From Acidobacteriota bacterium (GTDB lineage Bacteria > Acidobacteriota > Aminicenantia > Aminicenantales > Saccharicenantaceae): a stretch of DNA of 64,000 bases. Positions 1-64,000 of the stretch are shown here, in pieces; within the stretch, counting starts at the first letter, position 1, and each line of letters begins with the position of its first letter. The notes under the pieces were generated by a model that did no database searches, had not been told where the DNA came from, and saw nothing but the letters and a program-made list of their open reading frames with translations. Location: the NCBI GenBank assembly GCA_039683095.1, contig JBDKSB010000011.1, positions 62,001-126,000 on the forward strand, in the 5' to 3' direction. A program made the position numbers and the translations under genes.

Positions 1-2569
1 CCGAGCGGACGAAGGCCGCGGCCCCGCCCTGGCCGTAGTCGATATCGGGATCGAAGAGGAGGAGGATGCGGTAGGCCCAGCAGCGGAGCCTTTCGCGCGG
101 GTGGCGGGCCAGGGCCCGGAGACGCGCCCGGACGAGCTCCTCCGTCCGCAGCGGGCTCTCGAAAAAGACCCGCTCGACCTCGGCCAGGAGGGTCTCGGGC
201 GGCTGATCGGCGGAGAAAAGAAGCTCGGACAGCCGGACGTGGAGGCGGGCCAGGCCGGGGTCGCCGAGCTTGGCCGGCTCGGCGATGTCCGCGGCCGCGT
301 AGGTCCGGGCCCGGCGCCAGGGCAGGGACATCCGGCCCGTCGCCGGCTCGAGCGGCAGGTCCCAGCCCTCCTTGACCGGGGCGAAGGCGGCGAACGACGG
401 GTTGCCGACCCAGAGCGCCGGCTGGCGGGCGAACAGGCCCAGGTCGAGGACGCCGCCGTCGATCTCGTATTCCAGGTCGCCGACAAGCCAGGTCCGCTCG
501 TCGGCGCCGCGCCGGAGAGGCAGGCGCAGGCCGCGGTTGGTGTCCACGAGCCCCTGGCGGTCGCGGACGATCTCGTCGTGCAGGATGCCCAGGTCGCGGA
601 AGAACCACAGCGGGATGCGAACCAGCAGGCCGGGGCCGGCGAGGTCGATGGCCCGGCGCCGGTAGAGGTCCTCGATGGCGGCGGCGAACGAGGCCTCGAT
701 GCGCTTGCGGTTGTACGAGCCCTTGCCGGTGAGCTCGCCGCGCTCGGCGCTGAAGTCGCGGTCCAGGACCTCGAAATTGACGACCCGCTCGTAGGGCGCC
801 AGGCCCTCGTTGGCGGCGGTGACGATGCGGCGGTAGTACTCGCGGGCGTTCTCCCGGGCCAGGCCCTCGGCCAGGACCCGGTCGCTGTAATCGGGAACGA
901 TGAACAGGACGTTGTAGGGCTGGCCGTCGCCGACGAGGAAGGTCCGCCTGATCCCCGGCACGCCGGCGAACTTGTCCTCGACCTTTCGCGGCGCGATGGT
1001 CTGGCCGCGGTTGTTCTTGTAGATGTCCTTTATCCGGTCGACGATCTGGTAGTAGCCGTTCGCCTGGCGCTCGAAGACGTCGCCGGTCCGGAGCCAGAAA
1101 TCATCCGCGGGCTCGCCCGGATAGGGGATGATGTCCCCGGGACCGGCGTCCTCGAGATACCTGGCGACGTAGTGGCCGCTGACCTGGAGCTCGCCCTCGG
1201 GGCCGAGCCGGGCCTTCAGGCCCGGCAGGGGACGGCCGTGCGAGCCGTCGACGTAGCCGCCCGGGGGGGTCATGGTGATCCCGCCGGTCCCTTCGGTCAT
1301 GCCGAAGCCGCTCATGAGCTCGATGCCGTGGCTCGTGAAGAAGCGGAAGACGCGCGGGTCGAGGTAGCCGGCGGCGGAGAGGCCCCATTTCAGGCGCGGC
1401 CCGACGATCTCCCGGACGACGGCGGCCGGATCGGTCCCGGCCGGGGCGGCGTCGATCCGCTCCAGGCACCTCTCGTGGAGCTGGGCCCAGCGGATCGGGA
1501 CGCTGATGAAGCCGGTCGGCCGGACCTTGGGCATGAGGCTGAAGAGCGTCTCGGCCGAGGGATTCCCGGCGAAAACATAAGTGCCCCGCCAGTAGATCGC
1601 GCCCAGCATCTCGAGGTAGCGGCCGAAGGTGTGGTAAAGCGGCAGGAAGCTCAGGAAAACCTCGTTCGGGCCGACCGCGGGCAGGGCGGCCGCCCGGGCG
1701 AAGCGCTTGGCCACCAGGTTGTAGATGGAGAACGAGACGCCCTTGGGCCGCCCGGTCGTGCCCGAGGTGAACATGACCGTGGCCACCTCGTTCAAGCGGA
1801 AGCGGCGGCGCTTCTCCAGCCGGGCGTCGATGTCCCGGCCGCTGAGCCGCTTGCCGAGCTCGGTCAGGAAGACGACCCCGCCGTCATCCCGCAGGGCCGG
1901 GTCGGTGACCAGGATGAGGAAGGGCCGGGCGGTCCGGCCCCGGGCTTCCTTGAGCAGCTTGATACGTTCGCGGTCGTTGGCCAGGGCCATGTTGATGGAC
2001 AGGGCGTCGAAGACGGCGACGACGTTGTCCAGGCTGAAATGCGGGTTCAGCGGCGTGTCGAGGATGTCGTAGAACAGGCAGGCCAGGTCGGCGAAGGCCC
2101 CCTCGGGGTGGTTCTCGGCGTAGATGGCCAGGCGCGGCTCGCGGCCGTCGCGGTCGGCCAGGGCATGGAGCGCCGCGGCCGTTTCGCGGATGTGGCGGTC
2201 CGCCGCCGCGTAGGTCCAGGACCGGGGCGGGGAGAGGGCCATGTCCTGGAAGAGGCAACGGTCCGGCGCCTCCCGGACCCGATCCTCGAACATGTCGCGC
2301 AGGCCGTAGCCTGTCCGCTGGATCAGGCGGAACGAAGCTTCGGCCCAGCGCTCGAGGAGTTCCGGCGCCGCCAGCTCGCGCAGAAAAGGCGGGTCGGAGG
2401 CAAGCCGGAGAAAGGCCCGGGCGTCTCCCTCGGAGGGGCCGCCCGCCGAAGCGAGACTGAGTTCGATCTTCTCCAGCAGCGCCCCGGCCGGCCGGACGGG
2501 ATCGAAGCCGCTCTTCTTCGAAAACAGCAGATCTGGCCCCTTTTTCGGGGCTGAACCTGTCCTTTTCAT
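1..2569 (-). CDS. AMP-binding acyl-CoA synthetase with C-terminal extension (partial)
   Basis: An ATP-dependent acyl-CoA ligase that should activate a fatty acid or other carboxylate through an acyl-adenylate. The reading frame stays open from the ATG to the left window edge, giving at least 856 codons. The adenylate-forming P-loop MFTSGTTGRPKG lies near residue 264. It is followed by FGMTEGTGG and by the hinge-region sequence TGDVFERQANGYYQIVDRIKD. The usual ligase fold ends around residue 635, and at least 220 more residues follow that I do not recognise. The start is the ATG just after a TATAAT-containing promoter; the Shine-Dalgarno sequence is weak. The gene is divergent from the glutamate mutase operon. 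The family is secure; substrate and role of the tail are unknown. Confidence 0.85.
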   Translation of the reverse strand, partial: MKRTGSAPKKGPDLLFSKKSGFDPVRPAGALLEKIELSLASAGGPSEGDARAFLRLASDPPFLRELAAPELLERWAEASFRLIQRTGYGLRDMFEDRVREAPDRCLFQDMALSPPRSWTYAAADRHIRETAAALHALADRDGREPRLAIYAENHPEGAFADLACLFYDILDTPLNPHFSLDNVVAVFDALSINMALANDRERIKLLKEARGRTARPFLILVTDPALRDDGGVVFLTELGKRLSGRDIDARLEKRRRFRLNEVATVMFTSGTTGRPKGVSFSIYNLVAKRFARAAALPAVGPNEVFLSFLPLYHTFGRYLEMLGAIYWRGTYVFAGNPSAETLFSLMPKVRPTGFISVPIRWAQLHERCLERIDAAPAGTDPAAVVREIVGPRLKWGLSAAGYLDPRVFRFFTSHGIELMSGFGMTEGTGGITMTPPGGYVDGSHGRPLPGLKARLGPEGELQVSGHYVARYLEDAGPGDIIPYPGEPADDFWLRTGDVFERQANGYYQIVDRIKDIYKNNRGQTIAPRKVEDKFAGVPGIRRTFLVGDGQPYNVLFIVPDYSDRVLAEGLARENAREYYRRIVTAANEGLAPYERVVNFEVLDRDFSAERGELTGKGSYNRKRIEASFAAAIEDLYRRRAIDLAGPGLLVRIPLWFFRDLGILHDEIVRDRQGLVDTNRGLRLPLRRGADERTWLVGDLEYEIDGGVLDLGLFARQPALWVGNPSFAAFAPVKEGWDLPLEPATGRMSLPWRRARTYAAADIAEPAKLGDPGLARLHVRLSELLFSADQPPETLLAEVERVFFESPLRTEELVRARLRALARHPRERLRCWAYRILLLFDPDIDYGQGGAAAFVRS

Positions 2570-2583
2570 GGTTGTCCCAAATC

Positions 2584-2613
2584 ATTATAATGAAAGTAGC
2601 AATTCGGCCGCAA
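2584..2613 (-). promoter_or_regulatory. Putative sigma70-type promoter of the acyl-CoA synthetase gene
   Basis: On the minus strand there is TTGCGG, an 18-nt spacer and a perfect TATAAT, followed 14 nt later by the ATG. The -10 is convincing and the -35 only moderate. It is back to back with the promoter of the GntR/glutamate mutase operon. Confidence 0.5.
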
Positions 2614-2654
2614 GTGGTTATTTCGTGGACCAGTCCGCTTTCGGCAATTATTTC

Positions 2655-2682
2655 TTGACAATAACAATATAAATGGTATATA
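2655..2682 (+). promoter_or_regulatory. Putative promoter of the glutamate mutase operon
   Basis: TTGACA and TATATA are separated by 16 nt, in an AT-rich intergenic patch within otherwise GC-rich DNA. The GntR gene begins 46 nt downstream behind a good AAGGAG ribosome site. The -10 overlaps the dyad sequences described in the operator entry, as expected for autoregulation. Confidence 0.6.
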
Positions 2683-2717
2683 TACGGTATAGTCCATTTG
2701 ATTCCGGTACAGACCAT
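2673..2717 (+). promoter_or_regulatory. Candidate operator cluster for the GntR regulator
   Basis: An imperfect dyad runs from ATGG (2673) to CCAT (2697) around TATACGGTATA. Next come two direct copies of GGTAYAGWCCAT (2687-2698 and 2706-2717, 10 of 12 identical) spaced 19 bp apart. GGT...ACC half sites overlapping a -10 fit a GntR-type operator. That the adjacent regulator binds here is inferred. Confidence 0.4.
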
Positions 2718-2728
2718 AAGGAGCGAGC

Positions 2729-3733
2729 ATGGACAAGATCAAGCTCGAGAAGTTCCCTGGCGCCAAGCCGGCCTATCAGCAGATCATCTCCTTCTTCGAG
2801 AAGGAGATCCAGTCGGGCCGGCTGAAACCAGGCGAGAAACTCCCTGCCGAGCGCGACCTGGCCCAGGAGATCCACACCGCCCGCGGCACGGTCAAGAAGG
2901 CCTACGAGGAGCTCGTCCGGCGCCGGCTCATCGAAGCCGCGCCCGGCCGCGGCAGCTTCGTCGCCCCTGACCGCCATGCCCCGGCCGAGAGCCGCAAGGA
3001 CAAGGCCCTGCGCCTGATCGACGAGGTCATCGACGAGATGGCCCGTCTCAAGTTCAACGCCAACGACATGCGCATCTTCTTCGATCTCCGCCTGCTCGGC
3101 CGCGAGGAAGAGCTCCAGAACCTGAACGTGGCCGCCGTCGACTGCAACCCCGAGGCCCTGTCCATCTTCGAGCGCCAGCTCCTCATCATCCCCCATGTCA
3201 ACCTGGCCAAGATGCTTATCGACGACGTCCTCGTGGACCCGGCCGGCACGGACCGGCTGCGCAGCTTCGACCTCATCCTGACGACCACGACTCACTACCA
3301 GGAGCTCCTGGAGCGCTTCCCCGAGCTCCGGCCCAAGCTTGTCCAGGCCGCGGTGGCCCCGACCCGCGCCTCCATCATCGCCCTGGCCCGCCTGGCCCCG
3401 TCGCAGAAGATCGGGGTCGTCTGCGAGTCCAAGCGCTTCCTCGACATCGTCCTGGACCATCTCCGGGCCTTCGATATCCCGGCCGGGTCAGTGGCCCCGC
3501 TGTTCTGGTCCGAGCTCGACCGGCTGGACAAGTTCCTGGCCGGCCTCGACGCCGTCATCATCCCGGCCGGCTATTCGCTCCAGAAGAGCCGGGAACACCT
3601 GGCCGCCATCCAGGAGTTCACGGAGCGCGGCGGCTCCATCGTCACCTTCGACTACCAGATCGAGCGCGGCTCGCTCCTCAACGTCGAGGAGCGGCTGCGG
3701 ACGCTCCTCGACGAAGCCCGGCGGGGACTCTGA
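2729..3733 (+). CDS. GntR-family transcriptional regulator of the glutamate mutase operon
   Basis: A winged helix-turn-helix DNA-binding domain of the GntR type occupies about residues 14-80, with the characteristic PGEKLPAERDLA and GRGSFV motifs. The remaining ~250 residues form a domain I cannot assign; it is neither the small YtrA tail nor an aminotransferase fold and may bind an effector. The protein has 334 residues. An AAGGAG ribosome site precedes the ATG. The stop overlaps the start of glmS by one base (TGATG), so it is the first gene of the glutamate-fermentation operon and its likely local regulator. A candidate effector is glutamate or methylaspartate, which is inference. Confidence 0.85.
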   Translation: MDKIKLEKFPGAKPAYQQIISFFEKEIQSGRLKPGEKLPAERDLAQEIHTARGTVKKAYEELVRRRLIEAAPGRGSFVAPDRHAPAESRKDKALRLIDEVIDEMARLKFNANDMRIFFDLRLLGREEELQNLNVAAVDCNPEALSIFERQLLIIPHVNLAKMLIDDVLVDPAGTDRLRSFDLILTTTTHYQELLERFPELRPKLVQAAVAPTRASIIALARLAPSQKIGVVCESKRFLDIVLDHLRAFDIPAGSVAPLFWSELDRLDKFLAGLDAVIIPAGYSLQKSREHLAAIQEFTERGGSIVTFDYQIERGSLLNVEERLRTLLDEARRGL

Positions 3734-4155
3734 TGGACGCCCCGCGGATCGTGCTGGGCGTCATCGGGGCCGACTGCCACTCGGTCGGCAACAAGATCCT
3801 CGACGCCTACTTCACCGAGGCCGGCTTCCACGTCGTCAACCTCGGCGTCATGGTCAGCCAGGACGAGTTCCTCGACGCCGCCGTCGAATCCAACGCCGAC
3901 GCCATTCTCGTCTCGTCGCTCTACGGCCACGGCCTGATCGACTGCGAGGGCCTGCGCCAGAAGGCCGACGAGCGCGGCCTCGACCGGATCCTGCTCTACG
4001 TCGGCGGCAACCTGGTCGTCGGCAAGACCCCGTACGACGAGGTCGAGCGGAAATTCAGGGCCATGGGCTTCGACCGCGTCTTCTCGCCCCGGGTCGACCT
4101 GGCGGCCGTGGCCGTGATGCTCCGGAAGGACATCGAGGAGAGGAAGAAGGGCTGA
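3733..4155 (+). CDS. glmS: Glutamate mutase sigma subunit (cobalamin-binding)
   Basis: Small subunit of adenosylcobalamin-dependent glutamate mutase (methylaspartate mutase), which interconverts L-glutamate and (2S,3S)-3-methylaspartate. At 140 residues it is the usual length. The base-off/His-on cobalamin motif DxHxxG is present as D14, H16 and G19, the same numbering as the clostridial enzyme. SSLYGH and the glycine pair in YVGGN, which line the nucleotide-tail pocket, are also present. It overlaps its neighbours by one base at each end, so translation is probably coupled. Methylmalonyl-CoA mutase B12 domains share the fold, but length and context favour glutamate mutase. Confidence 0.95.
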   Translation: MDAPRIVLGVIGADCHSVGNKILDAYFTEAGFHVVNLGVMVSQDEFLDAAVESNADAILVSSLYGHGLIDCEGLRQKADERGLDRILLYVGGNLVVGKTPYDEVERKFRAMGFDRVFSPRVDLAAVAVMLRKDIEERKKG

Positions 4156-5576
4156 TGAACGGAAAGCCGCTCCTCTCGGTCGACATCGGGTCGACCTATA
4201 CGAAGGGAGGACTGTTCTTCCTGGACGGGGAGGAGCTGCGCTGCGCCGGCCGCGAGATCGTGCCGACCACCGTCGCCGACCTGGCCCGGGCCTTCTTCCG
4301 GGTCCGCGAGGCCGTCCTGTCCGGCCCCGGCCGCGGCGCCGCGGCCGCCGATATCCCGGTCTACTGGTCCTCGTCGGCCCGGGGCGGGCTCAAGATCGCC
4401 GCGGTCGGGCTGACCCCCGACCTGACCCTCTCGGTCGCCCGCATGGCCGCCACCTCGGCCGGCGGCAAGGTCGTCCGGGCCTTCTCCTACGAGCTGGACG
4501 ACGAGGACCTGGCCGGCCTGCGGGCCGTCGAGCCGGACATCATCCTGTTCACCGGCGGCACGGACGGCGGCAACTCCCGCGTCGTCCTCCACAACGCCGC
4601 CCGCCTGGCCGAGCTGGCCCCGCCCGCGGTCATCCTCTACGCCGGCAACCGCAAGGTCCGCGACCAGGTCGCCGACCTCCTCCGCGGCCGCGACGTCGAG
4701 ACGGCCGCCAACGTCATGCCCGAGGTCGGGACCATCGATATCGAGCCGGCCCGCGACGTCATCCGCCGCATCTTCCTCGAGCGCATCGTCGACGGCAAGG
4801 GCCTGTCGTCGGTCGTCGAGGCGGCCGGCCGCGAGCCCCTGCCGACGCCGCTGGCCGTCTTCGAGCTGGTCCGGACGATCGCCGCCCGCGTCCCGGGCTG
4901 GGAGGATTTCGCCCTGATCGACATGGGCGGGGCGACGACCGACTTCTACTCGCACACCAAGGCCTTCCACGGGGGCGACTCGGTCATCCTGCGCGGCCTG
5001 CTCGAGCCCACGCTCAAGCGCACGGTCGAAGGCGACCTGGGCCTGCGGGTCTCGGCCGAGGCCCTTTGGCGCTCCGAATCGGCCTTCCTCGAGGCGCGCC
5101 TGCGGGCCGCCGGGACGGACCCGAAGGAGCTCCGGCGCTACGTCGAGGAGGTCAGCCGGCAGACCGAATACCTGCCCGGCGACGAGTCCGGGAAGGCCTT
5201 CGACCGCCTGCTCGCCGCCGCCTGCGTTCGGGCCGCGTCGCTCCGCCACGCCGGCATCCTGCAGCGCGTCTACACGCCCCAGGGCGGCTTCCAGGTCCAG
5301 AGGGGCAAGGACCTGCGCCTGGTCCGGCGCCTCGTCGGCTCGGGCGGCTACCTGGCCGGCGAGACCGACGCGGCCGTCCTGCTCGAGGCCTGCCCCAAGG
5401 ACGCCGACGACGTCGACACCAGGCATCTCGTCCCCGAGGCGCCGGACTGCTACGCCGACGCCGAATATCTAATCCCCCTCCTGGGGAACCTGGCGGCGGA
5501 CTTCCCCGGCGCGGCCGCCCGCGCCGCCGTCGCCGGGCTGAGGCCGCTTGCGCCGCACGCCGATCGAAGAGGATAA
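4155..5576 (+). CDS. mutL: Glutamate mutase accessory protein MutL
   Basis: A 473-residue ASKHA-fold ATPase of the MutL/GlmL family (unrelated to mismatch-repair MutL), encoded between the two mutase subunits in clostridial operons. It is thought to help maintain or reactivate the B12 enzyme. The N-terminal phosphate-binding loop is SVDIGSTYTKGG (residues ~8-19). A second one, LIDMGGATTDFY, lies in the C-terminal half. The start is the ATG that overlaps the glmS stop. A longer same-frame reading begins upstream but would run through glmS. Family assignment is firm; the biochemical role is taken from homologues. Confidence 0.92.
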   Translation: MNGKPLLSVDIGSTYTKGGLFFLDGEELRCAGREIVPTTVADLARAFFRVREAVLSGPGRGAAAADIPVYWSSSARGGLKIAAVGLTPDLTLSVARMAATSAGGKVVRAFSYELDDEDLAGLRAVEPDIILFTGGTDGGNSRVVLHNAARLAELAPPAVILYAGNRKVRDQVADLLRGRDVETAANVMPEVGTIDIEPARDVIRRIFLERIVDGKGLSSVVEAAGREPLPTPLAVFELVRTIAARVPGWEDFALIDMGGATTDFYSHTKAFHGGDSVILRGLLEPTLKRTVEGDLGLRVSAEALWRSESAFLEARLRAAGTDPKELRRYVEEVSRQTEYLPGDESGKAFDRLLAAACVRAASLRHAGILQRVYTPQGGFQVQRGKDLRLVRRLVGSGGYLAGETDAAVLLEACPKDADDVDTRHLVPEAPDCYADAEYLIPLLGNLAADFPGAAARAAVAGLRPLAPHADRRG

Positions 5577-5578
5577 CC

Positions 5579-7030
5579 ATGAGATCTCATCGCCTGCCCT
5601 GGAAGGACTTCCTGGCCCAGCGCCAGGCCGTCCTCGAGACGTGGCCGACCGGCAAGGACGTCGCCGCGATCGAGGACGGGCTGCGCTACCAGCGCACGAT
5701 CCCGGAAGAGAAAAATTTCGCCAAGGCCATGGCCAAGGCCAAGGCCTCGGCCCGGACCCTGATCCAGCCCCGGGCGGGCGTGGCCATGATCGACGACCAC
5801 ATCCGCCTGCTCCGCTACCTGGAGACGGAAGGGACGGCCGACCTCCTGCCGACGACCATCGACGCCTACACCCGCCAGAACCGCTACGAGGAGGCCGCCC
5901 GCGGCATCGAGAAGTCCCGGGCCGCCGGGGCCTCGCTCCTCAACGGCTTCCCGGCCGTCAACCACGGCCGCGACGGCTGCCGCAAGGTCACCGAGGCCGT
6001 CACCAGGCCGGTCCAGGTCCGCCACGGCACGCCCGACGCGCGCCTGCTGGCCGAGATCTCGCTGGCCGGCGGCTTCACCTCCTTCGAGGGCGGCGGCATC
6101 TCCTACAACATCCCTTACGCCAAGAAGGTCGAGGTCGGCAGGAGCCTGCGCGACTGGCAGTACGTCGACCGCCTGGCCGGCTACTTCCAGGAGAACGGGG
6201 TGACCATCAACCGCGAGCCCTTCGGCCCCCTGACCGGGACGCTGGTCCCGCCCTTCATCTCCCACGCGATCGCCATCCTCGAGGGCCTGCTGGCGCTAGA
6301 GCAGGGCGTCCAGTCGCTGACCCTGGGCTACGGGCAGGGCGGCAACATGATCCAGGACATGGCCGCCCTGGCCTCGCTCCGCGAGCTGGCCGACGAGTAT
6401 TTCCACCGGGCCGGCTACGCCGACTACGACCTGACCCTGGTCTTCCACCAGTGGATGGGCGGCTTCCCGGAGGACGAGGCCAAGGCCTTCTCGGTCATCA
6501 GCCTCGGCGCGTTCGTGGCCGCCGCGGCCGGGGTCGAGAAGACCATCGTCAAGTCGCCCCACGAGGCCATGGGCATCCCGACGAAGGAAGCCAACGCGGC
6601 CGGGCTCAAGGCCACCCGCCAGGTCCTGAGCATGATGGCCGACCAGACGATCTGCCCGGAAGCGGCGGTCATCCAGCGGGAGAAGGACCTCATCCGCCGC
6701 GAGGTCGGGGCCGTCATGGCGGCCGTGCTCGACGCCGCGGGCGACGACCTCGTCCAGGGCATCGTCCGCGCCTTCGCCGGCGGGCTCCTCGACGTCCCGT
6801 TCGCCCCGTCGATCTACAACAAGGGCAAGATCCTGCCCATCCGCGACAACGAAGGATACATCCGTCTCTTTGCCAAGGGGAACCTGCCCCTCGGCGAGGA
6901 CATCATGTCGTTCCACCGGGAGCGCCTCCGGGAACGGTCCAAGGCCGAGGGGCGCCCGGTCACCTTCCAGATGGTGACCGACGACATCTACGCCATCAGC
7001 AAAGGAAAACTCATCGGGAGGCCCAAATGA
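5579..7030 (+). CDS. glmE: Glutamate mutase epsilon subunit (methylaspartate mutase subunit E)
   Basis: Catalytic TIM-barrel subunit of glutamate mutase. The 483-residue length matches the clostridial enzyme exactly. The substrate-binding arginine claw is visible as R65, R99 and R148, one position below the clostridial R66/R100/R149. E170 and Y180 match the conserved E171 and Y181. The gene begins two bases after the mutL stop behind a GAGGA ribosome site and overlaps mal by four bases (ATGA). With all three mutase components adjacent and key residues kept, the enzyme should be functional if adenosylcobalamin is available. Confidence 0.96.
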   Translation: MRSHRLPWKDFLAQRQAVLETWPTGKDVAAIEDGLRYQRTIPEEKNFAKAMAKAKASARTLIQPRAGVAMIDDHIRLLRYLETEGTADLLPTTIDAYTRQNRYEEAARGIEKSRAAGASLLNGFPAVNHGRDGCRKVTEAVTRPVQVRHGTPDARLLAEISLAGGFTSFEGGGISYNIPYAKKVEVGRSLRDWQYVDRLAGYFQENGVTINREPFGPLTGTLVPPFISHAIAILEGLLALEQGVQSLTLGYGQGGNMIQDMAALASLRELADEYFHRAGYADYDLTLVFHQWMGGFPEDEAKAFSVISLGAFVAAAAGVEKTIVKSPHEAMGIPTKEANAAGLKATRQVLSMMADQTICPEAAVIQREKDLIRREVGAVMAAVLDAAGDDLVQGIVRAFAGGLLDVPFAPSIYNKGKILPIRDNEGYIRLFAKGNLPLGEDIMSFHRERLRERSKAEGRPVTFQMVTDDIYAISKGKLIGRPK

Positions 7031-8283
7031 AGATCGTCAAAGCCCTGTTCGTCCCCGGGTCGTCGGCGTTCTACTTCGACGACCAGCAGGCCATCAAGTC
7101 CGGCGCGCCCCACGACGGCGCCGTTTACGGCGGCAAGCCCGTCACCCCGGGGTTCAAGGCCGTCCGCGTCGCCGGCGAGGCCCTGTCCATCCTGCTCCTC
7201 CTAGAGGACGGCAGCTGGGCCCTCGGCGACTGCGCCGCGGTCCAGTACTCCGGCGCTGGTGGGCGCGACCCGCTCTTCCTCGCCGCCGACTTCCTGCCGC
7301 TCCTGGAGACGCGCATCCGCCCGCTCCTCGAAGGCGCTGAGGTCGGCCCCTTCCGCGAGATGGCCGGCCGCTTCGAGGCCCTCGAGTTCGACGGCCAGCG
7401 GCTCCACACGGCCATCCGCTACGGCCTGTCCCAGGCCCTGCTTCACGCCCGGGCCCTGGCCACCCGCCGGATCATGGCCGAGGTCGTTTGCGAGGAGTAC
7501 GGGCTGCCGGTCATCCCGGCCCGCGTCCCCATCTTCGGCCAGAGCGGCGACGACCGCTACATCAACGCCGACAAGATGATCATGAAGCGGGTCGACGTCC
7601 TGCCCCACGCCCTGATCAACAACGTCAAGACCAAGCTCGGCCAGGAAGGCGAGCTGCTGCGCGAGTACCTGGGCTGGCTCGTCAACCGCATCCGCACGGT
7701 GCGGACCGACCCGTCCTACGCCCCGACCCTCCACATCGACGTCTACGGCACGATCGGCGTCATCTGCGCCCTCAAGCCCGCCCGCGTGGCCGACTATCTG
7801 GCCTCGCTCGAGCCAGTGGCCGCGGAGTTCCCCCTGTACATCGAGGGCCCCGTCGATGCCGGCGAGAGAGAGCGGCAGATCGAGCTCCTGGCGGCCATCC
7901 GCCGCGAGCTGCGGGCCAAGGGCTCCAAGGTCAAGATCGTGGCCGACGAGTGGTGCAACACCTACGAGGATGTCGTCGACTTCACGGACGCCCAGAGCTG
8001 CGACATGATCCAGATCAAGACGCCCGACCTCGGCGGCATCCAGAACACCATCGAGGCCGTCCTCTATTGCCGCAAGCACGGCATGGAAGCCTACCAGGGC
8101 GGCACCTGCAACGAGACGGAGATCTCCGCCCGGACCTGCGTCCACGCCGCCGTGGCCGCCCGGGCCGAGCGGGTGCTGGCCAAGCCGGGCATGGGCTTCG
8201 ACGAGGGCTTCATGATCGTCCGCAACGAGATGGAGCGGGTCCTGGCCGCGCTCCGGGCCCGCAACGGCGTGAAGGGAGCTTGA
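7027..8283 (+). CDS. mal: Methylaspartate ammonia-lyase
   Basis: Enolase-superfamily enzyme that removes ammonia from 3-methylaspartate to give mesaconate, the step after glutamate mutase. The protein has 418 residues. Every catalytic position known from the Citrobacter/clostridial enzymes falls at the same number: base K331 (in IQIKTPDLGG), H194, and magnesium ligands D238, E273 and D307. The ATGA overlap with glmE indicates coupled expression. Function is as secure as sequence can make it. Confidence 0.97.
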   Translation: MKIVKALFVPGSSAFYFDDQQAIKSGAPHDGAVYGGKPVTPGFKAVRVAGEALSILLLLEDGSWALGDCAAVQYSGAGGRDPLFLAADFLPLLETRIRPLLEGAEVGPFREMAGRFEALEFDGQRLHTAIRYGLSQALLHARALATRRIMAEVVCEEYGLPVIPARVPIFGQSGDDRYINADKMIMKRVDVLPHALINNVKTKLGQEGELLREYLGWLVNRIRTVRTDPSYAPTLHIDVYGTIGVICALKPARVADYLASLEPVAAEFPLYIEGPVDAGERERQIELLAAIRRELRAKGSKVKIVADEWCNTYEDVVDFTDAQSCDMIQIKTPDLGGIQNTIEAVLYCRKHGMEAYQGGTCNETEISARTCVHAAVAARAERVLAKPGMGFDEGFMIVRNEMERVLAALRARNGVKGA

Positions 8284-8285
8284 CC

Positions 8286-9680
8286 ATGGCCGCCAAGACC
8301 TCCAAGAAGAAGGAGTTCCGGGTCCTTTCGACGACCGCCATCCTCGGCTACGGCTTCCCGGAGAGCTCGTTCCGCGCCGGCCTGGCGAAGAAGCCCGACC
8401 TCATCGGGGCCGACGCCGGCTCGACCGACCCCGGGCCCTATTACCTCGGGGCGGGCAAGTCCTTCACCGACCGCTCCGCGGTCAAGCGCGACCTGCGCTT
8501 CATGCTGACGGCCGGCGTCCGCCGCGGCATCCCCGTCGTCATCGGCACCGCGGGCGGCAGCGGCGCCCGGCCCCACGTCGACTGGTGCGAGGCCATCATC
8601 CGCGAGATCGCCGCGGAGGAGAAGCTGAGCTTCAAGATGGGCGTCATCTACGCCGACGTCCCGAAGGCCCGCGTCCGCAAGCACCTGCGGAAAGGGGAGA
8701 TCGTGCCCCTGACCTACGTCCCGCCTCTGACCGAGGCAGTGCTCGACGAGTCGGTCAACATCGTCTGCCAGATGGGCGTCGAGCCCATCCAGAAGGCCCT
8801 GGCCGCCGGCTGCCAGGTCGTCCTGGCCGGCCGGTCCTACGACCCGGCCGTCTTCGCCTCCCTGCCGATCATGCTCGGCTTCGACCCCGGCCTGGCCATC
8901 CACATGGGCAAGATCCTGGAGTGCGCGGCCATCGCCGCGACGCCGGGCTCCGGGGCCGACTGCGCCTTCGGCACGCTGACCGGGGACTCCTTCGTCCTCG
9001 AGGCGCTCAACCCGGCCCGCCGCTTCACCAAGCTCTCGACGGCCGCCCACACCCTCTACGAGAAGACCGATCCTTACCACCTGCCCGGCCCCGGCGGCGA
9101 GCTCGACCTGACCGGCTGCTCCTTCACCGAGCTTCCCGGCGGCAGGGTCGAGGTCCGCGGCAGCCGCCACGTCGAGACCGAGCGCTACTGGGTCAAGCTC
9201 GAAGGCGTCCGCCGGGTCGGCTACCGGACCATCGCCGTGGCCGGGACGCGCGATCCGATCATGATCCGCGAGATCGACGGCATCCTGGCCGGCGTCGAGG
9301 CCCAGGTCCACGACCTGCTCAAGGCCGAGCGCGTCGAGGGCCGGATCTTCTTCCACGTCTACGGGAAGAACGGGGTCATGGGCGCCCTCGAGCCCGAGAA
9401 GCGCGTCCACACCCACGAGCTGGGCATCGTCATCGAGGCCGTCGGGCCGACCCAGGCCGCGGCCGACTCGGTCTGCAGCCTGACCCGTTCGACGCTCCTG
9501 CACTACGGCTATCCCGGCCGCATCTCGACGGCCGGCAACCTGGCCTTGCCTTTCTCCCCCTCGGATGCCAAAATGGGGGAGGTCTTCGAGTTCTCCGTCT
9601 ATCACCTGATGCCCCTGGCCCGGCCGGACGGATTCCCCCTGCGGGTCGTCACGTTCCGGGGCGGAAAGGAGCCGAAATGA
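8286..9680 (+). CDS. AtuA-like (DUF1446) family protein
   Basis: A 464-residue protein of the acyclic-terpene-utilisation AtuA/DUF1446 family. Family features are an N-terminal ADAGSTDPGPYYLG stretch, a GTAGGSGA loop near residue 80, and a C-terminal segment with HVYGKNGVMG. No catalytic mechanism is established for this family. It lies two bases after mal and overlaps the following DUF4387 gene by four bases, and AtuA-DUF4387 pairs are a recurrent combination. Placement between mal and the probable mesaconase suggests a role in processing a C5 acid or its CoA ester, but that is inference. Confidence 0.8.
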   Translation: MAAKTSKKKEFRVLSTTAILGYGFPESSFRAGLAKKPDLIGADAGSTDPGPYYLGAGKSFTDRSAVKRDLRFMLTAGVRRGIPVVIGTAGGSGARPHVDWCEAIIREIAAEEKLSFKMGVIYADVPKARVRKHLRKGEIVPLTYVPPLTEAVLDESVNIVCQMGVEPIQKALAAGCQVVLAGRSYDPAVFASLPIMLGFDPGLAIHMGKILECAAIAATPGSGADCAFGTLTGDSFVLEALNPARRFTKLSTAAHTLYEKTDPYHLPGPGGELDLTGCSFTELPGGRVEVRGSRHVETERYWVKLEGVRRVGYRTIAVAGTRDPIMIREIDGILAGVEAQVHDLLKAERVEGRIFFHVYGKNGVMGALEPEKRVHTHELGIVIEAVGPTQAAADSVCSLTRSTLLHYGYPGRISTAGNLALPFSPSDAKMGEVFEFSVYHLMPLARPDGFPLRVVTFRGGKEPK

Positions 9681-9988
9681 AACGCAACATCCTCACCGCC
9701 GCCCGGGTCATCCGGTCGAAGAACTCCGGCCCGTACGAGCTGACCCTGGACATCCTGTTCAAGGACCGGGAGCACTTCGAGCTCTTCCGCCGGCGCAACG
9801 TCGTCACCAAGCGCCGGGTCGCCGCCCTCTACGGGCGGCCCGTCGCGGACATCCTCAAGATCGTCTACTTCGAGCCGTCCAACGCCCTCAAGATCACCAT
9901 GCGCCGGCCCATCCCCTCGGGCGCCGCCGGCGAGACCGACATCTACGGCGCCCAGCAGCACGCGCCGCTCCTGCGCCTGACCTATTGA
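9677..9988 (+). CDS. DUF4387 protein
   Basis: A 103-residue protein resembling DUF4387, which is usually encoded directly after an AtuA-like protein and may be its partner subunit. It has no signal peptide or membrane segment and ends in a conserved-looking DIYGAQQHAPLL stretch. It overlaps the upstream gene by four bases. Its biochemical role is unknown. Confidence 0.8.
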   Translation: MKRNILTAARVIRSKNSGPYELTLDILFKDREHFELFRRRNVVTKRRVAALYGRPVADILKIVYFEPSNALKITMRRPIPSGAAGETDIYGAQQHAPLLRLTY

Positions 9989-9999
9989 GGGCGGCGGCC

Positions 10000-10947
10000 A
10001 TGATGAAGTTCAGCCAGGGCACCGTCCACCGAGAGACCCTGCTCTATGCGGCCTACTACGCCCCGCGCGGCAGCTACCGGCTCTACATGGTCGCCGCCGA
10101 GCTGGCCCAGAAGTACCTCACCCCGACCGACCTGCTGATCGGCATCCTGGGCGCCGAGGGCTCGGGCAAGTCGACCCTCATCAAGGGGCTGTTCCCCGGG
10201 CTCGAGCTGACCAACGACGACGAGGGCATCAACGTCAGGCCGACGCCGCTCTTCGACTTCGACCCGGCCGATCCGTTCTCCGGCCACACCTTCCATGTCG
10301 ACGTCCGCTACGAGCTGGCCTTCCACCAGAAGTACGAGCTGGCCGAGGCCATCCTCAAGGCCATCGGCCACCACCGCCGGGTCGTCGTCGAGCATTTCGA
10401 CCTGATCTACGAGGCCCTCGGACACAACGCCCAGGTCCTGGTCGGCATAGGCGAGGAGATCATCGTCGCCCGGCCGACGGTCTTCGGCCCCTTCCCCCAG
10501 GCCATCAAGACGATCGTCGACAAGACCATCAAGTACCGGCTGATGGCCCACTCGGCCGAGGACATCACGACCATGGTCCTCCAGGAGGACTACAGGATCC
10601 CGTTCCCGCCGCTGCACTCCGACGTGCCCCAGGGCTTCGTCCTCAACTTCTCCGAGCGGCCCGCCGTCGACCTGGCCGAGCTCGAGAAGAAGGTCCAGGC
10701 CATCATCGCCAGGGACCTGCCCATCTCGCCCTGCGGCGACAACACCATCAGCATCGGCTCGGAGACCATGCCCTGCACGGGCACCCGGACCCACGTCTCC
10801 TCGAGCGGCAAGATCGAGAACTTCCGCCTGATCAAGGAATACCGCTACGACCAGATCAGCCAGGAGTATTACGTCATCGGCCTCGTGGGCAGGCGGGGAG
10901 AGGAGGCCTTCGAGGACCTGATCGACGTCGAAGGGATCTACGAATGA
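10000..10947 (+). CDS. P-loop ATPase with tRNA_SAD-like domain
   Basis: A 315-residue cytoplasmic protein. A Walker A motif, GAEGSGKST, lies near residue 50 in a kinase-like P-loop domain. The C-terminal third has PCTGTRTHVSSSGKIENF, which resembles the second additional domain of alanyl/threonyl-tRNA synthetases (tRNA_SAD), although the usual C-x3-H spacing is C-x5-H here. The arrangement recalls nucleoside kinases fused to SAD modules. The ATG at 10000 has a GAGGG ribosome site 9 nt upstream; a TTG further upstream is less likely. It overlaps the fumarase-like gene by four bases. Its function in glutamate catabolism is not known to me. Confidence 0.7.
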   Translation: MMKFSQGTVHRETLLYAAYYAPRGSYRLYMVAAELAQKYLTPTDLLIGILGAEGSGKSTLIKGLFPGLELTNDDEGINVRPTPLFDFDPADPFSGHTFHVDVRYELAFHQKYELAEAILKAIGHHRRVVVEHFDLIYEALGHNAQVLVGIGEEIIVARPTVFGPFPQAIKTIVDKTIKYRLMAHSAEDITTMVLQEDYRIPFPPLHSDVPQGFVLNFSERPAVDLAELEKKVQAIIARDLPISPCGDNTISIGSETMPCTGTRTHVSSSGKIENFRLIKEYRYDQISQEYYVIGLVGRRGEEAFEDLIDVEGIYE

Positions 10948-12548
10948 ACCTGATCGATCCCGGCCCGGACAGGGCCGTCTACCGGAAGATCGCCGTCCGC
11001 GGCGTCAGCAAGACCGCCTGCGCCGGCCGGCCCGCTCTGCGGGTTGCCGACGGCGCCCTGAAAGCCCTGGCCGGGGAGGCCTTCACCGACCTGGCCTTCA
11101 ACCTCCGGCCCGATTTCCTGGCGGCCATGCGCCGCATCCTCGACGACCCGGAGGCCCCGGCCAACGACCGCTTCGTGGCCGAGGCCGTCCTGCGCAACGC
11201 GGTCATCGCCGCCGAGGGCGTCCTGCCGCTCTGCCAGGACACGGGCTCGATCCAGATCTTCGCCTTTCGCGGCCACCTGGTGATAACCGACGGCCGGGAC
11301 GAGGACATCCTGGCCGCCGCCGCGTCGGAGGTCTACCGGAAGCGCAACCTGCGCTACTCGATCATGGCCCCGCTCACGGTCATGGACGAGGTCAACACCG
11401 GGACGAACCTGCCGGCCCAGGTCGACCTCCAGGCCGCCTCCGGCCCGGAGTACCGGTTCTTCTTCATGGCCAAGGGCGGCGGCTCGTCCAACAAGATCGC
11501 CCTGTTCCAGGAGTCCAAGGCCCGGCTCGAGGACGGCGTCCTCGAGGCCTTCCTGGCCGAGAAGATCATGGCCCTGGGCGTGGCCGCCTGCCCGCCCTAC
11601 CGCATCGCCGTGGTCGTCGGCGGCCTGTCACCCGAGATGACCCTCAAGGCCGTCAAGCTGGCCTCGGCCGGCTTCCTCGACGGGCTGCCCAGGCGCGGCT
11701 CGAAGAGGGGCGCCGCCTTCCGCGATCCGGGGTGGGAAGAGCGGCTGATGGCGCTGGCCCGGGCGACCGGGCTCGGAGCCCAGTTCGGCGGCAAGTGGCT
11801 GGCCCACGAGGCCCGCTTCGTCCGCCTGCCGCGCCACGCCGGCTCGTGCCCGATCGGCATCGGCGTCTCCTGCAACGCCGACCGCGGCCTGCGCGGCAAG
11901 ATCACGGCCGAGGGCGTCTTCCTGGAGGCCGTGGAGCGCCATCCGGCCCGCTTCCTAGAAGGGGCGCGGCCGGCCGGCCCGGCCGCCGCCGTGGCCGTCG
12001 ACATCGAACGGCCGATCGGGGAGATCCTGGACAAGCTCCGCGGCCTTCCGGTCGGCACGCTGGTCAGGTTGAACGGGCCGCTCGTCGTGGCCCGCGACAT
12101 CGCCCACGCCCGGCTGGCCCGCCTCCTGCGCGAGACGGGAGACGTGCCGGACTACTTCAAGCGCCACCCCGTCTATTACGCCGGCCCGGCCAAGACGCCG
12201 CGCGGCCTGGCCTCGGGCAGCTTCGGCCCGACCACGGCCCAGCGCATGGACGGCTACCTGGGGGATTTCATGAAGGCCGGGGCCTCGCTCGTCTCGATCG
12301 GCAAGGGCAACCGGACCGCGCCAGCGATCGAAGCGTTGAAGGCCTGCGGCGGCGTCTTCCTGGGCACGATCGGCGGGGCGGCGGCCCTGATCGCCAAGGA
12401 GCACATCGTCTCGAGCGAGACGATCGACTTCGCCGACCTTGGGATGGAGGCGGTGCGCCGCATCGTGGTCAGGGACCTGCCCGCCTTCGTCATCTACGAC
12501 GGCCGGGGCGGCGACCTCTACGCTACTTCGCGGCGGCTTTCGGGATGA
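10944..12548 (+). CDS. Class I fumarase-type hydratase, probable mesaconate hydratase
   Basis: Single-chain (alpha+beta fused) oxygen-sensitive [4Fe-4S] hydro-lyase, 534 residues. The three cluster cysteines are recognisable: C97 in PLCQDTG, one in AACPPYRIAVVVGG, and one in HAGSCPIGIGVSC. Family members hydrate fumarate and several also hydrate mesaconate to (S)-citramalate. Because it is the last gene of the glutamate mutase/mal operon, with four-base overlap, I favour mesaconase as its main role; fumarase activity is likely too. Its 3' end overlaps the convergent neighbour by 26 bp. Confidence 0.87.
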   Translation: MNLIDPGPDRAVYRKIAVRGVSKTACAGRPALRVADGALKALAGEAFTDLAFNLRPDFLAAMRRILDDPEAPANDRFVAEAVLRNAVIAAEGVLPLCQDTGSIQIFAFRGHLVITDGRDEDILAAAASEVYRKRNLRYSIMAPLTVMDEVNTGTNLPAQVDLQAASGPEYRFFFMAKGGGSSNKIALFQESKARLEDGVLEAFLAEKIMALGVAACPPYRIAVVVGGLSPEMTLKAVKLASAGFLDGLPRRGSKRGAAFRDPGWEERLMALARATGLGAQFGGKWLAHEARFVRLPRHAGSCPIGIGVSCNADRGLRGKITAEGVFLEAVERHPARFLEGARPAGPAAAVAVDIERPIGEILDKLRGLPVGTLVRLNGPLVVARDIAHARLARLLRETGDVPDYFKRHPVYYAGPAKTPRGLASGSFGPTTAQRMDGYLGDFMKAGASLVSIGKGNRTAPAIEALKACGGVFLGTIGGAAALIAKEHIVSSETIDFADLGMEAVRRIVVRDLPAFVIYDGRGGDLYATSRRLSG

Positions 12549-13107
12549 TCTCCCAGGCCTGGGCCAGGATCTTGGGCGTGGTGTCGTAGGTTTCGAGGGA
12601 GATCAGTCCCAGTGAAGGCTCCAGCCGGATCTGGGCGTCGTCATAAAAGCGGCCGTCGCCCTTGCCCTTCCCGTTGAGCGTGAGCTCGATGGCCATGAAC
12701 AGGTAGCGGCCCATGGTCTTCTGGTAGCCCGGGTCCCACTGCTGCCGGTTCATGAACAGCCAGACTTTCCTGCCCTTCTCCGTGGGCACGGCGATGGCCG
12801 CGTGGATGGGGATGTTGAAGCCCCGGGCGTACTTGAACCGGACCACGCCCTTGTCGGCCTTGCCGAAGGCGTTCAGATAGCCCTCGGTCCCGCCCTGCTC
12901 GAAGGCCTGCTGCAAGGCCCGGATCTCCTCCGGGGTCGACCACTCCTTGATCTCGATCTGGATCTTGACCATGGGCGCTTCGACCGGGGCTTTGCCGGTC
13001 AGCATCTGGGCCCAGAAGATTTCCGAGGCGCCGAGAGGCGCGGCGGCTGCGGCCGCGACGGCGCAAACGGCGAGGACGGCTAAGGCCTTGGGCAACGGCG
13101 ATGTCAT
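12523..13107 (-). CDS. Hypothetical secreted protein
   Basis: A 194-residue protein with a Sec-type signal peptide (about residues 5-28, ending near PLGASE). I do not recognise the mature domain. It has a WSTPEEIRALQQAF segment, and its ending suggests a small beta-rich fold. The chosen ATG follows GGAGG at 9 nt; an in-frame start ten codons upstream lacks such a site. It is convergent with the operon on the left. Confidence 0.7.
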   Translation of the reverse strand: MTSPLPKALAVLAVCAVAAAAAAPLGASEIFWAQMLTGKAPVEAPMVKIQIEIKEWSTPEEIRALQQAFEQGGTEGYLNAFGKADKGVVRFKYARGFNIPIHAAIAVPTEKGRKVWLFMNRQQWDPGYQKTMGRYLFMAIELTLNGKGKGDGRFYDDAQIRLEPSLGLISLETYDTTPKILAQAWEIIPKAAAK

Positions 13108-13171
13108 CGTGGCGTACCTCCCTGGATCGTTCCGCATGGCTGACTATGATGCGCAAAAAGGCGCCGGGATG

Positions 13172-15274
13172 TCAAATGGGCGGCTTTTTCGACGCCGCCA
13201 GGACGACCTGGGCCTCGTCGCCGGCCCGGACTCGGTCGAACAGGGCCTTGAGGGTCTTGTACTGCTCGATCGGGAAAAAGCTCTTCCTGATGACGAGGTC
13301 GCGCCGGACTCGGAGCCGTCGCGGCCCCTCCAAGGCGCAGGCAAGCGAATAGCTCGCGAAGTCGTTCTGCTCCTTCAGGTCCTCCGGCCGGACCTCGGCG
13401 GCCAGCCCTTCGGGCAGGGTGACGACGATGTCGTCGATCTCGCGATAGGGGAACGGGAAATAGACCGGGTATCTGCGCTCGGCGTGGCGGAAGGGGTATT
13501 GGGCCTCCCCCGCCAGGGGCGAGACCGGCAGGATCATCTTGTCGCCGGCAACGGCGCCGAGGCCCGGGATGGAGACGCTGAACGTGGCGACGAGATCGGG
13601 GTCGCTGCCGTCGGCGTTCTCGAGCTTGGTCAGGCTGACGGCGGCGCCCATGGGCAAGGCGTCGGCCAGCTCCTTCTCCAGGTCCTTAGTGCGGCTCCCG
13701 GCGTCGTCGTGGATGTGTTCGAGGCGACGGATCAGGGCCTTGTGGCCCGTGTAGGTCGTCCGGACCGTGCCGGCCAGTCCGCCCCGGAGGTCGAGCGCCA
13801 GCGCGGCCTCGCGCCGGGTCAGGCCCTGGTCCGGCGGAGAGGCGGGCGTCACGAAGAACGCGGGCGGGGCGTCGGAATAGCGCAGGCCGGCCGCGTTCGA
13901 CCGGGTCCAGTGGACGAGCCCGAAGGGGCAGAAGGGGGTGGCGGGATCGAAGAGCAGGGCCTGGCCGCCCAGCTTGACCTGGGCCGCCTCGGCGTCGAGC
14001 TGGCTGTAGAAAGACCACAGCGAGACGCGGAAGATCTTGTCGTCCCGGTTGGCGATGCGGACCGGCTCGGCCTCGAAGCCGGCGGCCCGGGCCAGGGCCA
14101 CGAAAGTCCTGGTGATGTCGCTGCGCACGCCGTAACCGCGGCCGATGACGTCGACGACGCCTCGATTGGACTTGATATCTTGAGCTTTACGCTGGTTCCG
14201 GGTCAGGCCTTTCTCGTAGCTGAGGTTGCGGATCTTCTGGACCCCGGCGTAGAGCCTCTTCAGCTTCCCGGCCGGGTCCGTCTCGTCCCCGATGAGCTCC
14301 AGGGCCTTGGCGGAGACCTTGTCCGGGTCGCCGATGAACCTTTCGGCGGCCTTCTGCCAAGCCCGGCTTTCCCGTTTCCAGTACTCGTCCCGGTCGCTGA
14401 TCTTGGCGGCCAGGTAGAAGACGTCCAGCGATATCTGCTCGGCCTGCTCGGAGGTCATCAGTTCCTCCCCCTCGAAGGGCGGGATGTTCTCGAGCGACAG
14501 CTCGAGCCGCATGTTCTTGATCTCCGGCCGGACGGGCTCGAGGTTGTGCGAAACCCAGGACAGGCGGCAGGGGCCCATGAAAAGCAAGCCGATATACGGA
14601 AAGGAGACGAACCGGTACTTGGCCCTGACGGTGAAGAGGTCGTCCTGAAGGTCCCAGTGGGCGGCCGGGAAGGACAGGAACTCGCTCGACCGCGGCATGC
14701 CGCCCTCCGTCGGATGGCTGCCGGAGAGCTGCAGGCTCTCCGACAGGTCCTCGTCGTCGGAGCCGGAAGAGCCGCCGAGATCGGCCTCGATCTTGTAGCG
14801 GAGATCGATGATCGAGCCGACCTCGACGTCGGGGACGGCGAAGGTCTTGAGGGCCACGCGCAGGCGGCGATAGCGCAGGGCCGTCTTGTCGAAGACCTGC
14901 CCGGTGAACGGCGTGATGGTCCCATTCGGCCCGATGAGCCTGGCCTCGAGGTTGGATACCTTCTGGCTGCCGGAATAATAAGGGATCTCGATATTGGCGT
15001 GATCGCGGCCGGATTCCTTGAGGATCTTCAGCCGCTTGAAGACCGTGCGCTTGATATCCTCCTGGTCTTCGACGATCTCCCGGTAGAGCCAGACGGCGTC
15101 CGCGCCGGGCTGCAGGGGGCAATCGGTCATGGCCTTTTCCTCCGGGGTCAGGGCCGGCCAGCCCTGGGCCGCGGCGGGCCGGGCCGGGAGGAGGACGAGG
15201 GCCGCCGCGACGAGGGCCGGGACGACGGCTAGCGCGATACGGGGCGACCGGCATCGAGCGGGGGTCCGGCGCAT
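13172..15274 (-). CDS. DUF3857/transglutaminase-like secreted protein, catalytic Cys lost
   Basis: A 700-residue exported protein: signal peptide (~residues 10-37), N-terminal DUF3857 beta domain, then a transglutaminase-like core. Where active relatives have GDCKDKA, this one reads GYGVRSDI, with V383 in the nucleophile position, so it is probably not a working protease or transglutaminase and may bind or scaffold. The AGGAGG ribosome site lies inside the end of the upstream gene, and the two genes overlap as TAATG. It was probably derived from, or diverged alongside, its intact neighbour. Confidence 0.8.
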   Translation of the reverse strand: MRRTPARCRSPRIALAVVPALVAAALVLLPARPAAAQGWPALTPEEKAMTDCPLQPGADAVWLYREIVEDQEDIKRTVFKRLKILKESGRDHANIEIPYYSGSQKVSNLEARLIGPNGTITPFTGQVFDKTALRYRRLRVALKTFAVPDVEVGSIIDLRYKIEADLGGSSGSDDEDLSESLQLSGSHPTEGGMPRSSEFLSFPAAHWDLQDDLFTVRAKYRFVSFPYIGLLFMGPCRLSWVSHNLEPVRPEIKNMRLELSLENIPPFEGEELMTSEQAEQISLDVFYLAAKISDRDEYWKRESRAWQKAAERFIGDPDKVSAKALELIGDETDPAGKLKRLYAGVQKIRNLSYEKGLTRNQRKAQDIKSNRGVVDVIGRGYGVRSDITRTFVALARAAGFEAEPVRIANRDDKIFRVSLWSFYSQLDAEAAQVKLGGQALLFDPATPFCPFGLVHWTRSNAAGLRYSDAPPAFFVTPASPPDQGLTRREAALALDLRGGLAGTVRTTYTGHKALIRRLEHIHDDAGSRTKDLEKELADALPMGAAVSLTKLENADGSDPDLVATFSVSIPGLGAVAGDKMILPVSPLAGEAQYPFRHAERRYPVYFPFPYREIDDIVVTLPEGLAAEVRPEDLKEQNDFASYSLACALEGPRRLRVRRDLVIRKSFFPIEQYKTLKALFDRVRAGDEAQVVLAASKKPPI

Positions 15275-17340
15275 TACGGCCTCCTAGGCTCCGGGGACTT
15301 CAGGAGCAGGCTCCGCTGCTCGTCGGCGGCCACCCCGAGGAAGAACTTGAGGGCCTCCTCCGAGCGGGAGGCCGGAAGGAGCGGCTCGAGCAGGCGGTAC
15401 TCGCGACGGTAGACGAGCGTCCGGCCTGCGGCTTCGACGCGGCTGGAGTAGGCGGCGAACCCGGCGTCGAGGGCGACCGGCCCGGGCGGGCTGTCGGCCG
15501 TCCGGCCGTCGGGGACCTCGATCGTGAATTCGTCCCGGGCCAGGACGGCTTCGCCGAGGTCGATCGGATGGCGGCGGGGCTTCCTGTCCTTCGGGGCAAG
15601 GTCGACGGCCTTGGAGCCGACGACCCGGGGCCGAACGACGAGGTAATTCCCGGCGCGCTTGGCGTAGCCGGCGGCCTGGACGCGATAGCTGACGACCAGG
15701 TCGCCCCGGTCGTCCTCGAGGTTCTTGAACTCGTAGCTTTGGAGGGTGAACGAGGCGAGCGAGCGGGCCAGGAAAGTCTCCAGGTACTTGCGGCGCTCCG
15801 CCTCGGTCGCGGCTTGGACGGCGTAGCGCAGGGAGTCGGCCTCGGAGCCGCGCCGGGTCTCGACGATCTCGCCGGCCAGGGTCCCGTCGGCCGTCAGGAC
15901 CAGCCGGCCCTTGCGGTCGAGGAGGTTGCCCTCGGGAGCCGGCCTGGGCAGGCGCATCAGCTCGCCGCCGCCTTCGGCCGCGAGCAGGCCGACGTTGTCC
16001 TGGAGATAGAAGGGCAGGCGGCCCAGCGGCGTCGTCGGCATGGTCGGATCGAAGACTAGGAGCCGGCCCAGGCGCGGGTGGCGGACCAGGCCGTCGAGGC
16101 CGGCCTCCGGGACGTCGTCGGGCAGGCGGATGGCCAGGATGACGTGGTTGAAGCCGCCGAGAGAGACGGGGGAGTCCGGGTTGACGAAGCCCCGGTTGAC
16201 GTTGATGACGATGAAGTGCGACCGGACGCCGATAGCTTCGAGGAGGGCGGCCAGAAGGGTCGCCTTGTCCTTGCAGTCGCCGTAGCGGTTGGCCAGGATG
16301 CCCGGGGCGGGGTGGGGCTGCAGGCCGCCGAGGCCGATCTGGATGGAGACGTAGCGGATCTCCTTCTGGGCGAACGCGGCCAGGGCCCGGATCTTCGACA
16401 GGGTGTCGGCCGCCCCGGCGCAGAGATCCCGGGCCTTTTGCCTGACCGTGTCGTCCGGAAGCCGGCGCGGCCCGCTCAGGTCCTCGTACCAGGCGCCCAT
16501 GTCGGCCCAGCCGGCGAAGGAGCGGATGCCGGGCCTCGCGGTCTTGAGCCGGACGAGGAGGCGCCTGGCCAACGTTTCCGGCATCGGCATGCGGGGCTCG
16601 TCGGCGATGGCCGGGATGTCGCGGACCTCGAAGACCAGGGCTTGGGGCGGCGGGCCGGTCACGCCGGCCGGCTCGACCGGCGGCATGTTGATCCAGGCCA
16701 ACTCAGGCTGCCAGCCGGCCGGCAGGGTCAGCGCGTAACGGGACCGGAGGACCGGGAATTCCCGCTGGAAGAGGCATTCGTCCTCGACGGCCGGCGGGGT
16801 GCGCTCCTCCTGCCATTCGAAGCCGACGACGCTGCCGACGTCCACCTCGGGCACGGACAGCATCATCATCCTGGCGTCCATGTACAGCGTGTCGGGGGCG
16901 AGGGAGGAGGAGATGACCTGCTTAATGGTCACCTGGCGCGTCGAGCCGCCCTTGTTTATGACCCAGCCGGACATGGATTTGATCTTGATGTCGTAGGCCG
17001 AAGCCAGGATCAGGCGCCGGGCGGGATCCACGCCGCCCGGCCGCAGGACCCGGGTGGCCCGGCGGCAGGTCGTCGTCAGGACGCCCCTGGAGTTGATGAC
17101 CGTCGACTGCTCGTCGAGGAGCACCAAGGCCTCGGCGTCCGGCGGGGGAGGGGCGGGAAGATCGCGGGCGGCCTCGTCGGCCAGCCACTGAGGCGGCTTG
17201 TCGTCGGCCGCGGCGCTTCCGGCGGCAGCGGGCGGGCGTCGGGCCGAAGACGCGTCCGATGAAACGAGCGCGGCGGAGAACGAGAAAAACGCAAGAAAGA
17301 GCGAAAGAACGACGCCTTCTACAGACCCGCGATCACTCAA
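15274..17340 (-). CDS. DUF3857/transglutaminase domain secreted protein
   Basis: A 688-residue exported protein with an N-terminal hydrophobic signal (~10-27), a DUF3857 domain, a transglutaminase core and a C-terminal beta region. The catalytic triad is visible: Cys356 in YGDCKDKA, His in GGFNHVI, and Asp in LVFDPTMP. Such proteins occur in secreted sets of Bacteroidota and Acidobacteriota-like bacteria; substrates are unknown. The best start is a TTG, because no ATG or GTG lies before the signal peptide, and the Shine-Dalgarno is poor. It is translationally coupled to the degenerate paralogue downstream. Confidence 0.82.
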   Translation of the reverse strand: MSDRGSVEGVVLSLFLAFFSFSAALVSSDASSARRPPAAAGSAAADDKPPQWLADEAARDLPAPPPPDAEALVLLDEQSTVINSRGVLTTTCRRATRVLRPGGVDPARRLILASAYDIKIKSMSGWVINKGGSTRQVTIKQVISSSLAPDTLYMDARMMMLSVPEVDVGSVVGFEWQEERTPPAVEDECLFQREFPVLRSRYALTLPAGWQPELAWINMPPVEPAGVTGPPPQALVFEVRDIPAIADEPRMPMPETLARRLLVRLKTARPGIRSFAGWADMGAWYEDLSGPRRLPDDTVRQKARDLCAGAADTLSKIRALAAFAQKEIRYVSIQIGLGGLQPHPAPGILANRYGDCKDKATLLAALLEAIGVRSHFIVINVNRGFVNPDSPVSLGGFNHVILAIRLPDDVPEAGLDGLVRHPRLGRLLVFDPTMPTTPLGRLPFYLQDNVGLLAAEGGGELMRLPRPAPEGNLLDRKGRLVLTADGTLAGEIVETRRGSEADSLRYAVQAATEAERRKYLETFLARSLASFTLQSYEFKNLEDDRGDLVVSYRVQAAGYAKRAGNYLVVRPRVVGSKAVDLAPKDRKPRRHPIDLGEAVLARDEFTIEVPDGRTADSPPGPVALDAGFAAYSSRVEAAGRTLVYRREYRLLEPLLPASRSEEALKFFLGVAADEQRSLLLKSPEPRRP

Positions 17341-17503
17341 CCCGTTATCCCGGAAATTCCCAAGCTATGCCAAGGTTAGCCGCAGTCCGAGGCGGATGTC
17401 AAGGACGAATTGAACAGGCTGAACCTTTCGAGCGTCCGCGGCGGGCGCTCGTCGTCTTTCTGGCCTCGGGCCGGGCGTGATATAGTGACGCGGGGAGAAA
17501 ACC

Positions 17504-17758
17504 ATGAAATTGTCGAGATCCACAACTGTCCTGATCAACGTCGCCCTGATCCTGCTCGTCGCCCTGCTGGCCAAGGCGCTCCTGACCGCTCCGGCCGGCG
17601 CCGGGGCCGCCGTGGCCCGGGAGTACAAGGTCGTGGCCTACCCATCGACGGGCCAGAACGTTGGGCAGATGCTCAACGAGTATGCCAACGACGGCTGGCG
17701 GTTCGTCTTCGCCTTCGAGTTCGGCCGCCCGCCGTACAGCCTGATCTTCGAGCGCTGA
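17504..17758 (+). CDS. Small membrane-anchored DUF4177-like protein
   Basis: An 84-residue protein with one N-terminal transmembrane helix (~9-31). Its short C-terminal domain, EYKVVAYPS...LNEYANDGWRF...LIFER, resembles DUF4177. A GGGGAG ribosome site precedes the ATG. It is the last chromosomal gene before the selC-integrated element. Function unknown. Confidence 0.7.
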   Translation: MKLSRSTTVLINVALILLVALLAKALLTAPAGAGAAVAREYKVVAYPSTGQNVGQMLNEYANDGWRFVFAFEFGRPPYSLIFER

Positions 17759-17796
17759 GGCGCCTTGGCGGTCGAGCGCCGATGCGCCTTGGCCGG

Positions 17797-17866
17797 GGGG
17801 GAGTGGCGGGAAGGTGTGGGAGTCGAACCCATCCGGGACGTCTATAGCCCCATACCGGATTCGAAG
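17797..17866 (-). repeat. Distal attachment-site copy: displaced 3' end of selC
   Basis: This 70-bp block matches the 3' part of the intact tRNA-Sec gene (20937-21006) at 67 positions; all three differences are transitions. It covers the encoded CCA, acceptor 3' strand, T arm, variable arm and anticodon stem-loop, then loses similarity. The 5' half of a tRNA is absent and the anticodon is altered, so it is not a second tRNA. It is the expected att scar where an element integrated at the anticodon loop of selC. Confidence 0.85.
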
Positions 17867-17930
17867 ACCCGAGAAGATCATGGCCAAGTTATTGAATTAT
17901 TATGGTGATACCCAGTTTTCCCGAGATCAA

Positions 17931-17951
17931 TGTGGCTAAATTGTGGCCAAG
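17931..17951 (+). repeat. Left copy of 21-bp element-end repeat (possible integrase arm site)
   Basis: A 21-bp sequence of the form TRTGRCYAAATT followed by RTGRCCAAG. It matches 20814-20834 at 16 positions, and all differences are transitions. It lies about 65 bp inside the left end of the selC element, and a further TGGCCAAG sits at 17881. Paired repeats inside both ends suit integrase arm-type binding sites; this is inferred. Confidence 0.45.
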
Positions 17952-18004
17952 TCGATGAAATCCGACGCCTTTCGCAACGACGCCAATTTCCAGTTCTCTG
18001 CGAA

Positions 18005-18637
18005 TTAGTCTGTGTAATAGATTATGACGAAATCATCGATAACCGGAATCCAGATCGCGCATCTCCCATAGCTAATAGGATTGACATCAAGGTCAATACC
18101 GACGACCCTTCCTTTCTCCATATCGAGCTTAAGCTTATCGACAATCTTCTGGGCTTCGGACAACGTGGCCTTTCCGGTATTGACGATCATCTTCCTTAAG
18201 TCAACATATGTCGTACAAGGATAAGGCGATTTCCCGCTCATCTGGTCCGAGGTATCCTGATTAAATGGGCGTAGGAAGGTTCTTAGGATGCCGCTAAAAT
18301 ACCATTCTCTCTTACATGATTCATAATTATTACAGTCTGACTGGTACCAGGGCTGGCTGAAAAGTCCGTCAGATGCCGCGTCCCCTTTTACGGTCATGTA
18401 GAAGATCCTCTTTCTTCTTGACAAAACCTCAAGAGTCCAAGAAAAGGGACTCTTAATATCCTTCCCAACCACATGAAGGACAATCTCCTCAGGCCTGCCG
18501 TCGCGAGTAAGGTCGACCTTCCGGACGATCGTCCTATCGATCCTTTCTGAAGCCTGATTCTGAATGGCGTTTGTCTGCGCCACTGAAGTTGCCATTCCCA
18601 CTGAAATGAGGAGCACTCCGGGCAGCGCAGCTCTCAT
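18005..18637 (-). CDS. Hypothetical exported protein (island gene)
   Basis: A 210-residue protein with a signal peptide (~1-20, ending near SVAQT). I do not recognise the family. It holds a VDLTRDGRPEEIVLHV segment of the kind seen in repeat-type beta domains that track a Ca-binding-like DxxxDG pattern, and four Cys in the middle. AGGAGAG precedes the ATG. Codon use is AT-richer than in chromosomal neighbours, consistent with transfer on the selC element. Confidence 0.65.
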   Translation of the reverse strand: MRAALPGVLLISVGMATSVAQTNAIQNQASERIDRTIVRKVDLTRDGRPEEIVLHVVGKDIKSPFSWTLEVLSRRKRIFYMTVKGDAASDGLFSQPWYQSDCNNYESCKREWYFSGILRTFLRPFNQDTSDQMSGKSPYPCTTYVDLRKMIVNTGKATLSEAQKIVDKLKLDMEKGRVVGIDLDVNPISYGRCAIWIPVIDDFVIIYYTD

Positions 18638-18687
18638 AAGGCTCTCTCCTGGGTTATGCGTTGACTAAAAGAAGACGAAGTCTTCAA

Positions 18688-19185
18688 CTACTCGCCACAC
18701 TCAAAGGGAATTGTTTTCGTAAGCGTTCCGATATCAACCTTTGATGCTGACATATTTTCCAGCGCAGCTGTGATCTTGACTTCCTCACGGCCTGTACCGC
18801 AGACCAAGAAGGGCAATATCACCTTGCCACCCTCATTAAAACAAAGGCTGAGCTCAAGCTTTTGGTCTAGAAGCGTTTTCTGGCTATCCGTCGCTATCAG
18901 GCTGAGCCTGCCCTCGCATTGAGTGAATCCAGGGCCGACTAGATCCACGAGCACCATTATCGCAGACGAAGGCTCCCTGGCTTCCCCCTCGCCAATGATG
19001 GTATTCCACAAAACATGGGTTTTGCCATCGAGAAGGTCGATTGGGTTGATCTTGCCTGTCGCATGGTAATAGAGATGTGCGTGAATGGCGGCCACCGAGT
19101 ATTTCCCGCCTTCTTGATTGGGATTGCCAGGGGCAGTTATGCCGAGAAGGAGCACAAATGCTAGAAGACCAATAGATATTTTCAT
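18688..19185 (-). CDS. Hypothetical exported protein (island gene)
   Basis: A 165-residue protein with an N-terminal signal (~1-19) and a mature part of no family I recognise. The ATG chosen has GGAG 9 nt upstream; an in-frame ATG five codons earlier is possible. Composition is AT-rich like the rest of the island, and it runs in the same direction as its neighbours with short gaps. Confidence 0.6.
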   Translation of the reverse strand: MKISIGLLAFVLLLGITAPGNPNQEGGKYSVAAIHAHLYYHATGKINPIDLLDGKTHVLWNTIIGEGEAREPSSAIMVLVDLVGPGFTQCEGRLSLIATDSQKTLLDQKLELSLCFNEGGKVILPFLVCGTGREEVKITAALENMSASKVDIGTLTKTIPFECGE

Positions 19186-19255
19186 TGCATAGTGCTCCAC
19201 TCTACGCTTTAGTGTTCTTTGCGAACCCCCACTCGACGTATCGCTTTGCTAGGTT

Positions 19256-19792
19256 TCATTTCTTTGCTTTTCCGCCTAGCCAGGAAAATGAGCGGATTAA
19301 TGATAAAAAGTCCTTCTCATACTTTGAGCTCTCTTCTTTCGGCCCATTTAGGACGAGAACCAAATAGAGAGGGGAATCCTCGTCAGGGTCGAGAAAACAG
19401 ACATAGTCAGTCGTTTTATCATCATATGAATATACCTTGGACAGGACCTTATAAGCCGGATCGTTTATAGGGAATTCATTTAGCTCGAGTTTCTTGTGCT
19501 GCTTTTTATAGTCTGCGACGTCAGAGTCCATCTTCTGCTGCAGAGTCTCTCCTCTTTTGCTATTTACCGAAATGTGCATAACAACTGGCGATTTGCGGAA
19601 GCTCTTTTTCCCCAAGCAGAAATAGACATTGACGCGATACCGATATGCATCTTCCGTATGGCCTGTCCAGCCCGTTGGTTCCTTTACATTGAACATCCAA
19701 CCATTCCCAAAAATAAGCAACTCGTCCATTTGTGAAGAACCTGCTGTCACGGCAAGAAAGAAGATTATGATGGACCAAAGGCCTTTTTTCAT
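19256..19792 (-). CDS. Hypothetical exported protein (island gene)
   Basis: A 178-residue protein with a clear signal peptide (MKKGLWSIIIFFLAVTAGSS) and a strong GGAGGAGG ribosome site. The mature region is lysine-rich and ends in an amphipathic FLSLIRSFSW helix, a layout seen in small lipid- or cell-envelope-associated proteins. No family is recognised. It starts 11 bp after the end of the recombinase fragment. Confidence 0.65.
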   Translation of the reverse strand: MKKGLWSIIIFFLAVTAGSSQMDELLIFGNGWMFNVKEPTGWTGHTEDAYRYRVNVYFCLGKKSFRKSPVVMHISVNSKRGETLQQKMDSDVADYKKQHKKLELNEFPINDPAYKVLSKVYSYDDKTTDYVCFLDPDEDSPLYLVLVLNGPKEESSKYEKDFLSLIRSFSWLGGKAKK

Positions 19793-19803
19793 TGATCCTC
19801 CTC

Positions 19804-19998
19804 CTATGACGCAGGCTGTGTAGTTTCGCTATTGGGATGACTGGGCCCGTCGATACCAGGCACAAAGAGCTCAGCAAGTACTTCGACCGCCCGGCGCTTA
19901 TTTTCAGGTGTCGGATGAGCATAGCGCATGGTCATTTTGATAGTCGCATGCCCTAGAATCTCCTTGACAGTTACTAAGTCGATCCCACCTATGACCAT
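19804..19998 (-). pseudogene. Tyrosine recombinase/integrase C-terminal remnant
   Basis: About 64 codons matching the end of a phage-type integrase: VIGGIDLVTVKEILGHATIK followed by the nucleophile segment MTMRYAH and the usual C-terminal helix. The LGH histidine region and catalytic tyrosine remain. The upstream arginine box and whole N-terminal part are gone; the frame meets a stop five codons before the first ATG, which is the stop of the adjacent gene. The fragment is therefore a deletion remnant of the enzyme that inserted the selC element. Confidence 0.8.
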
Positions 19999-20010
19999 AT
20001 AGGTAGCCGC

Positions 20011-20640
20011 TCACATTATGGGTGGATCAGTTTTCAGGGATGAGGTCCATAACTTCCCCAAAGGGATCTTACCTGAAGGAGAGGACGGGGGGGGTTCTGT
20101 GGCCACAATCCTGATGTATTTCACGATATCGTCAAATGTCTTTTTGTCTGAACGCTTATAGAACGGCTTGAGGATTCGAATTACTGCCCAATAGCCGCGA
20201 TAAGATAGGTAATAATTAAGGAACTTTGACACGACAACTTCCCCGCTAGTGGTCCTAAATAAAGGGTCCTTAATTACGATCTCTTTTATTGCTGCATCTC
20301 CGACCTCATATTGTTTGATGTCTGCTTTAAGGCGTAAATTCTCCTTCTTCGCATAATATTCTCTAAGAGCTTTTGAGTCTCCTTCGCTGGTAGCTTTTTC
20401 CAGCTCGGCCGTAATGCCAAAGTCCGTTTTGCCGTCTCGTAGTTCGAGAAAACTCTCGCTTTCGAGTTTCTTATTCGACGAGAATTGGGGTGATACCCGT
20501 ATCTCAACCCCCCATGAGCTACCCGGAAGGACAAGTCTATAGGTCTTCAGTTCATTTGGCCTTTCTTGTGAGGCTTTGACTCCATCAGGATAGCTAGATA
20601 ATGCAACAGCGATCAGAGCGTAGAAAAAGACCTTCTTCAT
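20011..20640 (-). CDS. Hypothetical exported protein (island gene)
   Basis: A 209-residue protein with a signal peptide (MKKVFFYALIAVALSSYPDG) and a mature domain not recognised by me. The ATG used follows GAGGGTGAG; an upstream in-frame ATG would add 16 hydrophilic residues. Its last codons abut the broken recombinase, so its 3' end may have been created by the deletion that removed the integrase N terminus. AT-rich island composition. Confidence 0.6.
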   Translation of the reverse strand: MKKVFFYALIAVALSSYPDGVKASQERPNELKTYRLVLPGSSWGVEIRVSPQFSSNKKLESESFLELRDGKTDFGITAELEKATSEGDSKALREYYAKKENLRLKADIKQYEVGDAAIKEIVIKDPLFRTTSGEVVVSKFLNYYLSYRGYWAVIRILKPFYKRSDKKTFDDIVKYIRIVATEPPPSSPSGKIPLGKLWTSSLKTDPPIM

Positions 20641-20943
20641 ATTCTCACCCTCTCTGAGTACATTTATGCGATTGAAATTATTCTCCACATGCTGGACGCC
20701 TCAGTCAATGATGATCATAGTCACGAATCATTCCTATCCTAAGGCTTTTTGCGTATGGTAACTTGATTGACAGGCTCTTAATCAAATGCGTTAGAAAAGA
20801 TACCTAAAATCACTATGACCAAATTATGACCAAGAATGTCCAAAACGGTGCTAAATCGTACTAGTGCGTACTAAACAATTAGCAAATAATTACAGAACCG
20901 ATGGACTTCCTAAAGCACTGATAAATATCTCTAATAGGGGGAG
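20641..20943. other. AT-rich non-coding end of the selC element
   Basis: I see no gene here. The stretch holds the right copy of the 21-bp repeat, a short duplicated CGTACTA motif (GTACTAGTGCGTACTAA), and the junction to the 3' end of selC. It probably contains the integrase-binding region of the original attachment site. Confidence 0.5.
20814..20834 (+). repeat. Right copy of 21-bp element-end repeat
   Basis: Partner of the sequence at 17931-17951, in the same orientation and differing only by transitions. It lies about 100 bp inside the right end of the selC element. Internally it is itself two copies of ATGACCAA 10 bp apart, a roughly helical spacing that would suit a protein-binding array. 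Confidence 0.45.
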
Positions 20944-21038
20944 TGGCGGGAAGGTGTGGGAGTCGAACCCACCCGGGACGTTTATAGCCCCATACCGGAT
21001 TTGAAGTCCGGAAGGATCACCGGATCCTTCACCCTCCC
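20944..21038 (-). tRNA. selC: tRNA-Sec (anticodon TCA)
   Basis: A 95-nt gene, the same length as E. coli selC, with encoded CCA. It has an 8-bp acceptor stem (GGGAGGGT paired with ACCTTCCC, one G-U), a long variable arm, T loop GGTTCGACTCC, and anticodon loop CTTCAAA with TCA at 21002-21004. The elongated acceptor and D arms are those of selenocysteine tRNA. Its 3' part is the copy brought in by the integrated element. selA, selD and selB are ~10 kb away. Confidence 0.95.
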
Positions 21039-21208
21039 GCGGGCGAAGTGATGTTAATCCGTCCGGCCAGATGAGTCAAGGCGCGCCGGCCGGCTCCCTC
21101 AGGACCTTGACATCCCCATCGGGCCAGGAATATCCTCAATTCGCGCCGCGGCCGGGTCCCCGGATCGAGCGGCGCGAAACGATGGCTCAAAGTCACAAGG
21201 GGGGAATC

Positions 21209-24200
21209 ATGCGGCGCTTGATGCTCGTTCTGGCGGCGGTCGTTATTCTGTCGGCGGGGGCCGCTCCGGCGGCGGACGAGACCCCGGTCCTGGCCAAGGC
21301 GCCGACCCTAAGCCGGACGGCGGTCGTTTTCGAGTACGGCGGGTACCTCTGGAGCGTTCCCCGCGAGGGCGGGCCGGCCCGGCAGCTCACGACAGGCGGC
21401 CATGAGGGCTTCCCGTTCTTCTCGCCGGACGGCCGGTGGATCGCGTTCTCGGGGACGTACGACGGCAACGCCGAGGTCTACGTGATGCCCGCCGCCGGCG
21501 GCGTGCCCAGGCGGCTGACCTGGCATCCCGACATGGACATCGTCGATGGCTGGACGCCCGACGGCAAGAGCGTCCTCTTCAAGTCGCCGCGCGAGGCCTA
21601 CGCCGATCTCGATCGGCTCTACACCGTGCCCATCGAGGGCGGCCCGGCCGCGGCGCTGCCGATGTGGCGCGGCGAGGACGCCTGCTTTTCGCCGGACGGG
21701 ACGCGCATCGCTTACGTGCCCAACACGGTCTGGCAGACCTCCTGGAAGCGCTACCACGGCGGGCAGACGACGCCCATCTACATCGTCCGGCTGAGCGATC
21801 TCGCGCTCGAGAAGCTGCCGCGGGAGAACTCCAACGATTCGCGGCCGGCGTGGTACGGAGACAAGGTCTATTTCCTGTCCGACCGGAACGGGCCGAAGAC
21901 GCTCTTCGCCTACGACACGAAGACGAAGGCCGTCACCCAGGTCCTCGAGAACGCGGGCCTCGACCTGAAGTCGGTCTCGGCCGGGCCCGACGCCCTGGTC
22001 TACGAGCAGTTCGGCGGCATCTTCGTGTTCGACCCGGCTTCGGGGAGTTCGCGGCGCGTTCGGATCGAAATCGCCGGCGACCTGCCCGCGACCCGGGCGC
22101 ATTACGATAAAGTGACGGGCCGGATCCAGAACGCGGACATCTCGCCGTCGGGCGCCAGGGCCGTATTCGAAGCGCGCGGCGAGATCCTATCCGTCCCCGC
22201 CGAAAAAGGGGACTTCCGCAACCTGACCAGGACGACGGCCGTGGCCGAGCGCGATCCGGCCTGGTCGCCGGATGGGAAGTCCATCGCCTTCTTTTCCGAC
22301 GAGTCCGGGGAATACGCGCTCCATATCGTCGATCAATCCGGGCTCGGCCCGGCGAGGCGGATCGGCCTGGGCGAGCCGCCGTCATATTTCTACAAGCCGA
22401 TCTGGTCGCCCGACGGCAGGAAGATCGCCTGCACGGACAAGCGGCTCAACCTCTGGTACGTTGACGTCGACAAGGGGACGCCGGTCAAGGTCGCCACCGA
22501 CCGGTTCGACGATCCGTCGTCGGCCATGAACCCGGCCTGGTCGCCCGACAGCCAGTGGCTGACCTACACCAAGGAGCTCGAGAACCATTTCCACGCCGTG
22601 TTCGTCTATGCCCTGGCGAGCGGGAAGGAATGGCGGATCACGGACGGCATCAGCGATGTCCGCTATCCCGCCTTCGACAAGGGCGGCAAGTACCTGGTCT
22701 TTGCCGTCAGCACGGACGTCGGGCTGTCGGTTGGCTGGCTCGATCTTTCGAGCTATCAACACCCTATGCTGCGGAGCGTATACGCCGCGGTCCTGAAGAA
22801 GGGCGATCCGTCGCCCGTGCCGCCGGAGAGCGATGAGGAAAAGGTCGAGCCGGCGAAGAAAGAGGACGAGGGCCCGGCCAAGGGCGCCGGCGCGGACAAG
22901 GGACAGGCGGCCAAGGGCAAGGAGGCGCCGGCCGAGGGGCCGGCCAAGGTCGCCATCGACTTCGACGGCCTCGGGCAGAGGATCGTCGCCCTGCCCATCC
23001 CGGCCGCGAACTACGTCGGCCTGAGCGCCGGAAAGGCCGGAACGCTGTTCCTGGCGGAGATCCCGGACGTGCCGCGCTTCGATGCGCCGGGGACCGCGTC
23101 CATCTCGAAGTTCGACCTGACGACGAGGAAGACGGAGCCGTTCGTCGCGGGCGTCGGAACGTTCGTCGTTTCCGCAAACGGCGAAAAGGCGCTATATTCC
23201 CAGGGCCCGGTCTGGGCCATCACGGGGACGGGGGGTCCGGCGAAGCCGGGCGAAGGCGCCCTCAAGCTGGACCAGGCGGAGGTCTACGTCGATCCGCGGG
23301 CCGAATGGGCCCAGATGTATCATGAGGTCTGGCGGATCGAGCGGGACTTTCTCTACGACCCGAACCTCCACGGGCTGGACCTGAAGGCCGCGGAAGCCGG
23401 GTACGCGCCGTATCTCCAGGCGGTCGGCGGCCGGGAGGACCTGAACTACCTGTTCGACGAGATGCTCGGCGAGATCACGGTCGGGCACATGTTCATCGGC
23501 GGCGGCGATTCTCCGCAGCCCAGGCGTGTCGCCGGCGGGCTCCTCGGGGCGGATTACCGCGTCGAGAACGGGCGCTTCCGCTTCGCCCGGGTGTACAACG
23601 GCGAGAACTGGAACCCCGACCTGCGGGCGCCGCTCACCCAGCCGGGCGTGGACGTCAAGGCGGGGGAGTACCTCATCGAGGCGAACGGCCGGGACGTCCG
23701 CCCGCAGATCGAGGTCTACGGCTACTTCGAGAACACGGCCGGCAAGCAGATCACGATCAAGGTCGGGCCGTCCCCGGACGGCAAGGACGCGCGTTCGCTG
23801 ACCGTCGTGCCGGTCGCGAGCGAGTTCGCCCTGCGCAACCGCGCCTGGGAAGAAGACAACCGCCGCAAGGTCGACGAGCTGAGCGGCGGGAAGCTGGCCT
23901 ACGTTCACGTGCCCGATACGGCCGCCGGGGGCTATGTGAACTTCAACAGGTTCTATTTCGCCCAGGTCGACAAGCAGGGAGCGATCATCGACGAGCGGTA
24001 CAACCACGGCGGCCAGATCGCGGATTACATCGTCGACATGCTGAAGCGGCCGCTGCGCAACGCGGCCGTCACCCGCGAGGGGGAGAAGCTCACGTCGCCG
24101 GCGGCCCAGATCTACGGGCCCAAGACGATGATCATCAACGAGATGTCCGGCTCTGGCGGCGACGCGCTGCCGTGGATGTTCCGCCAGGACAGGATCGGGC

Positions 24201-24499
24201 CGCTCGTGGGGATGCGGACCTGGGGCGGCCTGGTCGGCATCTGGAACTATCCGCCGCTCATGGACGGCGGGTCGGTCACGGCCCCGCGCGGCGCCATCTA
24301 CGGGCTGAACGGCGATTGGGAAGTCGAGAACCGCGGCATCGCGCCCGATATCGAGGTCGAGAACGACCCGGCCTCGGTCGCGGCCGGACGCGACCCGCAG
24401 CTCGAGAAGGCGGTGGCGGTCACGCTCGAAGCCCTGGCAAAGAACCCCGTGGTCATCCCGGGGCCGCCGCCCTACCCGAATTACCACAAGAAGAAATAG
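21209..24499 (+). CDS. Secreted Tricorn-type S41 peptidase
   Basis: A 1096-residue exported peptidase. A signal peptide (~1-22) is followed by beta-propeller repeats with FSPDG/WSPDG signatures across residues ~60-520. A Lys/Glu/Ala/Pro-rich linker lies near 528-580, then come a PDZ-like region and the S41 C-terminal protease core. NEMSGSGGD around residue 980 contains the likely nucleophilic Ser. Tricorn enzymes cut peptides into short fragments, here probably in the periplasm, supplying amino acids such as glutamate. The ATG at 21209 has GGGGGG at the right distance and begins the signal peptide; upstream in-frame starts would bury it. Confidence 0.9.
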   Translation: MRRLMLVLAAVVILSAGAAPAADETPVLAKAPTLSRTAVVFEYGGYLWSVPREGGPARQLTTGGHEGFPFFSPDGRWIAFSGTYDGNAEVYVMPAAGGVPRRLTWHPDMDIVDGWTPDGKSVLFKSPREAYADLDRLYTVPIEGGPAAALPMWRGEDACFSPDGTRIAYVPNTVWQTSWKRYHGGQTTPIYIVRLSDLALEKLPRENSNDSRPAWYGDKVYFLSDRNGPKTLFAYDTKTKAVTQVLENAGLDLKSVSAGPDALVYEQFGGIFVFDPASGSSRRVRIEIAGDLPATRAHYDKVTGRIQNADISPSGARAVFEARGEILSVPAEKGDFRNLTRTTAVAERDPAWSPDGKSIAFFSDESGEYALHIVDQSGLGPARRIGLGEPPSYFYKPIWSPDGRKIACTDKRLNLWYVDVDKGTPVKVATDRFDDPSSAMNPAWSPDSQWLTYTKELENHFHAVFVYALASGKEWRITDGISDVRYPAFDKGGKYLVFAVSTDVGLSVGWLDLSSYQHPMLRSVYAAVLKKGDPSPVPPESDEEKVEPAKKEDEGPAKGAGADKGQAAKGKEAPAEGPAKVAIDFDGLGQRIVALPIPAANYVGLSAGKAGTLFLAEIPDVPRFDAPGTASISKFDLTTRKTEPFVAGVGTFVVSANGEKALYSQGPVWAITGTGGPAKPGEGALKLDQAEVYVDPRAEWAQMYHEVWRIERDFLYDPNLHGLDLKAAEAGYAPYLQAVGGREDLNYLFDEMLGEITVGHMFIGGGDSPQPRRVAGGLLGADYRVENGRFRFARVYNGENWNPDLRAPLTQPGVDVKAGEYLIEANGRDVRPQIEVYGYFENTAGKQITIKVGPSPDGKDARSLTVVPVASEFALRNRAWEEDNRRKVDELSGGKLAYVHVPDTAAGGYVNFNRFYFAQVDKQGAIIDERYNHGGQIADYIVDMLKRPLRNAAVTREGEKLTSPAAQIYGPKTMIINEMSGSGGDALPWMFRQDRIGPLVGMRTWGGLVGIWNYPPLMDGGSVTAPRGAIYGLNGDWEVENRGIAPDIEVENDPASVAAGRDPQLEKAVAVTLEALAKNPVVIPGPPPYPNYHKKK

Positions 24500-24503
24500 C
24501 GGT

Positions 24504-24533
24504 TTGACATCCCCGGCCGGCCGGGGGTAGGAT
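24504..24533 (+). promoter_or_regulatory. Putative promoter with embedded palindrome
   Basis: TTGACA and TAGGAT are separated by 18 nt, ahead of the small membrane-protein gene. The spacer is mostly the perfect 16-bp palindrome CCCCGGCCGGCCGGGG (24511-24526). That palindrome could end transcription from the peptidase gene or bind a regulator; there is no T-run after it. Confidence 0.4.
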
Positions 24534-24599
24534 TATGGACATAAAGAAAAGGGGCCTCTTTTCCTGTCCGAAGACCGCGATCTTCTCAAGGAGGAGGAA

Positions 24600-25016
24600 A
24601 TGAACTGGAAACGCTTTTGGCTGGCAAGCGCGGCGGCCTTCGCCGCCGTCGAGGCGATCGGTCTCCTGGTCGACACCGTCTTCATGAAGCAGGATTATGA
24701 GTCGCTGAGGAGCCTGTGGCGGCCGAACATGATGTCCAGGCTCTGGGTGACGTACGTCGTCGGAGCGATGGCGGCGCTGCTGTTCACCTATATCTTCGTC
24801 AAAGGCCGGGAAGGCAAGGGGATCCTCGAAGGCGTGCGCTACGGGATCATCATCTGGCTGTTCGTCAGCGTGCCGATGGGCGTGTCCACCTGGGTGACCT
24901 TCCCGATCGGATATCGGATCATCCTGAAGGGATTGATCTTCGGACTGTTGGAGATGCTGGCCGCGGGGGTCCTGGTGGCCGTCATCTACAAGCCTAAAGC
25001 GCCCGTCAAGGCCTAG
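24600..25016 (+). CDS. Small integral membrane protein
   Basis: A 138-residue protein with four predicted membrane helices (about residues 6-24, 48-68, 82-102 and 106-132) and a basic C-terminus. An AAGGAGGAGG ribosome site precedes the ATG. I cannot place it in a named family, and neighbours give no functional hint. Confidence 0.75.
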   Translation: MNWKRFWLASAAAFAAVEAIGLLVDTVFMKQDYESLRSLWRPNMMSRLWVTYVVGAMAALLFTYIFVKGREGKGILEGVRYGIIIWLFVSVPMGVSTWVTFPIGYRIILKGLIFGLLEMLAAGVLVAVIYKPKAPVKA

Positions 25017-25072
25017 GGAACAGATCGTCCCGTCCGGTCCATCCTACCCGGCCTCGCCGGCTGGGGGCGGGC

Positions 25073-26722
25073 CTACCTGATGTCCCGGAAGATCCTGACG
25101 AACGAGACGACGGCGAAGACGAGCGACGCCGCATAGCCTAGAAGGCCAAGCAGGGAGAAGCCCCGGACCAGGGGGGGCAGGTTGCTCCGGACGACGAGGG
25201 CCGAGGCGACGAGGACGCCGGCTACGAGGACGCCCGCGGCCAGGCGGCTGCTGGCCTTCTTGATCCCGAGGTTGATCTCTTCCAGGCCCCGGTGGTCGAC
25301 CTTCAGCTCGGCCTTCCCATTGACGATACGATAAAGGAACCGCATCAGATCGCCGGGGAACGATTTCATCATCCAGAAGTTCTTCCGGAAGAATTCGCCT
25401 ATGTCCTTGACGACCTCGGTCGGCTTGAACTCCTTCTCCAGGGCTTGCCGGGCATAGGGCATCAGGCTCCGGGCGGGATTGAATCCCGGCTCGAGCTGCC
25501 GGCCGACGCCCTCGAGGATGATGAGGCAGCGTACGAGCAGGATGAAGTCCGAAGGCATCCGGACCCGATGCTTCTGGATCAGGCCGATAAACGTGGTGAG
25601 GCCGGCCGCCAGGTCGATATGATCAAGATCGGCGCCGTAATATCGGTCGAAGAGATCGTCCAGATCCTCCTTGAACGCCCTCAGATCGGCGTCCTCGGGG
25701 ACCATGTCCCCGTCCCGGAGGACGGAGACGAGATCCGGGACGTCGCGGTAGGCGACCGCGATCAGGACCCGGTCGAGCAGGCCGCGCGCTTCCGGGTCGA
25801 GAACGCCGACCATTCCCACGTCGATGAAGCAGACGACATCGTCCTTCATGATGATCAGGTTGCCCTTGTGGGGATCCGCGTGGAAGAAGCCGTCCTCGAA
25901 GATCTGCTTGAAGACGGCCCGGACGCCCCGCTCCGCGACCCGGCGCCGGTCGTGCGCGGTGTCGCTGCGCAGCAGCGAGTCGATCCCGGCCCCGTGGATG
26001 TACTCGAGGGTCAAGACGTCCCGGCCCGAGTGCTCCCGGTAGACCCTCGGGAAATAGACCCCGGGATCGCCGGCGAAGTTCTTCCGGAATCGCTCGTAGT
26101 TGTCGGCCTCCAGCCGGAAATCTATCTCCTTCTCGATCGACCGCTCGAACTCGGCGACCAGGCCGGGCAGATCGTATCTTCGGAGCTCGGGGAAATGCTT
26201 GTCCAGGAGGCGGGCCAGCAGGCGCATCAGATCCAGGTCCCCCCGGATGGCCTTTTCCAGGCCCGGCCGCTGGACCTTGACGGCCACCCTTTCTCCCGAG
26301 GCCAGACGGGCGTGATGGACCTGGGACAGTGACGCGGCGGCAAAGGGAACCGGGTCGAACTCCGGAAAAGCCGCCTTCACCGGCTTCTTGAGCGTCCGGG
26401 CGATGATCTTTTCCGCCTGGGCGGAGGGGAAGGTCTCGGCCCTTTCCTGGAGCTTCTCCAGCTCCTGGATGATGTCCCGGGGAAGGATGTCCGGATGGCA
26501 GCTCAGGGCCTGCCCGAGCTTGACATAGGTCGGGCCGAGCTCCTCGAGGATGGCCCTGACCTTCTGTCCCAGGGAAAGAGGGCTCCGACCCCTTTTGGCG
26601 AAAAGCCTTTTCGGCAGTCTCAGCTTTTCGGCGACCTCCCGCAGGCCGTACTTGGACAGAACGAGGCCTATATCCTTCAGGCGGACGAAGGTTTCCTCCC
26701 CGGCGAACGAAAATCCCCCCAT
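25073..26722 (-). CDS. ABC1/AarF (UbiB-type) atypical kinase
   Basis: A 549-residue UbiB-family protein-kinase-like ATPase, usually linked to isoprenoid quinone or lipid metabolism at the membrane. Family motifs are all present: YVKLGQALS (KxGQ), the Ala-rich loop AAASLSQVH, HADPHKGNL and FIDVGMVG. Two C-terminal transmembrane helices (~495-540) anchor it. There is almost no leader: the -10 of its promoter ends 6 nt before the ATG, so the transcript may be leaderless. No other quinone gene is nearby, so the pathway is not shown by context. Confidence 0.92.
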   Translation of the reverse strand: MGGFSFAGEETFVRLKDIGLVLSKYGLREVAEKLRLPKRLFAKRGRSPLSLGQKVRAILEELGPTYVKLGQALSCHPDILPRDIIQELEKLQERAETFPSAQAEKIIARTLKKPVKAAFPEFDPVPFAAASLSQVHHARLASGERVAVKVQRPGLEKAIRGDLDLMRLLARLLDKHFPELRRYDLPGLVAEFERSIEKEIDFRLEADNYERFRKNFAGDPGVYFPRVYREHSGRDVLTLEYIHGAGIDSLLRSDTAHDRRRVAERGVRAVFKQIFEDGFFHADPHKGNLIIMKDDVVCFIDVGMVGVLDPEARGLLDRVLIAVAYRDVPDLVSVLRDGDMVPEDADLRAFKEDLDDLFDRYYGADLDHIDLAAGLTTFIGLIQKHRVRMPSDFILLVRCLIILEGVGRQLEPGFNPARSLMPYARQALEKEFKPTEVVKDIGEFFRKNFWMMKSFPGDLMRFLYRIVNGKAELKVDHRGLEEINLGIKKASSRLAAGVLVAGVLVASALVVRSNLPPLVRGFSLLGLLGYAASLVFAVVSFVRIFRDIR

Positions 26723-26728
26723 GGCCCG

Positions 26729-26757
26729 AGTATAGTGGTTTGGGCGGATGGTTTCAA
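26729..26757 (-). promoter_or_regulatory. Promoter of the AarF gene (leaderless type)
   Basis: TTGAAA-N17-TATACT on the minus strand, a near-consensus sigma70 site. Only six bases separate the -10 from the ATG, so the expected transcription start coincides with the start codon. Confidence 0.65.
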
Positions 26758-26762
26758 CCGCC

Positions 26763-26791
26763 TTGACATCGTCGCCACGGGCCCTTATAAA
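26763..26791 (+). promoter_or_regulatory. Promoter of the TPR lipoprotein gene
   Basis: TTGACA-N17-TATAAA, 11 of 12 consensus bases, 44 bp ahead of the ATG. Its -35 is only five bases from the -35 of the divergent AarF promoter, so the two may compete or share a regulator. Confidence 0.7.
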
Positions 26792-26835
26792 GAGAATGAA
26801 ACCAAGGTCCGGGGGGACCGGCCGGGAGAACGAAT

Positions 26836-27594
26836 ATGGGAATTCCTCGCGTTGTGGCCCTCGTCGTCTGCATCGTCGCGGCGGCCGCCTGCGCCGGCCG
26901 TCCGGCTCCGTCCGCGCCGGGCGGCGCAGCGGGCCAACCGGTCTTCGAGCGGGCCCTTGACCAGGGCGTGCTGTTCCTGGCCCGGGGCGAATATGGCAAG
27001 GCCGCGGCCGCGTTCCGGACGGCCGTGGAGGCCAGGCCCGATTCGGCCAAGGCCCGCAATTACCTGGGGCTCTGCTATTTCCATGACAAGGACTATGCCC
27101 TGGCCAGGGAGCAATTCGAAAAAGCGATAGCCGCGGACGCGTCGTTCGCCACGGCCTACAACAACCTGGCCGGGGTCTGCTCCATCAAGAACGAGTTCGC
27201 CCGGGCCGCAGAGCTTTACAAAAAGGCTCTGGCGATCTCGCCGGACATGGTGTCCGCCAACTACAACCTGGGCGTCCTGCTCTGCAACATCGGCCGCGCC
27301 AAAGAGGGGTTCGGGTATATCTCCCGCGGCATCGCCCTCGACCCGGATTACCTGGAGAAGAACGCGGAGATGACCGCGGCCTTCTCTTCCCGGTCCGGCG
27401 ACATGAAGGAAGCCTACTTCGCCTATGCCAGGGCCTACGCGGCCGCCGGCGACATCGGCAAAACCGTGGAATACCTGAACAAGGCCCGGGACGCCGGCTT
27501 CACCGACTGGTCGAGGATCCTCCGCGACCAGGAGTTCGTGAAGGTCCTCGGCGACCCGAGGATCAAGAGCTTCGTCAGGGGCCCGGGCCTCTGA
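26836..27594 (+). CDS. TPR-repeat lipoprotein
   Basis: A 252-residue lipoprotein. The signal peptide ends in a lipobox with Cys19 (AAAC-AG). At least four tetratricopeptide repeats follow (~residues 38-215), for example GLCYFHDKDYALAREQFEKA. TPR lipoproteins scaffold envelope complexes; the partner is not evident. It ends eight bases from the convergent NYN gene. Confidence 0.85.
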   Translation: MGIPRVVALVVCIVAAAACAGRPAPSAPGGAAGQPVFERALDQGVLFLARGEYGKAAAAFRTAVEARPDSAKARNYLGLCYFHDKDYALAREQFEKAIAADASFATAYNNLAGVCSIKNEFARAAELYKKALAISPDMVSANYNLGVLLCNIGRAKEGFGYISRGIALDPDYLEKNAEMTAAFSSRSGDMKEAYFAYARAYAAAGDIGKTVEYLNKARDAGFTDWSRILRDQEFVKVLGDPRIKSFVRGPGL

Positions 27595-27601
27595 GCGCGG
27601 G

Positions 27602-28120
27602 TCAAAGCCCGAATCTCTTTTTGAGCTCGGCGTCGATCTCCGCGGCCGCCTTCCGGCCGAGGCCCTTGGCTTCGGCCGGGCTCTTGGCCCCCTCGCCGCC
27701 GCCGGCGGGAGCGGCCGGACGCGCTTTCGTGACCGCGAGGAAGCCGGAAGGCCTGACGGCCGCGCCATGGGCCCGGCAGTTGTTGCCGACGTAGTTGTCG
27801 TCCGAGACCACGGTGACGTCGGCCTTCCGGCCCTTGAATTCCCGGACCAGGCGGACGATCTCGGCGTCGCCGCCGTGGGCGGTGAGCGAATAAACGCAGC
27901 GGATCCCGGCGATCCGCTCGCCGCGGCCGCCCGAATGCTCGAACGCGCCGTCGAAGACGATCACGCACTCGACCCCTGGGTGCTTCCGGCTCCAGCCGGA
28001 AACGCGAAGGGCCAGCTGATTGCGGGCGTTCTGGAGCCCGCCGTCCAGGCCGGCTTCGAGATCGGGCAGGCGATGGATGATGTTGTACCCGTCGACGAGA
28101 AGGAGGCGGCCGGCGGGCAT
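27602..28120 (-). CDS. YacP-like NYN-domain protein (putative RNase)
   Basis: A 172-residue cytoplasmic protein with the PIN-like NYN fold. Acidic residues that would bind metal are in LLVDGYNII (near residue 9), VIVFDGAF (~55) and VVSDDNYVG (~105). YacP relatives are candidate ribonucleases acting on rRNA or mRNA. The alanine/lysine-rich C-terminal 40 residues look unstructured. The start overlaps the stop of the upstream ABC ATPase gene (TGATG), placing it last in a three-gene operon with a transporter. Confidence 0.85.
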   Translation of the reverse strand: MPAGRLLLVDGYNIIHRLPDLEAGLDGGLQNARNQLALRVSGWSRKHPGVECVIVFDGAFEHSGGRGERIAGIRCVYSLTAHGGDAEIVRLVREFKGRKADVTVVSDDNYVGNNCRAHGAAVRPSGFLAVTKARPAAPAGGGEGAKSPAEAKGLGRKAAAEIDAELKKRFGL

Positions 28121-28827
28121 CAGGCGGCTCCCCCGGTCCGGCCCCGGGCCAGCGCGTCGAGGAACCGCAGTCTCGATGCCGCGTCGGCGGGGATGTCCGC
28201 GTGAAGCTCGGCCGAGCCGTCATGCACGGTCACGGCGCCGGTCGCGAGGCCGGCCAGCGGCTCGAGCGAGTGCGAGACCACGACCATGGTCGCCCCGGCG
28301 GCCGTCCGCTCTCCGATCCAGCGCAGGACGTCGTCGGCGATCTGCCGGTCGAGCGAGTCGAGCGGCTCGTCCAGGAGGACATGATCGGGCCGTCCGACAA
28401 AGGCCGCGGCGAAGAGCGCCCGTTTCCGCTGCCCGGAGGACAGCTCCCGGACCGAACGTCCCGATTCGGCGGCCAGCCCGAAGCGGTCGAGGGCCTGGGC
28501 GCCCGCCCGCCGCGGCTCGCCCCGGAGGCGGCAGACCAGGCGGAGAACGTCGTCCAAAGTGGCATAGGGCGTGATGTCGGGGAATTCGGGCAGATAGGCC
28601 AGCCGCCGCCGCGCCTCCACCTCCCGCTCCCAGAGATCGAACCTGTCCACCAGGATGCGGCCCCGGTCCGGGCGCTCCACGCCGGCCGCCAGCTTGAGCA
28701 GCGTGCTCTTGCCGCAGCCGTTCGGACCGACGAGAAGGGTCAGGCCCGGGCCCAGCGCGAGCGAGGATTCGCGGACGACGGGACGTCCCGGCTCGTAGCC
28801 GAAGGTGACGCCTTCGAAGACCATCAT
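28120..28827 (-). CDS. ABC transporter ATP-binding protein
   Basis: A 235-residue ABC ATPase with Walker A GPNGCGKST (~residue 35), signature LSSGQ, Walker B HVLLDEP and the switch His in VVVSHS. It pairs with the upstream membrane protein, with which it shares a four-base ATGA overlap. Substrate unknown; single ATPase plus polytopic partner suggests an export or ABC-2-like system. Confidence 0.9.
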   Translation of the reverse strand: MMVFEGVTFGYEPGRPVVRESSLALGPGLTLLVGPNGCGKSTLLKLAAGVERPDRGRILVDRFDLWEREVEARRRLAYLPEFPDITPYATLDDVLRLVCRLRGEPRRAGAQALDRFGLAAESGRSVRELSSGQRKRALFAAAFVGRPDHVLLDEPLDSLDRQIADDVLRWIGERTAAGATMVVVSHSLEPLAGLATGAVTVHDGSAELHADIPADAASRLRFLDALARGRTGGAA

Positions 28828-30074
28828 GATGCGCTCCAGGAAAGGGGATCGCCGGCGCCCGAGTGATGGCGCTCGACCCAGAGGGTCGGCTTGAAGCGCC
28901 GTTCTGCGTTACGGGCCAGGACGAAAGCGACGGGCGACGCGGCGGCCAGCGCGAACGACGCCGGCGGCAGGAGGGCGATGACCAGCGCCAGGATGGCGCC
29001 CTCGACCGCGACCTGTCCGAACGCTCCGAAGGGACGGTCGGCCGCCTGGCGCATGGCCGCGGCGCCGCGGATCGCGAGCCAGGCCAGCGGGCCGGCCAGG
29101 TAGACCGCTTCCCGGGCCGGGCGCCCGAGCAGGGCCAGGCCTCCGGCCAAGGGCAGGGCCAGCATCGCGAGGAGGAGGGCGTCGTCCCGGACCCGGGCGG
29201 CCGCCGACCGGGGCAGCGAATGCAGCCAGGGCCAGGCGGGCCGGCGCGAGGCCAGAACGTCCGCGACGACGGCGATGAACACGACCAGGGCCAGCGCCAG
29301 GCCGATGAGCGAAACGGCGAAGGCGGGACGCGCCGCGAGGTCGTTGTTCCTCAGGAAGAGCCAGGCGGCGCCGAGGGCGGCCGCGGCGGGGATGTAGGCG
29401 ATCAGGATCGGCCCGCGGACGGCCCGCAGGGCCAGGGCAGGAAAGAACCCCCGGGCCGGCAGGCTTCGCCGGGGCCCGCGCCGGTTGCCCGGCGCGACGT
29501 CCAGACCGGGCCGGGCCATCGAGATCGCCAGGACGGCCGCGGCCAGCCCCACGATGACCGTATCGCCGGCGAACGAGAAAAAGCAGGCGGCCAGGGGGAC
29601 GAGCCGCATCCAGGGATAGCGTCGCGCCGGAAGCCAGGCCAGGCCGGCCGCCGCCGCGCCGATGAGCAGGCCGGCGATCCGGATCGCGACGCGCCGCGGA
29701 TCGGGCGCCGCGACCACCCCGGCCAACCCGCCCAGGACGACGAGCATCGGCGTTTCGGCGACGATGACCGAGAGAACGGTGGACAAGCGCCGCATCCCGG
29801 CCCGGGCCGGAAGGGAGCGGGCCCAGCCGCCGCTGCCCGCCGCTATCCGCGGCACGACGATCCGGGCCAGCCCCAAAAGAAGGACCGATCCGGCCAGGCC
29901 GGACTCCACCGGGCTGCCGTCGACGAAGAGGATCCTGGCCAGTTCCAGGCTGAACTCGGGCCGGAGGATGTAATAGAGAAAGAGACAAACGGCCAGCACC
30001 GGGGCCAGGACGCGCAGGGCCAGCCGGGCCCCGACCCGGAGATGGAAGAGGAACAAGGCCGGCTCGGGCTTCAT
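28824..30074 (-). CDS. Polytopic membrane subunit of the ABC transporter
   Basis: A 416-residue protein with about ten hydrophobic helices and no recognised family beyond a permease-like layout. It is the first gene of the operon with the ABC ATPase and the NYN protein. There is no Shine-Dalgarno, and a perfect TATAAT ends nine bases before the ATG, so the message may be nearly leaderless. Confidence 0.78.
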   Translation of the reverse strand: MKPEPALFLFHLRVGARLALRVLAPVLAVCLFLYYILRPEFSLELARILFVDGSPVESGLAGSVLLLGLARIVVPRIAAGSGGWARSLPARAGMRRLSTVLSVIVAETPMLVVLGGLAGVVAAPDPRRVAIRIAGLLIGAAAAGLAWLPARRYPWMRLVPLAACFFSFAGDTVIVGLAAAVLAISMARPGLDVAPGNRRGPRRSLPARGFFPALALRAVRGPILIAYIPAAAALGAAWLFLRNNDLAARPAFAVSLIGLALALVVFIAVVADVLASRRPAWPWLHSLPRSAAARVRDDALLLAMLALPLAGGLALLGRPAREAVYLAGPLAWLAIRGAAAMRQAADRPFGAFGQVAVEGAILALVIALLPPASFALAAASPVAFVLARNAERRFKPTLWVERHHSGAGDPLSWSAS

Positions 30075-30083
30075 CTGCGGCTT

Positions 30084-30096
30084 ATTATACCGTATA
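30084..30096 (-). promoter_or_regulatory. TATAAT box with overlapping TATACCGTATA palindrome
   Basis: The perfect -10 of the ABC operon (minus strand, 30084-30089) overlaps an 11-bp palindrome, TATACCGTATA (30086-30096). The same sequence, as its reverse complement, occurs in the promoter of the GntR regulator gene (2681-2691). A -35 is not evident. Control of both sites by one regulator is a hypothesis. Confidence 0.45.
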
Positions 30097-30144
30097 AAGC
30101 CGGAACCGGGCAGCCGGGATGTGCCGCCGGCGCCGGTCGCCCCT

Positions 30145-30654
30145 TTATTCGGCCAGCATGGCCGCCAGCCTGTCGAAGGACTCGTTCCAGCCCCGCCGGG
30201 CGCCCTCCATGTCCCGGCCGGGCGGCAGGCCGGCGTGCTTGAGGGTCAACCTGGTCTTCCCGGCGTCTTCCTCGAAGATCACGGTCATGAGCATCTCGAG
30301 AGGGAAATCGTCGCTCAGGCCGTAATGGGACGCGGGGACGACATTGCCCTTATCGTCGGCGAAGCTGTCGGTGGCCACCAGCCGCTGGAGGGGGACGATC
30401 TCTCGGAAAAATCCCGTGCTCCAGGTCTCCTTGCCCTCCGGGGAGCGCAGGCAGTAGAGGTACGAGCCGCCGACGCGCAGGGAGACGCGGGCGACGGGCG
30501 CGGCGTATCCTTTGGGCCCCCACCAGCGGGCGATGAGGTCGGGGGTCGTCCAGGCCATCCAGACCTTCTGGAGGGCCGCGTCCAATTCCCGCTCGATCGT
30601 CAGGATCGAGCCGGGGGAAGGCGTCGCCAGGGCCTCGCGCTTCTTATCGTTCAT
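30145..30654 (-). CDS. AHSA1/START-like (SRPBCC) protein
   Basis: A 169-residue SRPBCC-fold protein of the Activator-of-Hsp90-homologue type, with the typical VWMAWTTPDLIARWWGP near residues 32-48. These proteins form a hydrophobic pocket and have varied roles. The ATG has GGAGG seven bases upstream; an earlier in-frame start would add 12 residues. Ligand unknown. Confidence 0.88.
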   Translation of the reverse strand: MNDKKREALATPSPGSILTIERELDAALQKVWMAWTTPDLIARWWGPKGYAAPVARVSLRVGGSYLYCLRSPEGKETWSTGFFREIVPLQRLVATDSFADDKGNVVPASHYGLSDDFPLEMLMTVIFEEDAGKTRLTLKHAGLPPGRDMEGARRGWNESFDRLAAMLAE

Positions 30655-30847
30655 GGGATCCTCCGTCCGAATAAAATCCTTCTCGGCCATCGGACATGCG
30701 GGAAACTTGCCAAGTGCCGCGGTTCGGACGGGAAAAAGACCTTCGCCTGAAAAGACCGACCAGGGACCGCGGAAGAGAGGGGCCTGGCGGCTGCGCCAAT
30801 CCCGCGGCGTGGGACGCTTTTCCTGCCGGGACGGAACGGCGGCCGGC

Positions 30848-32773
30848 TCAGGGCCGCTTGGCCGGGACGTGCCGGTCCTCGACGCGTCGCGTGTAGCCGG
30901 CCCGGTCGAAGTGCTCGAGGATGGCTTGGGCGTACTTGCGGGACAGGTCCAGACGGTCGCGGAGCTCGGCGATGGTGACGCTGCCGCGGCGTTCGATCAG
31001 GCCGGCGACCGCGGCCCGGGCCGCCTCGAGCGCCTCCCGGTGATAGACCACCTTGGGCGCCAGGCGGACGAGATCCCCGGAGCGAAGGAGGGAGTTCAGG
31101 ACACGGTTGAAGGCCGACGGGTTCAGGCCGAGCCGGGTCCGTACCTCCTCCTCGGGCGGGGCGGAGAAGCGGGCCGCTCTGTAGGCGCCTTCGATCCGGG
31201 CCCGGAGCGCGGCCTCGACCGGGTCGGTCCGGGCCTCGCGGCCGGCCAGGCCGATCTCCGCGCCCTGGCGGACGAGAACGCCGCCGGCGACGAGGGAGTC
31301 GAGGACGAGCTTGAGCGTGGCCGCGTCGCCCGTCTGGAGGAAAGCCGCCCTCAGGTCCGAATAGGGCATGGCCGGGCGGGAGGGGTTCTTCTCGAAATAG
31401 CCGCGGACCGCGGCCGCGAGCCCGTCGGCGAGGCGGTCGAAGGACGACTTGTGGAGGAAGCGGACGGGAGCTTCGCCGGGCAGGGCGACCAGCCGGCCTT
31501 CGGCGGCGAGGGCGGCGACGGCCTCGGCGACCTCGGGCTCGGCCCGGCCGAGCTTGAGGGCGATATCGGCGGCGGCGCATGGCCGGGCGCCCGCCTGGAC
31601 GAACATCTGGTCCACGGCCTCGCGGGACGTTCCGCCCAGCTTCTCGAGGCCCTCGAGGACGCTGCCGCTGAAGCGCTTGTGCTTCTCCGGCGCGGCGTCC
31701 AGGACCTGGCCGCCGCCGATCGTCACGACGGGGGAGAAGGACCGGATGACGAAGCGGTCGCCGGGCAGGGCGACGGTCGGGCGCTCGAGGACGAGCTGGA
31801 CGGGGGCCGACGCGCCCGGGGCGATCGTCCGGCCGCCGATGACGGCCAGGCGGGCCATGACCTCGTCCGTGCCGACATGGAGGCGGACCCGGTCGCGGTG
31901 CTTGATCTCGCGCGGCGCATCCGGCAGGACGTCGAGGCGGGCGTCGAGGCGCGAGGTCGGCGCCAGCGAGCCGACGGCGGCGGCCAGCTGGCCGCGGCGC
32001 AGGTCCTCCTTGGCGAGATCCTGGAGGTTGAGCGCGGTGCGGCGGCCGAGGCCCGAGCAGTCGGCCTTCGAGCCGTGGACCTGGACGCCGCGGACGCGCG
32101 TCTCGAGCCCCTCGGGATAGACGGCGATGCGGTCGCCGGCACCGACCGTCCCGCCGAGGATGGTCCCGGCCACGACCGTGCCGAAGCCGTGGACCGTGAA
32201 GACGCGGTCGATGGGCATGCGGAAGATGCCGTTGTCGGGGCGCGGCGGGACGCGGCCGCCGATGGCCTGGAGGGCGGCCTTCAGCCCGGCGACGCCCGCG
32301 CCGGTCAGCGCCGAGACCGGCAGGATGGGGGCCTCGGCCAGGAACGAGCCGGCGACGAAGGCGCGGACCGCGGCGGTCACCTCGGCCAGCCGGGCCTCGT
32401 CGACGAGATCGCACTTGGTCAGGGCGACGAGGCCGAGCCTGACGTCGAGGAGCCGGAGGATGTCGAAGTGCTCGCGGGTCTGGACGGCGATGCCCTCGTC
32501 GGCGGCCACCACGAGGAGGGCGGCGTCGATGTGGCTGGCGCCGGCGGCCATGGTCTTGACGAACTTCTCGTGGCCGGGGACGTCGATGAAGACGATCTGC
32601 TTCGGGTAGGCCGGGTCGTCGAGGAAGACGAAGCCGAGCTCGATGGTCATGCCCCGGGCCTTCTCCTCGGGCAGGGTGTCGGGGTCGATCCCGGTCAGGG
32701 CCTTGACCAGGGCGCTCTTGCCATGGTCGATGTGGCCGGCGGTGCCGATGATGACGTGGTCGAGGCCGGGCAT
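30848..32773 (-). CDS. selB: Selenocysteine-specific elongation factor SelB
   Basis: A 641-residue translation GTPase that delivers Sec-tRNA to UGA codons marked by a SECIS hairpin. G motifs: [11 protein letters not shown] (~residue 10), DVPGHE (~65) and TKCD (~119). EF-Tu-like beta domains follow, and the C-terminal ~250 residues form the winged-helix SECIS-binding region. It starts two bases after the selD stop. With selA, selD and selC it completes a functional Sec system. Confidence 0.96.
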
Positions 32774-32775
32774 GA

Positions 32776-34038
32776 TCAGGCCGAAAGGACGATGCGGGCC
32801 GGGCCCTTGCGGACGACGCGGCCGATGACCGCGGCGGCGGGGGCGCCGCCGGCGCGGAGGGCGGCGACGAGGGCCGCGGCCCGGGACTTGCGGACGGCGA
32901 TGAGCAGGCCGCCGGAGGTCTGGGGATCGTAGAGCAGCGTCTCGAGGTCTTCGCCGGGCCGGTTGGCGCCCCCGGCCCGCCGGACGAAGCGGCCGGCGTA
33001 CTCGCGGTTGCGCTCGACCGCGCCGGAGACGACGCCGTCGCGGATGAGGTCGAGGACGCCGGGGAAGACGGGGATGGCCGAGGCGTCGACGGCGATCTCG
33101 ACGCCGCTCTGGGCGGCCATCTCGGCCAGGTGGCCGGCCAGGCCGAAGCCGGTGATGTCGGTGGCCGTGGTGACGCCGAACCCGGGCATCAGCTCGGCGG
33201 CGGCCCGGTTGAGGGCGCGCATGGACAGCTCGGCGGCGGCCAGGCCGTCGGCCGGGGCCCGGCCGATCTGGCGGGCGAAGCTCAGCGTGCCCGTGCCGAT
33301 GGGCTTGGTCAGGACGAGGATGTCGCCGGGACGGGCCTTGGCGTTGACGGTCATGCGCCGGGGATCGACGACGCCGGTCACGGCGAAGCCGAGCTTGATC
33401 TCGCGGTCCTTGAGGCTGTGGCCGCCGAGGAGGACCACGCCGGCCTCGCGCAGCTTGGCCACGCCGCCCTGGAGCATGCGGTTCATGATCCGGGGCGAGA
33501 GCGTCTCGACGGGGAAGGCCATGATCGAGAGCGCGGTCAGGGGCCGGCCGCCCATGGCGTAGATGTCGCTGACCGAGTTGGCCGCGGCGATCTCGCCGAA
33601 GGCGTAGGGATCGTCGACGACGGGCGTGAAGACGTCGACGGACTGGACGAGGGCGGTGCGGGGCGTGAGCCGGTAGACGCCGGCGTCGTCGCAGGTCTCG
33701 GAGGAGACGAGGACGCGCGGGTCGCAGAGGCGCGGCAGGCCGGACAGGGCCCGCTTGAGGTCCTCCTGGCCGATCTTCGAGGCGCAGCCGGCGTTCTCGA
33801 CCAGGGTGGTCAGGGCGACGTCGCCGGGGGCGTCCTCCAGGCGCTCGCCGGCGCAGAGGCAGACGTTGCGCCGCTTGAAGAGATCGCAGGGGCAGGGGTC
33901 TTTGGGATTGCAGATGCAGTGGCCGAGCCGGATGGACCGGGCCATGATCCGCTTCCGCCGGGCGAAGAAGCGCGACTGCCGCCGCGGCGGCTCGCCGGCG
34001 GGGGACCGGCCCCCGGCCGCTTCGCCGCGCTTGCTCAT
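32776..34038 (-). CDS. selD: Selenophosphate synthetase SelD with N-terminal Cys-rich module
   Basis: Makes monoselenophosphate from selenide and ATP. The catalytic core begins near residue 72 with active-site Cys85 and Lys88 (NAGCASKIG); this SelD therefore uses Cys, not Sec. The glycine-rich [11 protein letters not shown] lies further on. The first ~70 residues are unusual: six Cys in CxC-x5-CxC-x8-CxC (C41-C62), resembling the iron-sulfur/redox motifs of ferredoxin-thioredoxin reductase. The start overlaps the selA stop (ATGA) and has GGGAGG upstream; an internal ATG (residue 32) would still keep the Cys module. Confidence 0.94.
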
Positions 34039-35435
34039 TTCAGGGCCTCCCGGATGGCCCGTTCGACGATCTCCTCCTCGCCCGGCTGGATCGTCCGGAG
34101 ATCGAACAGGACGGCATCCTTGTGGATGCGGGCGAAGACGGCCGGCGCGCCGAAGCGGAGGCGGCGGGCCAGCTCCTCGGGGGCGACGGCATTCGAGCGC
34201 ACGGCCAGGACTTTAGACGGCAGCGTTTCGGCCGGGACCGCGCCGCTGCCGACCTCCGAGGCGCCGTCCTCGACGGCCAGCCCGGCCGAAGCGGGGAGGG
34301 CCCGGCGGAGCGAGTCGGCCAGCTTCGCGGCCCTGCGGCCCAGCTCGTCGGGCGTCAGGGCGAGCATCCGGTAGATGGGATGGGCCTCTTCGAGCTTGTC
34401 GGGGGCGAGGAAGAGCTTGAGCGTGGCCTCGAGCGCGGCCAGAGTGAGCTTGCCGCAGCGGAAGGCCCGGGCCAGGGGGTTCTTGCGGATCCGGGCGATA
34501 CAGGCGCTCTTGCCGGCGATGAGCCCGCTCTGGGGGCCGCCGATGAGCTTGTCACCGCTGAAGCAGACGACGTCGGCGCCGGCCGCGATGCTGGCCTGGA
34601 CGAGGGGTTCGGCGGCCAGGCCGTAGCGGGCCAGGTCGACGAAAGCGCCGCTGCCGAGATCGTCGACGACCGGGACGCCGCGGGCCCGCCCGAGCGCGGC
34701 GAGGTCCTCGATCGGCGGCTCCCCGGCGAAGCCGACGATGCGGTAATTGCTGTGGTGGACGCGCAGGATGGCGCCGGTGGACTCGCCGATGGCCGCCTCG
34801 TAATCGGCCAGGTGGGTCTTGTTTGTGGCGCCGACCTCGCGGAGGACGGCCCCGCTCATGGCCATGACCTCGGGCATGCGGAAGGAGCCGCCGATCTCGA
34901 CGAGCTGGCCGCGGGAGACGATGACCTCTTTGCCGCGGGCGAGGGTGTTGAGGATGAGGACGGTCGCGGCGGCGTTGTTGTTGGCGACGGTCGCGGCCTC
35001 GGCCCCGGCCAGCTCGCGCAGGAGCCCCTCGACGTGCCGGTCGCGGGGCACGCGCTTGCCCGAGTCGAGGTCGAGGGCCAGGGTCGAGTAGCCGGAGGCG
35101 ACCGCGGCCAGGGCCCGGCCCGCGGCCGCGGGCAGGACGGCCCGGCCGAGACCGGAATGCATGATGACGCCCGTGGCGTTGACCGCCGGGGCGAGCGAGG
35201 GGGAGAACATGCGCTCGAGCCGGGCCAGGAGGCGTTCGGCCAGGGCCGCGGCGGAGACGTCGGGGTCGGCTGCGGCCGCGATCGCGCGCCGGACGGAGCC
35301 GAGCTCGTCGCGGGCCGCGGCCACGACGGCCTCGCGGCCGAAGCGGTCGAGGAGCGGGACGGCGGCGGGGTCGGCGATCAGGGCGTCGAGGGAGGGGATG
35401 CGGCGGAAGGCCGTGTTCCTGTTCGCGTCCGTCAT
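34035..35435 (-). CDS. selA: L-seryl-tRNA(Sec) selenium transferase SelA
   Basis: A 466-residue PLP enzyme that converts Ser-tRNA(Sec) to Sec-tRNA(Sec) using selenophosphate. PLP-binding Lys296 sits in FSGDKLIGGPQSG. The N-terminal tRNA-binding domain (~1-75) and NATGVIMHSGLGRA are typical of full-length bacterial SelA. It is followed with overlap by selD and selB and preceded at 21 nt by a DsbD-alpha-like gene that appears to head the operon. Confidence 0.97.
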   Translation of the reverse strand: MTDANRNTAFRRIPSLDALIADPAAVPLLDRFGREAVVAAARDELGSVRRAIAAAADPDVSAAALAERLLARLERMFSPSLAPAVNATGVIMHSGLGRAVLPAAAGRALAAVASGYSTLALDLDSGKRVPRDRHVEGLLRELAGAEAATVANNNAAATVLILNTLARGKEVIVSRGQLVEIGGSFRMPEVMAMSGAVLREVGATNKTHLADYEAAIGESTGAILRVHHSNYRIVGFAGEPPIEDLAALGRARGVPVVDDLGSGAFVDLARYGLAAEPLVQASIAAGADVVCFSGDKLIGGPQSGLIAGKSACIARIRKNPLARAFRCGKLTLAALEATLKLFLAPDKLEEAHPIYRMLALTPDELGRRAAKLADSLRRALPASAGLAVEDGASEVGSGAVPAETLPSKVLAVRSNAVAPEELARRLRFGAPAVFARIHKDAVLFDLRTIQPGEEEIVERAIREALK

Positions 35436-35456
35436 CGCGTGCCGTCCCGGAGCCGC

Positions 35457-36020
35457 CTATTTCGTGAGGGAGCTGAAGCGGAGCTTGTCGAAGATCTCGG
35501 GATGAAGGTCGGTGCCAGCGCCGGACGTCACGACCGGCACCGCGATCTCGAACGGCACTTCCCTCGGGGGCAGGCAGGAGGCGTCGTTGCAGGCCTGGTA
35601 GCTCAGCGCGCCCTTGAGCGTGCGCGGCCCCGCGGCCAGCCCGCTTTTGGCCTTGAGGAGCGCGCCCAGCACGACCTGACCCTCGTAAACGACGAGCTCG
35701 GCCTCCGAATAGGAGAAGCGGGCCCGCCGGCCCTTGGGATAGGCGATCTCGACGACCTCGAAGTCCGGGTTGTCGGCGATGGCCAGGGCGGTCGGGATCA
35801 TGAATTCGTCGAGCGGGGAGTTGTCGTTGATGTGGTAGCCCGCCTGGACGTTGAGGATGAGCGCGGCCTTGAAGGTCTCGCCGGGGCGCACGGCGTCCCG
35901 GGACAAGCAGCCCTTGACCTGGACGATCTGCGGTTCGTCCTGGGCCAGGACCCGGCCCGGCGAAAGGGTGAACGCTGCCGCCAAGACGAGCAAACCCACC
36001 GGGCTGAATCTCACGCGCAT
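35457..36020 (-). CDS. DsbD N-terminal-domain-like periplasmic protein
   Basis: A 187-residue exported protein with signal peptide (~1-26). Its immunoglobulin-like domain matches the alpha domain of DsbD: YQACNDASCLPP carries the exchange cysteines as C-x4-C, followed by REVPFEI. Alone, without the DsbD membrane part, it would pass reductant to periplasmic partners. A strong promoter lies just upstream and only 21 nt separate it from selA. Co-transcription with the selenium genes may reflect redox supply to selenoproteins, which is inference. Confidence 0.82.
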   Translation of the reverse strand: MRVRFSPVGLLVLAAAFTLSPGRVLAQDEPQIVQVKGCLSRDAVRPGETFKAALILNVQAGYHINDNSPLDEFMIPTALAIADNPDFEVVEIAYPKGRRARFSYSEAELVVYEGQVVLGALLKAKSGLAAGPRTLKGALSYQACNDASCLPPREVPFEIAVPVVTSGAGTDLHPEIFDKLRFSSLTK

Positions 36021-36053
36021 CTTGGTTTTCCTTATTGTCCGATCTCGCCGTCA

Positions 36054-36082
36054 ATTAGAGACGTTCGAGCCGCTTTTGTCAA
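36054..36082 (-). promoter_or_regulatory. Promoter of the dsbD-alpha/selA-selD-selB operon
   Basis: TTGACA-N17-TCTAAT on the minus strand, 11 of 12 consensus bases, 34 nt before the first ATG. No comparable site was seen between the dsbD-like gene and selA, so one transcript probably covers all four genes. Confidence 0.75.
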
Positions 36083-36145
36083 CACGCCGGGCCGGTCCAT
36101 TCCGCTAAGGTCCCTTCCACAAAGGGCAGGAGCTTCCCCGGATCG

Positions 36146-38011
36146 TCATTTCCGGCGAATGCCGCCGGTGGCGCCCTGGACGCCCTCCTCGAACGGCTCG
36201 GTCAGAATAGGAACGACCCAGCCCTCGGGGCTTTCCTTGAAGGTCTCGATGTCCTCGCTCACCGCCAGCGGGTGCTTCAGCGCGTTGAACCGGCCGTCGA
36301 TGTAGGCCCCGATGCTCTCCGTCTTCGGCATGGGGAAGGCGATCCAGGCGCTCCGGTCGTAATAGACGCTCCCGCCCTTGACCGGCAGCATCCGGGTCTG
36401 GTTGTTCGTGGCGAACGAATAGACGTAGCCGCGCGACACGTAGAACCAGGGCCCGTTCTGGATGTAGATGAACGGCTGCTCGAGCGAGGCCGGGCCGCCG
36501 TTGAGGTTGGGCGTGGCCATGTCCAGGTAGAGCGAGGCGAACCCGACGCCCTTGGCCTCGTCGAAGAAGCTGACCCAGGGCGTGTCCGGCCGCAGGACGG
36601 CGGCATGGTCCGGGTGCATCTTCGACGCGAGCAGGTCCAGCACCTCGGTCTTGCCGTCGCGCTTGAACGCGGCCTTGGTGAAGACGGCCTTGTTGAACAC
36701 GGCCTCGGCGTTGCGCACGGCCATGACGAACGTGTCCCGGTTCATCGTCAGGATGGACTCGACCAGGACCGCCGGCGACCCCGCGTAGAAGCGGTAGCGG
36801 ATGCCGATGTCGACGCCCTCCGGCTGCGGCAGCTTGCCCTTGAGGTTGAGCGAGTAGAAGACCGGCCCGCCCGTCACTTCCGCCGCCTCCGGGTCCGTCC
36901 AGTCGGAGCTGTGGTACCAGGCGTGGGGCGGCGCGTAGACGTCGGGGTTCCAGTGGATGGCGCCGTTGGTCTCGAGCTTGTGCTCGAGCTTGATCCCGGT
37001 CGATCTCTCGACGATCTCGTAGATGACCCCGCTTTTCTCCTGAAGCGCGATCTTGTAGAAGGCGTTCTCGATCGTCCGGCCCAGCCCCCGGCCCGTGGTC
37101 ACGACCAGGTCGGTCTGGTAGGCCGGCTTCGGCGCCCCGGGGTTGTTATAGAAAACGATATAGGTCGCCTTCGTCCCGGCCTTGATGTCCGCCAGGAAGG
37201 CCAGGCTGAACGAGGTCGTCGGGTGATAGCGGACCACCGGCTGGCCGGTCTTGGCGTCCCTCTCCACGGCGCCCAGGACCTTCGGGTCGTTCCAGGTGAC
37301 GACGTCGTAAACCTGGCTGGGGATCTCCCGATAGGTCACGTCGCCGCCCCGCCTCTCCGCCCGCACCACGCGGATCTCGTCGGGCGAGGCGAAATAATCG
37401 GCCAGGATGCCCAGCGTGGCGTGCACGGGATAGGCCGTCCGGTCGTATCCCTGTTCCTCGGAGACGACGAGCGCCAGGTAGTTCTTCCAGGCCGGGTCCC
37501 AGTAGCCTTTCCCGGCCGGCGCCGCCCCCGACGCCGCGACCACCCGGATCTCTCCCGACCTCGGCTCGACCAGGTCCACCTTCATCTCCGCGGCGGCCCT
37601 CGGCGTCCAGGCGTGCCGGGCCTTGACCTGGAAGCCGACCTTCCCGCCGGCGGCCTTGACGCCGTGCCTGTCGATCTCGCGCCCGTCCTGGTACACGAGG
37701 AAGTCCCGGACCCGCGTCCCGTCGACCGTGACCTTGTCGACGCTCCAGGCCGCGCCTGCCTCGACGCCGGCCGGGAGCTCGGCCAGCTCGAGCGCCCCCC
37801 TGACGAAGTACCAGGGCTCGCCGTCGACCGGGTAGCCGAACGACGTCGCGCCGGCCGCGATGTTGTCCGCCGCCGCCGCGGCGAGCCGGCCTGCGCCCTC
37901 CGGCCCCGTCGCCGCGCTCTGCGGGCCCTTGCCGCAGCTCGCCGCCCCGAAGGCGGATAAAATAACTAGGAGGGCGAATAGGAGCGTCCCGGTTCTTTCC
38001 GTCAACTTCAT
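36146..38011 (-). CDS. Hypothetical lipoprotein, beta-sandwich carbohydrate-type
   Basis: A 621-residue lipoprotein with Cys26 in a lipobox (FGAASC-G). The mature part is rich in aromatic beta segments such as PPHAWYHSSDW and WNPDVYAPP, reminiscent of polysaccharide-lyase or alpha-mannosidase-like beta domains, but I cannot name a family or catalytic residues. The ATG used lies seven bases after GGAGG; an ATG two codons earlier is too close. It follows the amino-sugar genes in the same direction, suggesting a glycan-related role. Confidence 0.7.
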   Translation of the reverse strand: MKLTERTGTLLFALLVILSAFGAASCGKGPQSAATGPEGAGRLAAAAADNIAAGATSFGYPVDGEPWYFVRGALELAELPAGVEAGAAWSVDKVTVDGTRVRDFLVYQDGREIDRHGVKAAGGKVGFQVKARHAWTPRAAAEMKVDLVEPRSGEIRVVAASGAAPAGKGYWDPAWKNYLALVVSEEQGYDRTAYPVHATLGILADYFASPDEIRVVRAERRGGDVTYREIPSQVYDVVTWNDPKVLGAVERDAKTGQPVVRYHPTTSFSLAFLADIKAGTKATYIVFYNNPGAPKPAYQTDLVVTTGRGLGRTIENAFYKIALQEKSGVIYEIVERSTGIKLEHKLETNGAIHWNPDVYAPPHAWYHSSDWTDPEAAEVTGGPVFYSLNLKGKLPQPEGVDIGIRYRFYAGSPAVLVESILTMNRDTFVMAVRNAEAVFNKAVFTKAAFKRDGKTEVLDLLASKMHPDHAAVLRPDTPWVSFFDEAKGVGFASLYLDMATPNLNGGPASLEQPFIYIQNGPWFYVSRGYVYSFATNNQTRMLPVKGGSVYYDRSAWIAFPMPKTESIGAYIDGRFNALKHPLAVSEDIETFKESPEGWVVPILTEPFEEGVQGATGGIRRK

Positions 38012-38171
38012 TTTCATTCCTCCCAAAAGGGTTCTTCTCCCGATCCGGGAAGATCCGTCTCTCCCGCCCGGCCCAGGCTCCGTCGCCTCCAACGGCGGCC
38101 CGCCTCCGCCGCGGGAGGGAGCCCTAAAACCGGAGAAGAACCCGATAAAGGTCCCGTCGCCCGCCTGGGCT

Positions 38172-39038
38172 TTATTTCCCGCGGGGGATGGCGTAGACGG
38201 GCACGTCGCTGTGGGCGATGACCTTTTCGGTGGTGCTGCCCAGGAAGAACCGCGACAGCTTCTTCACGGTCGTCGACATGACGATGAGCTCGTAGCCCTT
38301 CGTCCCGGCGTATTCGACGATGCCCTCCCAGCCGTGCACGGCCTTGACCACGTCCTCGCCGATCTCGACGGCCTTCTGCTCCCTCTTCTTGCGGGCCTGG
38401 AGCTTCTTGAGCACGGCGTTGAACATCTCGTCGGTCAGCCGGAAGTCGTGGCCGAAGAGCTCGAGCACGTAGACGAACATCAGGCTGGCGCCGAGCGCCT
38501 TGGCCAGCCGCCAGGCGTGGTCGCGCTCGATGTCCTCGGCGGCCGAGAAATCGGTCGGAACGAGGATCTTCTTGATGGCCTCGGGCCTGGCCGCGGTCCC
38601 CTTGGTCACCAGGACGGGCACGCGGGAGCCCCGCAGGATACGGTTGGCGACCCCGCCGATGAGGTTCTGCCCGCCGCCCGAGCCGCCCTTGCGGCCGATG
38701 ACGATGAGGTCGGCGCCTTCCTTCTTGGCCGTCCGGAGCACGGTCTTGGCCGCCGTGCCCTCGGTGACGACGATCTTTGCAGGGCAGATGTGCTCGGCCT
38801 CGCACAGCCGCTCGATCCGGGTCCTGGCCTCGGCCTTGTTGAGCTCGATCTGTTTGAGGAGCTCGGCCTCCGCCTCCGGCCAGGTCTCATAAAGGGCGGG
38901 CGCGAAGTCGGGCACGACGTGCAGGGCCGTCAGCTTGGCCTTGAACGTCCTGGCGAAGAAATCGGCGTAGGCCAGGGCTTCCTTCGACTCGGCCGAGAAG
39001 TCCGTGGCCCAGAGGACATGCTTGATCGATCGGATCAT
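38172..39038 (-). CDS. Tandem universal stress protein
   Basis: A 288-residue cytoplasmic protein made of two Usp domains (~1-145 and ~150-288). The first holds an ATP-type loop, GRKGGSGGG with a later RGS; the second has FLGSTTEKV. GGAGGG precedes the ATG. Usp proteins bind nucleotides and help survival in growth arrest; no specific partner is apparent. Confidence 0.9.
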   Translation of the reverse strand: MIRSIKHVLWATDFSAESKEALAYADFFARTFKAKLTALHVVPDFAPALYETWPEAEAELLKQIELNKAEARTRIERLCEAEHICPAKIVVTEGTAAKTVLRTAKKEGADLIVIGRKGGSGGGQNLIGGVANRILRGSRVPVLVTKGTAARPEAIKKILVPTDFSAAEDIERDHAWRLAKALGASLMFVYVLELFGHDFRLTDEMFNAVLKKLQARKKREQKAVEIGEDVVKAVHGWEGIVEYAGTKGYELIVMSTTVKKLSRFFLGSTTEKVIAHSDVPVYAIPRGK

Positions 39039-39058
39039 GGGTTCCCTCCTTGACGATC

Positions 39059-39841
39059 TCAGTATTTCTGCCAGTCCGGCTTGTGTTCGTTGACCCAGAT
39101 ATAATAGTCGGCCATCTTCAGCTGGCTCGCGGCCTCCCTGTCGAGGACGAGGATAGCCCTCGGGTGCATCTGGAGGATCGAGCCGGGGACCATGGCCGTG
39201 ACGGGCCCCTCGACCGCCTGGGAGATCGCCCGGGCCTTCTTCTTGCCGAAGCCCAGGAGCAGGCACAGGCGGCTGTCCATGATCGTCCCCAGCCCCATGG
39301 TTATGACGTGGTTCGGCACGGCCTCCTCGCCCCCGAAGTCGGCCGCCGCGTCGGCCCGGGTCTGTTCGGTCAGGGTCTTGATCCGGGTCCGCGACGACAG
39401 CGACGAGGACGGCTCGTTGAAGCCGATGTGGCCGTTCGTGCCGATGCCCAGGACCTGGACGTCGATGCCGCCGGCCGAGCGGATGGCCTGCTCGTACTTG
39501 CGGCAGGCCGCGGGGATATCGGAGGTCATGCCGTCGGGGATGTTGATGCGGTCCTTGGGCATGTTGATGCTGCTGAACAGGTGGGCCCACATGTAGCTGT
39601 GGTACGACAGCGGGTGGGCCGGCGGGATGCCGACGTACTCGTCGAGATTGAAGCTGGTCACGCCGCCGAAGTCGAGCCCGTCCTCACGGTGCATGCGCAC
39701 GAGGTTGCGGTAGAGCTGCAGCGGGGTGTTGCCGGTGGCCAGGCCGAGCACGGCGTGGGGCTTCTCCCGGACGATGCGGGCGACGATGCGGGCCGCGATC
39801 TCGCTGGCCTGCATGCTGTCGGGCTGGATGATGATCTCCAT
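39059..39841 (-). CDS. nagB: Glucosamine-6-phosphate deaminase
   Basis: Converts glucosamine 6-phosphate to fructose 6-phosphate and ammonia. At 260 residues it is typical of bacterial NagB. Catalytic residues are visible as D67 (LDEYVG), H138 and E143 in GTNGHIGFNEP. AAGGAG precedes the start. It directly follows a PIG-L deacetylase and a ROK protein, which could supply deacetylated, phosphorylated amino sugar. Confidence 0.94.
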   Translation of the reverse strand: MEIIIQPDSMQASEIAARIVARIVREKPHAVLGLATGNTPLQLYRNLVRMHREDGLDFGGVTSFNLDEYVGIPPAHPLSYHSYMWAHLFSSINMPKDRINIPDGMTSDIPAACRKYEQAIRSAGGIDVQVLGIGTNGHIGFNEPSSSLSSRTRIKTLTEQTRADAAADFGGEEAVPNHVITMGLGTIMDSRLCLLLGFGKKKARAISQAVEGPVTAMVPGSILQMHPRAILVLDREAASQLKMADYYIWVNEHKPDWQKY

Positions 39842-39857
39842 GGGCGTTCTCCTTCGC

Positions 39858-40718
39858 CTAGCGCTTGACGATCCAGTACTTCCGGACCTTCTCCTCGACG
39901 CTGGCCCGGAACCGGTCGACGTGGCCGAGGACGTAGCGGCCGACGTCCATGGCCGGGTCGAGGACGAGCGGCGTCAGGTCCATGGCGAACTGGAGCGCCT
40001 CGGCCTGGTCGGTGGCGTGCGACTGGAAAAAGACGGCGTTGGCCCGGCGCCGGCCGGGGGCGGCCAGGTCGTAGCGCTTGCCGCCCTCGACCTGGGAGTC
40101 GTAGACGCCGATGAGCCCGACCGCCAGGGCCTCGCGGCGGCCGACGTCGAGCGGGACCTTGTCCTCGTCGTCCAGCCAGTCGAGGTCGCGCCAGACCTCG
40201 CAGCCGTAGACCGTCGTCGGCCGCTCGTCGGGCTCGAGCTCGCGCAGCGCGGCCAGGACCGTGTAGGCGACGGCCACGTGGGTGTCGTGCTTGTCGGCCG
40301 GGTTGTGGGTGTAGACGACCTCGGGCCGGACGGCCTTGAGGATCTTGACCAGGTCGGCCTTCAGCCGGCCCGTGCCAACGTCCTTGGCCTCGGCGCTGGC
40401 GTAATTGAGCTGGACCAGGGCGCCGTAGTTGCCGAGGATGGCCGCCTTTTCCTGCTCCCGCCGCCGGAGCGCGGCCATTTCGGCGTCGCCGCAGGCGGCG
40501 TACTCGCCGGCCCGGGGCGAGCCGGCCCCGTTCGTCGAGACGACCCCGCCGAACCAGAGCTCGTTGCTGCTGAAGCACTTCTGGATGCCGTGGAAGGCCA
40601 TCATCTCGAGATCGTCCTGATGGGCGCCGATGCCCAGGTGGGTCACGCGCCGGAAAGCGTCCTCGACCGCCAGGCCGTCGGGGATGAAGACCGAGGCGTC
40701 GGGTTTATGGAATTTCAT
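39858..40718 (-). CDS. PIG-L/LmbE-family N-acetylglucosaminyl deacetylase
   Basis: A 286-residue zinc-dependent deacetylase-fold protein. The metal/catalytic motif is GAHQDDLEM (H33, D35, D36), with the later THNPADKHDTH supplying the remaining ligand. No signal peptide, so the substrate is cytoplasmic, probably a GlcNAc derivative. The start overlaps the ROK gene stop (ATGA) and lies behind GGAG. Position next to nagB supports an amino-sugar role. Confidence 0.88.
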   Translation of the reverse strand: MKFHKPDASVFIPDGLAVEDAFRRVTHLGIGAHQDDLEMMAFHGIQKCFSSNELWFGGVVSTNGAGSPRAGEYAACGDAEMAALRRREQEKAAILGNYGALVQLNYASAEAKDVGTGRLKADLVKILKAVRPEVVYTHNPADKHDTHVAVAYTVLAALRELEPDERPTTVYGCEVWRDLDWLDDEDKVPLDVGRREALAVGLIGVYDSQVEGGKRYDLAAPGRRRANAVFFQSHATDQAEALQFAMDLTPLVLDPAMDVGRYVLGHVDRFRASVEEKVRKYWIVKR

Positions 40719-42079
40719 GAGCGATCTCCTTTGATATCGGGCAGGCTGGCCGCGGCCACCGCCTGGCCCACGCGCCGGCTCTTTTCGTCGAGCAGGTGCA
40801 GGCGCACCCGCCCGGCCGTCGCCGGGTATTCCGTCCGCAGGACGTCCGCGGCCTTGTCCATGATCAGCTGGCCGCCCGGCCCGGACATGACCCGGCCGAG
40901 GACGAGGAGGTTCTTGAGGCCGTAGAAGACCTCGTACCAGGGGATGGTGTGGCCGAGGTAGGCGCCGATCTGCTCGAAGATGCGGGCCGCCGGGATGTTG
41001 CCCTTGGCCACCAGGGTCTGGACCTCTTTGAGCCGCTCGGGCAGCTTCATCCCGGCCGGGAACGACAGCCCGGCCGCCGCGGCCAGCCGGCCGACGGCCT
41101 GCTGGGAGAAATAGTTGGCCCCGACGCCGCGGTCGCCCGACCATTCGTCGGCCACCGCCCCCGGGTTGAGGTCGACCGGGGCGAAGGCCAGCTCGTCGAG
41201 CCAGCCCGGGATGTGGCCCTCGCCGTCGAGGAAGCCGGCCGCCTCGCTCGAGCCCATGGCCACGCCCAGGATGCCGGTCTGGCCGAGCGACAGCCGGCCG
41301 GCCAGGGCCGTGACCTCGCCGTCGTTGATGACCTCGAAGGGCACGCCCCACTCCCGGGCGACGCGGTCGAACAGGCCCTTGACCTTGGTCTCGAAGTCCG
41401 CGGCCGGCACCGAGCGGAAGAGCGAGGCGACGCGGACCTGCCGGTGGATGAGGATGCCGGCCGACGAGCCGCCGATGGCGTCGACGCGGGGCAGGTGGGA
41501 AGCGGCCTTCTTCAGGCCGGCCTGGATCATCCCGAAGTGGTACTCCGGGTCGGCGTGCTCGCCCGGCGCCCAGGGGATCTCCTCGCTCCAGACGGCCTGG
41601 CCGTCGACAACGGCCGCCACCTTGTAGTCGCTGGCGCCGAGGTCGAAGCCGATGCGGAAGCCGTCGAGGTAGCCGCCCGGGAAATGGACGGCCTCGCGGG
41701 CCTCGGGGAAAGTGGCCGGGCTGTGCAGGGCGACCTCGAAGGGATGTTCGTAGACGCCGCCCATGGTCCGGGCGTCGAAGGCCCGCGCGCCGTTCAGGGC
41801 GTAGTCGGCCTTGAGGCGCCGGCCGATCGCGGCCGGGCCCTGGACGTGGATGCGCCAGCCGCCGCGGGACCAGAGCAGGAACTTGACGACGCGCTCGACG
41901 AGACGGTAGGTCCCGTCGGGATCCGCGTCCGTCGCCGGCGCGACCGTGTCGAAGACCGAGACCAGGCCGTCTTCGCGCTCGACGGCCAGCCGGAGAGGGG
42001 CCCCGCCCGAGGCCTTGGCCCTGTCGAGGTAGGCCAGCCAGGCGGGATAGATGGGCCGGAAGCCCGGATCGTACGTCAT
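40715..42079 (-). CDS. ROK-family sugar kinase-like protein
   Basis: A 454-residue ASKHA-fold protein with a ~130-residue extension before the kinase core. IGFDLGASDYK marks the first phosphate loop, and VINDGEVTALAG probably holds the catalytic Asp. The ROK zinc motif CxCGxxGCxE is not seen. It may phosphorylate a sugar such as GlcNAc or glucose, or act as a sensor. It overlaps neighbours by four bases on both sides, so it belongs to the operon with the PIG-L deacetylase and nagB. Confidence 0.75.
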   Translation of the reverse strand: MTYDPGFRPIYPAWLAYLDRAKASGGAPLRLAVEREDGLVSVFDTVAPATDADPDGTYRLVERVVKFLLWSRGGWRIHVQGPAAIGRRLKADYALNGARAFDARTMGGVYEHPFEVALHSPATFPEAREAVHFPGGYLDGFRIGFDLGASDYKVAAVVDGQAVWSEEIPWAPGEHADPEYHFGMIQAGLKKAASHLPRVDAIGGSSAGILIHRQVRVASLFRSVPAADFETKVKGLFDRVAREWGVPFEVINDGEVTALAGRLSLGQTGILGVAMGSSEAAGFLDGEGHIPGWLDELAFAPVDLNPGAVADEWSGDRGVGANYFSQQAVGRLAAAAGLSFPAGMKLPERLKEVQTLVAKGNIPAARIFEQIGAYLGHTIPWYEVFYGLKNLLVLGRVMSGPGGQLIMDKAADVLRTEYPATAGRVRLHLLDEKSRRVGQAVAAASLPDIKGDRS

Positions 42080-43278
42080 CTGGCCTTGAACTCCACTTTC
42101 ACCGGGGCGAGCAGCCGGGCGGCCAGGCCGCCGACGCGGCGGGCCCAGGCCTTGGCGTCGGCCGGCTCGGGCGCCGTGACGCCCCGCTCCCAGCCGCCGG
42201 CCACCCAGAAGGTGAGCGACGCGCCGGGACGGGCGGCGAGCTTGAGGGCGTGGTCGGCGCCGGAATCGTTGCTGCCGCGCAGGTCGGAGGGGGCGAAGAC
42301 CGCCGCCAGGCCGACCTGGCCGGCCTGTCCGGCGCCGCGGCCCCAGGAAGAGAGGGTCCCCGCGGCCTTGTCGAGCGCGAAGGTCTCGCCCTCGAGCTTG
42401 CCCAGGCCGGGGCCGAGGACGATCGCCGCGCCCGGCTTCGCCGTCACGACGACGTCCTGCCGGGAATAGGGGTTTTCGGCGAAGGCCGAGTAATAGACCG
42501 TGACGGCGGCGTCGCCGGCGGCGGTCTTGACGGCCGGGTACTCCACCTTGACCAGGCCGCGGACCGGGCCGGGGGAGATCACCGTGACCTTGGCCTGGGG
42601 CGCGCCGGGTCCGTAGAGAGGGATGCGGGCGGCGCCGTCCCAGACCGATAGGCCGCCCAGGCCGGCCGACCCGCCGGCGCCGAGAAGGTCCTGGCCCCAA
42701 TCATGACCCTTCGTCTCGGCGGCGGGGAACTTCGGCAGGATGAGCCCGGCCTGGAGCTTGCCGTACAGGCCGATCCGTCCGCGGCTGAACTTGAAGGCGG
42801 CCAGGTCGGATTCCCAGCCGGCTTCCGCGCCGCCCGGCTCCCAGGCGCCGCGGGCGAAGGCCTTCTGCGTGGTGATGACCTGGGGCCAGCTCCGGGCCGG
42901 AGTGTAGTAACAGAGGAGCCGGGTAGTCGAGTTAGGCGGCAGGGTGCGGACGAAGGCGATCTGGTCGTGGTAGCGGTCCTTGTCGAGGTCGTCGGCCTGT
43001 GAGATAACCAGGCCGTATTCGTCCTTCCTCGAGACGTCGAAGAGGGCGTACATATAGGTATTGAAGTCGGCCGCGACCGCGGCCCGGATCCCGGCCACGT
43101 CGAGGACGATGGCCTGGTTCTCGAGGTGAAACGGCGTCGGGTTGACGATCTCGACGACGAAGTGCCTGGTGAAGCCCAGGGCCTCGGGGCCGGCCGCTCC
43201 GGCCTGGGCGGCGGCCCGGACCGGGACGAGGGCGGCCATCACTGCGGTGGCGATGACGGCGGCGCGGACGTGACGCAT
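42076..43278 (-). CDS. DUF4861-like secreted protein
   Basis: A 400-residue exported protein with signal peptide (~1-25). Its beta-rich mature domain resembles DUF4861, found with carbohydrate-active enzymes; RHFVVEIVNPTPFHLENQ and DDLDKDRYHDQIAF fit that pattern. GGAG precedes the ATG. It is first of the overlapping set with ROK and PIG-L, pointing to glycan use. The family call is moderate; no catalytic residues can be named. Confidence 0.65.
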   Translation of the reverse strand: MRHVRAAVIATAVMAALVPVRAAAQAGAAGPEALGFTRHFVVEIVNPTPFHLENQAIVLDVAGIRAAVAADFNTYMYALFDVSRKDEYGLVISQADDLDKDRYHDQIAFVRTLPPNSTTRLLCYYTPARSWPQVITTQKAFARGAWEPGGAEAGWESDLAAFKFSRGRIGLYGKLQAGLILPKFPAAETKGHDWGQDLLGAGGSAGLGGLSVWDGAARIPLYGPGAPQAKVTVISPGPVRGLVKVEYPAVKTAAGDAAVTVYYSAFAENPYSRQDVVVTAKPGAAIVLGPGLGKLEGETFALDKAAGTLSSWGRGAGQAGQVGLAAVFAPSDLRGSNDSGADHALKLAARPGASLTFWVAGGWERGVTAPEPADAKAWARRVGGLAARLLAPVKVEFKAR

Positions 43279-43302
43279 CGGCGGATCTCCTTTCCTTGTC
43301 CC

Positions 43303-44151
43303 TCAGGTGATGAGGTGCGACTTGAAGCCCTTGCCCAGGACGTCGTAGGTGTCGTTGATGATGACAAAGGCCTCGGGATCGATCCTCCGGATGGACGTCC
43401 GCAGGTCGGCGAGCTGCTTGCGGTGGATGACGGTCAGGATGATCTCGCCTTCGCGGTTGAGGTAGAGCGACCGCGAGCGCAGGGCCGTGCCGCTGCGGTC
43501 GAGGCCGTGGAGGATGTAGTCGGCGATCTCGTCGGTCCGCGACGAGGTGATGATGACCAGCTTCGAGTAGTTCCAGCCCTCGAGGACCATGTCGATGGCC
43601 TTGGTCGAGAGGAACAGCACGATGTAGCCGTAGAGCGGCGCCTCCAGGCTGTGCATGACGAAGCCCGAGGCCGAGATGACGACGAAGTCCGTGATCATGA
43701 TGCCGAAGCCGAGCGACACCCCGGTGTACTTGCTGATGATCATGCCGATGATGTCGGAGCCGCCCGTCGAGGACCGGCCGCGGAAGACGATGCCCAGGCC
43801 GATGCCGAGCATGACGCCGCCGTAGATCGAGGCCAGGACGGGGTTGTCGGTGGCCGGCGGGAGCTTCAGGACCTTGTTGAAGAGGTCGATGAAGACGGAC
43901 GAGACGACCATCCCGGCCAGGCTGTTGAGGACGTACTTCTTGCCCATCGTCTTCAGCCCCAGCAGGAAGACGGGGACGTTGAGGACGATGATCAGGGCGC
44001 CGACCGGCAGGGCCGAGAAGTAGTTGACGATCATGGCCAGGCCCGAGACGCCGCCGGGCACGAAGTGGTGGGGGATGAGGAACAGGGCGTAGGCCAGGCC
44101 GCTGATGGCGCAACCGAGGAGGATGAGGAGGGCGTTTTTAAGTTTGTCCAT
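43303..44151 (-). CDS. YitT/DUF2179 family membrane protein
   Basis: A 282-residue membrane protein with five to six helices in the first ~200 residues (YitT domain, with HHFVPGGVSG and GRSSTGGSDIIG). A C-terminal cytoplasmic DUF2179 domain ends in AFVIINDTYDVLGKGF. Transport function is suspected in the family but not established. The chosen ATG lacks a clear ribosome site; an upstream in-frame start would add 34 hydrophilic residues. Confidence 0.88.
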   Translation of the reverse strand: MDKLKNALLILLGCAISGLAYALFLIPHHFVPGGVSGLAMIVNYFSALPVGALIIVLNVPVFLLGLKTMGKKYVLNSLAGMVVSSVFIDLFNKVLKLPPATDNPVLASIYGGVMLGIGLGIVFRGRSSTGGSDIIGMIISKYTGVSLGFGIMITDFVVISASGFVMHSLEAPLYGYIVLFLSTKAIDMVLEGWNYSKLVIITSSRTDEIADYILHGLDRSGTALRSRSLYLNREGEIILTVIHRKQLADLRTSIRRIDPEAFVIINDTYDVLGKGFKSHLIT

Positions 44152-44387
44152 GGTTCGACCGGGATATTTTACTCCGTTGCCGGGCCAAAATAAATGGGCG
44201 GGGCGTCGCCTTTCCGGAACCGTCCCGGGGCGGCTCGCGGGAAATAGAAACACTCCCGCTCTTTGATATATGATAGCGGGGACGCGCGGCCGGGAGTTTC
44301 CGGCCGAAGGAAATGACCCGCTGGCCGGCGCGGCCGCCGGCGGCCGTTCGGGCGGGTCCGGCGATAGATCGAAGCGGGGAGGCGGAC

Positions 44388-45035
44388 ATGACGAGAGACA
44401 AGGCCCTCGAAGGACTGCTGGCCGCCAAGGCCGTGGCCGTCATCCGGATGAAGGACGCGGCCCGGGTGGCCGCGACGGCCGACGCGCTCCGCCGGGGCGG
44501 CGTCACGGCCATCGAGATCACCATGACCGTGCCCGGGGCCGTCGCCATCATCCGGGAGATGGCCAAGACCAAGGCGCCGGGAACGCTGGTCGGCGCGGGC
44601 ACCGTGCTCGACGCCAAGACGGCCGCCGAGGTCATCGCCGCCGGCGCCGACTTCGTCGTCTCGCCGATCTGCGACCCGGGGATGATCGCGGCCTGCCTCG
44701 AGGCCGGCGTCCTCGCCGCGCCGGGCGCCTTCAGCCCGACCGAGATCGTCACGGCCTGGCGGGCCGGGGCGGACATCGTCAAGGTCTTCCCGGCCACGTC
44801 GCTCGGGCCGCGGTTCTTCCGCGACCTGCGGGGACCGCTGCCCCAGGTCCGGCTCATGCCCACCGGCGGCGTCACGCTGGAGAACGCCCGGGAGTTCATC
44901 GCGGCCGGGGCCAGCTGCGTCGGCCTGGGCACGGCCCTGGTCGACGCCAAGACGGTCGAGCGCTGCGACTGGCCGACGCTCGAGACGCGGGCCCGCGTGC
45001 TGATGGCCTCGTTCGGATCCGGCAAAGACCGATGA
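44388..45035 (+). CDS. eda: 2-keto-3-deoxy-6-phosphogluconate (KDPG)/KHG aldolase
   Basis: Class I aldolase of the Entner-Doudoroff route, cleaving KDPG to pyruvate and glyceraldehyde 3-phosphate, or 4-hydroxy-2-oxoglutarate to pyruvate and glyoxylate. The protein has 215 residues. Schiff-base Lys132 lies in DIVKVFPA and the general base Glu43 in AIEITMTVPG. GGGGAGG precedes the ATG. It overlaps an MFS transporter by four bases, suggesting uptake and breakdown of a sugar acid. Confidence 0.92.
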   Translation: MTRDKALEGLLAAKAVAVIRMKDAARVAATADALRRGGVTAIEITMTVPGAVAIIREMAKTKAPGTLVGAGTVLDAKTAAEVIAAGADFVVSPICDPGMIAACLEAGVLAAPGAFSPTEIVTAWRAGADIVKVFPATSLGPRFFRDLRGPLPQVRLMPTGGVTLENAREFIAAGASCVGLGTALVDAKTVERCDWPTLETRARVLMASFGSGKDR

Positions 45036-46261
45036 GCCCCGATCGCGGGCCGGGGGCTTCGAGCGGCGACTCGCCCGGAGCCTCCTTCTGGAACCGGGAC
45101 TTCCTGCTGGCCCTGACCGGCTATTTCTTCCTGTACCTGGCCGTCTCGCTCTTCTTCTTGTTCCCGGTCGTCCTCGAGAGGTTCGGCCCCAGCCAGAGCC
45201 GGATCGGCCTGATCATGGGCATCTACAGCGTCGTGGCCATCGCCGTCCGGCCGTTCTTCGGGCATTCCATCGACGTGCGCGGCGGGCGGCGCTTCGCCGT
45301 CCTCGGCGTCCTCCTGCTCATCGCGACGACGCCGCTCTTCCATCTCGTCCATGACGCGGGCTGGCTGCCGGTGCTGCTGCGGGCGCTGGCCGGGCTGGGA
45401 TGGGGCGTCAGCATGACCGCCGCCATCTCCATGTGTTCCGACCTGGGGCCGGTCGACCGGCTGGCCAAGTCGATGGGCGTCATCGGCGTGGCCGGGCTGG
45501 TGGCCAACGCTCTCGGGCCGCTGCTGGCCGAGGAGCTGCTCCGGGGCGGCGGTCCGGGGCGGCTCTACAACGCCAGCCTCCTCTTCCTGGCCGCCGCCCT
45601 GGCCTGCTTCCTGGCGGCGCGCGAGCTGCCCCGGTGCGAGGACGGGCCGGCGGCCGGCGGCGCGAAGGCCCTGAAGGCGGTGCCGTGGGCGCTGGCGCTC
45701 GTCATCGGGGCGGTCCCGGTCTTCCATGGGGCCATCCGCGGGGCGATGATCTTCTTCATCGCCGTCTTCGCCAACTCGATCGGCCTCGGCCGGGTCGGGC
45801 CGTTCTTCGTGGTCTTCTCGCTGGCCGCGATCGTGACCCGGTTCCATCTCGGCGACGTGTCGGACCGGCGCGGGCGGAAGGCGGTCATCCTGCCGGCGGC
45901 GCTGATCATAGCGTTCAACCTGTTCGCCATCGCCCAGGTGCGGAGCTATCCGCTTCTGCTGGTCACCGGGTTCGTGGGCGGGCTGGGGCAGGGCCTGATC
46001 TTCCCCGCCCTGAGCACGTACATAATCGATTTTCTCGGCCGCGCGAACAAGGGGCTGGCCATCAGCCTGTACAACTCGCTGTTCGACGTCGGGATGGGCC
46101 TGGGGGCGCCGTTCTTCGGCTGGATCTCGGACCTGGCCGGATACAGGTGGATGTACCGGGTGGCCGGGCTGCTGCTCGTCGTCTCGACGGCGGTGTTCAT
46201 GGCCAAGGCCCCGGCGACGGAAAAGCAGGAAGGGGCCGAACCTCTGACAAGGCGGGCTTGA
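45032..46261 (+). CDS. Major facilitator superfamily transporter
   Basis: A 409-residue membrane protein with about twelve helices in two halves. The MFS loop motif appears as GHSIDVRGGRR between helices 2 and 3 and again as GDVSDRRGRK in the second half. The start overlaps the aldolase stop (ATGA). The substrate is unknown; linkage to eda suggests a hexuronate or similar acid, which is inference. Confidence 0.9.
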   Translation: MSPDRGPGASSGDSPGASFWNRDFLLALTGYFFLYLAVSLFFLFPVVLERFGPSQSRIGLIMGIYSVVAIAVRPFFGHSIDVRGGRRFAVLGVLLLIATTPLFHLVHDAGWLPVLLRALAGLGWGVSMTAAISMCSDLGPVDRLAKSMGVIGVAGLVANALGPLLAEELLRGGGPGRLYNASLLFLAAALACFLAARELPRCEDGPAAGGAKALKAVPWALALVIGAVPVFHGAIRGAMIFFIAVFANSIGLGRVGPFFVVFSLAAIVTRFHLGDVSDRRGRKAVILPAALIIAFNLFAIAQVRSYPLLLVTGFVGGLGQGLIFPALSTYIIDFLGRANKGLAISLYNSLFDVGMGLGAPFFGWISDLAGYRWMYRVAGLLLVVSTAVFMAKAPATEKQEGAEPLTRRA

Positions 46262-46288
46262 CCCTCTCTTTTTGAAAGGAGGCGCGCG

Positions 46289-46873
46289 ATGTGCCAGGAT
46301 GACATGTACGAGACGATAGTGGCGCGGCGGACCATCCGCAAGTTCAAGCCGGAGCCGGTGCCGCGGGACCTGCTCGAGCGGCTGATCGAGGCCGGGCGGC
46401 TGGCGCCGTCGGCGGCCAACCTCCAGCCCCTCGAGTTCGTCGTGGTCGACGCGGCCGGGCCCCGGGCCGAGATCTTCCCTTGCCTGAAGTGGGCGGCCTA
46501 TATCGCGCCGGACGGCGATCCGCGCCCCGGCCAGGAGCCGGCGGCCTACGTCGTGACCCTGGTCCGCACGGACATCCGGGAGAAGATGTTCGAGTACGAC
46601 GTCGGCGCGGCCATGGAGAACATGATCCTGACGGCCCTGGCCGGGGGCGTCGGCAGCTGCTGGCTGCTGTCGGTCGACCGGGACCGGCTGAGGACGATCC
46701 TGGGCGTGCCCGAGCAATATCGCATCGACTCGGTCCTGGCCCTGGGCTATCCGGCCGAGGAGCCGGCGGCCGAGGTCATGGCCGGATCATGCCGGTACTG
46801 GAAGGACGCCCAGGGGCGGCTCCACGTGCCCAAGCGGCCGGCGGCGGCCGTCGCCCATTTCAACCGGTTCTAG
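46289..46873 (+). CDS. Nitroreductase-family flavoprotein
   Basis: A 194-residue FMN-dependent oxidoreductase. The phosphate-binding RRTIRKFKPEPVP and SAANLQPLEF at the N-terminus and AGGVGSCWL near residue 120 are typical. GAAAGGAGG precedes the ATG. Family members reduce nitro compounds, quinones or flavins; the substrate is not deducible. Confidence 0.9.
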   Translation: MCQDDMYETIVARRTIRKFKPEPVPRDLLERLIEAGRLAPSAANLQPLEFVVVDAAGPRAEIFPCLKWAAYIAPDGDPRPGQEPAAYVVTLVRTDIREKMFEYDVGAAMENMILTALAGGVGSCWLLSVDRDRLRTILGVPEQYRIDSVLALGYPAEEPAAEVMAGSCRYWKDAQGRLHVPKRPAAAVAHFNRF

Positions 46874-46989
46874 CGGATCCGGCGGCTCCGGCGGGGCCGG
46901 GGGGCTGGGTCCAGACCACCCCTGGCGCAGGTGGGAACCCCAACTCCGCCATAACAACCACCTGGAACGGATCTGCCGATGAGAAAAGC

Positions 46990-47030
46990 GGAACAATTCA
47001 CGTTGGCGGAAACAGGAACGATTCACGTTG
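46990..47030 (+). repeat. Two 16-bp direct repeats upstream of a secreted-protein gene
   Basis: GGAACAATTCACGTTG (46990-47005) and GGAACGATTCACGTTG (47015-47030) differ at one base and start 25 bp apart, just upstream of the -35 at 47054. Spacing and position suit an activator site. Confidence 0.45.
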
Positions 47031-47053
47031 ACTTGACGGGGCCTGCGCCGGGC

Positions 47054-47082
47054 TTGACTTGGGGGAGAGGCGGGTCTATAAA
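47054..47082 (+). promoter_or_regulatory. Promoter of the DUF4412-like gene
   Basis: TTGACT-N17-TATAAA, near consensus, 29 nt before the ATG with GGGGGTG in the leader. It lies directly downstream of the paired 16-bp repeats. Confidence 0.65.
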
Positions 47083-47111
47083 GACTTGTACCGATCGAAG
47101 GGGGTGTCATC

Positions 47112-47879
47112 ATGAAAAGAACGCGCATCGCTCTGACTTTCGGCTTGGCGGCCCTGGCCGGCTTCGTCCTGGCGGCCCCGGCCCGGGCCGACATCTACAT
47201 GAAGCAGCGGACGCATACGGACGCTTTCCAGATGATGGGGAAGAGCCAGCCGGCCAAGGACTCGACGGCGGTCATCTGGCTCACGGAGAGCATGGCCCGG
47301 ATCGACCACGACGAAGGGATGTCCACGTTGCTCGCCGCCGACAAGAAGATCCTTTATATGATCGATCACAACAAGAAGCAGTACGCCGAGATGCCGCTCG
47401 ACTTCGACAAGATGATGCAGGAGGCGGCCGGCGAGGACGCGGAGGCGAAAGAGGCCATGGCCAAGATGCCCGGCTTCATGAAGAACATGATGCAAGGCAT
47501 GTCGGCCAAGGTGACCGACACGGGCGAGACCAGGACCATCAACGGCTGGCACTGCCGCAAGTACCTGGTCGAGATGAACATGGGCATGGCCGGGACGACC
47601 TCGTCCGAGTCCTGGGCCACGGAAGACCTCAAGATCGATTACCTGAAGTACTTCACGGCGGCCAGCGCCATGATGGCCCGCATGCCTGGCTTCGAGAACA
47701 TCATCCAGGAGATGAGGAAGATCAAGGGGTTCGTCGTCTACCAGACCGCCAAGGCCAAGATGATGGGCGGAGAGGTCGGCTCGACGACCGAGCTGCTCGA
47801 GGCCTCGGAAAAGGCCGCTCCGGCCGGGACCTACGACCTGCCCGCCGGCTACAAGAAGGTCAAGGCCATCCAGGGCTAG
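47112..47879 (+). CDS. Secreted DUF4412-like protein
   Basis: A 255-residue exported protein with signal peptide (~1-26, ending PARA-D). The mature protein has a methionine-rich stretch (~95-140), INGWHCRKYLVEM and a stress-type beta domain resembling DUF4412, a periplasmic domain of unknown function. Its own promoter and the paired direct repeats upstream suggest regulated expression. Confidence 0.75.
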   Translation: MKRTRIALTFGLAALAGFVLAAPARADIYMKQRTHTDAFQMMGKSQPAKDSTAVIWLTESMARIDHDEGMSTLLAADKKILYMIDHNKKQYAEMPLDFDKMMQEAAGEDAEAKEAMAKMPGFMKNMMQGMSAKVTDTGETRTINGWHCRKYLVEMNMGMAGTTSSESWATEDLKIDYLKYFTAASAMMARMPGFENIIQEMRKIKGFVVYQTAKAKMMGGEVGSTTELLEASEKAAPAGTYDLPAGYKKVKAIQG

Positions 47880-47880
47880 A

Positions 47881-48294
47881 TCAGACGTCCTGGCCGGACG
47901 ATTCGGGTTGGTAGAGGACGGATTCGACCTTGAGGACCCGGGTCCCCGACGGCACTTTCCATTCGATCGTGTCGCCCGCCCGGTAGCCCAGCAGGGCCGT
48001 GCCGATCGGCGCCAGGATCGAGATCAGCCCGCCGGTGATATCGGCCTGGTGAGGATAGACGAGCGAATACTCGTGGAGCTCGCCCGAGGCCAGGTCGCGG
48101 ACCTGGAACCGCGAGTTCATGGTGATGACGTCGGCCGGCACCTCGCCCGGCTCGACGACCGTGGCCCTCTCGAGCTCGGTCCGGAGCTCCGACAGGTGCT
48201 CGCGGTCGGGCCCCCGCTGTTCGGCGGGGGAGTTCAGGATGGCCATGAGGCGCTCCCGGTCCAGACTGGTGATGATGATCTCTCGTCCTGGCAT
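47881..48294 (-). CDS. rnk: Rnk-type regulator of nucleoside diphosphate kinase
   Basis: A 137-residue GreA/GreB-related protein. A short N-terminal coiled coil (~1-48) is followed by a C-terminal FKBP-like domain (VTMNSRF-type start, PIGTALLGYRAGD, EWKVPSG). Rnk binds RNA polymerase and influences nucleotide pools in proteobacteria. A TATAAT lies 28 nt before the ATG. It ends one base from the convergent DUF4412-like gene. Confidence 0.85.
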   Translation of the reverse strand: MPGREIIITSLDRERLMAILNSPAEQRGPDREHLSELRTELERATVVEPGEVPADVITMNSRFQVRDLASGELHEYSLVYPHQADITGGLISILAPIGTALLGYRAGDTIEWKVPSGTRVLKVESVLYQPESSGQDV

Positions 48295-48321
48295 TTCTCG
48301 CCCTCCGTGCGGTACGAGGGC

Positions 48322-48327
48322 ATTATA
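48322..48327 (-). promoter_or_regulatory. -10 box of the rnk promoter
   Basis: A perfect TATAAT on the minus strand, with TTGTCC at 16 nt as a poor -35. Supported mainly by the -10 and the location. Confidence 0.4.
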
Positions 48328-48389
48328 CTACACTTCAAGAGGGGGACAAACCCATAGGTTCAGCCCCCTTCGAAAATCCCTCGGCCGGG

Positions 48390-50213
48390 TCAGACGCCGT
48401 CGCCGGTGTATTTCGTCAGGAGCGCCTTGCGCAGCCCGCGGTAGAGGCCGACGAGCTTGTCCATGCGCGTGACGGTCAGGTCCGTCAGGTAGCGGGCCGC
48501 GGCGGCCGGATCGGACTTGAGCAGCTCGACGGCCTTGGCGTCGACGGCAGCCTGCTCGTCGAAGAAGCCGTTTTCGACGGGATCGCGAGCCGCCCGCACG
48601 TCCCGGAGGGCCGGCTGCCAGCGCAGGAGCATCAGCTTCTCGACGAAATCGTAGGCCCAGCGGGCCGAATCCTCGCTGAACTCGCGGAAATCGTAAACCT
48701 TGTAGAGAGGGGAGACGTCGGTGGCGCCGGCGTAGACCGGGGCGTACGGCCCGACCATGGGGTTGTCGACGTAGACCCAATAGATGCCGCCGACCGCGTC
48801 GGGCAGCCACGACCGCAGCTGGGCGACCATGCCGTAGCCCTGGCCGGCGATCGTCCGGTGATGGCGGACGCGCAGGACCTTCTCCATGTCGGCGGAGATG
48901 TAGGGCGAGGCCAGGGGGCTCTTTTCGAGGCGGCCGCCGCCGGCCGGGACCATCCAGGCCGGGTCAAGGGTCATGTCGTAGACGGTGTTCTCGAAGGCCG
49001 AGCGCTGGAAGGCCATGATGTCCCGGACGGAGACCTTTTTCTCCGGCTTGAACGAGTAGGGGTAGAAGGCGGCGCCCTCGAACGGCTGGGAGTAGATCGT
49101 GCGGGGCGCGGCCGGATCGGTCAGGGCGCGCCGGGGCCAGGGCTTGAGCGACGGCGCCAGCGTGCTCATGATGTACCACATCCGGCTGATGTTGCCCTCC
49201 ATGACCGGCGGCGCGTAGGCCTCCTGCCAGACGAACGGCCGGCCGCTCTTCGGGTCGTACCAGCCGCGGTCGACGGCCTCCTTTATATAGTTGGGAGAGG
49301 CGAGGCAGTCGGGGCTTCTGGGGTCGATCTCGCGGATGCGGAAGTAGTTGGCGATGACGGTGACGTGATCGTCGGGCACGCGGCGGGCCGCCCAGATGGC
49401 GCCCGGCTTGCCGCTTTCGGGGGTCCACTCGGGGCCGACGCTGCAGATCTCCATGGTCCAGAGCTCGCGCGGGTCGGCGACGCAGAGGGACTCGGAACCG
49501 CCGCAGGAGGGGAGGAAGCCGTATCTCTCGACGAGCGAGCCGACGAGCTTGACCGCGTCGCGGGCCGTGGCGCAGCGCTCTAGGGCGAAGACCTGGGCCT
49601 GCTCGATGGTCATGATCTGGCGCGTCAAACCCTCGACGTAGGGGACGTCGAGCTCGGCCCGCTGCGAGCACGTGCTCTCGCCGATGGCCAGCTGCTTCTC
49701 GTTCATCTGCGAGTAGCCGGTGTGGAAGTAGGTGTAGGTGCGCTCGACCTGAGGGATCAGGCCGATGACCTTGCCGAAGTCGCCGAGCGGCAGGGCGTGG
49801 CGGTCGTCCTCGGCGCCGAAGTAGACCATGCCCCAGTGCACCGGGGCCAGGGCCCCCTGGGGGAAGGTCCGGCCGGGGACGACCTGGATGCGGCACTCGC
49901 TGCAACAGTCGGTGTGCGAGGTGATGACCGAGCCGTCGGCGCTGGCCAGGCGGCCGACGCCGATGACGGTGCAGCTCTCGAGCCTGGCGCTGTGACTTTC
50001 GGCGGTGCTTTCGGTGTTGGTCTTGGTGCAGGTGTTGCTTACGGTGCAGGTCCTGCTATCGGCGTTGGCCTTGCTTTTAATGTCGGCGTTGCTTTCGCTG
50101 TCGGCGGCGTTGGCCTGGTTCCTGTCGGCGGCGTTGGCATGGTTCGGGCTGATCAAGGCTGCGGCGACGAGAATGGCGCCTACAGCCAATCCGATCGACG
50201 TCTTGTTCTTCAT
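48390..50213 (-). CDS. Secreted C69-family dipeptidase
   Basis: A 607-residue exported peptidase of the PepD/C69 N-terminal-nucleophile family. The catalytic Cys is Cys81 in ESCTVIGVGRLASADGS, exposed after propeptide removal. Between the signal peptide (~1-29) and Cys81 lies a ~50-residue Asn/Thr/Ala/Ser/Cys-rich low-complexity segment encoded by degenerate short tandem repeats. The first TIR element lies directly upstream of the ribosome site (AGGAG). With the M14, M3 and Tricorn-type enzymes it forms a peptide-degrading set. Confidence 0.88.
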   Translation of the reverse strand: MKNKTSIGLAVGAILVAAALISPNHANAADRNQANAADSESNADIKSKANADSRTCTVSNTCTKTNTESTAESHSARLESCTVIGVGRLASADGSVITSHTDCCSECRIQVVPGRTFPQGALAPVHWGMVYFGAEDDRHALPLGDFGKVIGLIPQVERTYTYFHTGYSQMNEKQLAIGESTCSQRAELDVPYVEGLTRQIMTIEQAQVFALERCATARDAVKLVGSLVERYGFLPSCGGSESLCVADPRELWTMEICSVGPEWTPESGKPGAIWAARRVPDDHVTVIANYFRIREIDPRSPDCLASPNYIKEAVDRGWYDPKSGRPFVWQEAYAPPVMEGNISRMWYIMSTLAPSLKPWPRRALTDPAAPRTIYSQPFEGAAFYPYSFKPEKKVSVRDIMAFQRSAFENTVYDMTLDPAWMVPAGGGRLEKSPLASPYISADMEKVLRVRHHRTIAGQGYGMVAQLRSWLPDAVGGIYWVYVDNPMVGPYAPVYAGATDVSPLYKVYDFREFSEDSARWAYDFVEKLMLLRWQPALRDVRAARDPVENGFFDEQAAVDAKAVELLKSDPAAAARYLTDLTVTRMDKLVGLYRGLRKALLTKYTGDGV

Positions 50214-50224
50214 CTTATTCTCCT

Positions 50225-50466
50225 GCCTTGGCTAAGGCAAATCATAGATAATAAAGCATTAAACTGCGGTTTGCCTTTGCACTCCTATCTTATGGAAGAC
50301 GGTTTTTTGCCCAAAAAACAACCTTCTCCCCTTAGGCCTGCCGTCGACTCGCGACGAGTTGCTCCGTTTTGCCATTTTCCCCCGATTTTATTGGCTTCTA
50401 AACTGAAGGGCATACCTCCAAAGTCACGCAAATATTTCAATATCAATATGATGCGTTAGCCAAGGC
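50225..50466. repeat. TIR element copy A (242 bp, MITE-like)
   Basis: The ends are inverted repeats of the form GCCTTGGCTAASGCAW, and each end itself begins as a small hairpin (GCCTT-GGCT-AAGGC). The interior shares patches with copy B (for example GCGGTTTGC, ACTCCTATCT, ATGGAAGAC) in the same order, and holds a hairpin near 50305-50333. No gene is inside. It is AT-rich relative to its surroundings. The right end lies within the 3' end of the GH97 gene and supplies its stop codon. Confidence 0.75.
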
Positions 50467-52512
50467 GGGCTTCAGCATGATTGCGGCGCCGCCGCCGGGC
50501 GCGAGCTTCAGGGGCAGGCGGTCGCCTGTCCGGACCGTCCTCTTGGCGATGTCGAGGCTGATCCCCTCCGTCGCCGCATCCGGCCCGTCGGCGAACACCG
50601 TCGCCGTGTATTCGCCGGCCCCCAGGAAGTCGAGCGGCAGGTCGAGGTCGCGGCCGTCCCAGTTCGTCATGGCCCCGATCCACCAGCCGTCGCCGCTGCG
50701 CCGGGCGATGGCCACGAACTTGGCCGGCTCGCCGGCCAGCAATTTCGTGTCGTCCCAGACAACAGGCACCTTCTCGATGAACTCGAGCCCCGGCTGGCCC
50801 TCGTAAGCCTCCGGGTAATCGGAGACCATGACCAGCGGGCTTTCATAGACGACGTACATGGCCAGCTGATGGGCCCGCGTGCCCTGGGCCATCGGCGCGA
50901 TGTCCCGAGCCTCGAACCTTCCCCTGGCGGCGTTCCGCATGGCCCCGGGCGTGAAGTCCATCGGCCCGGCCAGCATGCGCGTGAACGGGATGGTCACGTC
51001 GTGCTCGGGGGTGATGCGGTCACTCCACTTGCTGTACTCGAGGCCCATGACGCCTTCTCGCGTCAGCAGGTTCGGGTAGGCCCGCCGCAGTCCGGTCGGC
51101 TTGTAGGCGCCATGGAAATCGACGGCGAGATGGTGCTCGGCCGCCGTCTTCACGACCTTGGCGTAATAGTTGACCATGTCCTGATCGTCGCGGTTCATGT
51201 AGTCGACCTTGATGCCGGCGGCGCCCCACTTCTCGTAGAGGGCCATGGCCTCGTCCATATGCCGGCCGAGGGCCTGCCATTCGACCCAGAGGAGCGTGGC
51301 CACGCCCTTCGACCGGCCGTAGGCGATGATCGCCGGGAGGTCGACCTCGGGCTTGTAGCGGAGGATGTCCTCGATCCGGCCGTCCTCGGACATAGGCGCC
51401 CAGCCGGCGTCGACGAGCATGTACTCGAACTTGTGGCGGGCGGCGAAGTCGATGTAGTGCTTCATCGTGGCCGTGTTCATGCCCGGCTTGAACGGCACGC
51501 CCGTGGCGTAGCTGCCCGACCACCAGTCCCAGGCCGCCTTGCCCGGCTTGATCCACGACGTGTCGGCCAGGGCGCAGGGCGCGCTAAGGTCGAGGACGAG
51601 GTAATTATGCTCGATGAACCGGGCCGGGTCGGGCCCGATCATGAGGACGCGCCAGGGGGTCGATTTCGGCGTCGTCCCGACGACGACGGGGCGGTCGAAG
51701 GGGCGGCGCGGCGCGACGGACAGGCGGGCCGTCAGGGCGTCGGGGACGCCGGCCACACCGCCCACGTACATCCCGGCGTAGTCAGTGAGGTCGGCCTCGA
51801 GCAGGGCCGCCCAGAGCTTGGCGGCGGGGAGCTCGACGAGGATGGGCAGGTTGACGAGCGAGGCCGGCTTGATGGCGCTCAGGGGCGTCCGGACGAACTC
51901 GCCCTCGTTGCTGGTGTCCCAGCGCCCGAGGTTCAGGGCGAAGGCCGAGGCCTCGTGGGCGAAATAGAAGCCTGTCGTCTCGGAGGCGATGGCGAAGTCG
52001 CCGAGGGAGTCCTGTTTCGGCAGGACGTAACGGAAGGCCAGGCCCTCGTCGTAGGCGCGCACGACCACGTCCAGGCGCCGGTTCGGGGCGGCCTTCTCGC
52101 GGAGATGGACCGTCAGCTCGTTGTATTTGTCGGGGACCGTCCGCTTGGCCCCGAAGGGGTTCTCCCAGATCGCATCGTTCGAGCGCTTCTCCGTCGCGAC
52201 GATCTCGAAGTCGTGGTCGAGCGCGGGGGCGCCGCCGGCGAGGTCGAGGCCGAGCGGCGAATCGGCGAGGACCGGCGCGGCCTTGTAGTCCACGCGGTAG
52301 TAGAGGCGCTCGCCGGGCAGATAGGGTTGCGGTTTAGCGGCCAGCGAGAGCGAGAGGACGAGCGCGCCGTCCGGGGAGGCGACGGAAAGCGAGGCGCCTG
52401 CGTTCTTCGCCGGGGCGCAGGCCGACGCGGCGGCGAGGGCGAGCGACAGCGCGGCCAGGATAACGGCAATTGATGATTGCGACGAATGGGCATGACGATG
52501 CAGGGACTTCAT
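50443..52512 (-). CDS. Glycoside hydrolase family 97 lipoprotein
   Basis: A 689-residue lipoprotein with lipobox Cys32 (AAASAC-A). The N-terminal beta-sandwich (~40-290) and a TIM barrel with YMLVDAGW, LLWVEWQ and GIKVDYMNRDDQD fit GH97 alpha-glucosidase/alpha-galactosidase enzymes; the Asp in GIKVDYM is the likely nucleophile of the retaining subgroup. A C-terminal beta domain follows. GGAGG lies upstream of the ATG. The last seven residues (ALANASY) and the stop are encoded by the TIR of repeat copy A, so the original C-terminus was altered. Confidence 0.9.
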   Translation of the reverse strand: MKSLHRHAHSSQSSIAVILAALSLALAAASACAPAKNAGASLSVASPDGALVLSLSLAAKPQPYLPGERLYYRVDYKAAPVLADSPLGLDLAGGAPALDHDFEIVATEKRSNDAIWENPFGAKRTVPDKYNELTVHLREKAAPNRRLDVVVRAYDEGLAFRYVLPKQDSLGDFAIASETTGFYFAHEASAFALNLGRWDTSNEGEFVRTPLSAIKPASLVNLPILVELPAAKLWAALLEADLTDYAGMYVGGVAGVPDALTARLSVAPRRPFDRPVVVGTTPKSTPWRVLMIGPDPARFIEHNYLVLDLSAPCALADTSWIKPGKAAWDWWSGSYATGVPFKPGMNTATMKHYIDFAARHKFEYMLVDAGWAPMSEDGRIEDILRYKPEVDLPAIIAYGRSKGVATLLWVEWQALGRHMDEAMALYEKWGAAGIKVDYMNRDDQDMVNYYAKVVKTAAEHHLAVDFHGAYKPTGLRRAYPNLLTREGVMGLEYSKWSDRITPEHDVTIPFTRMLAGPMDFTPGAMRNAARGRFEARDIAPMAQGTRAHQLAMYVVYESPLVMVSDYPEAYEGQPGLEFIEKVPVVWDDTKLLAGEPAKFVAIARRSGDGWWIGAMTNWDGRDLDLPLDFLGAGEYTATVFADGPDAATEGISLDIAKRTVRTGDRLPLKLAPGGGAAIMLKPALANASY

Positions 52513-52533
52513 TGATTTCCTCCGTAATCCCGG

Positions 52534-52562
52534 ATTATAACCGCCCGTCCCGGCCGACACAA
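52534..52562 (-). promoter_or_regulatory. Promoter of the GH97 gene
   Basis: TTGTGT-N17-TATAAT on the minus strand; the -10 is perfect and lies 21 nt from the ATG. It sits between the gene and TIR element copy B, outside the element. Confidence 0.6.
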
Positions 52563-52587
52563 CCTTGTTGCCTTGGACTATAATCCC

Positions 52588-52820
52588 GCCTTGGCTAAGG
52601 CAACGAATTGATTATATTGATATAGGATGCGGTTTGCTCTTCCACTCCTATCTGATGGAAGACGTTTTTCAGCTAAGAATCGTCTTGTCACGCTGGGCAT
52701 CGTTCCTCGGCCAACCGCCCCGTTATGTTTTTTGCCTGTTTTTCTCGGTCTCTAAGCTGATAGGCAGGCCAAAAATGCAACGTATATATAATAATAACAA
52801 TAAGTTGCGTTAGCCAAGGC
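52588..52820. repeat. TIR element copy B (233 bp, MITE-like)
   Basis: Same terminal inverted repeats and internal motif order as copy A, in the same orientation, 2.1 kb away across the GH97 gene. The imperfect inverted similarity continues for some 35-40 bp (AT-rich TTGATTATATT-type arms). An internal AAGACG...CGTCTT hairpin (about 52660-52690) takes the place of a different-sequence hairpin in copy A. No coding capacity is recognisable. The gap between the GH97 and M14 genes holds little else. Confidence 0.75.
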
Positions 52821-52892
52821 AAGCCTTGGAACCTTATACCCGCTTGCCGGGGCATTCGGAAATTGATATTGTGTCCCGGTTGGAGGCGAATC

Positions 52893-55800
52893 ATGCTCAA
52901 GCCCCGGTCCGCCAGGCCGATGCTCCCCATCCTGATCTTGGCGCTCGCGTCCGTCGCCATCCTTGTCGCTGCGGCCTACCAGGCCCCCCGGCCGCCCCGG
53001 CCTGATCCGCGAACGGCGCTCGCCGCCTACGCGCTCGCCGCGCCCGTTTCATCGGCTGCCGCCCCCGTACCTGCACCCGCACCCGCACGTGCCCCCGCCC
53101 CCGCACCTGCACCCGCCACACCCGCCGCCGCTGCGCCCGCTTCATCGGCCGCTGCGCCTGCCGCGGCTGCCCGGCAACCCCGCCCTGATGTGTCTGCCGA
53201 GCCCGCCGCAGGTGGCCGGCAGCCCCGGCCTGCCGCTCAGGCCCCGGCCGGTAACCCTTACGCGCCCGACAAGCCCGAGCCGGGATCGGTCGAAGCCATC
53301 GCCAAGTTCACGACCGAGCCCCGCTTCGGCAACCCCTGGGTCGCCTACCTGCCCGACTCGGCCACGGTGCCGTCGCCGGCCGAGTACCTCGGCCACGCGG
53401 TCGGCGCCGCGGGCGAGCTCACCTCGACGTCGAAGATCTACGGCTACTTCCGCAAGCTGGCCGAGACCTCGCCGCACGTCCGCGTCGAGACGATCGGCCG
53501 CACCGAGGAGGGCCGCGACATCCTGCTGGCCCTCGTCGCCGACGAGGCCGGACTCGGCGACCTGGCCCGTCTCAAGGACGCGACCGCGGCCCTGGCCGAC
53601 CCCCGCAAGACCACGCCCGAGGCCGCCGAAGCCCTGGTCGCCTCCGCCCGGCCGATCTACTATTTCAACGCCGGCTTGCACTCGACCGAGCTCGGCAGCC
53701 CCGAGATGGTCATGGAGCTGGCCTATCGCCTGGCCGTCTCCGACCAGCCGATGATCAAGAGGATCCGCGAGAATATCCTGGTGCTCATCAACCCCGTCTC
53801 CGAGCCGGACGGCCGCGACAAGGAAGTCGATTGGTTCTACCGCTGCCTCAAGGGCCGGACGGACATCGACAACCTGCCTCCGGAGTCGCCGCCGTACTGG
53901 GGTTACTACGTCTTCCACGACAACAACCGCGACTCGCACCAGGAGGCCCTCCAGCTCTCCAGGGCCGTCAGCCGCATGTTCTTCGCCTATCATCCGCAGG
54001 TGGTGCACGATCTCCACGAGTCCATCCCGCTGCTCCAGACCTGGAACGGCACCGGCCCTTTCAACACCAACCTCGACCCGATCCTGCTCAACGAGTGGTT
54101 CGCCATGTCCCTGGCCGAGATCGGCGCGCTGACCTCGGCCGGCATGCCCGGCGTCTGGACCTGGGGCTTCAGCGACGGCTGGGAGCACGTCTTCCTCGAT
54201 TCGATCGGCGTCAACCACAACAGCATCGGCCGCGGCTACGAGACCTTCGGCAGCGGCACGGCCGAGACGGTCGAGCGCGTCCTGCGGCCGAACGAGGAGC
54301 GCTACGCCGGGCGCCCGGTGACGAGCCAGGAGTGGTACCGGCCGATGCCGCCGCCGCGCAAGTTCCTGTGGTCGCTCCGCGACAACACGAACTACATGGA
54401 GAGCGCCTGCCTGGCCGCCCTCGACTACACGGCCAAGAACGCCAGGGAGATGCTCCGCGATTTCTACCGCAAGGGCTATAACTCCTGGCAGAAGGGCGTC
54501 AAGGGCGGTCCGTACGCCTTTGCCATCCCTGCGGAGCAGGGGGACCGGAGGCGCGTCGCCGACATGGTCGACCTGTTGATGCGCCACGGCATCGAGGTCG
54601 GCCGGGCCGCGGCGCCGTTCAAGGTGGCGGAAGGGGAGTTCCCGGCCGGGACGTACGTGGTGCGGCTCGACCAGCCCTATCGCAACTACGCCGTTGATCT
54701 GCTCGCGCCGCAGAACTTCCCGGCCGACGCGACCTATGAGCCCTACGACGACGTGTCGTGGGCCCTGCCGGTGCACTACGGGCTCGAGGCCAGGCGCATC
54801 GACGACGCCAGGATCATGGACGCCGCCGGGATCGCGCTCGAGGCCCTCAAGCCCGGCTTCGCGACGACCGGGACCGTCAACATCACGGCGGGCGGCGTGG
54901 GAGGCGTCGGCGCCGGCGCCGGCAGCGCAGTCTTCCTGCTCAAGGACACGGGCCAGGAAGAACTGATGGCGCTCCGCGCCCGCCTGGCCGCGTTCCGGGT
55001 CGAGATCGCCGAGAAGCCTTTCAAGAGCGGCGACAGGGACTATCCGGCCGGGTCGTGGATCATGGCCGGCCAGCCGGGGCTCGGCGACGCGGTCCGGAAG
55101 GCCGCGGCGGAGCTGGCGCTCGACTTCGACGCCGTCGCGGCCGTCCCGGACGTCGCCCGCCACGAGTCGAAGCTGCCGCGCCTGGCTGTCTGGCATTCGT
55201 GGGCGGACACGGAGGCGGTCGGCTGGGTCCGCTTCGTCCTCGACCGGGAAAAGGTGCCCTACGCCTACATCCGCGACGAGGATGTCCGGGCCGGGCGGCT
55301 CAGGGACCGCTTCGACGTCATCATCTACGGCCACAACTACCTCGACCTGCAGGAGCAGGTTCTGGGCATCGATAAAAAGTGGGGCCCCCTGCCCTACAAG
55401 AAGACCAGGGAGACGCCCAACCTCGGCGTGCCCGACGCCTCCGACGACATCACCGGGGGGATCGGCTGGGCCGGCATGGGCAGGCTCGAGGAATTCCTCG
55501 GGGCGGGCGGCGTCCTCGTGACGCTCGGCAACGGCTCGGCCCTGGCCCTCCAGGGCGGGCTCGTCCGCGACGTCGACCGCAGGGGCGGCGGCGTGTACAC
55601 GCCGGGCTCGGAGCTCCGGGTCAAGTTCGCGCGGCCCGGACATCCGCTGGCCTACGGCTACGGCGAGACGACGTCGGTCTTCCGGTCGATGATGCCTGTC
55701 TACGACGTGGCCCGGTCGATCCGGGGCACGGTCGTCCTCCAGTGGGGGACCAAGCTCAGGGCGGAGGACCGCGAGGAGGAGAAGCCCGGAGAGGAGAAGC

Positions 55801-56027
55801 CGGGCGAAAAGCCCGGCGCGGCCGCCGCGTCGAAGAAGGAGGAGGTCAAGATGCTCGTCAGCGGCGCGATCAAGGGCGAGGACGAGCTCGAGGGGCGTCC
55901 CGCCATCCTCGACCTGCCCGTGGGCAAGGGTCGGGTCGTGGCGTTCCTGTTCAACCCGATCCACCGCGACCTCAACCGCTCCGACCACCGCCTGCTCTGG
56001 AACGCCCTCCTCAATTGGGGGACATGA
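52893..56027 (+). CDS. Secreted M14-family zinc carboxypeptidase
   Basis: A 1044-residue exported peptidase. A signal/anchor segment (~11-29) is followed by a ~90-residue Ala/Pro-rich low-complexity linker (~30-120), then an M14 domain with zinc ligands H263 and E266 (GLHSTELGSPE) and VHDLHES. The long C-terminal part (~550-1044) looks like a class I amidotransferase-like beta/alpha fold and ends with a Lys/Glu/Pro-rich stretch. The ATG follows GGAGG. The final codons, including the stop, lie in the left arm of a REP-like palindrome. Confidence 0.88.
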   Translation: MLKPRSARPMLPILILALASVAILVAAAYQAPRPPRPDPRTALAAYALAAPVSSAAAPVPAPAPARAPAPAPAPATPAAAAPASSAAAPAAAARQPRPDVSAEPAAGGRQPRPAAQAPAGNPYAPDKPEPGSVEAIAKFTTEPRFGNPWVAYLPDSATVPSPAEYLGHAVGAAGELTSTSKIYGYFRKLAETSPHVRVETIGRTEEGRDILLALVADEAGLGDLARLKDATAALADPRKTTPEAAEALVASARPIYYFNAGLHSTELGSPEMVMELAYRLAVSDQPMIKRIRENILVLINPVSEPDGRDKEVDWFYRCLKGRTDIDNLPPESPPYWGYYVFHDNNRDSHQEALQLSRAVSRMFFAYHPQVVHDLHESIPLLQTWNGTGPFNTNLDPILLNEWFAMSLAEIGALTSAGMPGVWTWGFSDGWEHVFLDSIGVNHNSIGRGYETFGSGTAETVERVLRPNEERYAGRPVTSQEWYRPMPPPRKFLWSLRDNTNYMESACLAALDYTAKNAREMLRDFYRKGYNSWQKGVKGGPYAFAIPAEQGDRRRVADMVDLLMRHGIEVGRAAAPFKVAEGEFPAGTYVVRLDQPYRNYAVDLLAPQNFPADATYEPYDDVSWALPVHYGLEARRIDDARIMDAAGIALEALKPGFATTGTVNITAGGVGGVGAGAGSAVFLLKDTGQEELMALRARLAAFRVEIAEKPFKSGDRDYPAGSWIMAGQPGLGDAVRKAAAELALDFDAVAAVPDVARHESKLPRLAVWHSWADTEAVGWVRFVLDREKVPYAYIRDEDVRAGRLRDRFDVIIYGHNYLDLQEQVLGIDKKWGPLPYKKTRETPNLGVPDASDDITGGIGWAGMGRLEEFLGAGGVLVTLGNGSALALQGGLVRDVDRRGGGVYTPGSELRVKFARPGHPLAYGYGETTSVFRSMMPVYDVARSIRGTVVLQWGTKLRAEDREEEKPGEEKPGEKPGAAAASKKEEVKMLVSGAIKGEDELEGRPAILDLPVGKGRVVAFLFNPIHRDLNRSDHRLLWNALLNWGT

Positions 56028-56268
56028 TACCCGTTTCCTATTTTTCCGGGCAGGAAAAGAGCGGGACATGTTACCATTTTTATTCGGGAATGACCGGGAA
56101 CCGGCAACATGTCCCAAGAGGATACGAGAGGATATGAGGACGCGATGCCCTTTTCGAGATATTGCGGTCGCGAGCTCAGGATTGAAGCGCGACACGAGAG
56201 CCGGTCTTAGCGGGCAAGTGCTATCCATTTCCTATCCGGGAAAATAGGAAACGGGTATCATGTCCCCC
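56017..56268. repeat. REP-like element: 33-bp outer and 13-bp inner inverted repeats
   Basis: Outer arms 56017-56050 and 56236-56268 are inverted copies with 28 consecutive matching bases (core ATAGGAAACGGGTATCATG). An inner pair, GGGACATGTTACC (56063-56075) and GGCAACATGTCCC (56103-56115), repeats the same core. Four copies of a GGGACATGWTACC-like word thus sit in alternating orientation. The left arm contains the M14 stop codon; the right arm ends just before the ribosome site of the M3 gene. This resembles REP sequences mobilised by RAYT transposases, none of which is in the window. Confidence 0.75.
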
Positions 56269-56292
56269 ATTTTATAGGAGGTGAGACGGACC

Positions 56293-58446
56293 ATGAGAGG
56301 CAGAGCCATGATCACCCTTATCCTTTCCGCGCTGGCCGTCATCGGCGCGACCGCCGCCTGCAAGAGCGGGGCGACCGCCGCCGACGCCGCGGCCGCCGCC
56401 GATGCCGACAACCCGTTCTTCAAGCCCTACGGCACGCCGTTCAACGTCCCGCCGTTCGACCTGATCAGGACCGAGCATTTCCTGCCGGCCATCCAGGAAG
56501 GCATCCGCCGCGAGCAGGCCGAGGTCGACGCCATCACGGCCGACAAGGCCCAGCCGACCTTCGAGAACACCATCGCCGCCCTCGACCACGCCGGGATCTT
56601 CCTCACCGAGGTTGACAGCGTCTTCAGCTCGCTCCAGAGCGCGCTGACGACCAAGGAGCTCCAGGCCGTCGACCGCCAGACGGCGCCCCTGCTGGCCGCC
56701 CACGCCGACAACATCTCCCTTGACGGGAAGCTCTTCGCCCGGGTCAGGGCCGTTTACGATCAGCGCCAGGCCCTCGGCCTCAACCGCGAGGAGCTCTTCC
56801 TCCTCGAGAACACCTACAAGAATTTCGTCCGCGGCGGCGCCCTCCTCGACGCCGCGCAGAAGGCCCGCTTCCGCGAGCTCAACCAGCAGCTCGCGCTGCT
56901 GACCGTCAGCTTCGGCGAGAACGTCCTGGCCGAGACGAACGCCTTCCGCCTGATCATCGACAACAGGGCCGACTTGGCCGGCCTGCCGGCCTCGGTCGTG
57001 GCCATGGCCGCGGCCGCCGCGAAGCAGGCCGGGCTCCCCGGCGGCCAGTGGCTCTTCACCATCCACGTCCCGAGCATGACTCCGTTCCTGACCTATTCCG
57101 AGCGCCGGCCCCTGCGCGAGAGGATCCACCGGGCCTACTTCATGAAGGGCGACAACGACAACGAGTTCGACAACAAGGAGAACGTGCGCAAGATCGCCGC
57201 CCTGCGCCTCGAGCGGGCCAAGCTCCTCGGTTACCCGAGCCACGCCGCTTACGTTCTTGAGCGCAACATGGCCAAGACGCCGGAGAAGGTCAACGAGTTC
57301 CTGGCCAAGCTCTGGACGCCCACCCTGGCCAAGGCCAGGGAAGAGGCGGCCGCGCTCCAGGCCCTGATGGACCGCGACCCGAAGGCCGGCCGGGGCGCGC
57401 TCGCCTCCTGGGACTGGTGGCTGTACACGGAGCGGCTGCGCCAGCAGAAGTACGCCCTCGACGACGAGGCCCTGCGGCCCTACTTCAAGCTCGACAACGT
57501 CCGCGACGGCATCTTCGCCCTCTGCGGCAAGCTCTACGGCCTGAAGTTCATCCCCCGGCCCGAGCTGCCCCGCTACCACCCGGACGTCCAGGTCTTCGAG
57601 GTCCAGGAGGCCGACGGCAGCCACACCGGCATCCTCTATATGGACTTCCACCCGCGGCCGGGCAAGCGCAGCGGGGCCTGGTCGGGGGCGTTCCGGCGCT
57701 CCTACTACGAGCGCGGCGTGCGCGTCCCGCCCATCTCGACCATCACCTGCAACTTCACCGCTCCTGCTGCCGACGCCCCGGCCCTGCTTTCTACCGACGA
57801 GGTCGCGACCTTCTTTCACGAGTTCGGGCATTCGCTGGCCACACTCTTCTCGCAGTCCCGCTTCCGGACGAGGACGGTGGCCCGCGACTCGGTCGAGCTG
57901 CCGTCGCAGATCATGGAGCACTGGTGCTTCGAGCCCGGGCTGCTGGCCCTCTACGCCAGGCACTACAAGACCGGCGAGGTCATCCCCGCGGCGCTCGTCG
58001 GGAAGCTCGAGAAGAGCAAGCTCTTCAACCAGGGCTTCCTGACCGCCGAGTACCTGGCCGCCTCGATCCTCGACATGGCCTGGCACACGGCCGCCGATCC
58101 CGGCGCCGCCGACGTTCGGGCCTTCGAAAAGGAGGCCATGGACGGGATCGGGCTCATCCCGGCCATCGTGCCCCGCTACCGCTCGACCTACTTCAGCCAC
58201 ATCTTCAGCGGCGGGTACTCGGCCGGCTACTACGCCTACATCTGGTCGGAGGTCCTTGACTGCGACGCCTTCGAAGCCTTCCGGGAGAAGGGTGTCTTCG
58301 ACAGGGCCACGGCGGACTCGTTCCGCAAGAACATCCTCGAGCCCTTCGGCACCGAGGACCCGATGACCCAGTACGTGAGGTTCCGCGGCGCCGAGCCCAA
58401 GATCGACGGGCTGCTCAGGAACCGCGGCCTGACGGTGAGCAAATAA
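56293..58446 (+). CDS. M3-family oligopeptidase/peptidyl-dipeptidase lipoprotein
   Basis: A 717-residue zinc metallopeptidase of the Dcp/oligopeptidase type. The HExxH motif is HEFGH at residues 509-513. The rest of the catalytic domain, including the third ligand Glu downstream, is present and full length. The start has a lipobox at Cys23 (GATAAC-K), so this copy is envelope-anchored rather than cytoplasmic. AGGAGG lies 11 nt upstream. Probably works with the nearby M14 and C69 enzymes on peptides. Confidence 0.92.
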   Translation: MRGRAMITLILSALAVIGATAACKSGATAADAAAAADADNPFFKPYGTPFNVPPFDLIRTEHFLPAIQEGIRREQAEVDAITADKAQPTFENTIAALDHAGIFLTEVDSVFSSLQSALTTKELQAVDRQTAPLLAAHADNISLDGKLFARVRAVYDQRQALGLNREELFLLENTYKNFVRGGALLDAAQKARFRELNQQLALLTVSFGENVLAETNAFRLIIDNRADLAGLPASVVAMAAAAAKQAGLPGGQWLFTIHVPSMTPFLTYSERRPLRERIHRAYFMKGDNDNEFDNKENVRKIAALRLERAKLLGYPSHAAYVLERNMAKTPEKVNEFLAKLWTPTLAKAREEAAALQALMDRDPKAGRGALASWDWWLYTERLRQQKYALDDEALRPYFKLDNVRDGIFALCGKLYGLKFIPRPELPRYHPDVQVFEVQEADGSHTGILYMDFHPRPGKRSGAWSGAFRRSYYERGVRVPPISTITCNFTAPAADAPALLSTDEVATFFHEFGHSLATLFSQSRFRTRTVARDSVELPSQIMEHWCFEPGLLALYARHYKTGEVIPAALVGKLEKSKLFNQGFLTAEYLAASILDMAWHTAADPGAADVRAFEKEAMDGIGLIPAIVPRYRSTYFSHIFSGGYSAGYYAYIWSEVLDCDAFEAFREKGVFDRATADSFRKNILEPFGTEDPMTQYVRFRGAEPKIDGLLRNRGLTVSK

Positions 58447-58489
58447 GCCGGGATCGAAAGAAGATCCGACGGGAAGCTTTGACGGGAGG

Positions 58490-58535
58490 GTCAGACCTGC
58501 TTTTCGTCCAATAACGGGCAAAAAGCAGGTCTGAC
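58490..58535. terminator. Bidirectional hairpin between convergent genes
   Basis: Perfect 15-bp inverted repeat GTCAGACCTGCTTTT / AAAAGCAGGTCTGAC with a 16-nt loop, followed on the plus strand by a T-rich TTGTTTTCTT. It lies between the M3 gene and the convergent barrel gene and can end both transcripts. The long perfect stem also looks like a REP unit. Confidence 0.6.
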
Positions 58536-58549
58536 GCTGTCTTGTTTTC

Positions 58550-59251
58550 TTATTTAAGGATATAAACGAGACCGGCGGAGATGGCGAAGGTCGTGTGGCC
58601 GCCCTTTTTCAGGTCGAAGGTCAGGCCGGGCTGGACGACGAGCAGGGCTTTCGGCGCGAGGCCGTAGACGACCGGAACGCCCGCCGCGAACGAGGCCATC
58701 GAATCTTCGCCGCTGACCGCGTAGCCGCTGGGATCCGAGAGCTTCAGCCTGGTGCTGGAGTAGGCGATCCCGGCGTAAGGCTGCAGGTAGGCCGCCCCCG
58801 AAAGACGGACGTCGCGATAGACCGTTCCCCCGATCATCAGCGTATTGGCCCACATCTTGAAGTCGATCAGGTCGAGGTCAGGCGACGAGAAGTTGTCCCG
58901 GGCGTAGCCGACCGTGACCGACACCGAGACGGGCGATTTGGACGAGTTCTGCTTGATGACATGGGCCGTGAGCTGCGGGGTGAGCGAGGCGGCCGCAAGG
59001 GAGGTGAATTCGCCGGCGTCGGAGTAGGTCACGTGCCCGGCCGAGAACGAGAGGTCGAATACCCCCGCGAGCCCGATGCTCAATCCCCCCGATAAGCCGT
59101 GGGCGGCGCTGTCCGTGGCGTAGGCGCCGGTCAGGCCCAGGCCGTACTGCCCAGCCTTCAGGAAGCTGCTCTGGGGGAACGCGGCCAGGGCGCTCAGGAA
59201 GAACAGGCCGATAAAGGCGACGGACGCTTTCTTCCCCATCATCATTTTCAT
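58550..59251 (-). CDS. Putative outer-membrane beta-barrel protein
   Basis: A 233-residue exported protein with signal peptide (~1-27). The mature part is made of alternating amphipathic strands with Gly and aromatic residues (for example LQPYAGIAYSSTRLKL) and ends in a strand closing on ISAGLVYILK, as in small outer-membrane barrels. No named family. GGAGG and a TATAAT box (59273-59278, minus strand) lie upstream of the ATG. Confidence 0.7.
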   Translation of the reverse strand: MKMMMGKKASVAFIGLFFLSALAAFPQSSFLKAGQYGLGLTGAYATDSAAHGLSGGLSIGLAGVFDLSFSAGHVTYSDAGEFTSLAAASLTPQLTAHVIKQNSSKSPVSVSVTVGYARDNFSSPDLDLIDFKMWANTLMIGGTVYRDVRLSGAAYLQPYAGIAYSSTRLKLSDPSGYAVSGEDSMASFAAGVPVVYGLAPKALLVVQPGLTFDLKKGGHTTFAISAGLVYILK

Positions 59252-59298
59252 TGCTGCGCCTCCTTGACCGCCATTATAACGGTTCCCGAGGGCGGATA

Positions 59299-59337
59299 GA
59301 ATAGAAACGGGGATGTTTCAATTTTCGGAATGTCCCC
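59299..59337. repeat. Degenerate REP-like hairpin
   Basis: AATAGAAACGGGGAT followed by an imperfect return arm ending TCCCC. The AATAG(G)AAACGGG word is shared with the arms of the REP element at 56017-56268, so this is probably an eroded relative. Confidence 0.4.
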
Positions 59338-59409
59338 GCCCTCGGCCGCCGGCTCGATGTCCGCCCGAAACGAGGCCCGACGGAACGCAAGCGGGCGAAG
59401 CTCAAAAGG

Positions 59410-60570
59410 CTAGTCGAGGCCGGCGGCGGTGCGCAGGCCGGCCGCCTTGTCCGTCTTCTCCCAGGTGAAGTCCGGATCGTTGCGGCCGAAATGCCCGTAC
59501 GCCGCCGTCTTCTTGTAGATCGGCCTCTTGAGCTTCAGGTGGTCGATGATGTCGGCCGGCCGGAGCGGGAAGAGCTTCCTGATCAGCCCGGCGATCTTCT
59601 CGTCCGGGATCTTGCCCGTCCCGAACGTATCGACGAACACGGCCATCGGATCGGGCACGCCGATCGCGTACGACAGCTGAACCTCGCACCGGTCGGCCAG
59701 CCCGGCGGCGACCACGTTCTTGGCGATGTAGCGGCAGGCATAGGCGGCGCTCCGGTCGACCTTGCTCGGGTCCTTCCCGGAGAAGCAGCCGCCGCCGTGC
59801 CGGCCCATGCCGCCGTAGGTGTCGACGATGATCTTGCGGCCGGTGACGCCCGTGTCGCCCTCGGGCCCGCCGATGACGAACCGGCCGGTCGCGTTTATAA
59901 AGACCTTGGTCTTCTTGTCGAGGTACTTGCCGCACACCGGCCGGATGACCTTCTCCAGGATCAGCTTTCTCAGCTCGCGCTCCGAGAGGTCGGCGATGTG
60001 CTGTTGGGCGATGACCACGGCCTCGAGCCGCGCCGGCTTGCCGCCGCGGTATTCGACCGTGACCTGGCTCTTGCCGTCCGGCCCCAGGGCGTGGCCGGCG
60101 TTGTGCCGCCGGACCTCGGCCAGCCTGGCCGTCAGCCGATGGGCGAGCATGATCGGCAGGGGCATCAGCTCCGGCGTCTCGTTGCAGGCGAACCCGAACA
60201 TCATGCCCTGGTCGCCCGCGCCCTGCCGCCGCTTCTCGGCCTTGCCGACCCCGCGGGCTATGTCCTTGCTCTGGGCGTGGATGGCGACCCAGACGCCGGC
60301 GTCCTCGCAGTCGATGCCGTAGCGCGGGTCCGTATAGCCGATCTCCCGGAGCGTCCGCCGGACGATCTTCTGGACGTCGGCGTAGCCGTCCGTCGTGACC
60401 TCGCCGGCGACGTGGACCGTGCCGGTCGTCGTCAGGGCCTCGATGGCCGTATGGGTTTCCGGATCCTGGCTGAGCAGGTCGTCCAGGATGGCGTCGCTGA
60501 TCTGGTCGCAGATCTTGTCAGGGTGGCCTTCGGTGACGCTTTCGCTCGTGAAATAATATTTTTCGCTCAT
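59410..60570 (-). CDS. metK: S-adenosylmethionine synthetase
   Basis: Makes S-adenosylmethionine from methionine and ATP. A full-length 386-residue enzyme with the signatures [14 protein letters not shown] near the N-terminus, [10 protein letters not shown] (~125-134) and [16 protein letters not shown] (~270-285). The ATG at 60570 follows GGAGG; an earlier in-frame ATG would add 25 residues not typical of the family. No SAM riboswitch is apparent in the short leader. Confidence 0.97.
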
Positions 60571-60604
60571 CTCGCACCTCCGCGCGGCCGAAATCAAGGA
60601 GGCC

Positions 60605-60632
60605 ATTATGGGCCATCGCGCGATTTTGTCAA
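60605..60632 (-). promoter_or_regulatory. Promoter of metK
   Basis: TTGACA-N16-CATAAT on the minus strand, 11 of 12 consensus bases, 34 nt before the ATG. The leader is too short for a riboswitch. Confidence 0.65.
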
Positions 60633-60719
60633 TGCCGCGCGTCACATTTTCACGTCTCCGGGTCAGTTGACTCGGGCGGGGATTCGGCCTATCGTTGAAT
60701 CATCTGGGGGAGCACGAAG

Positions 60720-63524
60720 TTGGACTGCCCGCGGTGCGGGGCCCCGAACCCCGGCAACTCCCGCTTTTGCGCGGCCTGCGCCTTTCCGCTCGCCGCAACC
60801 GGCGCGCCTGACGCGTCCGCCGCGCCAGCCGACGCTTCCACCGCCCCGCCCTCCGTCACCACGACTGTCGACCCCTTCGCCCGCGCCCCGGCCGCGGCTG
60901 CCGTCGTCGCCGGCAAGTACCGCATCCTCGGCGAGATCGGCCGCGGCGGCATGGGCGTCGTCTACGAGGCCGAGGACCTGCGCCTGAAGCGGCCGGTCGC
61001 CCTCAAGTTCCTGCCGGCCGGGCTGACCGACAACCCCGAGGCCCGCGAACGCTTCGTCCACGAGGCCCGGGCCGCCTCGATCCTCGACAACCCCCACATC
61101 TGCACCATCCACGAGATAGGCGAGAGCGAGGACGGCCGCATGTTCATCGCCATGGCCCTTTGCCGCGGCGAGAGCCTGCGGACGATCATCCGCCGCGGCG
61201 CGCTCCTCCCGGCCGAGGCCCTGTCGCTCGCCGCGCAGGTGGCCGAAGGCCTGGCCGCCGCCCACGCCGCCGGCATCATACACCGCGACATCAAGCCGGC
61301 CAACATCCTGGTCACCTGGGAGGGCACGGCCCGCATCGCTGACTTCGGCCTGGCCAAGATCGCCGGCCAGGCCCGCCTGACCCGCGACGGCCGGGCCGTC
61401 GGCACGGTCGCCTACATGTCGCCCGAGCAGCTCCAGGGCGCCGACGTGGACGCCCGCTCCGACGTCTGGTCGCTCGGCATCGTCCTCTACGAGATGCTGA
61501 CCGGCTCGCTCCCGTTCCGGGGGGAGAACGAGCATTCCCTGGCCTACGCCATCGTCAACGGCGGGGCGCCGGCGTTCGACGCCCTCCCGGCCGGCACGCC
61601 GCCCGGCTGCGCCGAGATCCTCGAACGGGCCCTGGCCCGGGACCCGGCCGGCCGCTATGCCTCGGCCGTCGAGATGGCCGGAGCCCTCGAGGCCGTCAAC
61701 GAGAAGACCGGCTATTCCGGGCACGTCCACGCCGTGGCGGGGGAGAGGCCGTCTGTCTCGGGTGCCAGTCCCCGGCCCCGGGCCCTTCCGCCGCTGGCCC
61801 GGCTGTCCATCGCGCTTTCCGCCGTCCTTGTCGTTCTCGTCGGGGCCGTCTTTCTCGGCCTCCCGCGCAAGGTCGCCGTCCTCCTCGGCTTCGTCTCTGC
61901 GCGTCCCGAAGCCTCGCGCCGCATCACCGTCTTTGCCCCGGCCGTCCTGGGCGAGGCCGCGTCCGACCGCGTCCTGGCCGCCGGCCTCGCGGAATACCTC
62001 CGCGTCAGGCTCGACGCGATCGCCCGCGCCTCCCGCTCCTGGGTCACGCCGGTCGACCATCTCTACACCTACGACGTGCTCGAGGCGTCCGACGCCTTCC
62101 GCGTCCTCGGCTCCAACGTCGTCGTCGCCGGGACGCTCAGGCGCGTCGGCGACACCCTGACCCTGACCCTCGACGCGCTCGACCCGGTCCGGGCCAGCCG
62201 CCTGGCCTCGGTGCAGAAGACCGACCATATCGCCAACATCGCCACCTGGCGCGACGATCTCGTCCGCGAGACCGCCGCCCTGGTCGGATTGGCGATGCCG
62301 GCTTCCGCCTCCCTGCCCGCCGTCACGACCGTGCCCGGGGCCTTCGAGGCCTACCTCCGCGGCCTCGGCCACCTGGCCCTCAGCTACGCCGAGGCCCAGG
62401 ACCCGGCCTCGCCCGCCTGCGCCGAAGCCCTCGCCTCGGCCATAGCGGCCCTCGAGGAAGCGGTCCGCCTCGACCCCTCCTTCACGGAAGCTTCGATCGA
62501 CCTGGCCGAAGCCTGCCGGATGAAGGCCGTCCCGGACAAGGACCCGGCCCCGGCCGCCCGGGCCGAGTCCCTCATCCGCGCGGTGCTGGCGACGAACGGC
62601 GGCCTGGCCCGCGCCCACCTCGTTCTCGGCGCGATCCTGCGTCGGCTCGGCCGAGACGCCGAGGCCCGCCCGGAGATCGAACGGGCCGTAGCCCTCGATC
62701 CCCTCTGCTACGACGCCCAGATCAGGCTGGCCTACGTCTACGAGGACGCGAACGAGCCGGCCAAGGCCGAGGCGGCCTACCGGGCCGCGATCAAGGCCCG
62801 GCCCGGCTACTGGGCCGGCCGGTCCTTCCTGGCGATCTTCCACTTCTATCGCGGCGACTACGTCCGGGCCAGGGAAGAGCTCGAGGCCGCCAGCCGCGAC
62901 TGCCCCGGCAACATCGTCGTCCTCAACGACCTGGGAGCCGTGCACTTCAAGCTGGACGCCTATGACCGGGCCATCGCCGTCTTCGAGCGCTCCAACGCCA
63001 TCAAGCGCAACCCCGACGCCTGCGGCAACCTGGCCACCCTCTACTACTACAGCGGCCGCTTCGCCGACTCGGTCAACATGAACGAGGCCTCGCTCGGCTT
63101 CGGGCCGAGCGTTTTCGCCTACGTCCTCTGGGGCAACCTGGGCGACGCTTACAGCTTCACCACGGGCAACGGCGACAAGGCTGACGCGGCCTACGGAAAA
63201 GCCATCGACCTGGCCGAGCAGGCCCTGGCCGCCGATCCCGGCAACGCCCGGGCCCGGGCCACCCTGGCCGTGGACCTGGCCAAGGCCAGGCAGGCGGCGC
63301 GCTCCCGCCGGGAGATCGAGGCCGTCCTGAAAGCCCGGCCCGGCGACACGGCCATCATGCAGCGGGCGGTCTTCGCCTTCGATCTCGTCGGGGACCGGCC
63401 GCGGGCCCTGGCGATCCTGCGCGAGTACGTCAAGCTCAAGGGCCCGATGGAAGAGATCGGCCGCGATCCGCTCCTGGCCGCCCTGCGCCGGGACCCCGGC
63501 TACGTCGCTATCACGTCGAAATGA
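60720..63524 (+). CDS. Membrane Ser/Thr protein kinase with TPR sensor region
   Basis: A 934-residue PknB-type kinase. A zinc-ribbon (CPRC...CAAC) opens the protein. The kinase domain (~65-330) has GRGGMG, catalytic Lys in VALKFLP (~96), HRDIKPANI (~190), DFGLAK and MSPEQ. A membrane helix spans ~359-381. The extracytoplasmic part begins with a TolB-N-like domain (~390-530) followed by TPR repeats to the end. The start is a TTG with GGGGAG 7 nt upstream; it is supported by the canonical zinc-ribbon beginning MDCPRCG. Targets unknown. Confidence 0.92.
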   Translation: MDCPRCGAPNPGNSRFCAACAFPLAATGAPDASAAPADASTAPPSVTTTVDPFARAPAAAAVVAGKYRILGEIGRGGMGVVYEAEDLRLKRPVALKFLPAGLTDNPEARERFVHEARAASILDNPHICTIHEIGESEDGRMFIAMALCRGESLRTIIRRGALLPAEALSLAAQVAEGLAAAHAAGIIHRDIKPANILVTWEGTARIADFGLAKIAGQARLTRDGRAVGTVAYMSPEQLQGADVDARSDVWSLGIVLYEMLTGSLPFRGENEHSLAYAIVNGGAPAFDALPAGTPPGCAEILERALARDPAGRYASAVEMAGALEAVNEKTGYSGHVHAVAGERPSVSGASPRPRALPPLARLSIALSAVLVVLVGAVFLGLPRKVAVLLGFVSARPEASRRITVFAPAVLGEAASDRVLAAGLAEYLRVRLDAIARASRSWVTPVDHLYTYDVLEASDAFRVLGSNVVVAGTLRRVGDTLTLTLDALDPVRASRLASVQKTDHIANIATWRDDLVRETAALVGLAMPASASLPAVTTVPGAFEAYLRGLGHLALSYAEAQDPASPACAEALASAIAALEEAVRLDPSFTEASIDLAEACRMKAVPDKDPAPAARAESLIRAVLATNGGLARAHLVLGAILRRLGRDAEARPEIERAVALDPLCYDAQIRLAYVYEDANEPAKAEAAYRAAIKARPGYWAGRSFLAIFHFYRGDYVRAREELEAASRDCPGNIVVLNDLGAVHFKLDAYDRAIAVFERSNAIKRNPDACGNLATLYYYSGRFADSVNMNEASLGFGPSVFAYVLWGNLGDAYSFTTGNGDKADAAYGKAIDLAEQALAADPGNARARATLAVDLAKARQAARSRREIEAVLKARPGDTAIMQRAVFAFDLVGDRPRALAILREYVKLKGPMEEIGRDPLLAALRRDPGYVAITSK

Positions 63525-63558
63525 CGGATAGATCAGGCCCGCGAAGGAGGGGAATACG

Positions 63559-63927
63559 ATGGCCAAAATAACAGTGAAACCAGGACCGCGCGAAAAGCCC
63601 GGGCCGAGGCCCAGGGCCGACGTCGTGGTCGGGGTCAAGCTCGGCCGGATCGCCTGCGAGCCGAGCTGCCTCTACGTCAACCGGGGGGACAAGATCGTCT
63701 GGCGCTTCGATCCGAGCCACGCCTACGCGGTCATCATCAAGGTCTTCGCCGGACCGCTCGATTGGGATTACGCGGTCGTCCGCCGGGGAGCAGGCCGGCT
63801 CAGGGCGGCCGTCGCCCGCGACGCCAAGCCCGGGTTCTATCCCTACGCCGTCGTCGCCGAGGTCGAAGGGCGGCTGCTCGTGGCGGACCCGGAGATCATC
63901 ATCCCGCCGCCGAGGGGCGGCCACTGA
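63559..63927 (+). CDS. Small cupredoxin-like hypothetical protein
   Basis: A 122-residue protein without a signal peptide. Strands such as CLYVNRGDKIVWRFDPSHAY and GFYPYAVVAEVEG suggest a cupredoxin/Ig-like sandwich, but the copper ligand set is not evident. GAAGGAGG precedes the ATG. It follows the kinase gene by 34 nt and may be co-transcribed. Function unknown. Confidence 0.7.
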   Translation: MAKITVKPGPREKPGPRPRADVVVGVKLGRIACEPSCLYVNRGDKIVWRFDPSHAYAVIIKVFAGPLDWDYAVVRRGAGRLRAAVARDAKPGFYPYAVVAEVEGRLLVADPEIIIPPPRGGH

Positions 63928-63969
63928 TCGAGGGCCGGGCCCGGGGGGAGAGAGGGAAGGGCGCCCGGC

Positions 63970-64000
63970 TCAGAACTCGCGGTCGTCGCGCTTGCAGTAG
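63970..64000 (-). CDS. C-terminal end of a gene entering from the right edge
   Basis: On the minus strand an open frame enters from the window edge and ends at TGA after the residues YCKRDDREF. Nine codons are too few to identify the product; coding use is a guess based on the absence of any other feature. Confidence 0.3.
   Translation of the reverse strand, partial: YCKRDDREF

Follow-up and report, generated by a model that had tools for sequence, protein, structure and literature searches.

selC, the gene for the selenocysteine tRNA, is required for selenoprotein synthesis, and only one selC was found in this bacterium. In the window (the whole 64-kb stretch of DNA analysed here) a further copy of its 3′ end lies about 3 kb away from it. 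How did the gene come by two 3′ ends, and which of them did the host start with? Because selC is needed and is single-copy here, the answer shows to what extent an important RNA gene can be rebuilt by mobile elements and still work. We conclude with high confidence that positions 17797-20943 are what is left of a small integrative element, one of the classical kind that targets tRNA genes.

Two copies of the selC 3′ end

The sole tRNA that ARAGORN called in the window is an intact tRNA-Sec gene at 20944-21038 (minus strand, anticodon TCA). A 76-nt direct repeat (17797-17872 and 20937-21012; 93% identity; 3140 nt from start to start) has 67 identical positions over its first 70 bases, and its right copy makes up the 3′ part of this gene, reaching to 20937, 7 bp past the CCA. 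The left copy, also on the minus strand, received no tRNA call from ARAGORN and is a displaced selC 3′ end, the attachment-site half at the int-side junction. From the sequence, the match to selC stops within the anticodon loop, and the displaced fragment lies downstream of selC on the same strand, which is the side expected for a tRNA-targeted integrative element. Repeat search and ARAGORN together confirmed the original prediction, which had described an intact selC and a displaced 3′ end bracketing 3.1 kb with 67 of 70 matches.

The repeat is not due to chance. In five mononucleotide shuffles of the window, a 54-nt probe for the selC 3′ half found nothing at up to 18 mismatches, and a 34-nt probe for the 5′ half found one match over all five at up to 10. 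The window itself holds no second 5′ half when as many as 10 mismatches in 34 are allowed; a displaced 5′ fragment is present instead in a related genome, G002. Upstream of selC, sequence reading and alignment point to a candidate promoter at 21051-21079 on the minus strand (−10 TAACAT at 21051-21056, −35 TTGACT at 21074-21079, 17-nt spacer).

The 3.1 kb between the copies is unlike the host in composition. Its GC content is 45.8%, against 67.4% for 3 kb of flank on the selC 5′ side and 68.3% on the other side, and third-position GC of its open reading frames is 0.47-0.56, against 0.89, 0.91 and 0.91 in flanking genes (the last being the tricorn gene). The comparison of GC and codon bias proposed beforehand therefore bore the prediction out. 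Both junctions and this shift are observed directly.

An integrase stump, arm-like motifs and cargo

A 64-aa open reading frame at 19804-19998 (minus strand) is the C-terminal stump of a tyrosine integrase. It aligns to positions 143-170 of the 172 in the Pfam Phage_integrase profile (E 2.4e-5; 24.6 bits, just below the curated cut-off of 27.1), matches the PHROG integrase at E 3.2e-12 and, over 49 aa, reaches 82% identity with integrases of at least 345 aa from other genomes of the order. Only the last 50-64 or so residues are left in the segment: when 25 homologs of at least 300 aa were searched against it by tblastn, matches elsewhere in the segment reached only E 0.09-0.96. The stump, directly visible, and the end of the repeat in the loop support the earlier claim of an integrative element whose tyrosine integrase crosses over at the anticodon loop.

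Just inside the two element ends lies a 21-nt motif, a candidate arm-type integrase-binding site, at 17931-17951 (TGTGGCTAAATTGTGGCCAAG) and 20814-20834 (TATGACCAAATTATGACCAAG), both on the plus strand. This paired, arm-like repeat is likewise seen directly, and it would presumably bind the integrase. Both copies are exact to the derived consensus, and the chance expectation of 0 is not independent because that consensus was derived from these two sites. Independent support comes from recurrence in relatives' loci (L159, L124 and L205): with 2-3 mismatches the motif stands by the displaced selC end of G004, next to selC in G011 and close to one end of the intact relative in G053; it is absent from 11 of the 18 scanned sequences.

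Four cargo reading frames, all on the minus strand, fill the segment. Those at 18005-18637 (210 aa) and 18688-19200 (170 aa) gave no family, the 178-aa gene at 19256-19792 gave none above cut-off, and the 225-aa frame at 20011-20688, which abuts the stump, has a lipoprotein-like N-terminus that also scores below cut-off. The 210-aa gene has a homolog only in G004, among 93 genomes of the order. The 178-aa gene has an 88% identical homolog adjoining selC in G002, the closest relative, and with a dN/dS of 0.196 this gene, at least, has been kept under purifying selection. 'Decayed', the word used in the original prediction, holds for the integrase, reduced to a stump; it does not hold for all of the cargo, this gene being conserved (dN/dS 0.20 as rounded). 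Between the window's genome and G002, dS is 0.33 for the 178-aa gene and 0.30 for a chromosomal neighbour, a similarity that suggests old vertical inheritance and from which the insertion would predate the split of the two genomes.

The segment contains no virion or phage replication genes, and the four cargo proteins have no PHROG match at E 0.01; phage-type genes could have been lost from a relic. A phage origin was considered and rejected on the lack of any such cargo match and on one full-length integrase homolog, for which a search able to detect close relatives only found none in viral contigs. A blastn search of 17700-21100 against 50,697 phage records returned two records of a single Pf8 phage, both matched at the tRNA-Sec end alone.

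selC in related genomes

Matches to the 76-nt query occur in 7 of the 34 family genomes, and in two places only in the window's genome and G004. In G004 (contig C56) a sister element combines a displaced selC 3′ half, a 44%-identical homolog of the 210-aa protein and an integrase stump. G011 is 76% identical over 254 nt that take in selC and about 125 nt of the window's element. As predicted, a relative with an uninterrupted selC exists: G009 has a single match in its genome, no displaced half within 19 kb and a 3′ flank of 66% GC. The sister elements of congeners and the uninterrupted gene are direct observations, and related elements have targeted selC repeatedly in this lineage. The segment is thus not common to all relatives and composition shifts at its boundaries; the opposite findings had been named in advance as evidence against an element.

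One expectation did not materialize. Uninterrupted selC had been thought to be followed directly, in some relatives, by the gene at 17504-17758 (plus strand; DUF4177 by family match), and this exact empty site was seen in none of the relatives examined. Among the examined loci that gene has a homolog only in G002, where other DNA separates it from selC. An empty-site scan for selC halves in 82 loci (L036-L117, including 80 tricorn-gene loci, 80 of 150 having been kept) named none at up to 9 of 34 mismatches for the 5′ half and 14 of 54 for the 3′ half. Folding selC and the rejoined empty site as single strands shed no light on the matter.

G002, whose selC is identical to the window's and which shares the 178-aa gene, has two insertions at selC, with no integrase on their contig, and two selC 5′ halves stranded in tandem. 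Elements have entered its selC from either side, and the working gene looks to have had each of its halves replaced. An intact relative of the element, at locus L205 in G053, lies in the end of a thioesterase gene between att repeats of 102 nt (89% identical, 7112 apart) and encodes a 350-aa integrase.

How the segment arose

A tyrosine integrase would have recombined the element's attP with selC at the anticodon loop. With a copy of the selC 3′ half in attP, the gene would have been restored at the right junction, its working form consisting of the host 5′ half and the element's 3′ half, and the host's original 3′ half would have been displaced 3.1 kb downstream as the left copy. Deletion of the integrase down to its C-terminal end would have followed, and so reduced, the element could not move by itself. 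The direction of the swap, with the present selC 3′ half of element origin, is our inference from the standard mechanism. It is quite unlikely that the present 3′ half is native and the left copy a leftover of the element, as a different sequence of events such as excision followed by reinsertion could have produced. The copies differ at three bases, which indicate only in part which of them is foreign, one variant state of the displaced copy being that of G009 and another that of G003, G004 and G011. Against this reversed order, integration at the anticodon loop puts the host 3′ half beside the element's arm, and 12 of 33 family integrase reading frames have a tRNA 3′ half downstream, the layout seen in the window.

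Could the segment have formed with no site-specific integration at all, the selC 3′ end having been duplicated by chance or homologous recombination and unrelated AT-rich DNA captured? The lack of a working integrase, the shortness of the segment and cargo of no known family would fit. We consider this highly improbable given that the match stops in the anticodon loop beside an integrase stump and paired arm motifs, that G004:C56 is arranged alike and that the same arm stands beside selC in G011. A cis-mobilizable element ('hitcher') that keeps both ends and arm sites for excision by an integrase encoded elsewhere is unlikely as well, even though both of its att ends appear whole, as do the arm motifs, 11 Phage_integrase matches were obtained from the host genome at E 0.01 (the stump among them) and the two G002 insertions lack an integrase on their contig. 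The near-equal dS of the 178-aa gene and its neighbour suggests long vertical descent, and the stump's closest full-length homologs lie in other genera, the remaining own-genome matches being at most 61% identical.

Relation to known systems

The relic of a tRNA-targeting element is an event of a known type, and its mechanism is ordinary. Crossover in the anticodon loop is a common class in Islander (2083 of the 3919 islands in its table), and the islands described there resemble the window's element in having a regenerated tRNA gene at one end, a fragment at the other and a tyrosine integrase, which in the window is a C-terminal stump only (PMC4383910). The target gene is shared with the selC-integrated islands described for E. 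coli (PMC6174562) and with the Pf-tRNA-Sec prophages of Pseudomonas, whose att fragment, as reported there, is the 27-bp 3′ end of tRNA-Sec, unlike the anticodon-loop site here (PMC7549136). The pTN3-like integrases treated in one review are archaeal; the window's element is by contrast of the ordinary 3′ type, and the 5′ situation is described in that review as rare among bacteria (PMC8371274).

selA (34035-35435), selD (32776-34038) and selB (30848-32773) lie on the minus strand (30848-35435) about 10 kb upstream of selC. The host's selenium system presumably relies on the selC 3′ half supplied by the element, as had been proposed. Selenoproteins were sought in one family, formate dehydrogenase, and none was demonstrated; that candidate was rejected, its three own-genome matches all scoring below the family cut-off and having no internal stop.

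Choice of tRNA half

Among related integrases of the order, some carry the 3′ half of a tRNA and others the 5′ half. We read 33 integrase frames from 43 places (10 were left out, including frames under 50 aa). By eye, the 12 frames mentioned above have just downstream a tRNA 3′ half that lacks a proper 5′ half; in 9 of the 33, ARAGORN places a complete tRNA gene directly after or overlapping the int end, leaving the tRNA hardly any space, if any, for a promoter of its own. Separate integrase clades for the 5′ and 3′ types were rejected, since the tree needs three changes and its starred branches force at least two. On this tree of 25 integrases (17 labelled, 11 with the 3′ half and 6 with the 5′ half; 8 without a label) the labels are nevertheless clustered, with 12 and 15 of 500 shuffles equally low.

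Tentatively, and with slightly less than an even chance of being right, we picture selC of this genus as a mosaic in which elements coming from both sides replaced first one piece and then another, the 3′ half, the 5′ half and the promoter; one integrase family of the order would be able to carry either tRNA half as its mimic. The working gene of G002 would then combine an element-side 3′ half, as in the window, with an element-side 5′ half that brought its own promoter, two older 5′ halves being stranded upstream. If one family can carry either half, the side of restoration is an evolvable choice and not a fixed property of the integrase. The neighbouring elements form a natural series for learning how integrases switch between tRNA halves and what this does to the tRNA promoter. 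The separation of selC from selB in the genus may itself be a product of 5′-side insertions.

Two minor observations concern G003. Its contig C7 holds a possible further selC 5′ half (3 mismatches), with no recognisable 3′ half or promoter-like context, and its selC has a U-G pair in the anticodon stem that could be a mosaic scar or a single point mutation.

A relic integrative element in selC

The tRNA-Sec gene selC lies on the minus strand at 20944-21038 (ARAGORN), with a tricorn-type gene at 21071. Its Rfam tRNA-Sec match scores 81 bits, against 49 bits for the second-best of 14 matches in the genome (13 contigs, 3.29 Mb), and four lower matches (ranks 2, 3, 4 and 6) proved on checking to be tRNA-Ser. 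The window also carries selA, selD and selB, all above curated cut-offs; three matches to formate dehydrogenase alpha in the genome contain no internal stop and do not demonstrate selenocysteine use.

The original prediction placed a decayed integrative element in selC, bracketed by a repeat of the 3' end of the gene, and its main point was correctly read from a real observation. A displaced copy of the selC 3' end occupies 17797-17872, including 7 bp past the CCA, and 67 of 70 bases are identical between the copies; the match stops in the anticodon loop, and beyond GAAG the displaced copy diverges. The composition shift looked for at the repeat boundaries is likewise present, with 45.8% GC in the 3.1 kb between the copies against 67.4% and 68.3% outside, and GC3 drops from about 0.9 outside to about 0.5 inside.

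Between the copies, minus-strand ORFs of 210, 170, 178 and 225 amino acids gave nothing above Pfam cut-offs and no PHROG match. A 64-amino acid ORF (19804-19998, minus strand) corresponds to the C terminus of a tyrosine integrase: it aligns to positions 143-170 of the 172 in Pfam Phage_integrase (E 2.4e-5; 24.6 bits, narrowly missing the cut-off of 27.1) and matches a PHROG integrase at E 3.2e-12. The integrase is truncated, because tblastn of 25 integrases of 300 amino acids or more against the segment found this C-terminal stretch and otherwise gave only matches at E 0.09-0.96.

Source of the present 3' half

Integration would leave one junction in which the host 5' half and the element 3' half restore selC, and another in which an element arm and the host 3' half form the displaced copy; by this standard mechanism, the present 3' half would be element-supplied. 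The copies differ at three sites, which favour this reading but are not decisive. The displaced copy reads GGATGGG, as in the uninterrupted selC of the relative G009; it reads AGACG, as in the relatives G003, G004 and G011; and it has TCG in the anticodon. Because G009 has the present-selC state (AAACG) at the second of these sites, no relative matches the displaced copy throughout. The anticodon in the displaced copy (17857-17866) is that of tRNA-Arg(TCG).

selC loci of relatives and age of the insertion

A further expectation, that some relatives would have an uninterrupted selC directly next to the gene at 17504, was not borne out among the loci examined. Of these loci, G002 alone has a homolog of that gene, which belongs to the DUF4177 family; there, a metallo-beta-lactamase-fold gene and the 178-amino acid gene sit between it and selC, so the exact empty site went unseen. 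G002 is the nearest relative by sequence: its selC equals that of the window over 99 of 99 bases and is adjoined by the 178-amino acid gene, and a search for a displaced 3' half in this genome found none. Comparison of G000 (the genome of the window) with G002 gave dS 0.326, dN 0.064 and dN/dS 0.196 for the 178-amino acid gene, and dS 0.296 and dN/dS 0.268 for the chromosomal DUF4177 gene beside the element. These two genes suggest that the element entered selC ahead of the split between the two species, and that selection held the 178-amino acid cargo gene while the integrase decayed.

In G009, selC is uninterrupted, its 3' flank is GC-rich and there is no displaced half, and neither G003 nor contig C23 of G004 has a displaced half on the same stretch as selC. 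G004 carries its second selC 3' half on a separate contig (C56, 2994-3062), without a 5' half and followed by a homolog of the 210-amino acid gene (44% identity, one stop) and an integrase C-terminal stump 88% identical to that of the window over 49 residues; across 93 genomes of the order, the 210-amino acid gene was found in G000 and G004 only. G011 matches the window at 76% over 254 nt including selC, extending about 125 nt into the element, in a comparison bounded by the end of the contig 238 nt past selC. At G003:C7:106767-106802 (L168:1501-1536), a selC 5'-half pattern with three mismatches has no recognisable 3' half.

The distance between selC and selB also varies: selC comes directly after selB in four genomes of the order (G053, G036, G054 and G013), about 3.5 kb away in G040 and about 10 kb away in the window (21038-30848). 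Members of the genus carry differing genes between the two.

Candidate arm-type sites and an intact relative element

Just inside the element ends, at 17931-17951 and 20814-20834, lie two sites of a 21-nt motif in the same orientation, which we take to resemble the arm-type sites of a lambda-like integrase; they are candidate arm-type sites at which the integrase may bind. Both are exact copies of the consensus TRTGRCYAAATTRTGRCCAAG, which occurred in none of 100 shuffles, a non-independent test because the consensus was derived from these same two sites. Independent support comes from its recurrence in G004 (L159:3163; three mismatches, 100 nt inside the displaced end), G011 (L124:8054; two mismatches, about 110 nt past selC) and G053 (L205:16674; two mismatches, not far from an end of an intact relative element). 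The motif did not occur at up to three mismatches in 300 shuffled elements, and a scan at up to four found it in 7 of 18 sequences and not in the other 11.

The intact relative in G053 is a 7-kb element (L205:9662-16875, contig G053:C115) whose att repeat sits at the 3' end of a thioesterase gene. Its 102-nt direct repeat, with copies 89% identical and 7112 nt apart, spans the end of the thioesterase gene and the end of a 350-amino acid integrase gene, and the element carries a DUF3800 gene along with weak matches of replication-initiation-like and HTH type.

Stranded 5' halves in G002 and known systems

Besides its complete selC, G002 has two extra selC 5' halves (L122:15192-15225, one mismatch in 34, and 16995-17028, none). 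Each is followed by TTCAAAAGCG and next by an arm containing TGTGCA repeats; over 88 nt, the two arms share 72% identity (E 5e-10). This pattern would be the mirror image of the window element, produced by insertions that each supplied a new 5' half and left the former one behind, and if so, both halves of the working G002 selC would be element-side. A promoter-like TTGACA-17-TACCAT is retained upstream of the working gene and the middle copy; the outermost copy has no -35 box, as would be expected of a copy out of use. Within the two intervals are an S41 peptidase gene plus two genes that match no Pfam family, and on the selC contig (C9) Phage_integrase had no match at E 0.01. L122:12689-17028 presents tandem stranded 5' halves upstream of selC, with homologous arms and integrase-free cargo between them. 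A search with the arm through 93 genomes of the order gave two matches in G002 and weak ones in two further genomes, spanning 30-37 nt (E 0.003 and 0.006).

Elements of the 5' type are known but rare: 3760 islands in Islander have a 3' fragment, against 159 that have a 5' one (PMC4383910), and recombinant tRNA genes driven by an integrase promoter are, according to a review on archaeal recombinases, rarely encountered in bacteria (PMC8371274). selC is a well-known integration target in E. coli (PMC6174562) and for Pf phages (PMC7549136), and phages that supply a whole tRNA in place of one they break have been described (PMC10865867). The window element belongs to a well-known kind, and it is of less interest than the lineage around it. 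Searches on selenocysteine, integrase with tRNA gene, and selC island returned, by title and start of abstract, no apparent paper on such elements in Aminicenantes or Acidobacteria.

Two tRNA mimics in one integrase family

Across 94 genomes of the order, the window stump matches 43 places, at 33 of which the sequence downstream of the integrase gene could be read. At nine of the 33, ARAGORN finds a complete tRNA starting from 54 nt before to 12 nt after the integrase stop, including selC in G049 and a tRNA-Arg in the window's own genome; at a tenth (L197), the tRNA lies within the ORF end. Twelve show, by eye, a tRNA 3' half that lacks a proper 5' partner (worn in one case), and 11, including the stumps of the window and G004, have neither in the sequence read. 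The integrase is on the same side of the crossover in either arrangement, and the two differ only in which arm mimics the tRNA. On a tree of 25 integrases, 17 of them labelled, the labels are clustered, although three changes are needed and at least two are forced by well-supported branches.

tRNA-Arg(TCG) follows 4 of the 33 integrase ORFs, and its anticodon arm can be one base from that of selC (GGACTTCAAATCC against GGACTTCGAATCC); selC may be a near-cognate target.

G049, another genome of the order, has three strong tRNA-Sec matches. On contig G049:C38 (L133:13923-15187), about 10 nt separate the end of a complete integrase gene from selC downstream, so this tRNA-Sec seems to have no promoter of its own. 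L135:4764-7299 (G049:C26) holds a tRNA-Sec-like gene called tRNA-Leu by ARAGORN (anticodon TAA) and a second 3' half sharing its 3' flank, with a sigma-70-like gene (by eye) in between. In G000 itself, a further stump of the family (L214:9123-9491, contig C7) ends 12 nt upstream of a complete tRNA-Arg (TCG), and at L215:6885-9344 (contig C5), the ends of two convergent integrase genes flank one stranded 3' half of tRNA-Arg (ACG) that they share (by eye).

Follow-up and report, generated by a model that had tools for sequence, protein, structure and literature searches.

The window analysed here, a 64-kb stretch of DNA from a member of the Aminicenantia, encodes a selenophosphate synthetase (SelD) of 420 aa (32776-34038, minus strand, from the translation) in which a complete catalytic core is preceded by a small module with six cysteines. 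Our preferred reading, held tentatively, is that this protein represents a distinct subfamily of SelD, probably of single origin, whose dedicated N-terminal module is a redox or Fe-S thiol centre similar to that of ferredoxin-thioredoxin reductase (FTR) and serves the active site.

The selD gene and its product

The gene lies between selA and selB on one strand and shares a 4-base ATGA overlap with selA, and the order selA-selD-selB is kept in Aminicenantes loci long enough to show it. The relevant features are as follows.

34035-35435, minus strand: selA
33964-34038, minus strand: N-terminal residues 1-25 of SelD, without conservation; the ATG overlaps the selA stop (ATGA)
33844-33963, minus strand: six-cysteine module, residues 26-65, beginning with the conserved RRKRxMxRSIxLG helix (profile, model and codon comparison)
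33853-33918, minus strand: CxC-x5-CxC-x8-CxC, residues C41-C62
33814-33843, minus strand: linker, residues 66-75, of lower model confidence (predicted structure)
32779-33813, minus strand: SelD catalytic core, residues 76-420 (TIGR00476, AIRS, AIRS_C)
33775-33786, minus strand: active-site C85-x-x-K88
32776-34038, minus strand: selD as a whole, six-cysteine module and complete SelD core, 420 aa (translation, TIGR00476)
30848-32773, minus strand: selB (translation by eye; conserved neighbour in relatives)
20944-21038 (Rfam: 20948-21038), minus strand: tRNA-Sec

The identity of the core is certain, since residues 76-386 score 349.4 bits against the TIGR00476 equivalog model (cut-off 125) and the predicted fold matches that of Aquifex SelD (2yye_A; Z 45.3, rmsd 2.0 over 336 residues). 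The full-length model has a mean pLDDT of 92, and its core matches solved SelDs. A previous interpretation made from the letters alone (the sequence-only reading) had described a normal SelD core with Cys85 and Lys88 as active-site residues, which these results confirm; both residues are invariant among 53 aligned module SelDs. The cysteines of the protein are at positions 41, 43, 49, 51, 60, 62, 85, 105 and 116, and in the translation the first six form the pattern CxC-x5-CxC-x8-CxC over residues 41-62, ahead of C85/K88, exactly as that interpretation had it. The protein thus has the complete core, the Cys/Lys loop and the selA-selD-selB operon of ordinary SelD/SPS (TIGR00476; Aquifex 2yye, E. 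coli 3u0o), from which it differs by the 40-residue module added in front. Its active site contains cysteine (GCASK); an in-frame TGA is present instead in the majority of the other SelDs found in Acidobacteriota.

Some other features of the window were also recorded. Just upstream of selA and on the same strand, 35457-36020 encodes a secreted protein resembling, by eye, the N-terminal domain of DsbD, a possible redox link to the sel operon. An AT-rich island (17797-21012; about 43-52% GC vs 68%) lies between two direct repeats of 76 nt with 93% identity (17797-17872 and 20937-21012). The second repeat takes in the 3' portion of tRNA-Sec, and inside the island a C-terminal remnant that looks like an integrase was recognised by eye; this is an apparent integration into the tRNA-Sec gene. 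The translations of genes at 3733-7030 resemble, by eye, a B12-dependent methylaspartate mutase set (S, L and E subunits).

Conservation and translation of the module

Peptides of residues 32-102 were sought in one genome per species across 84,980 species, a scan for peptides close to the window sequence that would miss distant modules, and 42 loci at 62-90% identity were recovered, labelled Aminicenantes/Acidobacteria and Planctomycetota. The frames of these loci share a basic stretch, typically (E/A)(R/K)RKR(V/I)M, followed by RSIxLGHCIC, and are without conservation further upstream. Profile searches covering samples of Acidobacteriota and Planctomycetota gave 17 strong module matches in 396 genomes of the former and 12 in 294 genomes of the latter; the module may occur in other phyla as well. 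Within the window's class, the module is carried by each of the four sampled genomes with a SelD over cut-off. No stand-alone copies of the module were found in the Acidobacteriota and Planctomycetota genome samples searched, and weak profile matches considered as such (L091-L095, L120-L123) looked like unrelated frames or cysteine-rich stretches of other proteins.

Loci gathered without a cysteine requirement have the exact six-cysteine spacing, followed by SelD, in 70 of 71 cases, and the sequence of the lone exception (L043) ends at an ambiguous base, marking an assembly break. Across a set of 61 sequences, all six cysteines together with M32, R34, S35, P50, G64 and E65 are invariant (61/61); this set was chosen by its cysteine pattern, and for the cysteines the figure free of that bias is 70/71. 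The codons of the invariant module residues vary synonymously wherever possible in these 61 sequences. This synonymous variation at invariant residues, together with the 70 intact loci, shows that the module is translated and under strong selection. A search of the window in its six frames finds the six-cysteine pattern a single time, and none of 20,000 shuffled versions of the window protein contains it; with the same 70 intact loci this means that the pattern is not a product of chance.

These results bear on an annotation artefact, in which translation would begin after the cysteines or the extension would not be under selection. The sequence-only reading had itself named a start after residue 70, or a lack of conservation in close relatives, as possibilities, and had proposed looking for the extension in SelD homologues. 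The extension proved to be conserved in close and distant relatives, with 70 of 71 loci intact, and the conserved part (RRKRxMxRSIxLGHCIC...) begins at residue 27, ahead of the first CxC, and shows synonymous codon variation, so neither possibility was borne out. Only residues 1-25 or so are unconserved, which is the sole point in favour of an artefact; against the codon variation in 61 sequences and the intact loci we regard it as ruled out, with negligible probability. The earlier view that the module is unlike ordinary SelD therefore holds, and it is a real, conserved domain.

Phylogeny, distribution and comparison with known SelD fusions

A tree of the SelD core places 54 module SelDs on one side of a branch with support of 100/99, apart from Sec-type and long-N-terminus (Ndh-like) SelDs, which were sampled mainly from Acidobacteriota. 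The simplest reading of this tree, in which sampling outside these phyla is thin, is that the module SelDs probably have a single origin. They are found in Aminicenantia, in a small number of further Acidobacteriota and in Planctomycetota. Both phyla consist mostly of uncultured bacteria.

Most Planctomycetota members have a C-terminal AhpD/CMD domain with a CxxC site, as does L089/L168, which branches deeply within the family of the window. The window protein stops after the SelD core without an AhpD domain, its lineage keeping only the N-terminal module, and we infer that the domain was probably lost in this lineage. AhpD/CMD proteins (PF02627), including MduS and the ArsM-AhpD selenoproteins, are like this C-terminal domain in their CxxC site, but the Planctomycetota domain is fused to SelD. 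An additional cysteine-rich stretch occurs in L114, and likewise in L110 and L111, where CC motifs recur in the segment joining SelD to AhpD (e.g. SCCGDSHDSCCSQEEKTCCSD). One genome (G398/G085; L034, L102) carries a six-cysteine SelD with an active-site cysteine alongside a second, separately encoded SelD that contains Sec, and selA is present twice; these amount to two parallel selenium systems.

Fusions of SelD to NADH dehydrogenase-like and to NifS-like proteins are described in passages of PMC2398784 and PMC4561486. The latter reports a systematic search for SelD extensions, the main-text passages of which mention neither a six-cysteine module nor Planctomycetes, and no six-cysteine SelD fusion was found in the SelD literature searched (open-licence full text, without supplements). 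The feature common to Ndh-SelD, NifS-SelD and the window protein would be an N-terminal redox or selenium-delivery domain on SelD. However, the six-cysteine domain is different and much smaller, and its carriers form a group in the tree separate from the four long-N-terminus (Ndh-like) fusions sampled. Neither a NADH dehydrogenase-like nor a cysteine-desulfurase N-terminal domain is present in the window SelD according to Pfam and NCBIfam.

Resemblance to ferredoxin-thioredoxin reductase

The module had been likened to the cluster/redox segment of FTR in the sequence-only reading, a comparison that holds for the last four cysteines and fails for the first spacing and at the level of family models. 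The C49-C62 spacing (CPC-x8-CLC in the window) is that of plant/cyanobacterial-type FTR, CPC-x8-CxC, as compared with the Synechocystis enzyme, whereas the first CxC lies 5 residues from the second pair in the module and about 14-16 residues in FTR. The structural model of the module has helices at 2-13 and 27-32 (add 25 for window residues) with pLDDT of about 90 (linker about 70), and the isolated module is modelled with pLDDT of 92-94 over its first 40 residues. The module alone returned five chains when compared with 350,542 PDB chains using Foldseek, all of them FTR catalytic chains (E 8-9, TM 0.30), although Foldseek also scores residue identity, so the shared CPC-x8-CxC motif makes part of this result. 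This pointer, taken from a model, has some weight because FTR had already been proposed beforehand, and it is not proof.

In comparisons by other methods, VIA-align with the module model returned no match at Z of 2 or more, hhalign of the module against 27 FTR sequences was not significant (probability 11.5, P = 0.0026), and PF02943 (FeThRed_B) matched neither the window protein nor any of 24 module sequences. The N-terminal 83 residues alone have no match in Pfam or NCBIfam, and the module has none in Pfam, NCBIfam or PDB sequence and profile searches. Membership of the FTR family by sequence was consequently rejected, given the unmatched PF02943, the empty Pfam, NCBIfam and PDB profile searches and the weak hhalign result. 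With the FTR catalytic chain (PF02943; 1dj7, 2pu9) the module has in common three CxC pairs, CPC-x8-CxC and, in the model, a helix before the first pair; it differs in the x5 first spacing, the unmatched family model and the lack of a significant profile or structural score. The resemblance is therefore real as a motif, with homology unproven because of the E value of about 8, the non-significant profile comparison and the unmatched family model. No FTR-family gene was found in the window's genome. In L124, from another genome of the same class, an FTR catalytic domain is joined on its C-terminal side to a rubredoxin-like part; the PDB sequence nearest to L124, 4tpu, likewise bears the name Rubredoxin.

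Genomic neighbourhood in relatives and use of the product

At many Planctomycetota loci (L013-L018, L020-L030, L032, L036, L037 and L042, with L019 excepted; some are cut by contig ends), module SelD is encoded behind a methyltransferase gene, three HGD-D genes and a gene for a BadF-type activase of the ATP-dependent type, in the conserved order methyltransferase-HgdB1(double-cubane reductase)-HgdB2-HgdB3-activase-SelD(six-Cys, AhpD). Of the HGD-D proteins, the first scores 426 bits with NF040772 (cut-off 350), the model for double-cubane anaerobic reductase, and a NapH-like ferredoxin gene is often found downstream of selD. Genes for double-cubane anaerobic reductase (NF040772) and activase (TIGR00241) are thus upstream of module SelD at most Planctomycetota loci examined; compared with double-cubane reductase systems, this operon adds two HgdB-like subunits and the methyltransferase. 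We consider it a candidate selenium reduction or assimilation operon. The third, distinctive HgdB-like subunit is present in 17 of 294 genomes overall and in 6 of the 12 module genomes (hypergeometric P = 1.1e-5, relatedness ignored), and SelD is present in 17/17 genomes with this subunit and in 31/45 without it (P = 0.006, relatedness again ignored). In-frame TGAs that had flagged hgdB3 as a possible selenoprotein gene were terminal stops where examined. In Slackia, an HgdB-like gene and an activase appear among the functional partners of selenium genes that are listed, without comment, in passages of PMC5322559 (Table 1).

In most Planctomycetota loci selD is not adjacent to selA or selB. 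Loci L168 and L167 are intermediate, with selA and selB near an HgdB-like gene, an activase and module SelD. In the window's genome the double-cubane gene is on a different contig from the sel operon and not adjacent to selD. Module SelD is instead found behind an NMT1-like (PF13379) substrate-binding gene in L038, L039 and L041, with ABC permease- and ATPase-like genes between the two in L039; these are possibly a selenium uptake system.

Among the 25 module genomes examined, selA is present in 24 and MnmH over cut-off in none, a gene content which indicates that the selenophosphate made by module SelDs serves selenocysteine. Selenouridine as a general use of the product is rejected on the same lack of MnmH over cut-off in these 25 genomes.

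Proposed function of the module and alternatives

In Synechocystis FTR, cysteines 1, 3, 4 and 5 ligate a [4Fe-4S] cluster and cysteines 2 and 6 form the active disulfide. In the predicted model of the window protein, the module opens with a short basic helix and continues with the three CxC pairs, which flank another short helix; a short linker then runs into the Cys85/Lys88 loop. By analogy with FTR we infer a redox function, a type of metal and a role for each cysteine: C41, C49, C51 and C60, mapped by their order, would hold an Fe-S cluster, and C43 and C62 would form a dithiol/disulfide. This dithiol could keep Cys85 reduced or, alternatively, could reduce cysteine-bound or zero-valent selenium to selenide during loading, in which case selenium would be reduced and handed over inside one polypeptide, ahead of phosphorylation. 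The FTR-like reading draws on the six invariant cysteines, the FTR spacing, the FTR chains returned by Foldseek (E about 8) and the redox partners of relatives, whose AhpD domain and reductase operon fit a redox role, and, by analogy, on the fact that known SelD fusions are likewise to redox or selenium-delivery proteins. Against it, the AhpD domain and the double-cubane neighbour are not universal, the window's lineage having neither beside selD, and three CxC pairs can equally bind zinc.

The main rival to this FTR-like reading is accordingly a structural zinc module, in which zinc held by four or all six cysteines would stabilise the N-terminal loop, the dimer or a docking surface, and no redox chemistry would be involved. 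Three CxC pairs are common zinc ligands too, and a small, cysteine-rich, helix-containing domain modelled with high confidence and with no significant score to any redox family would suit such a role; on the other hand, six invariant cysteines are two beyond the need of a single zinc, the nearest chains of known structure belong to FTR and not to zinc proteins, and relatives have thiol and low-potential redox partners, so we regard zinc as a serious but rather unlikely explanation. A metal-free selenium/sulfur shuttle appears doubtful to a greater degree. Its CxC pairs would accept selenium in the form of perselenide or selenotrisulfide for transfer to Cys85 and would act as an internal carrier that avoids free selenide, which would agree with the position of the module directly before the selenium-loading loop, with its conservation only together with SelD in the genomes searched and with the fusion of a NifS-like selenium-delivery enzyme to other SelDs described in passages of PMC4561486, but six invariant cysteines in a rigid FTR-like spacing exceed what a carrier needs. 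We think it very improbable that the module serves for docking or regulation, its basic helix and cysteine knuckle recruiting SelA, a reductase or tRNA or responding to the redox state while taking no direct part in the chemistry: the conserved basic RRKRxMxRS ahead of the cysteines and the overlap of selD with selA in the window speak for it, yet the module is equally conserved in Planctomycetota loci where selD is away from selA and selB.

The FTR-like reading can be extended, speculatively and with low probability, to an enzyme that both reduces and activates selenium on its own. In this version a minimal FTR-like Fe-S module (with AhpD in Planctomycetota) would take low-potential electrons, in Planctomycetota from the neighbouring ATP-driven double-cubane reductase, and reduce oxidised or zero-valent selenium on SelD, avoiding free selenide.

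Significance

The route by which selenium is brought to SelD inside the cell has yet to be settled (PMC13188914). The six-cysteine SelD adds a fusion type not found in the SelD literature searched, and a SelD with a built-in conserved cysteine centre, to which relatives add another thiol domain and an ATP-driven reductase operon next to the gene, makes the question of selenium delivery testable in one polypeptide and one operon. If true, self-contained selenium reduction and activation would be a dedicated route of selenium assimilation not described before. The module itself could help to show how toxic, scarce selenium is handed over to SelD.
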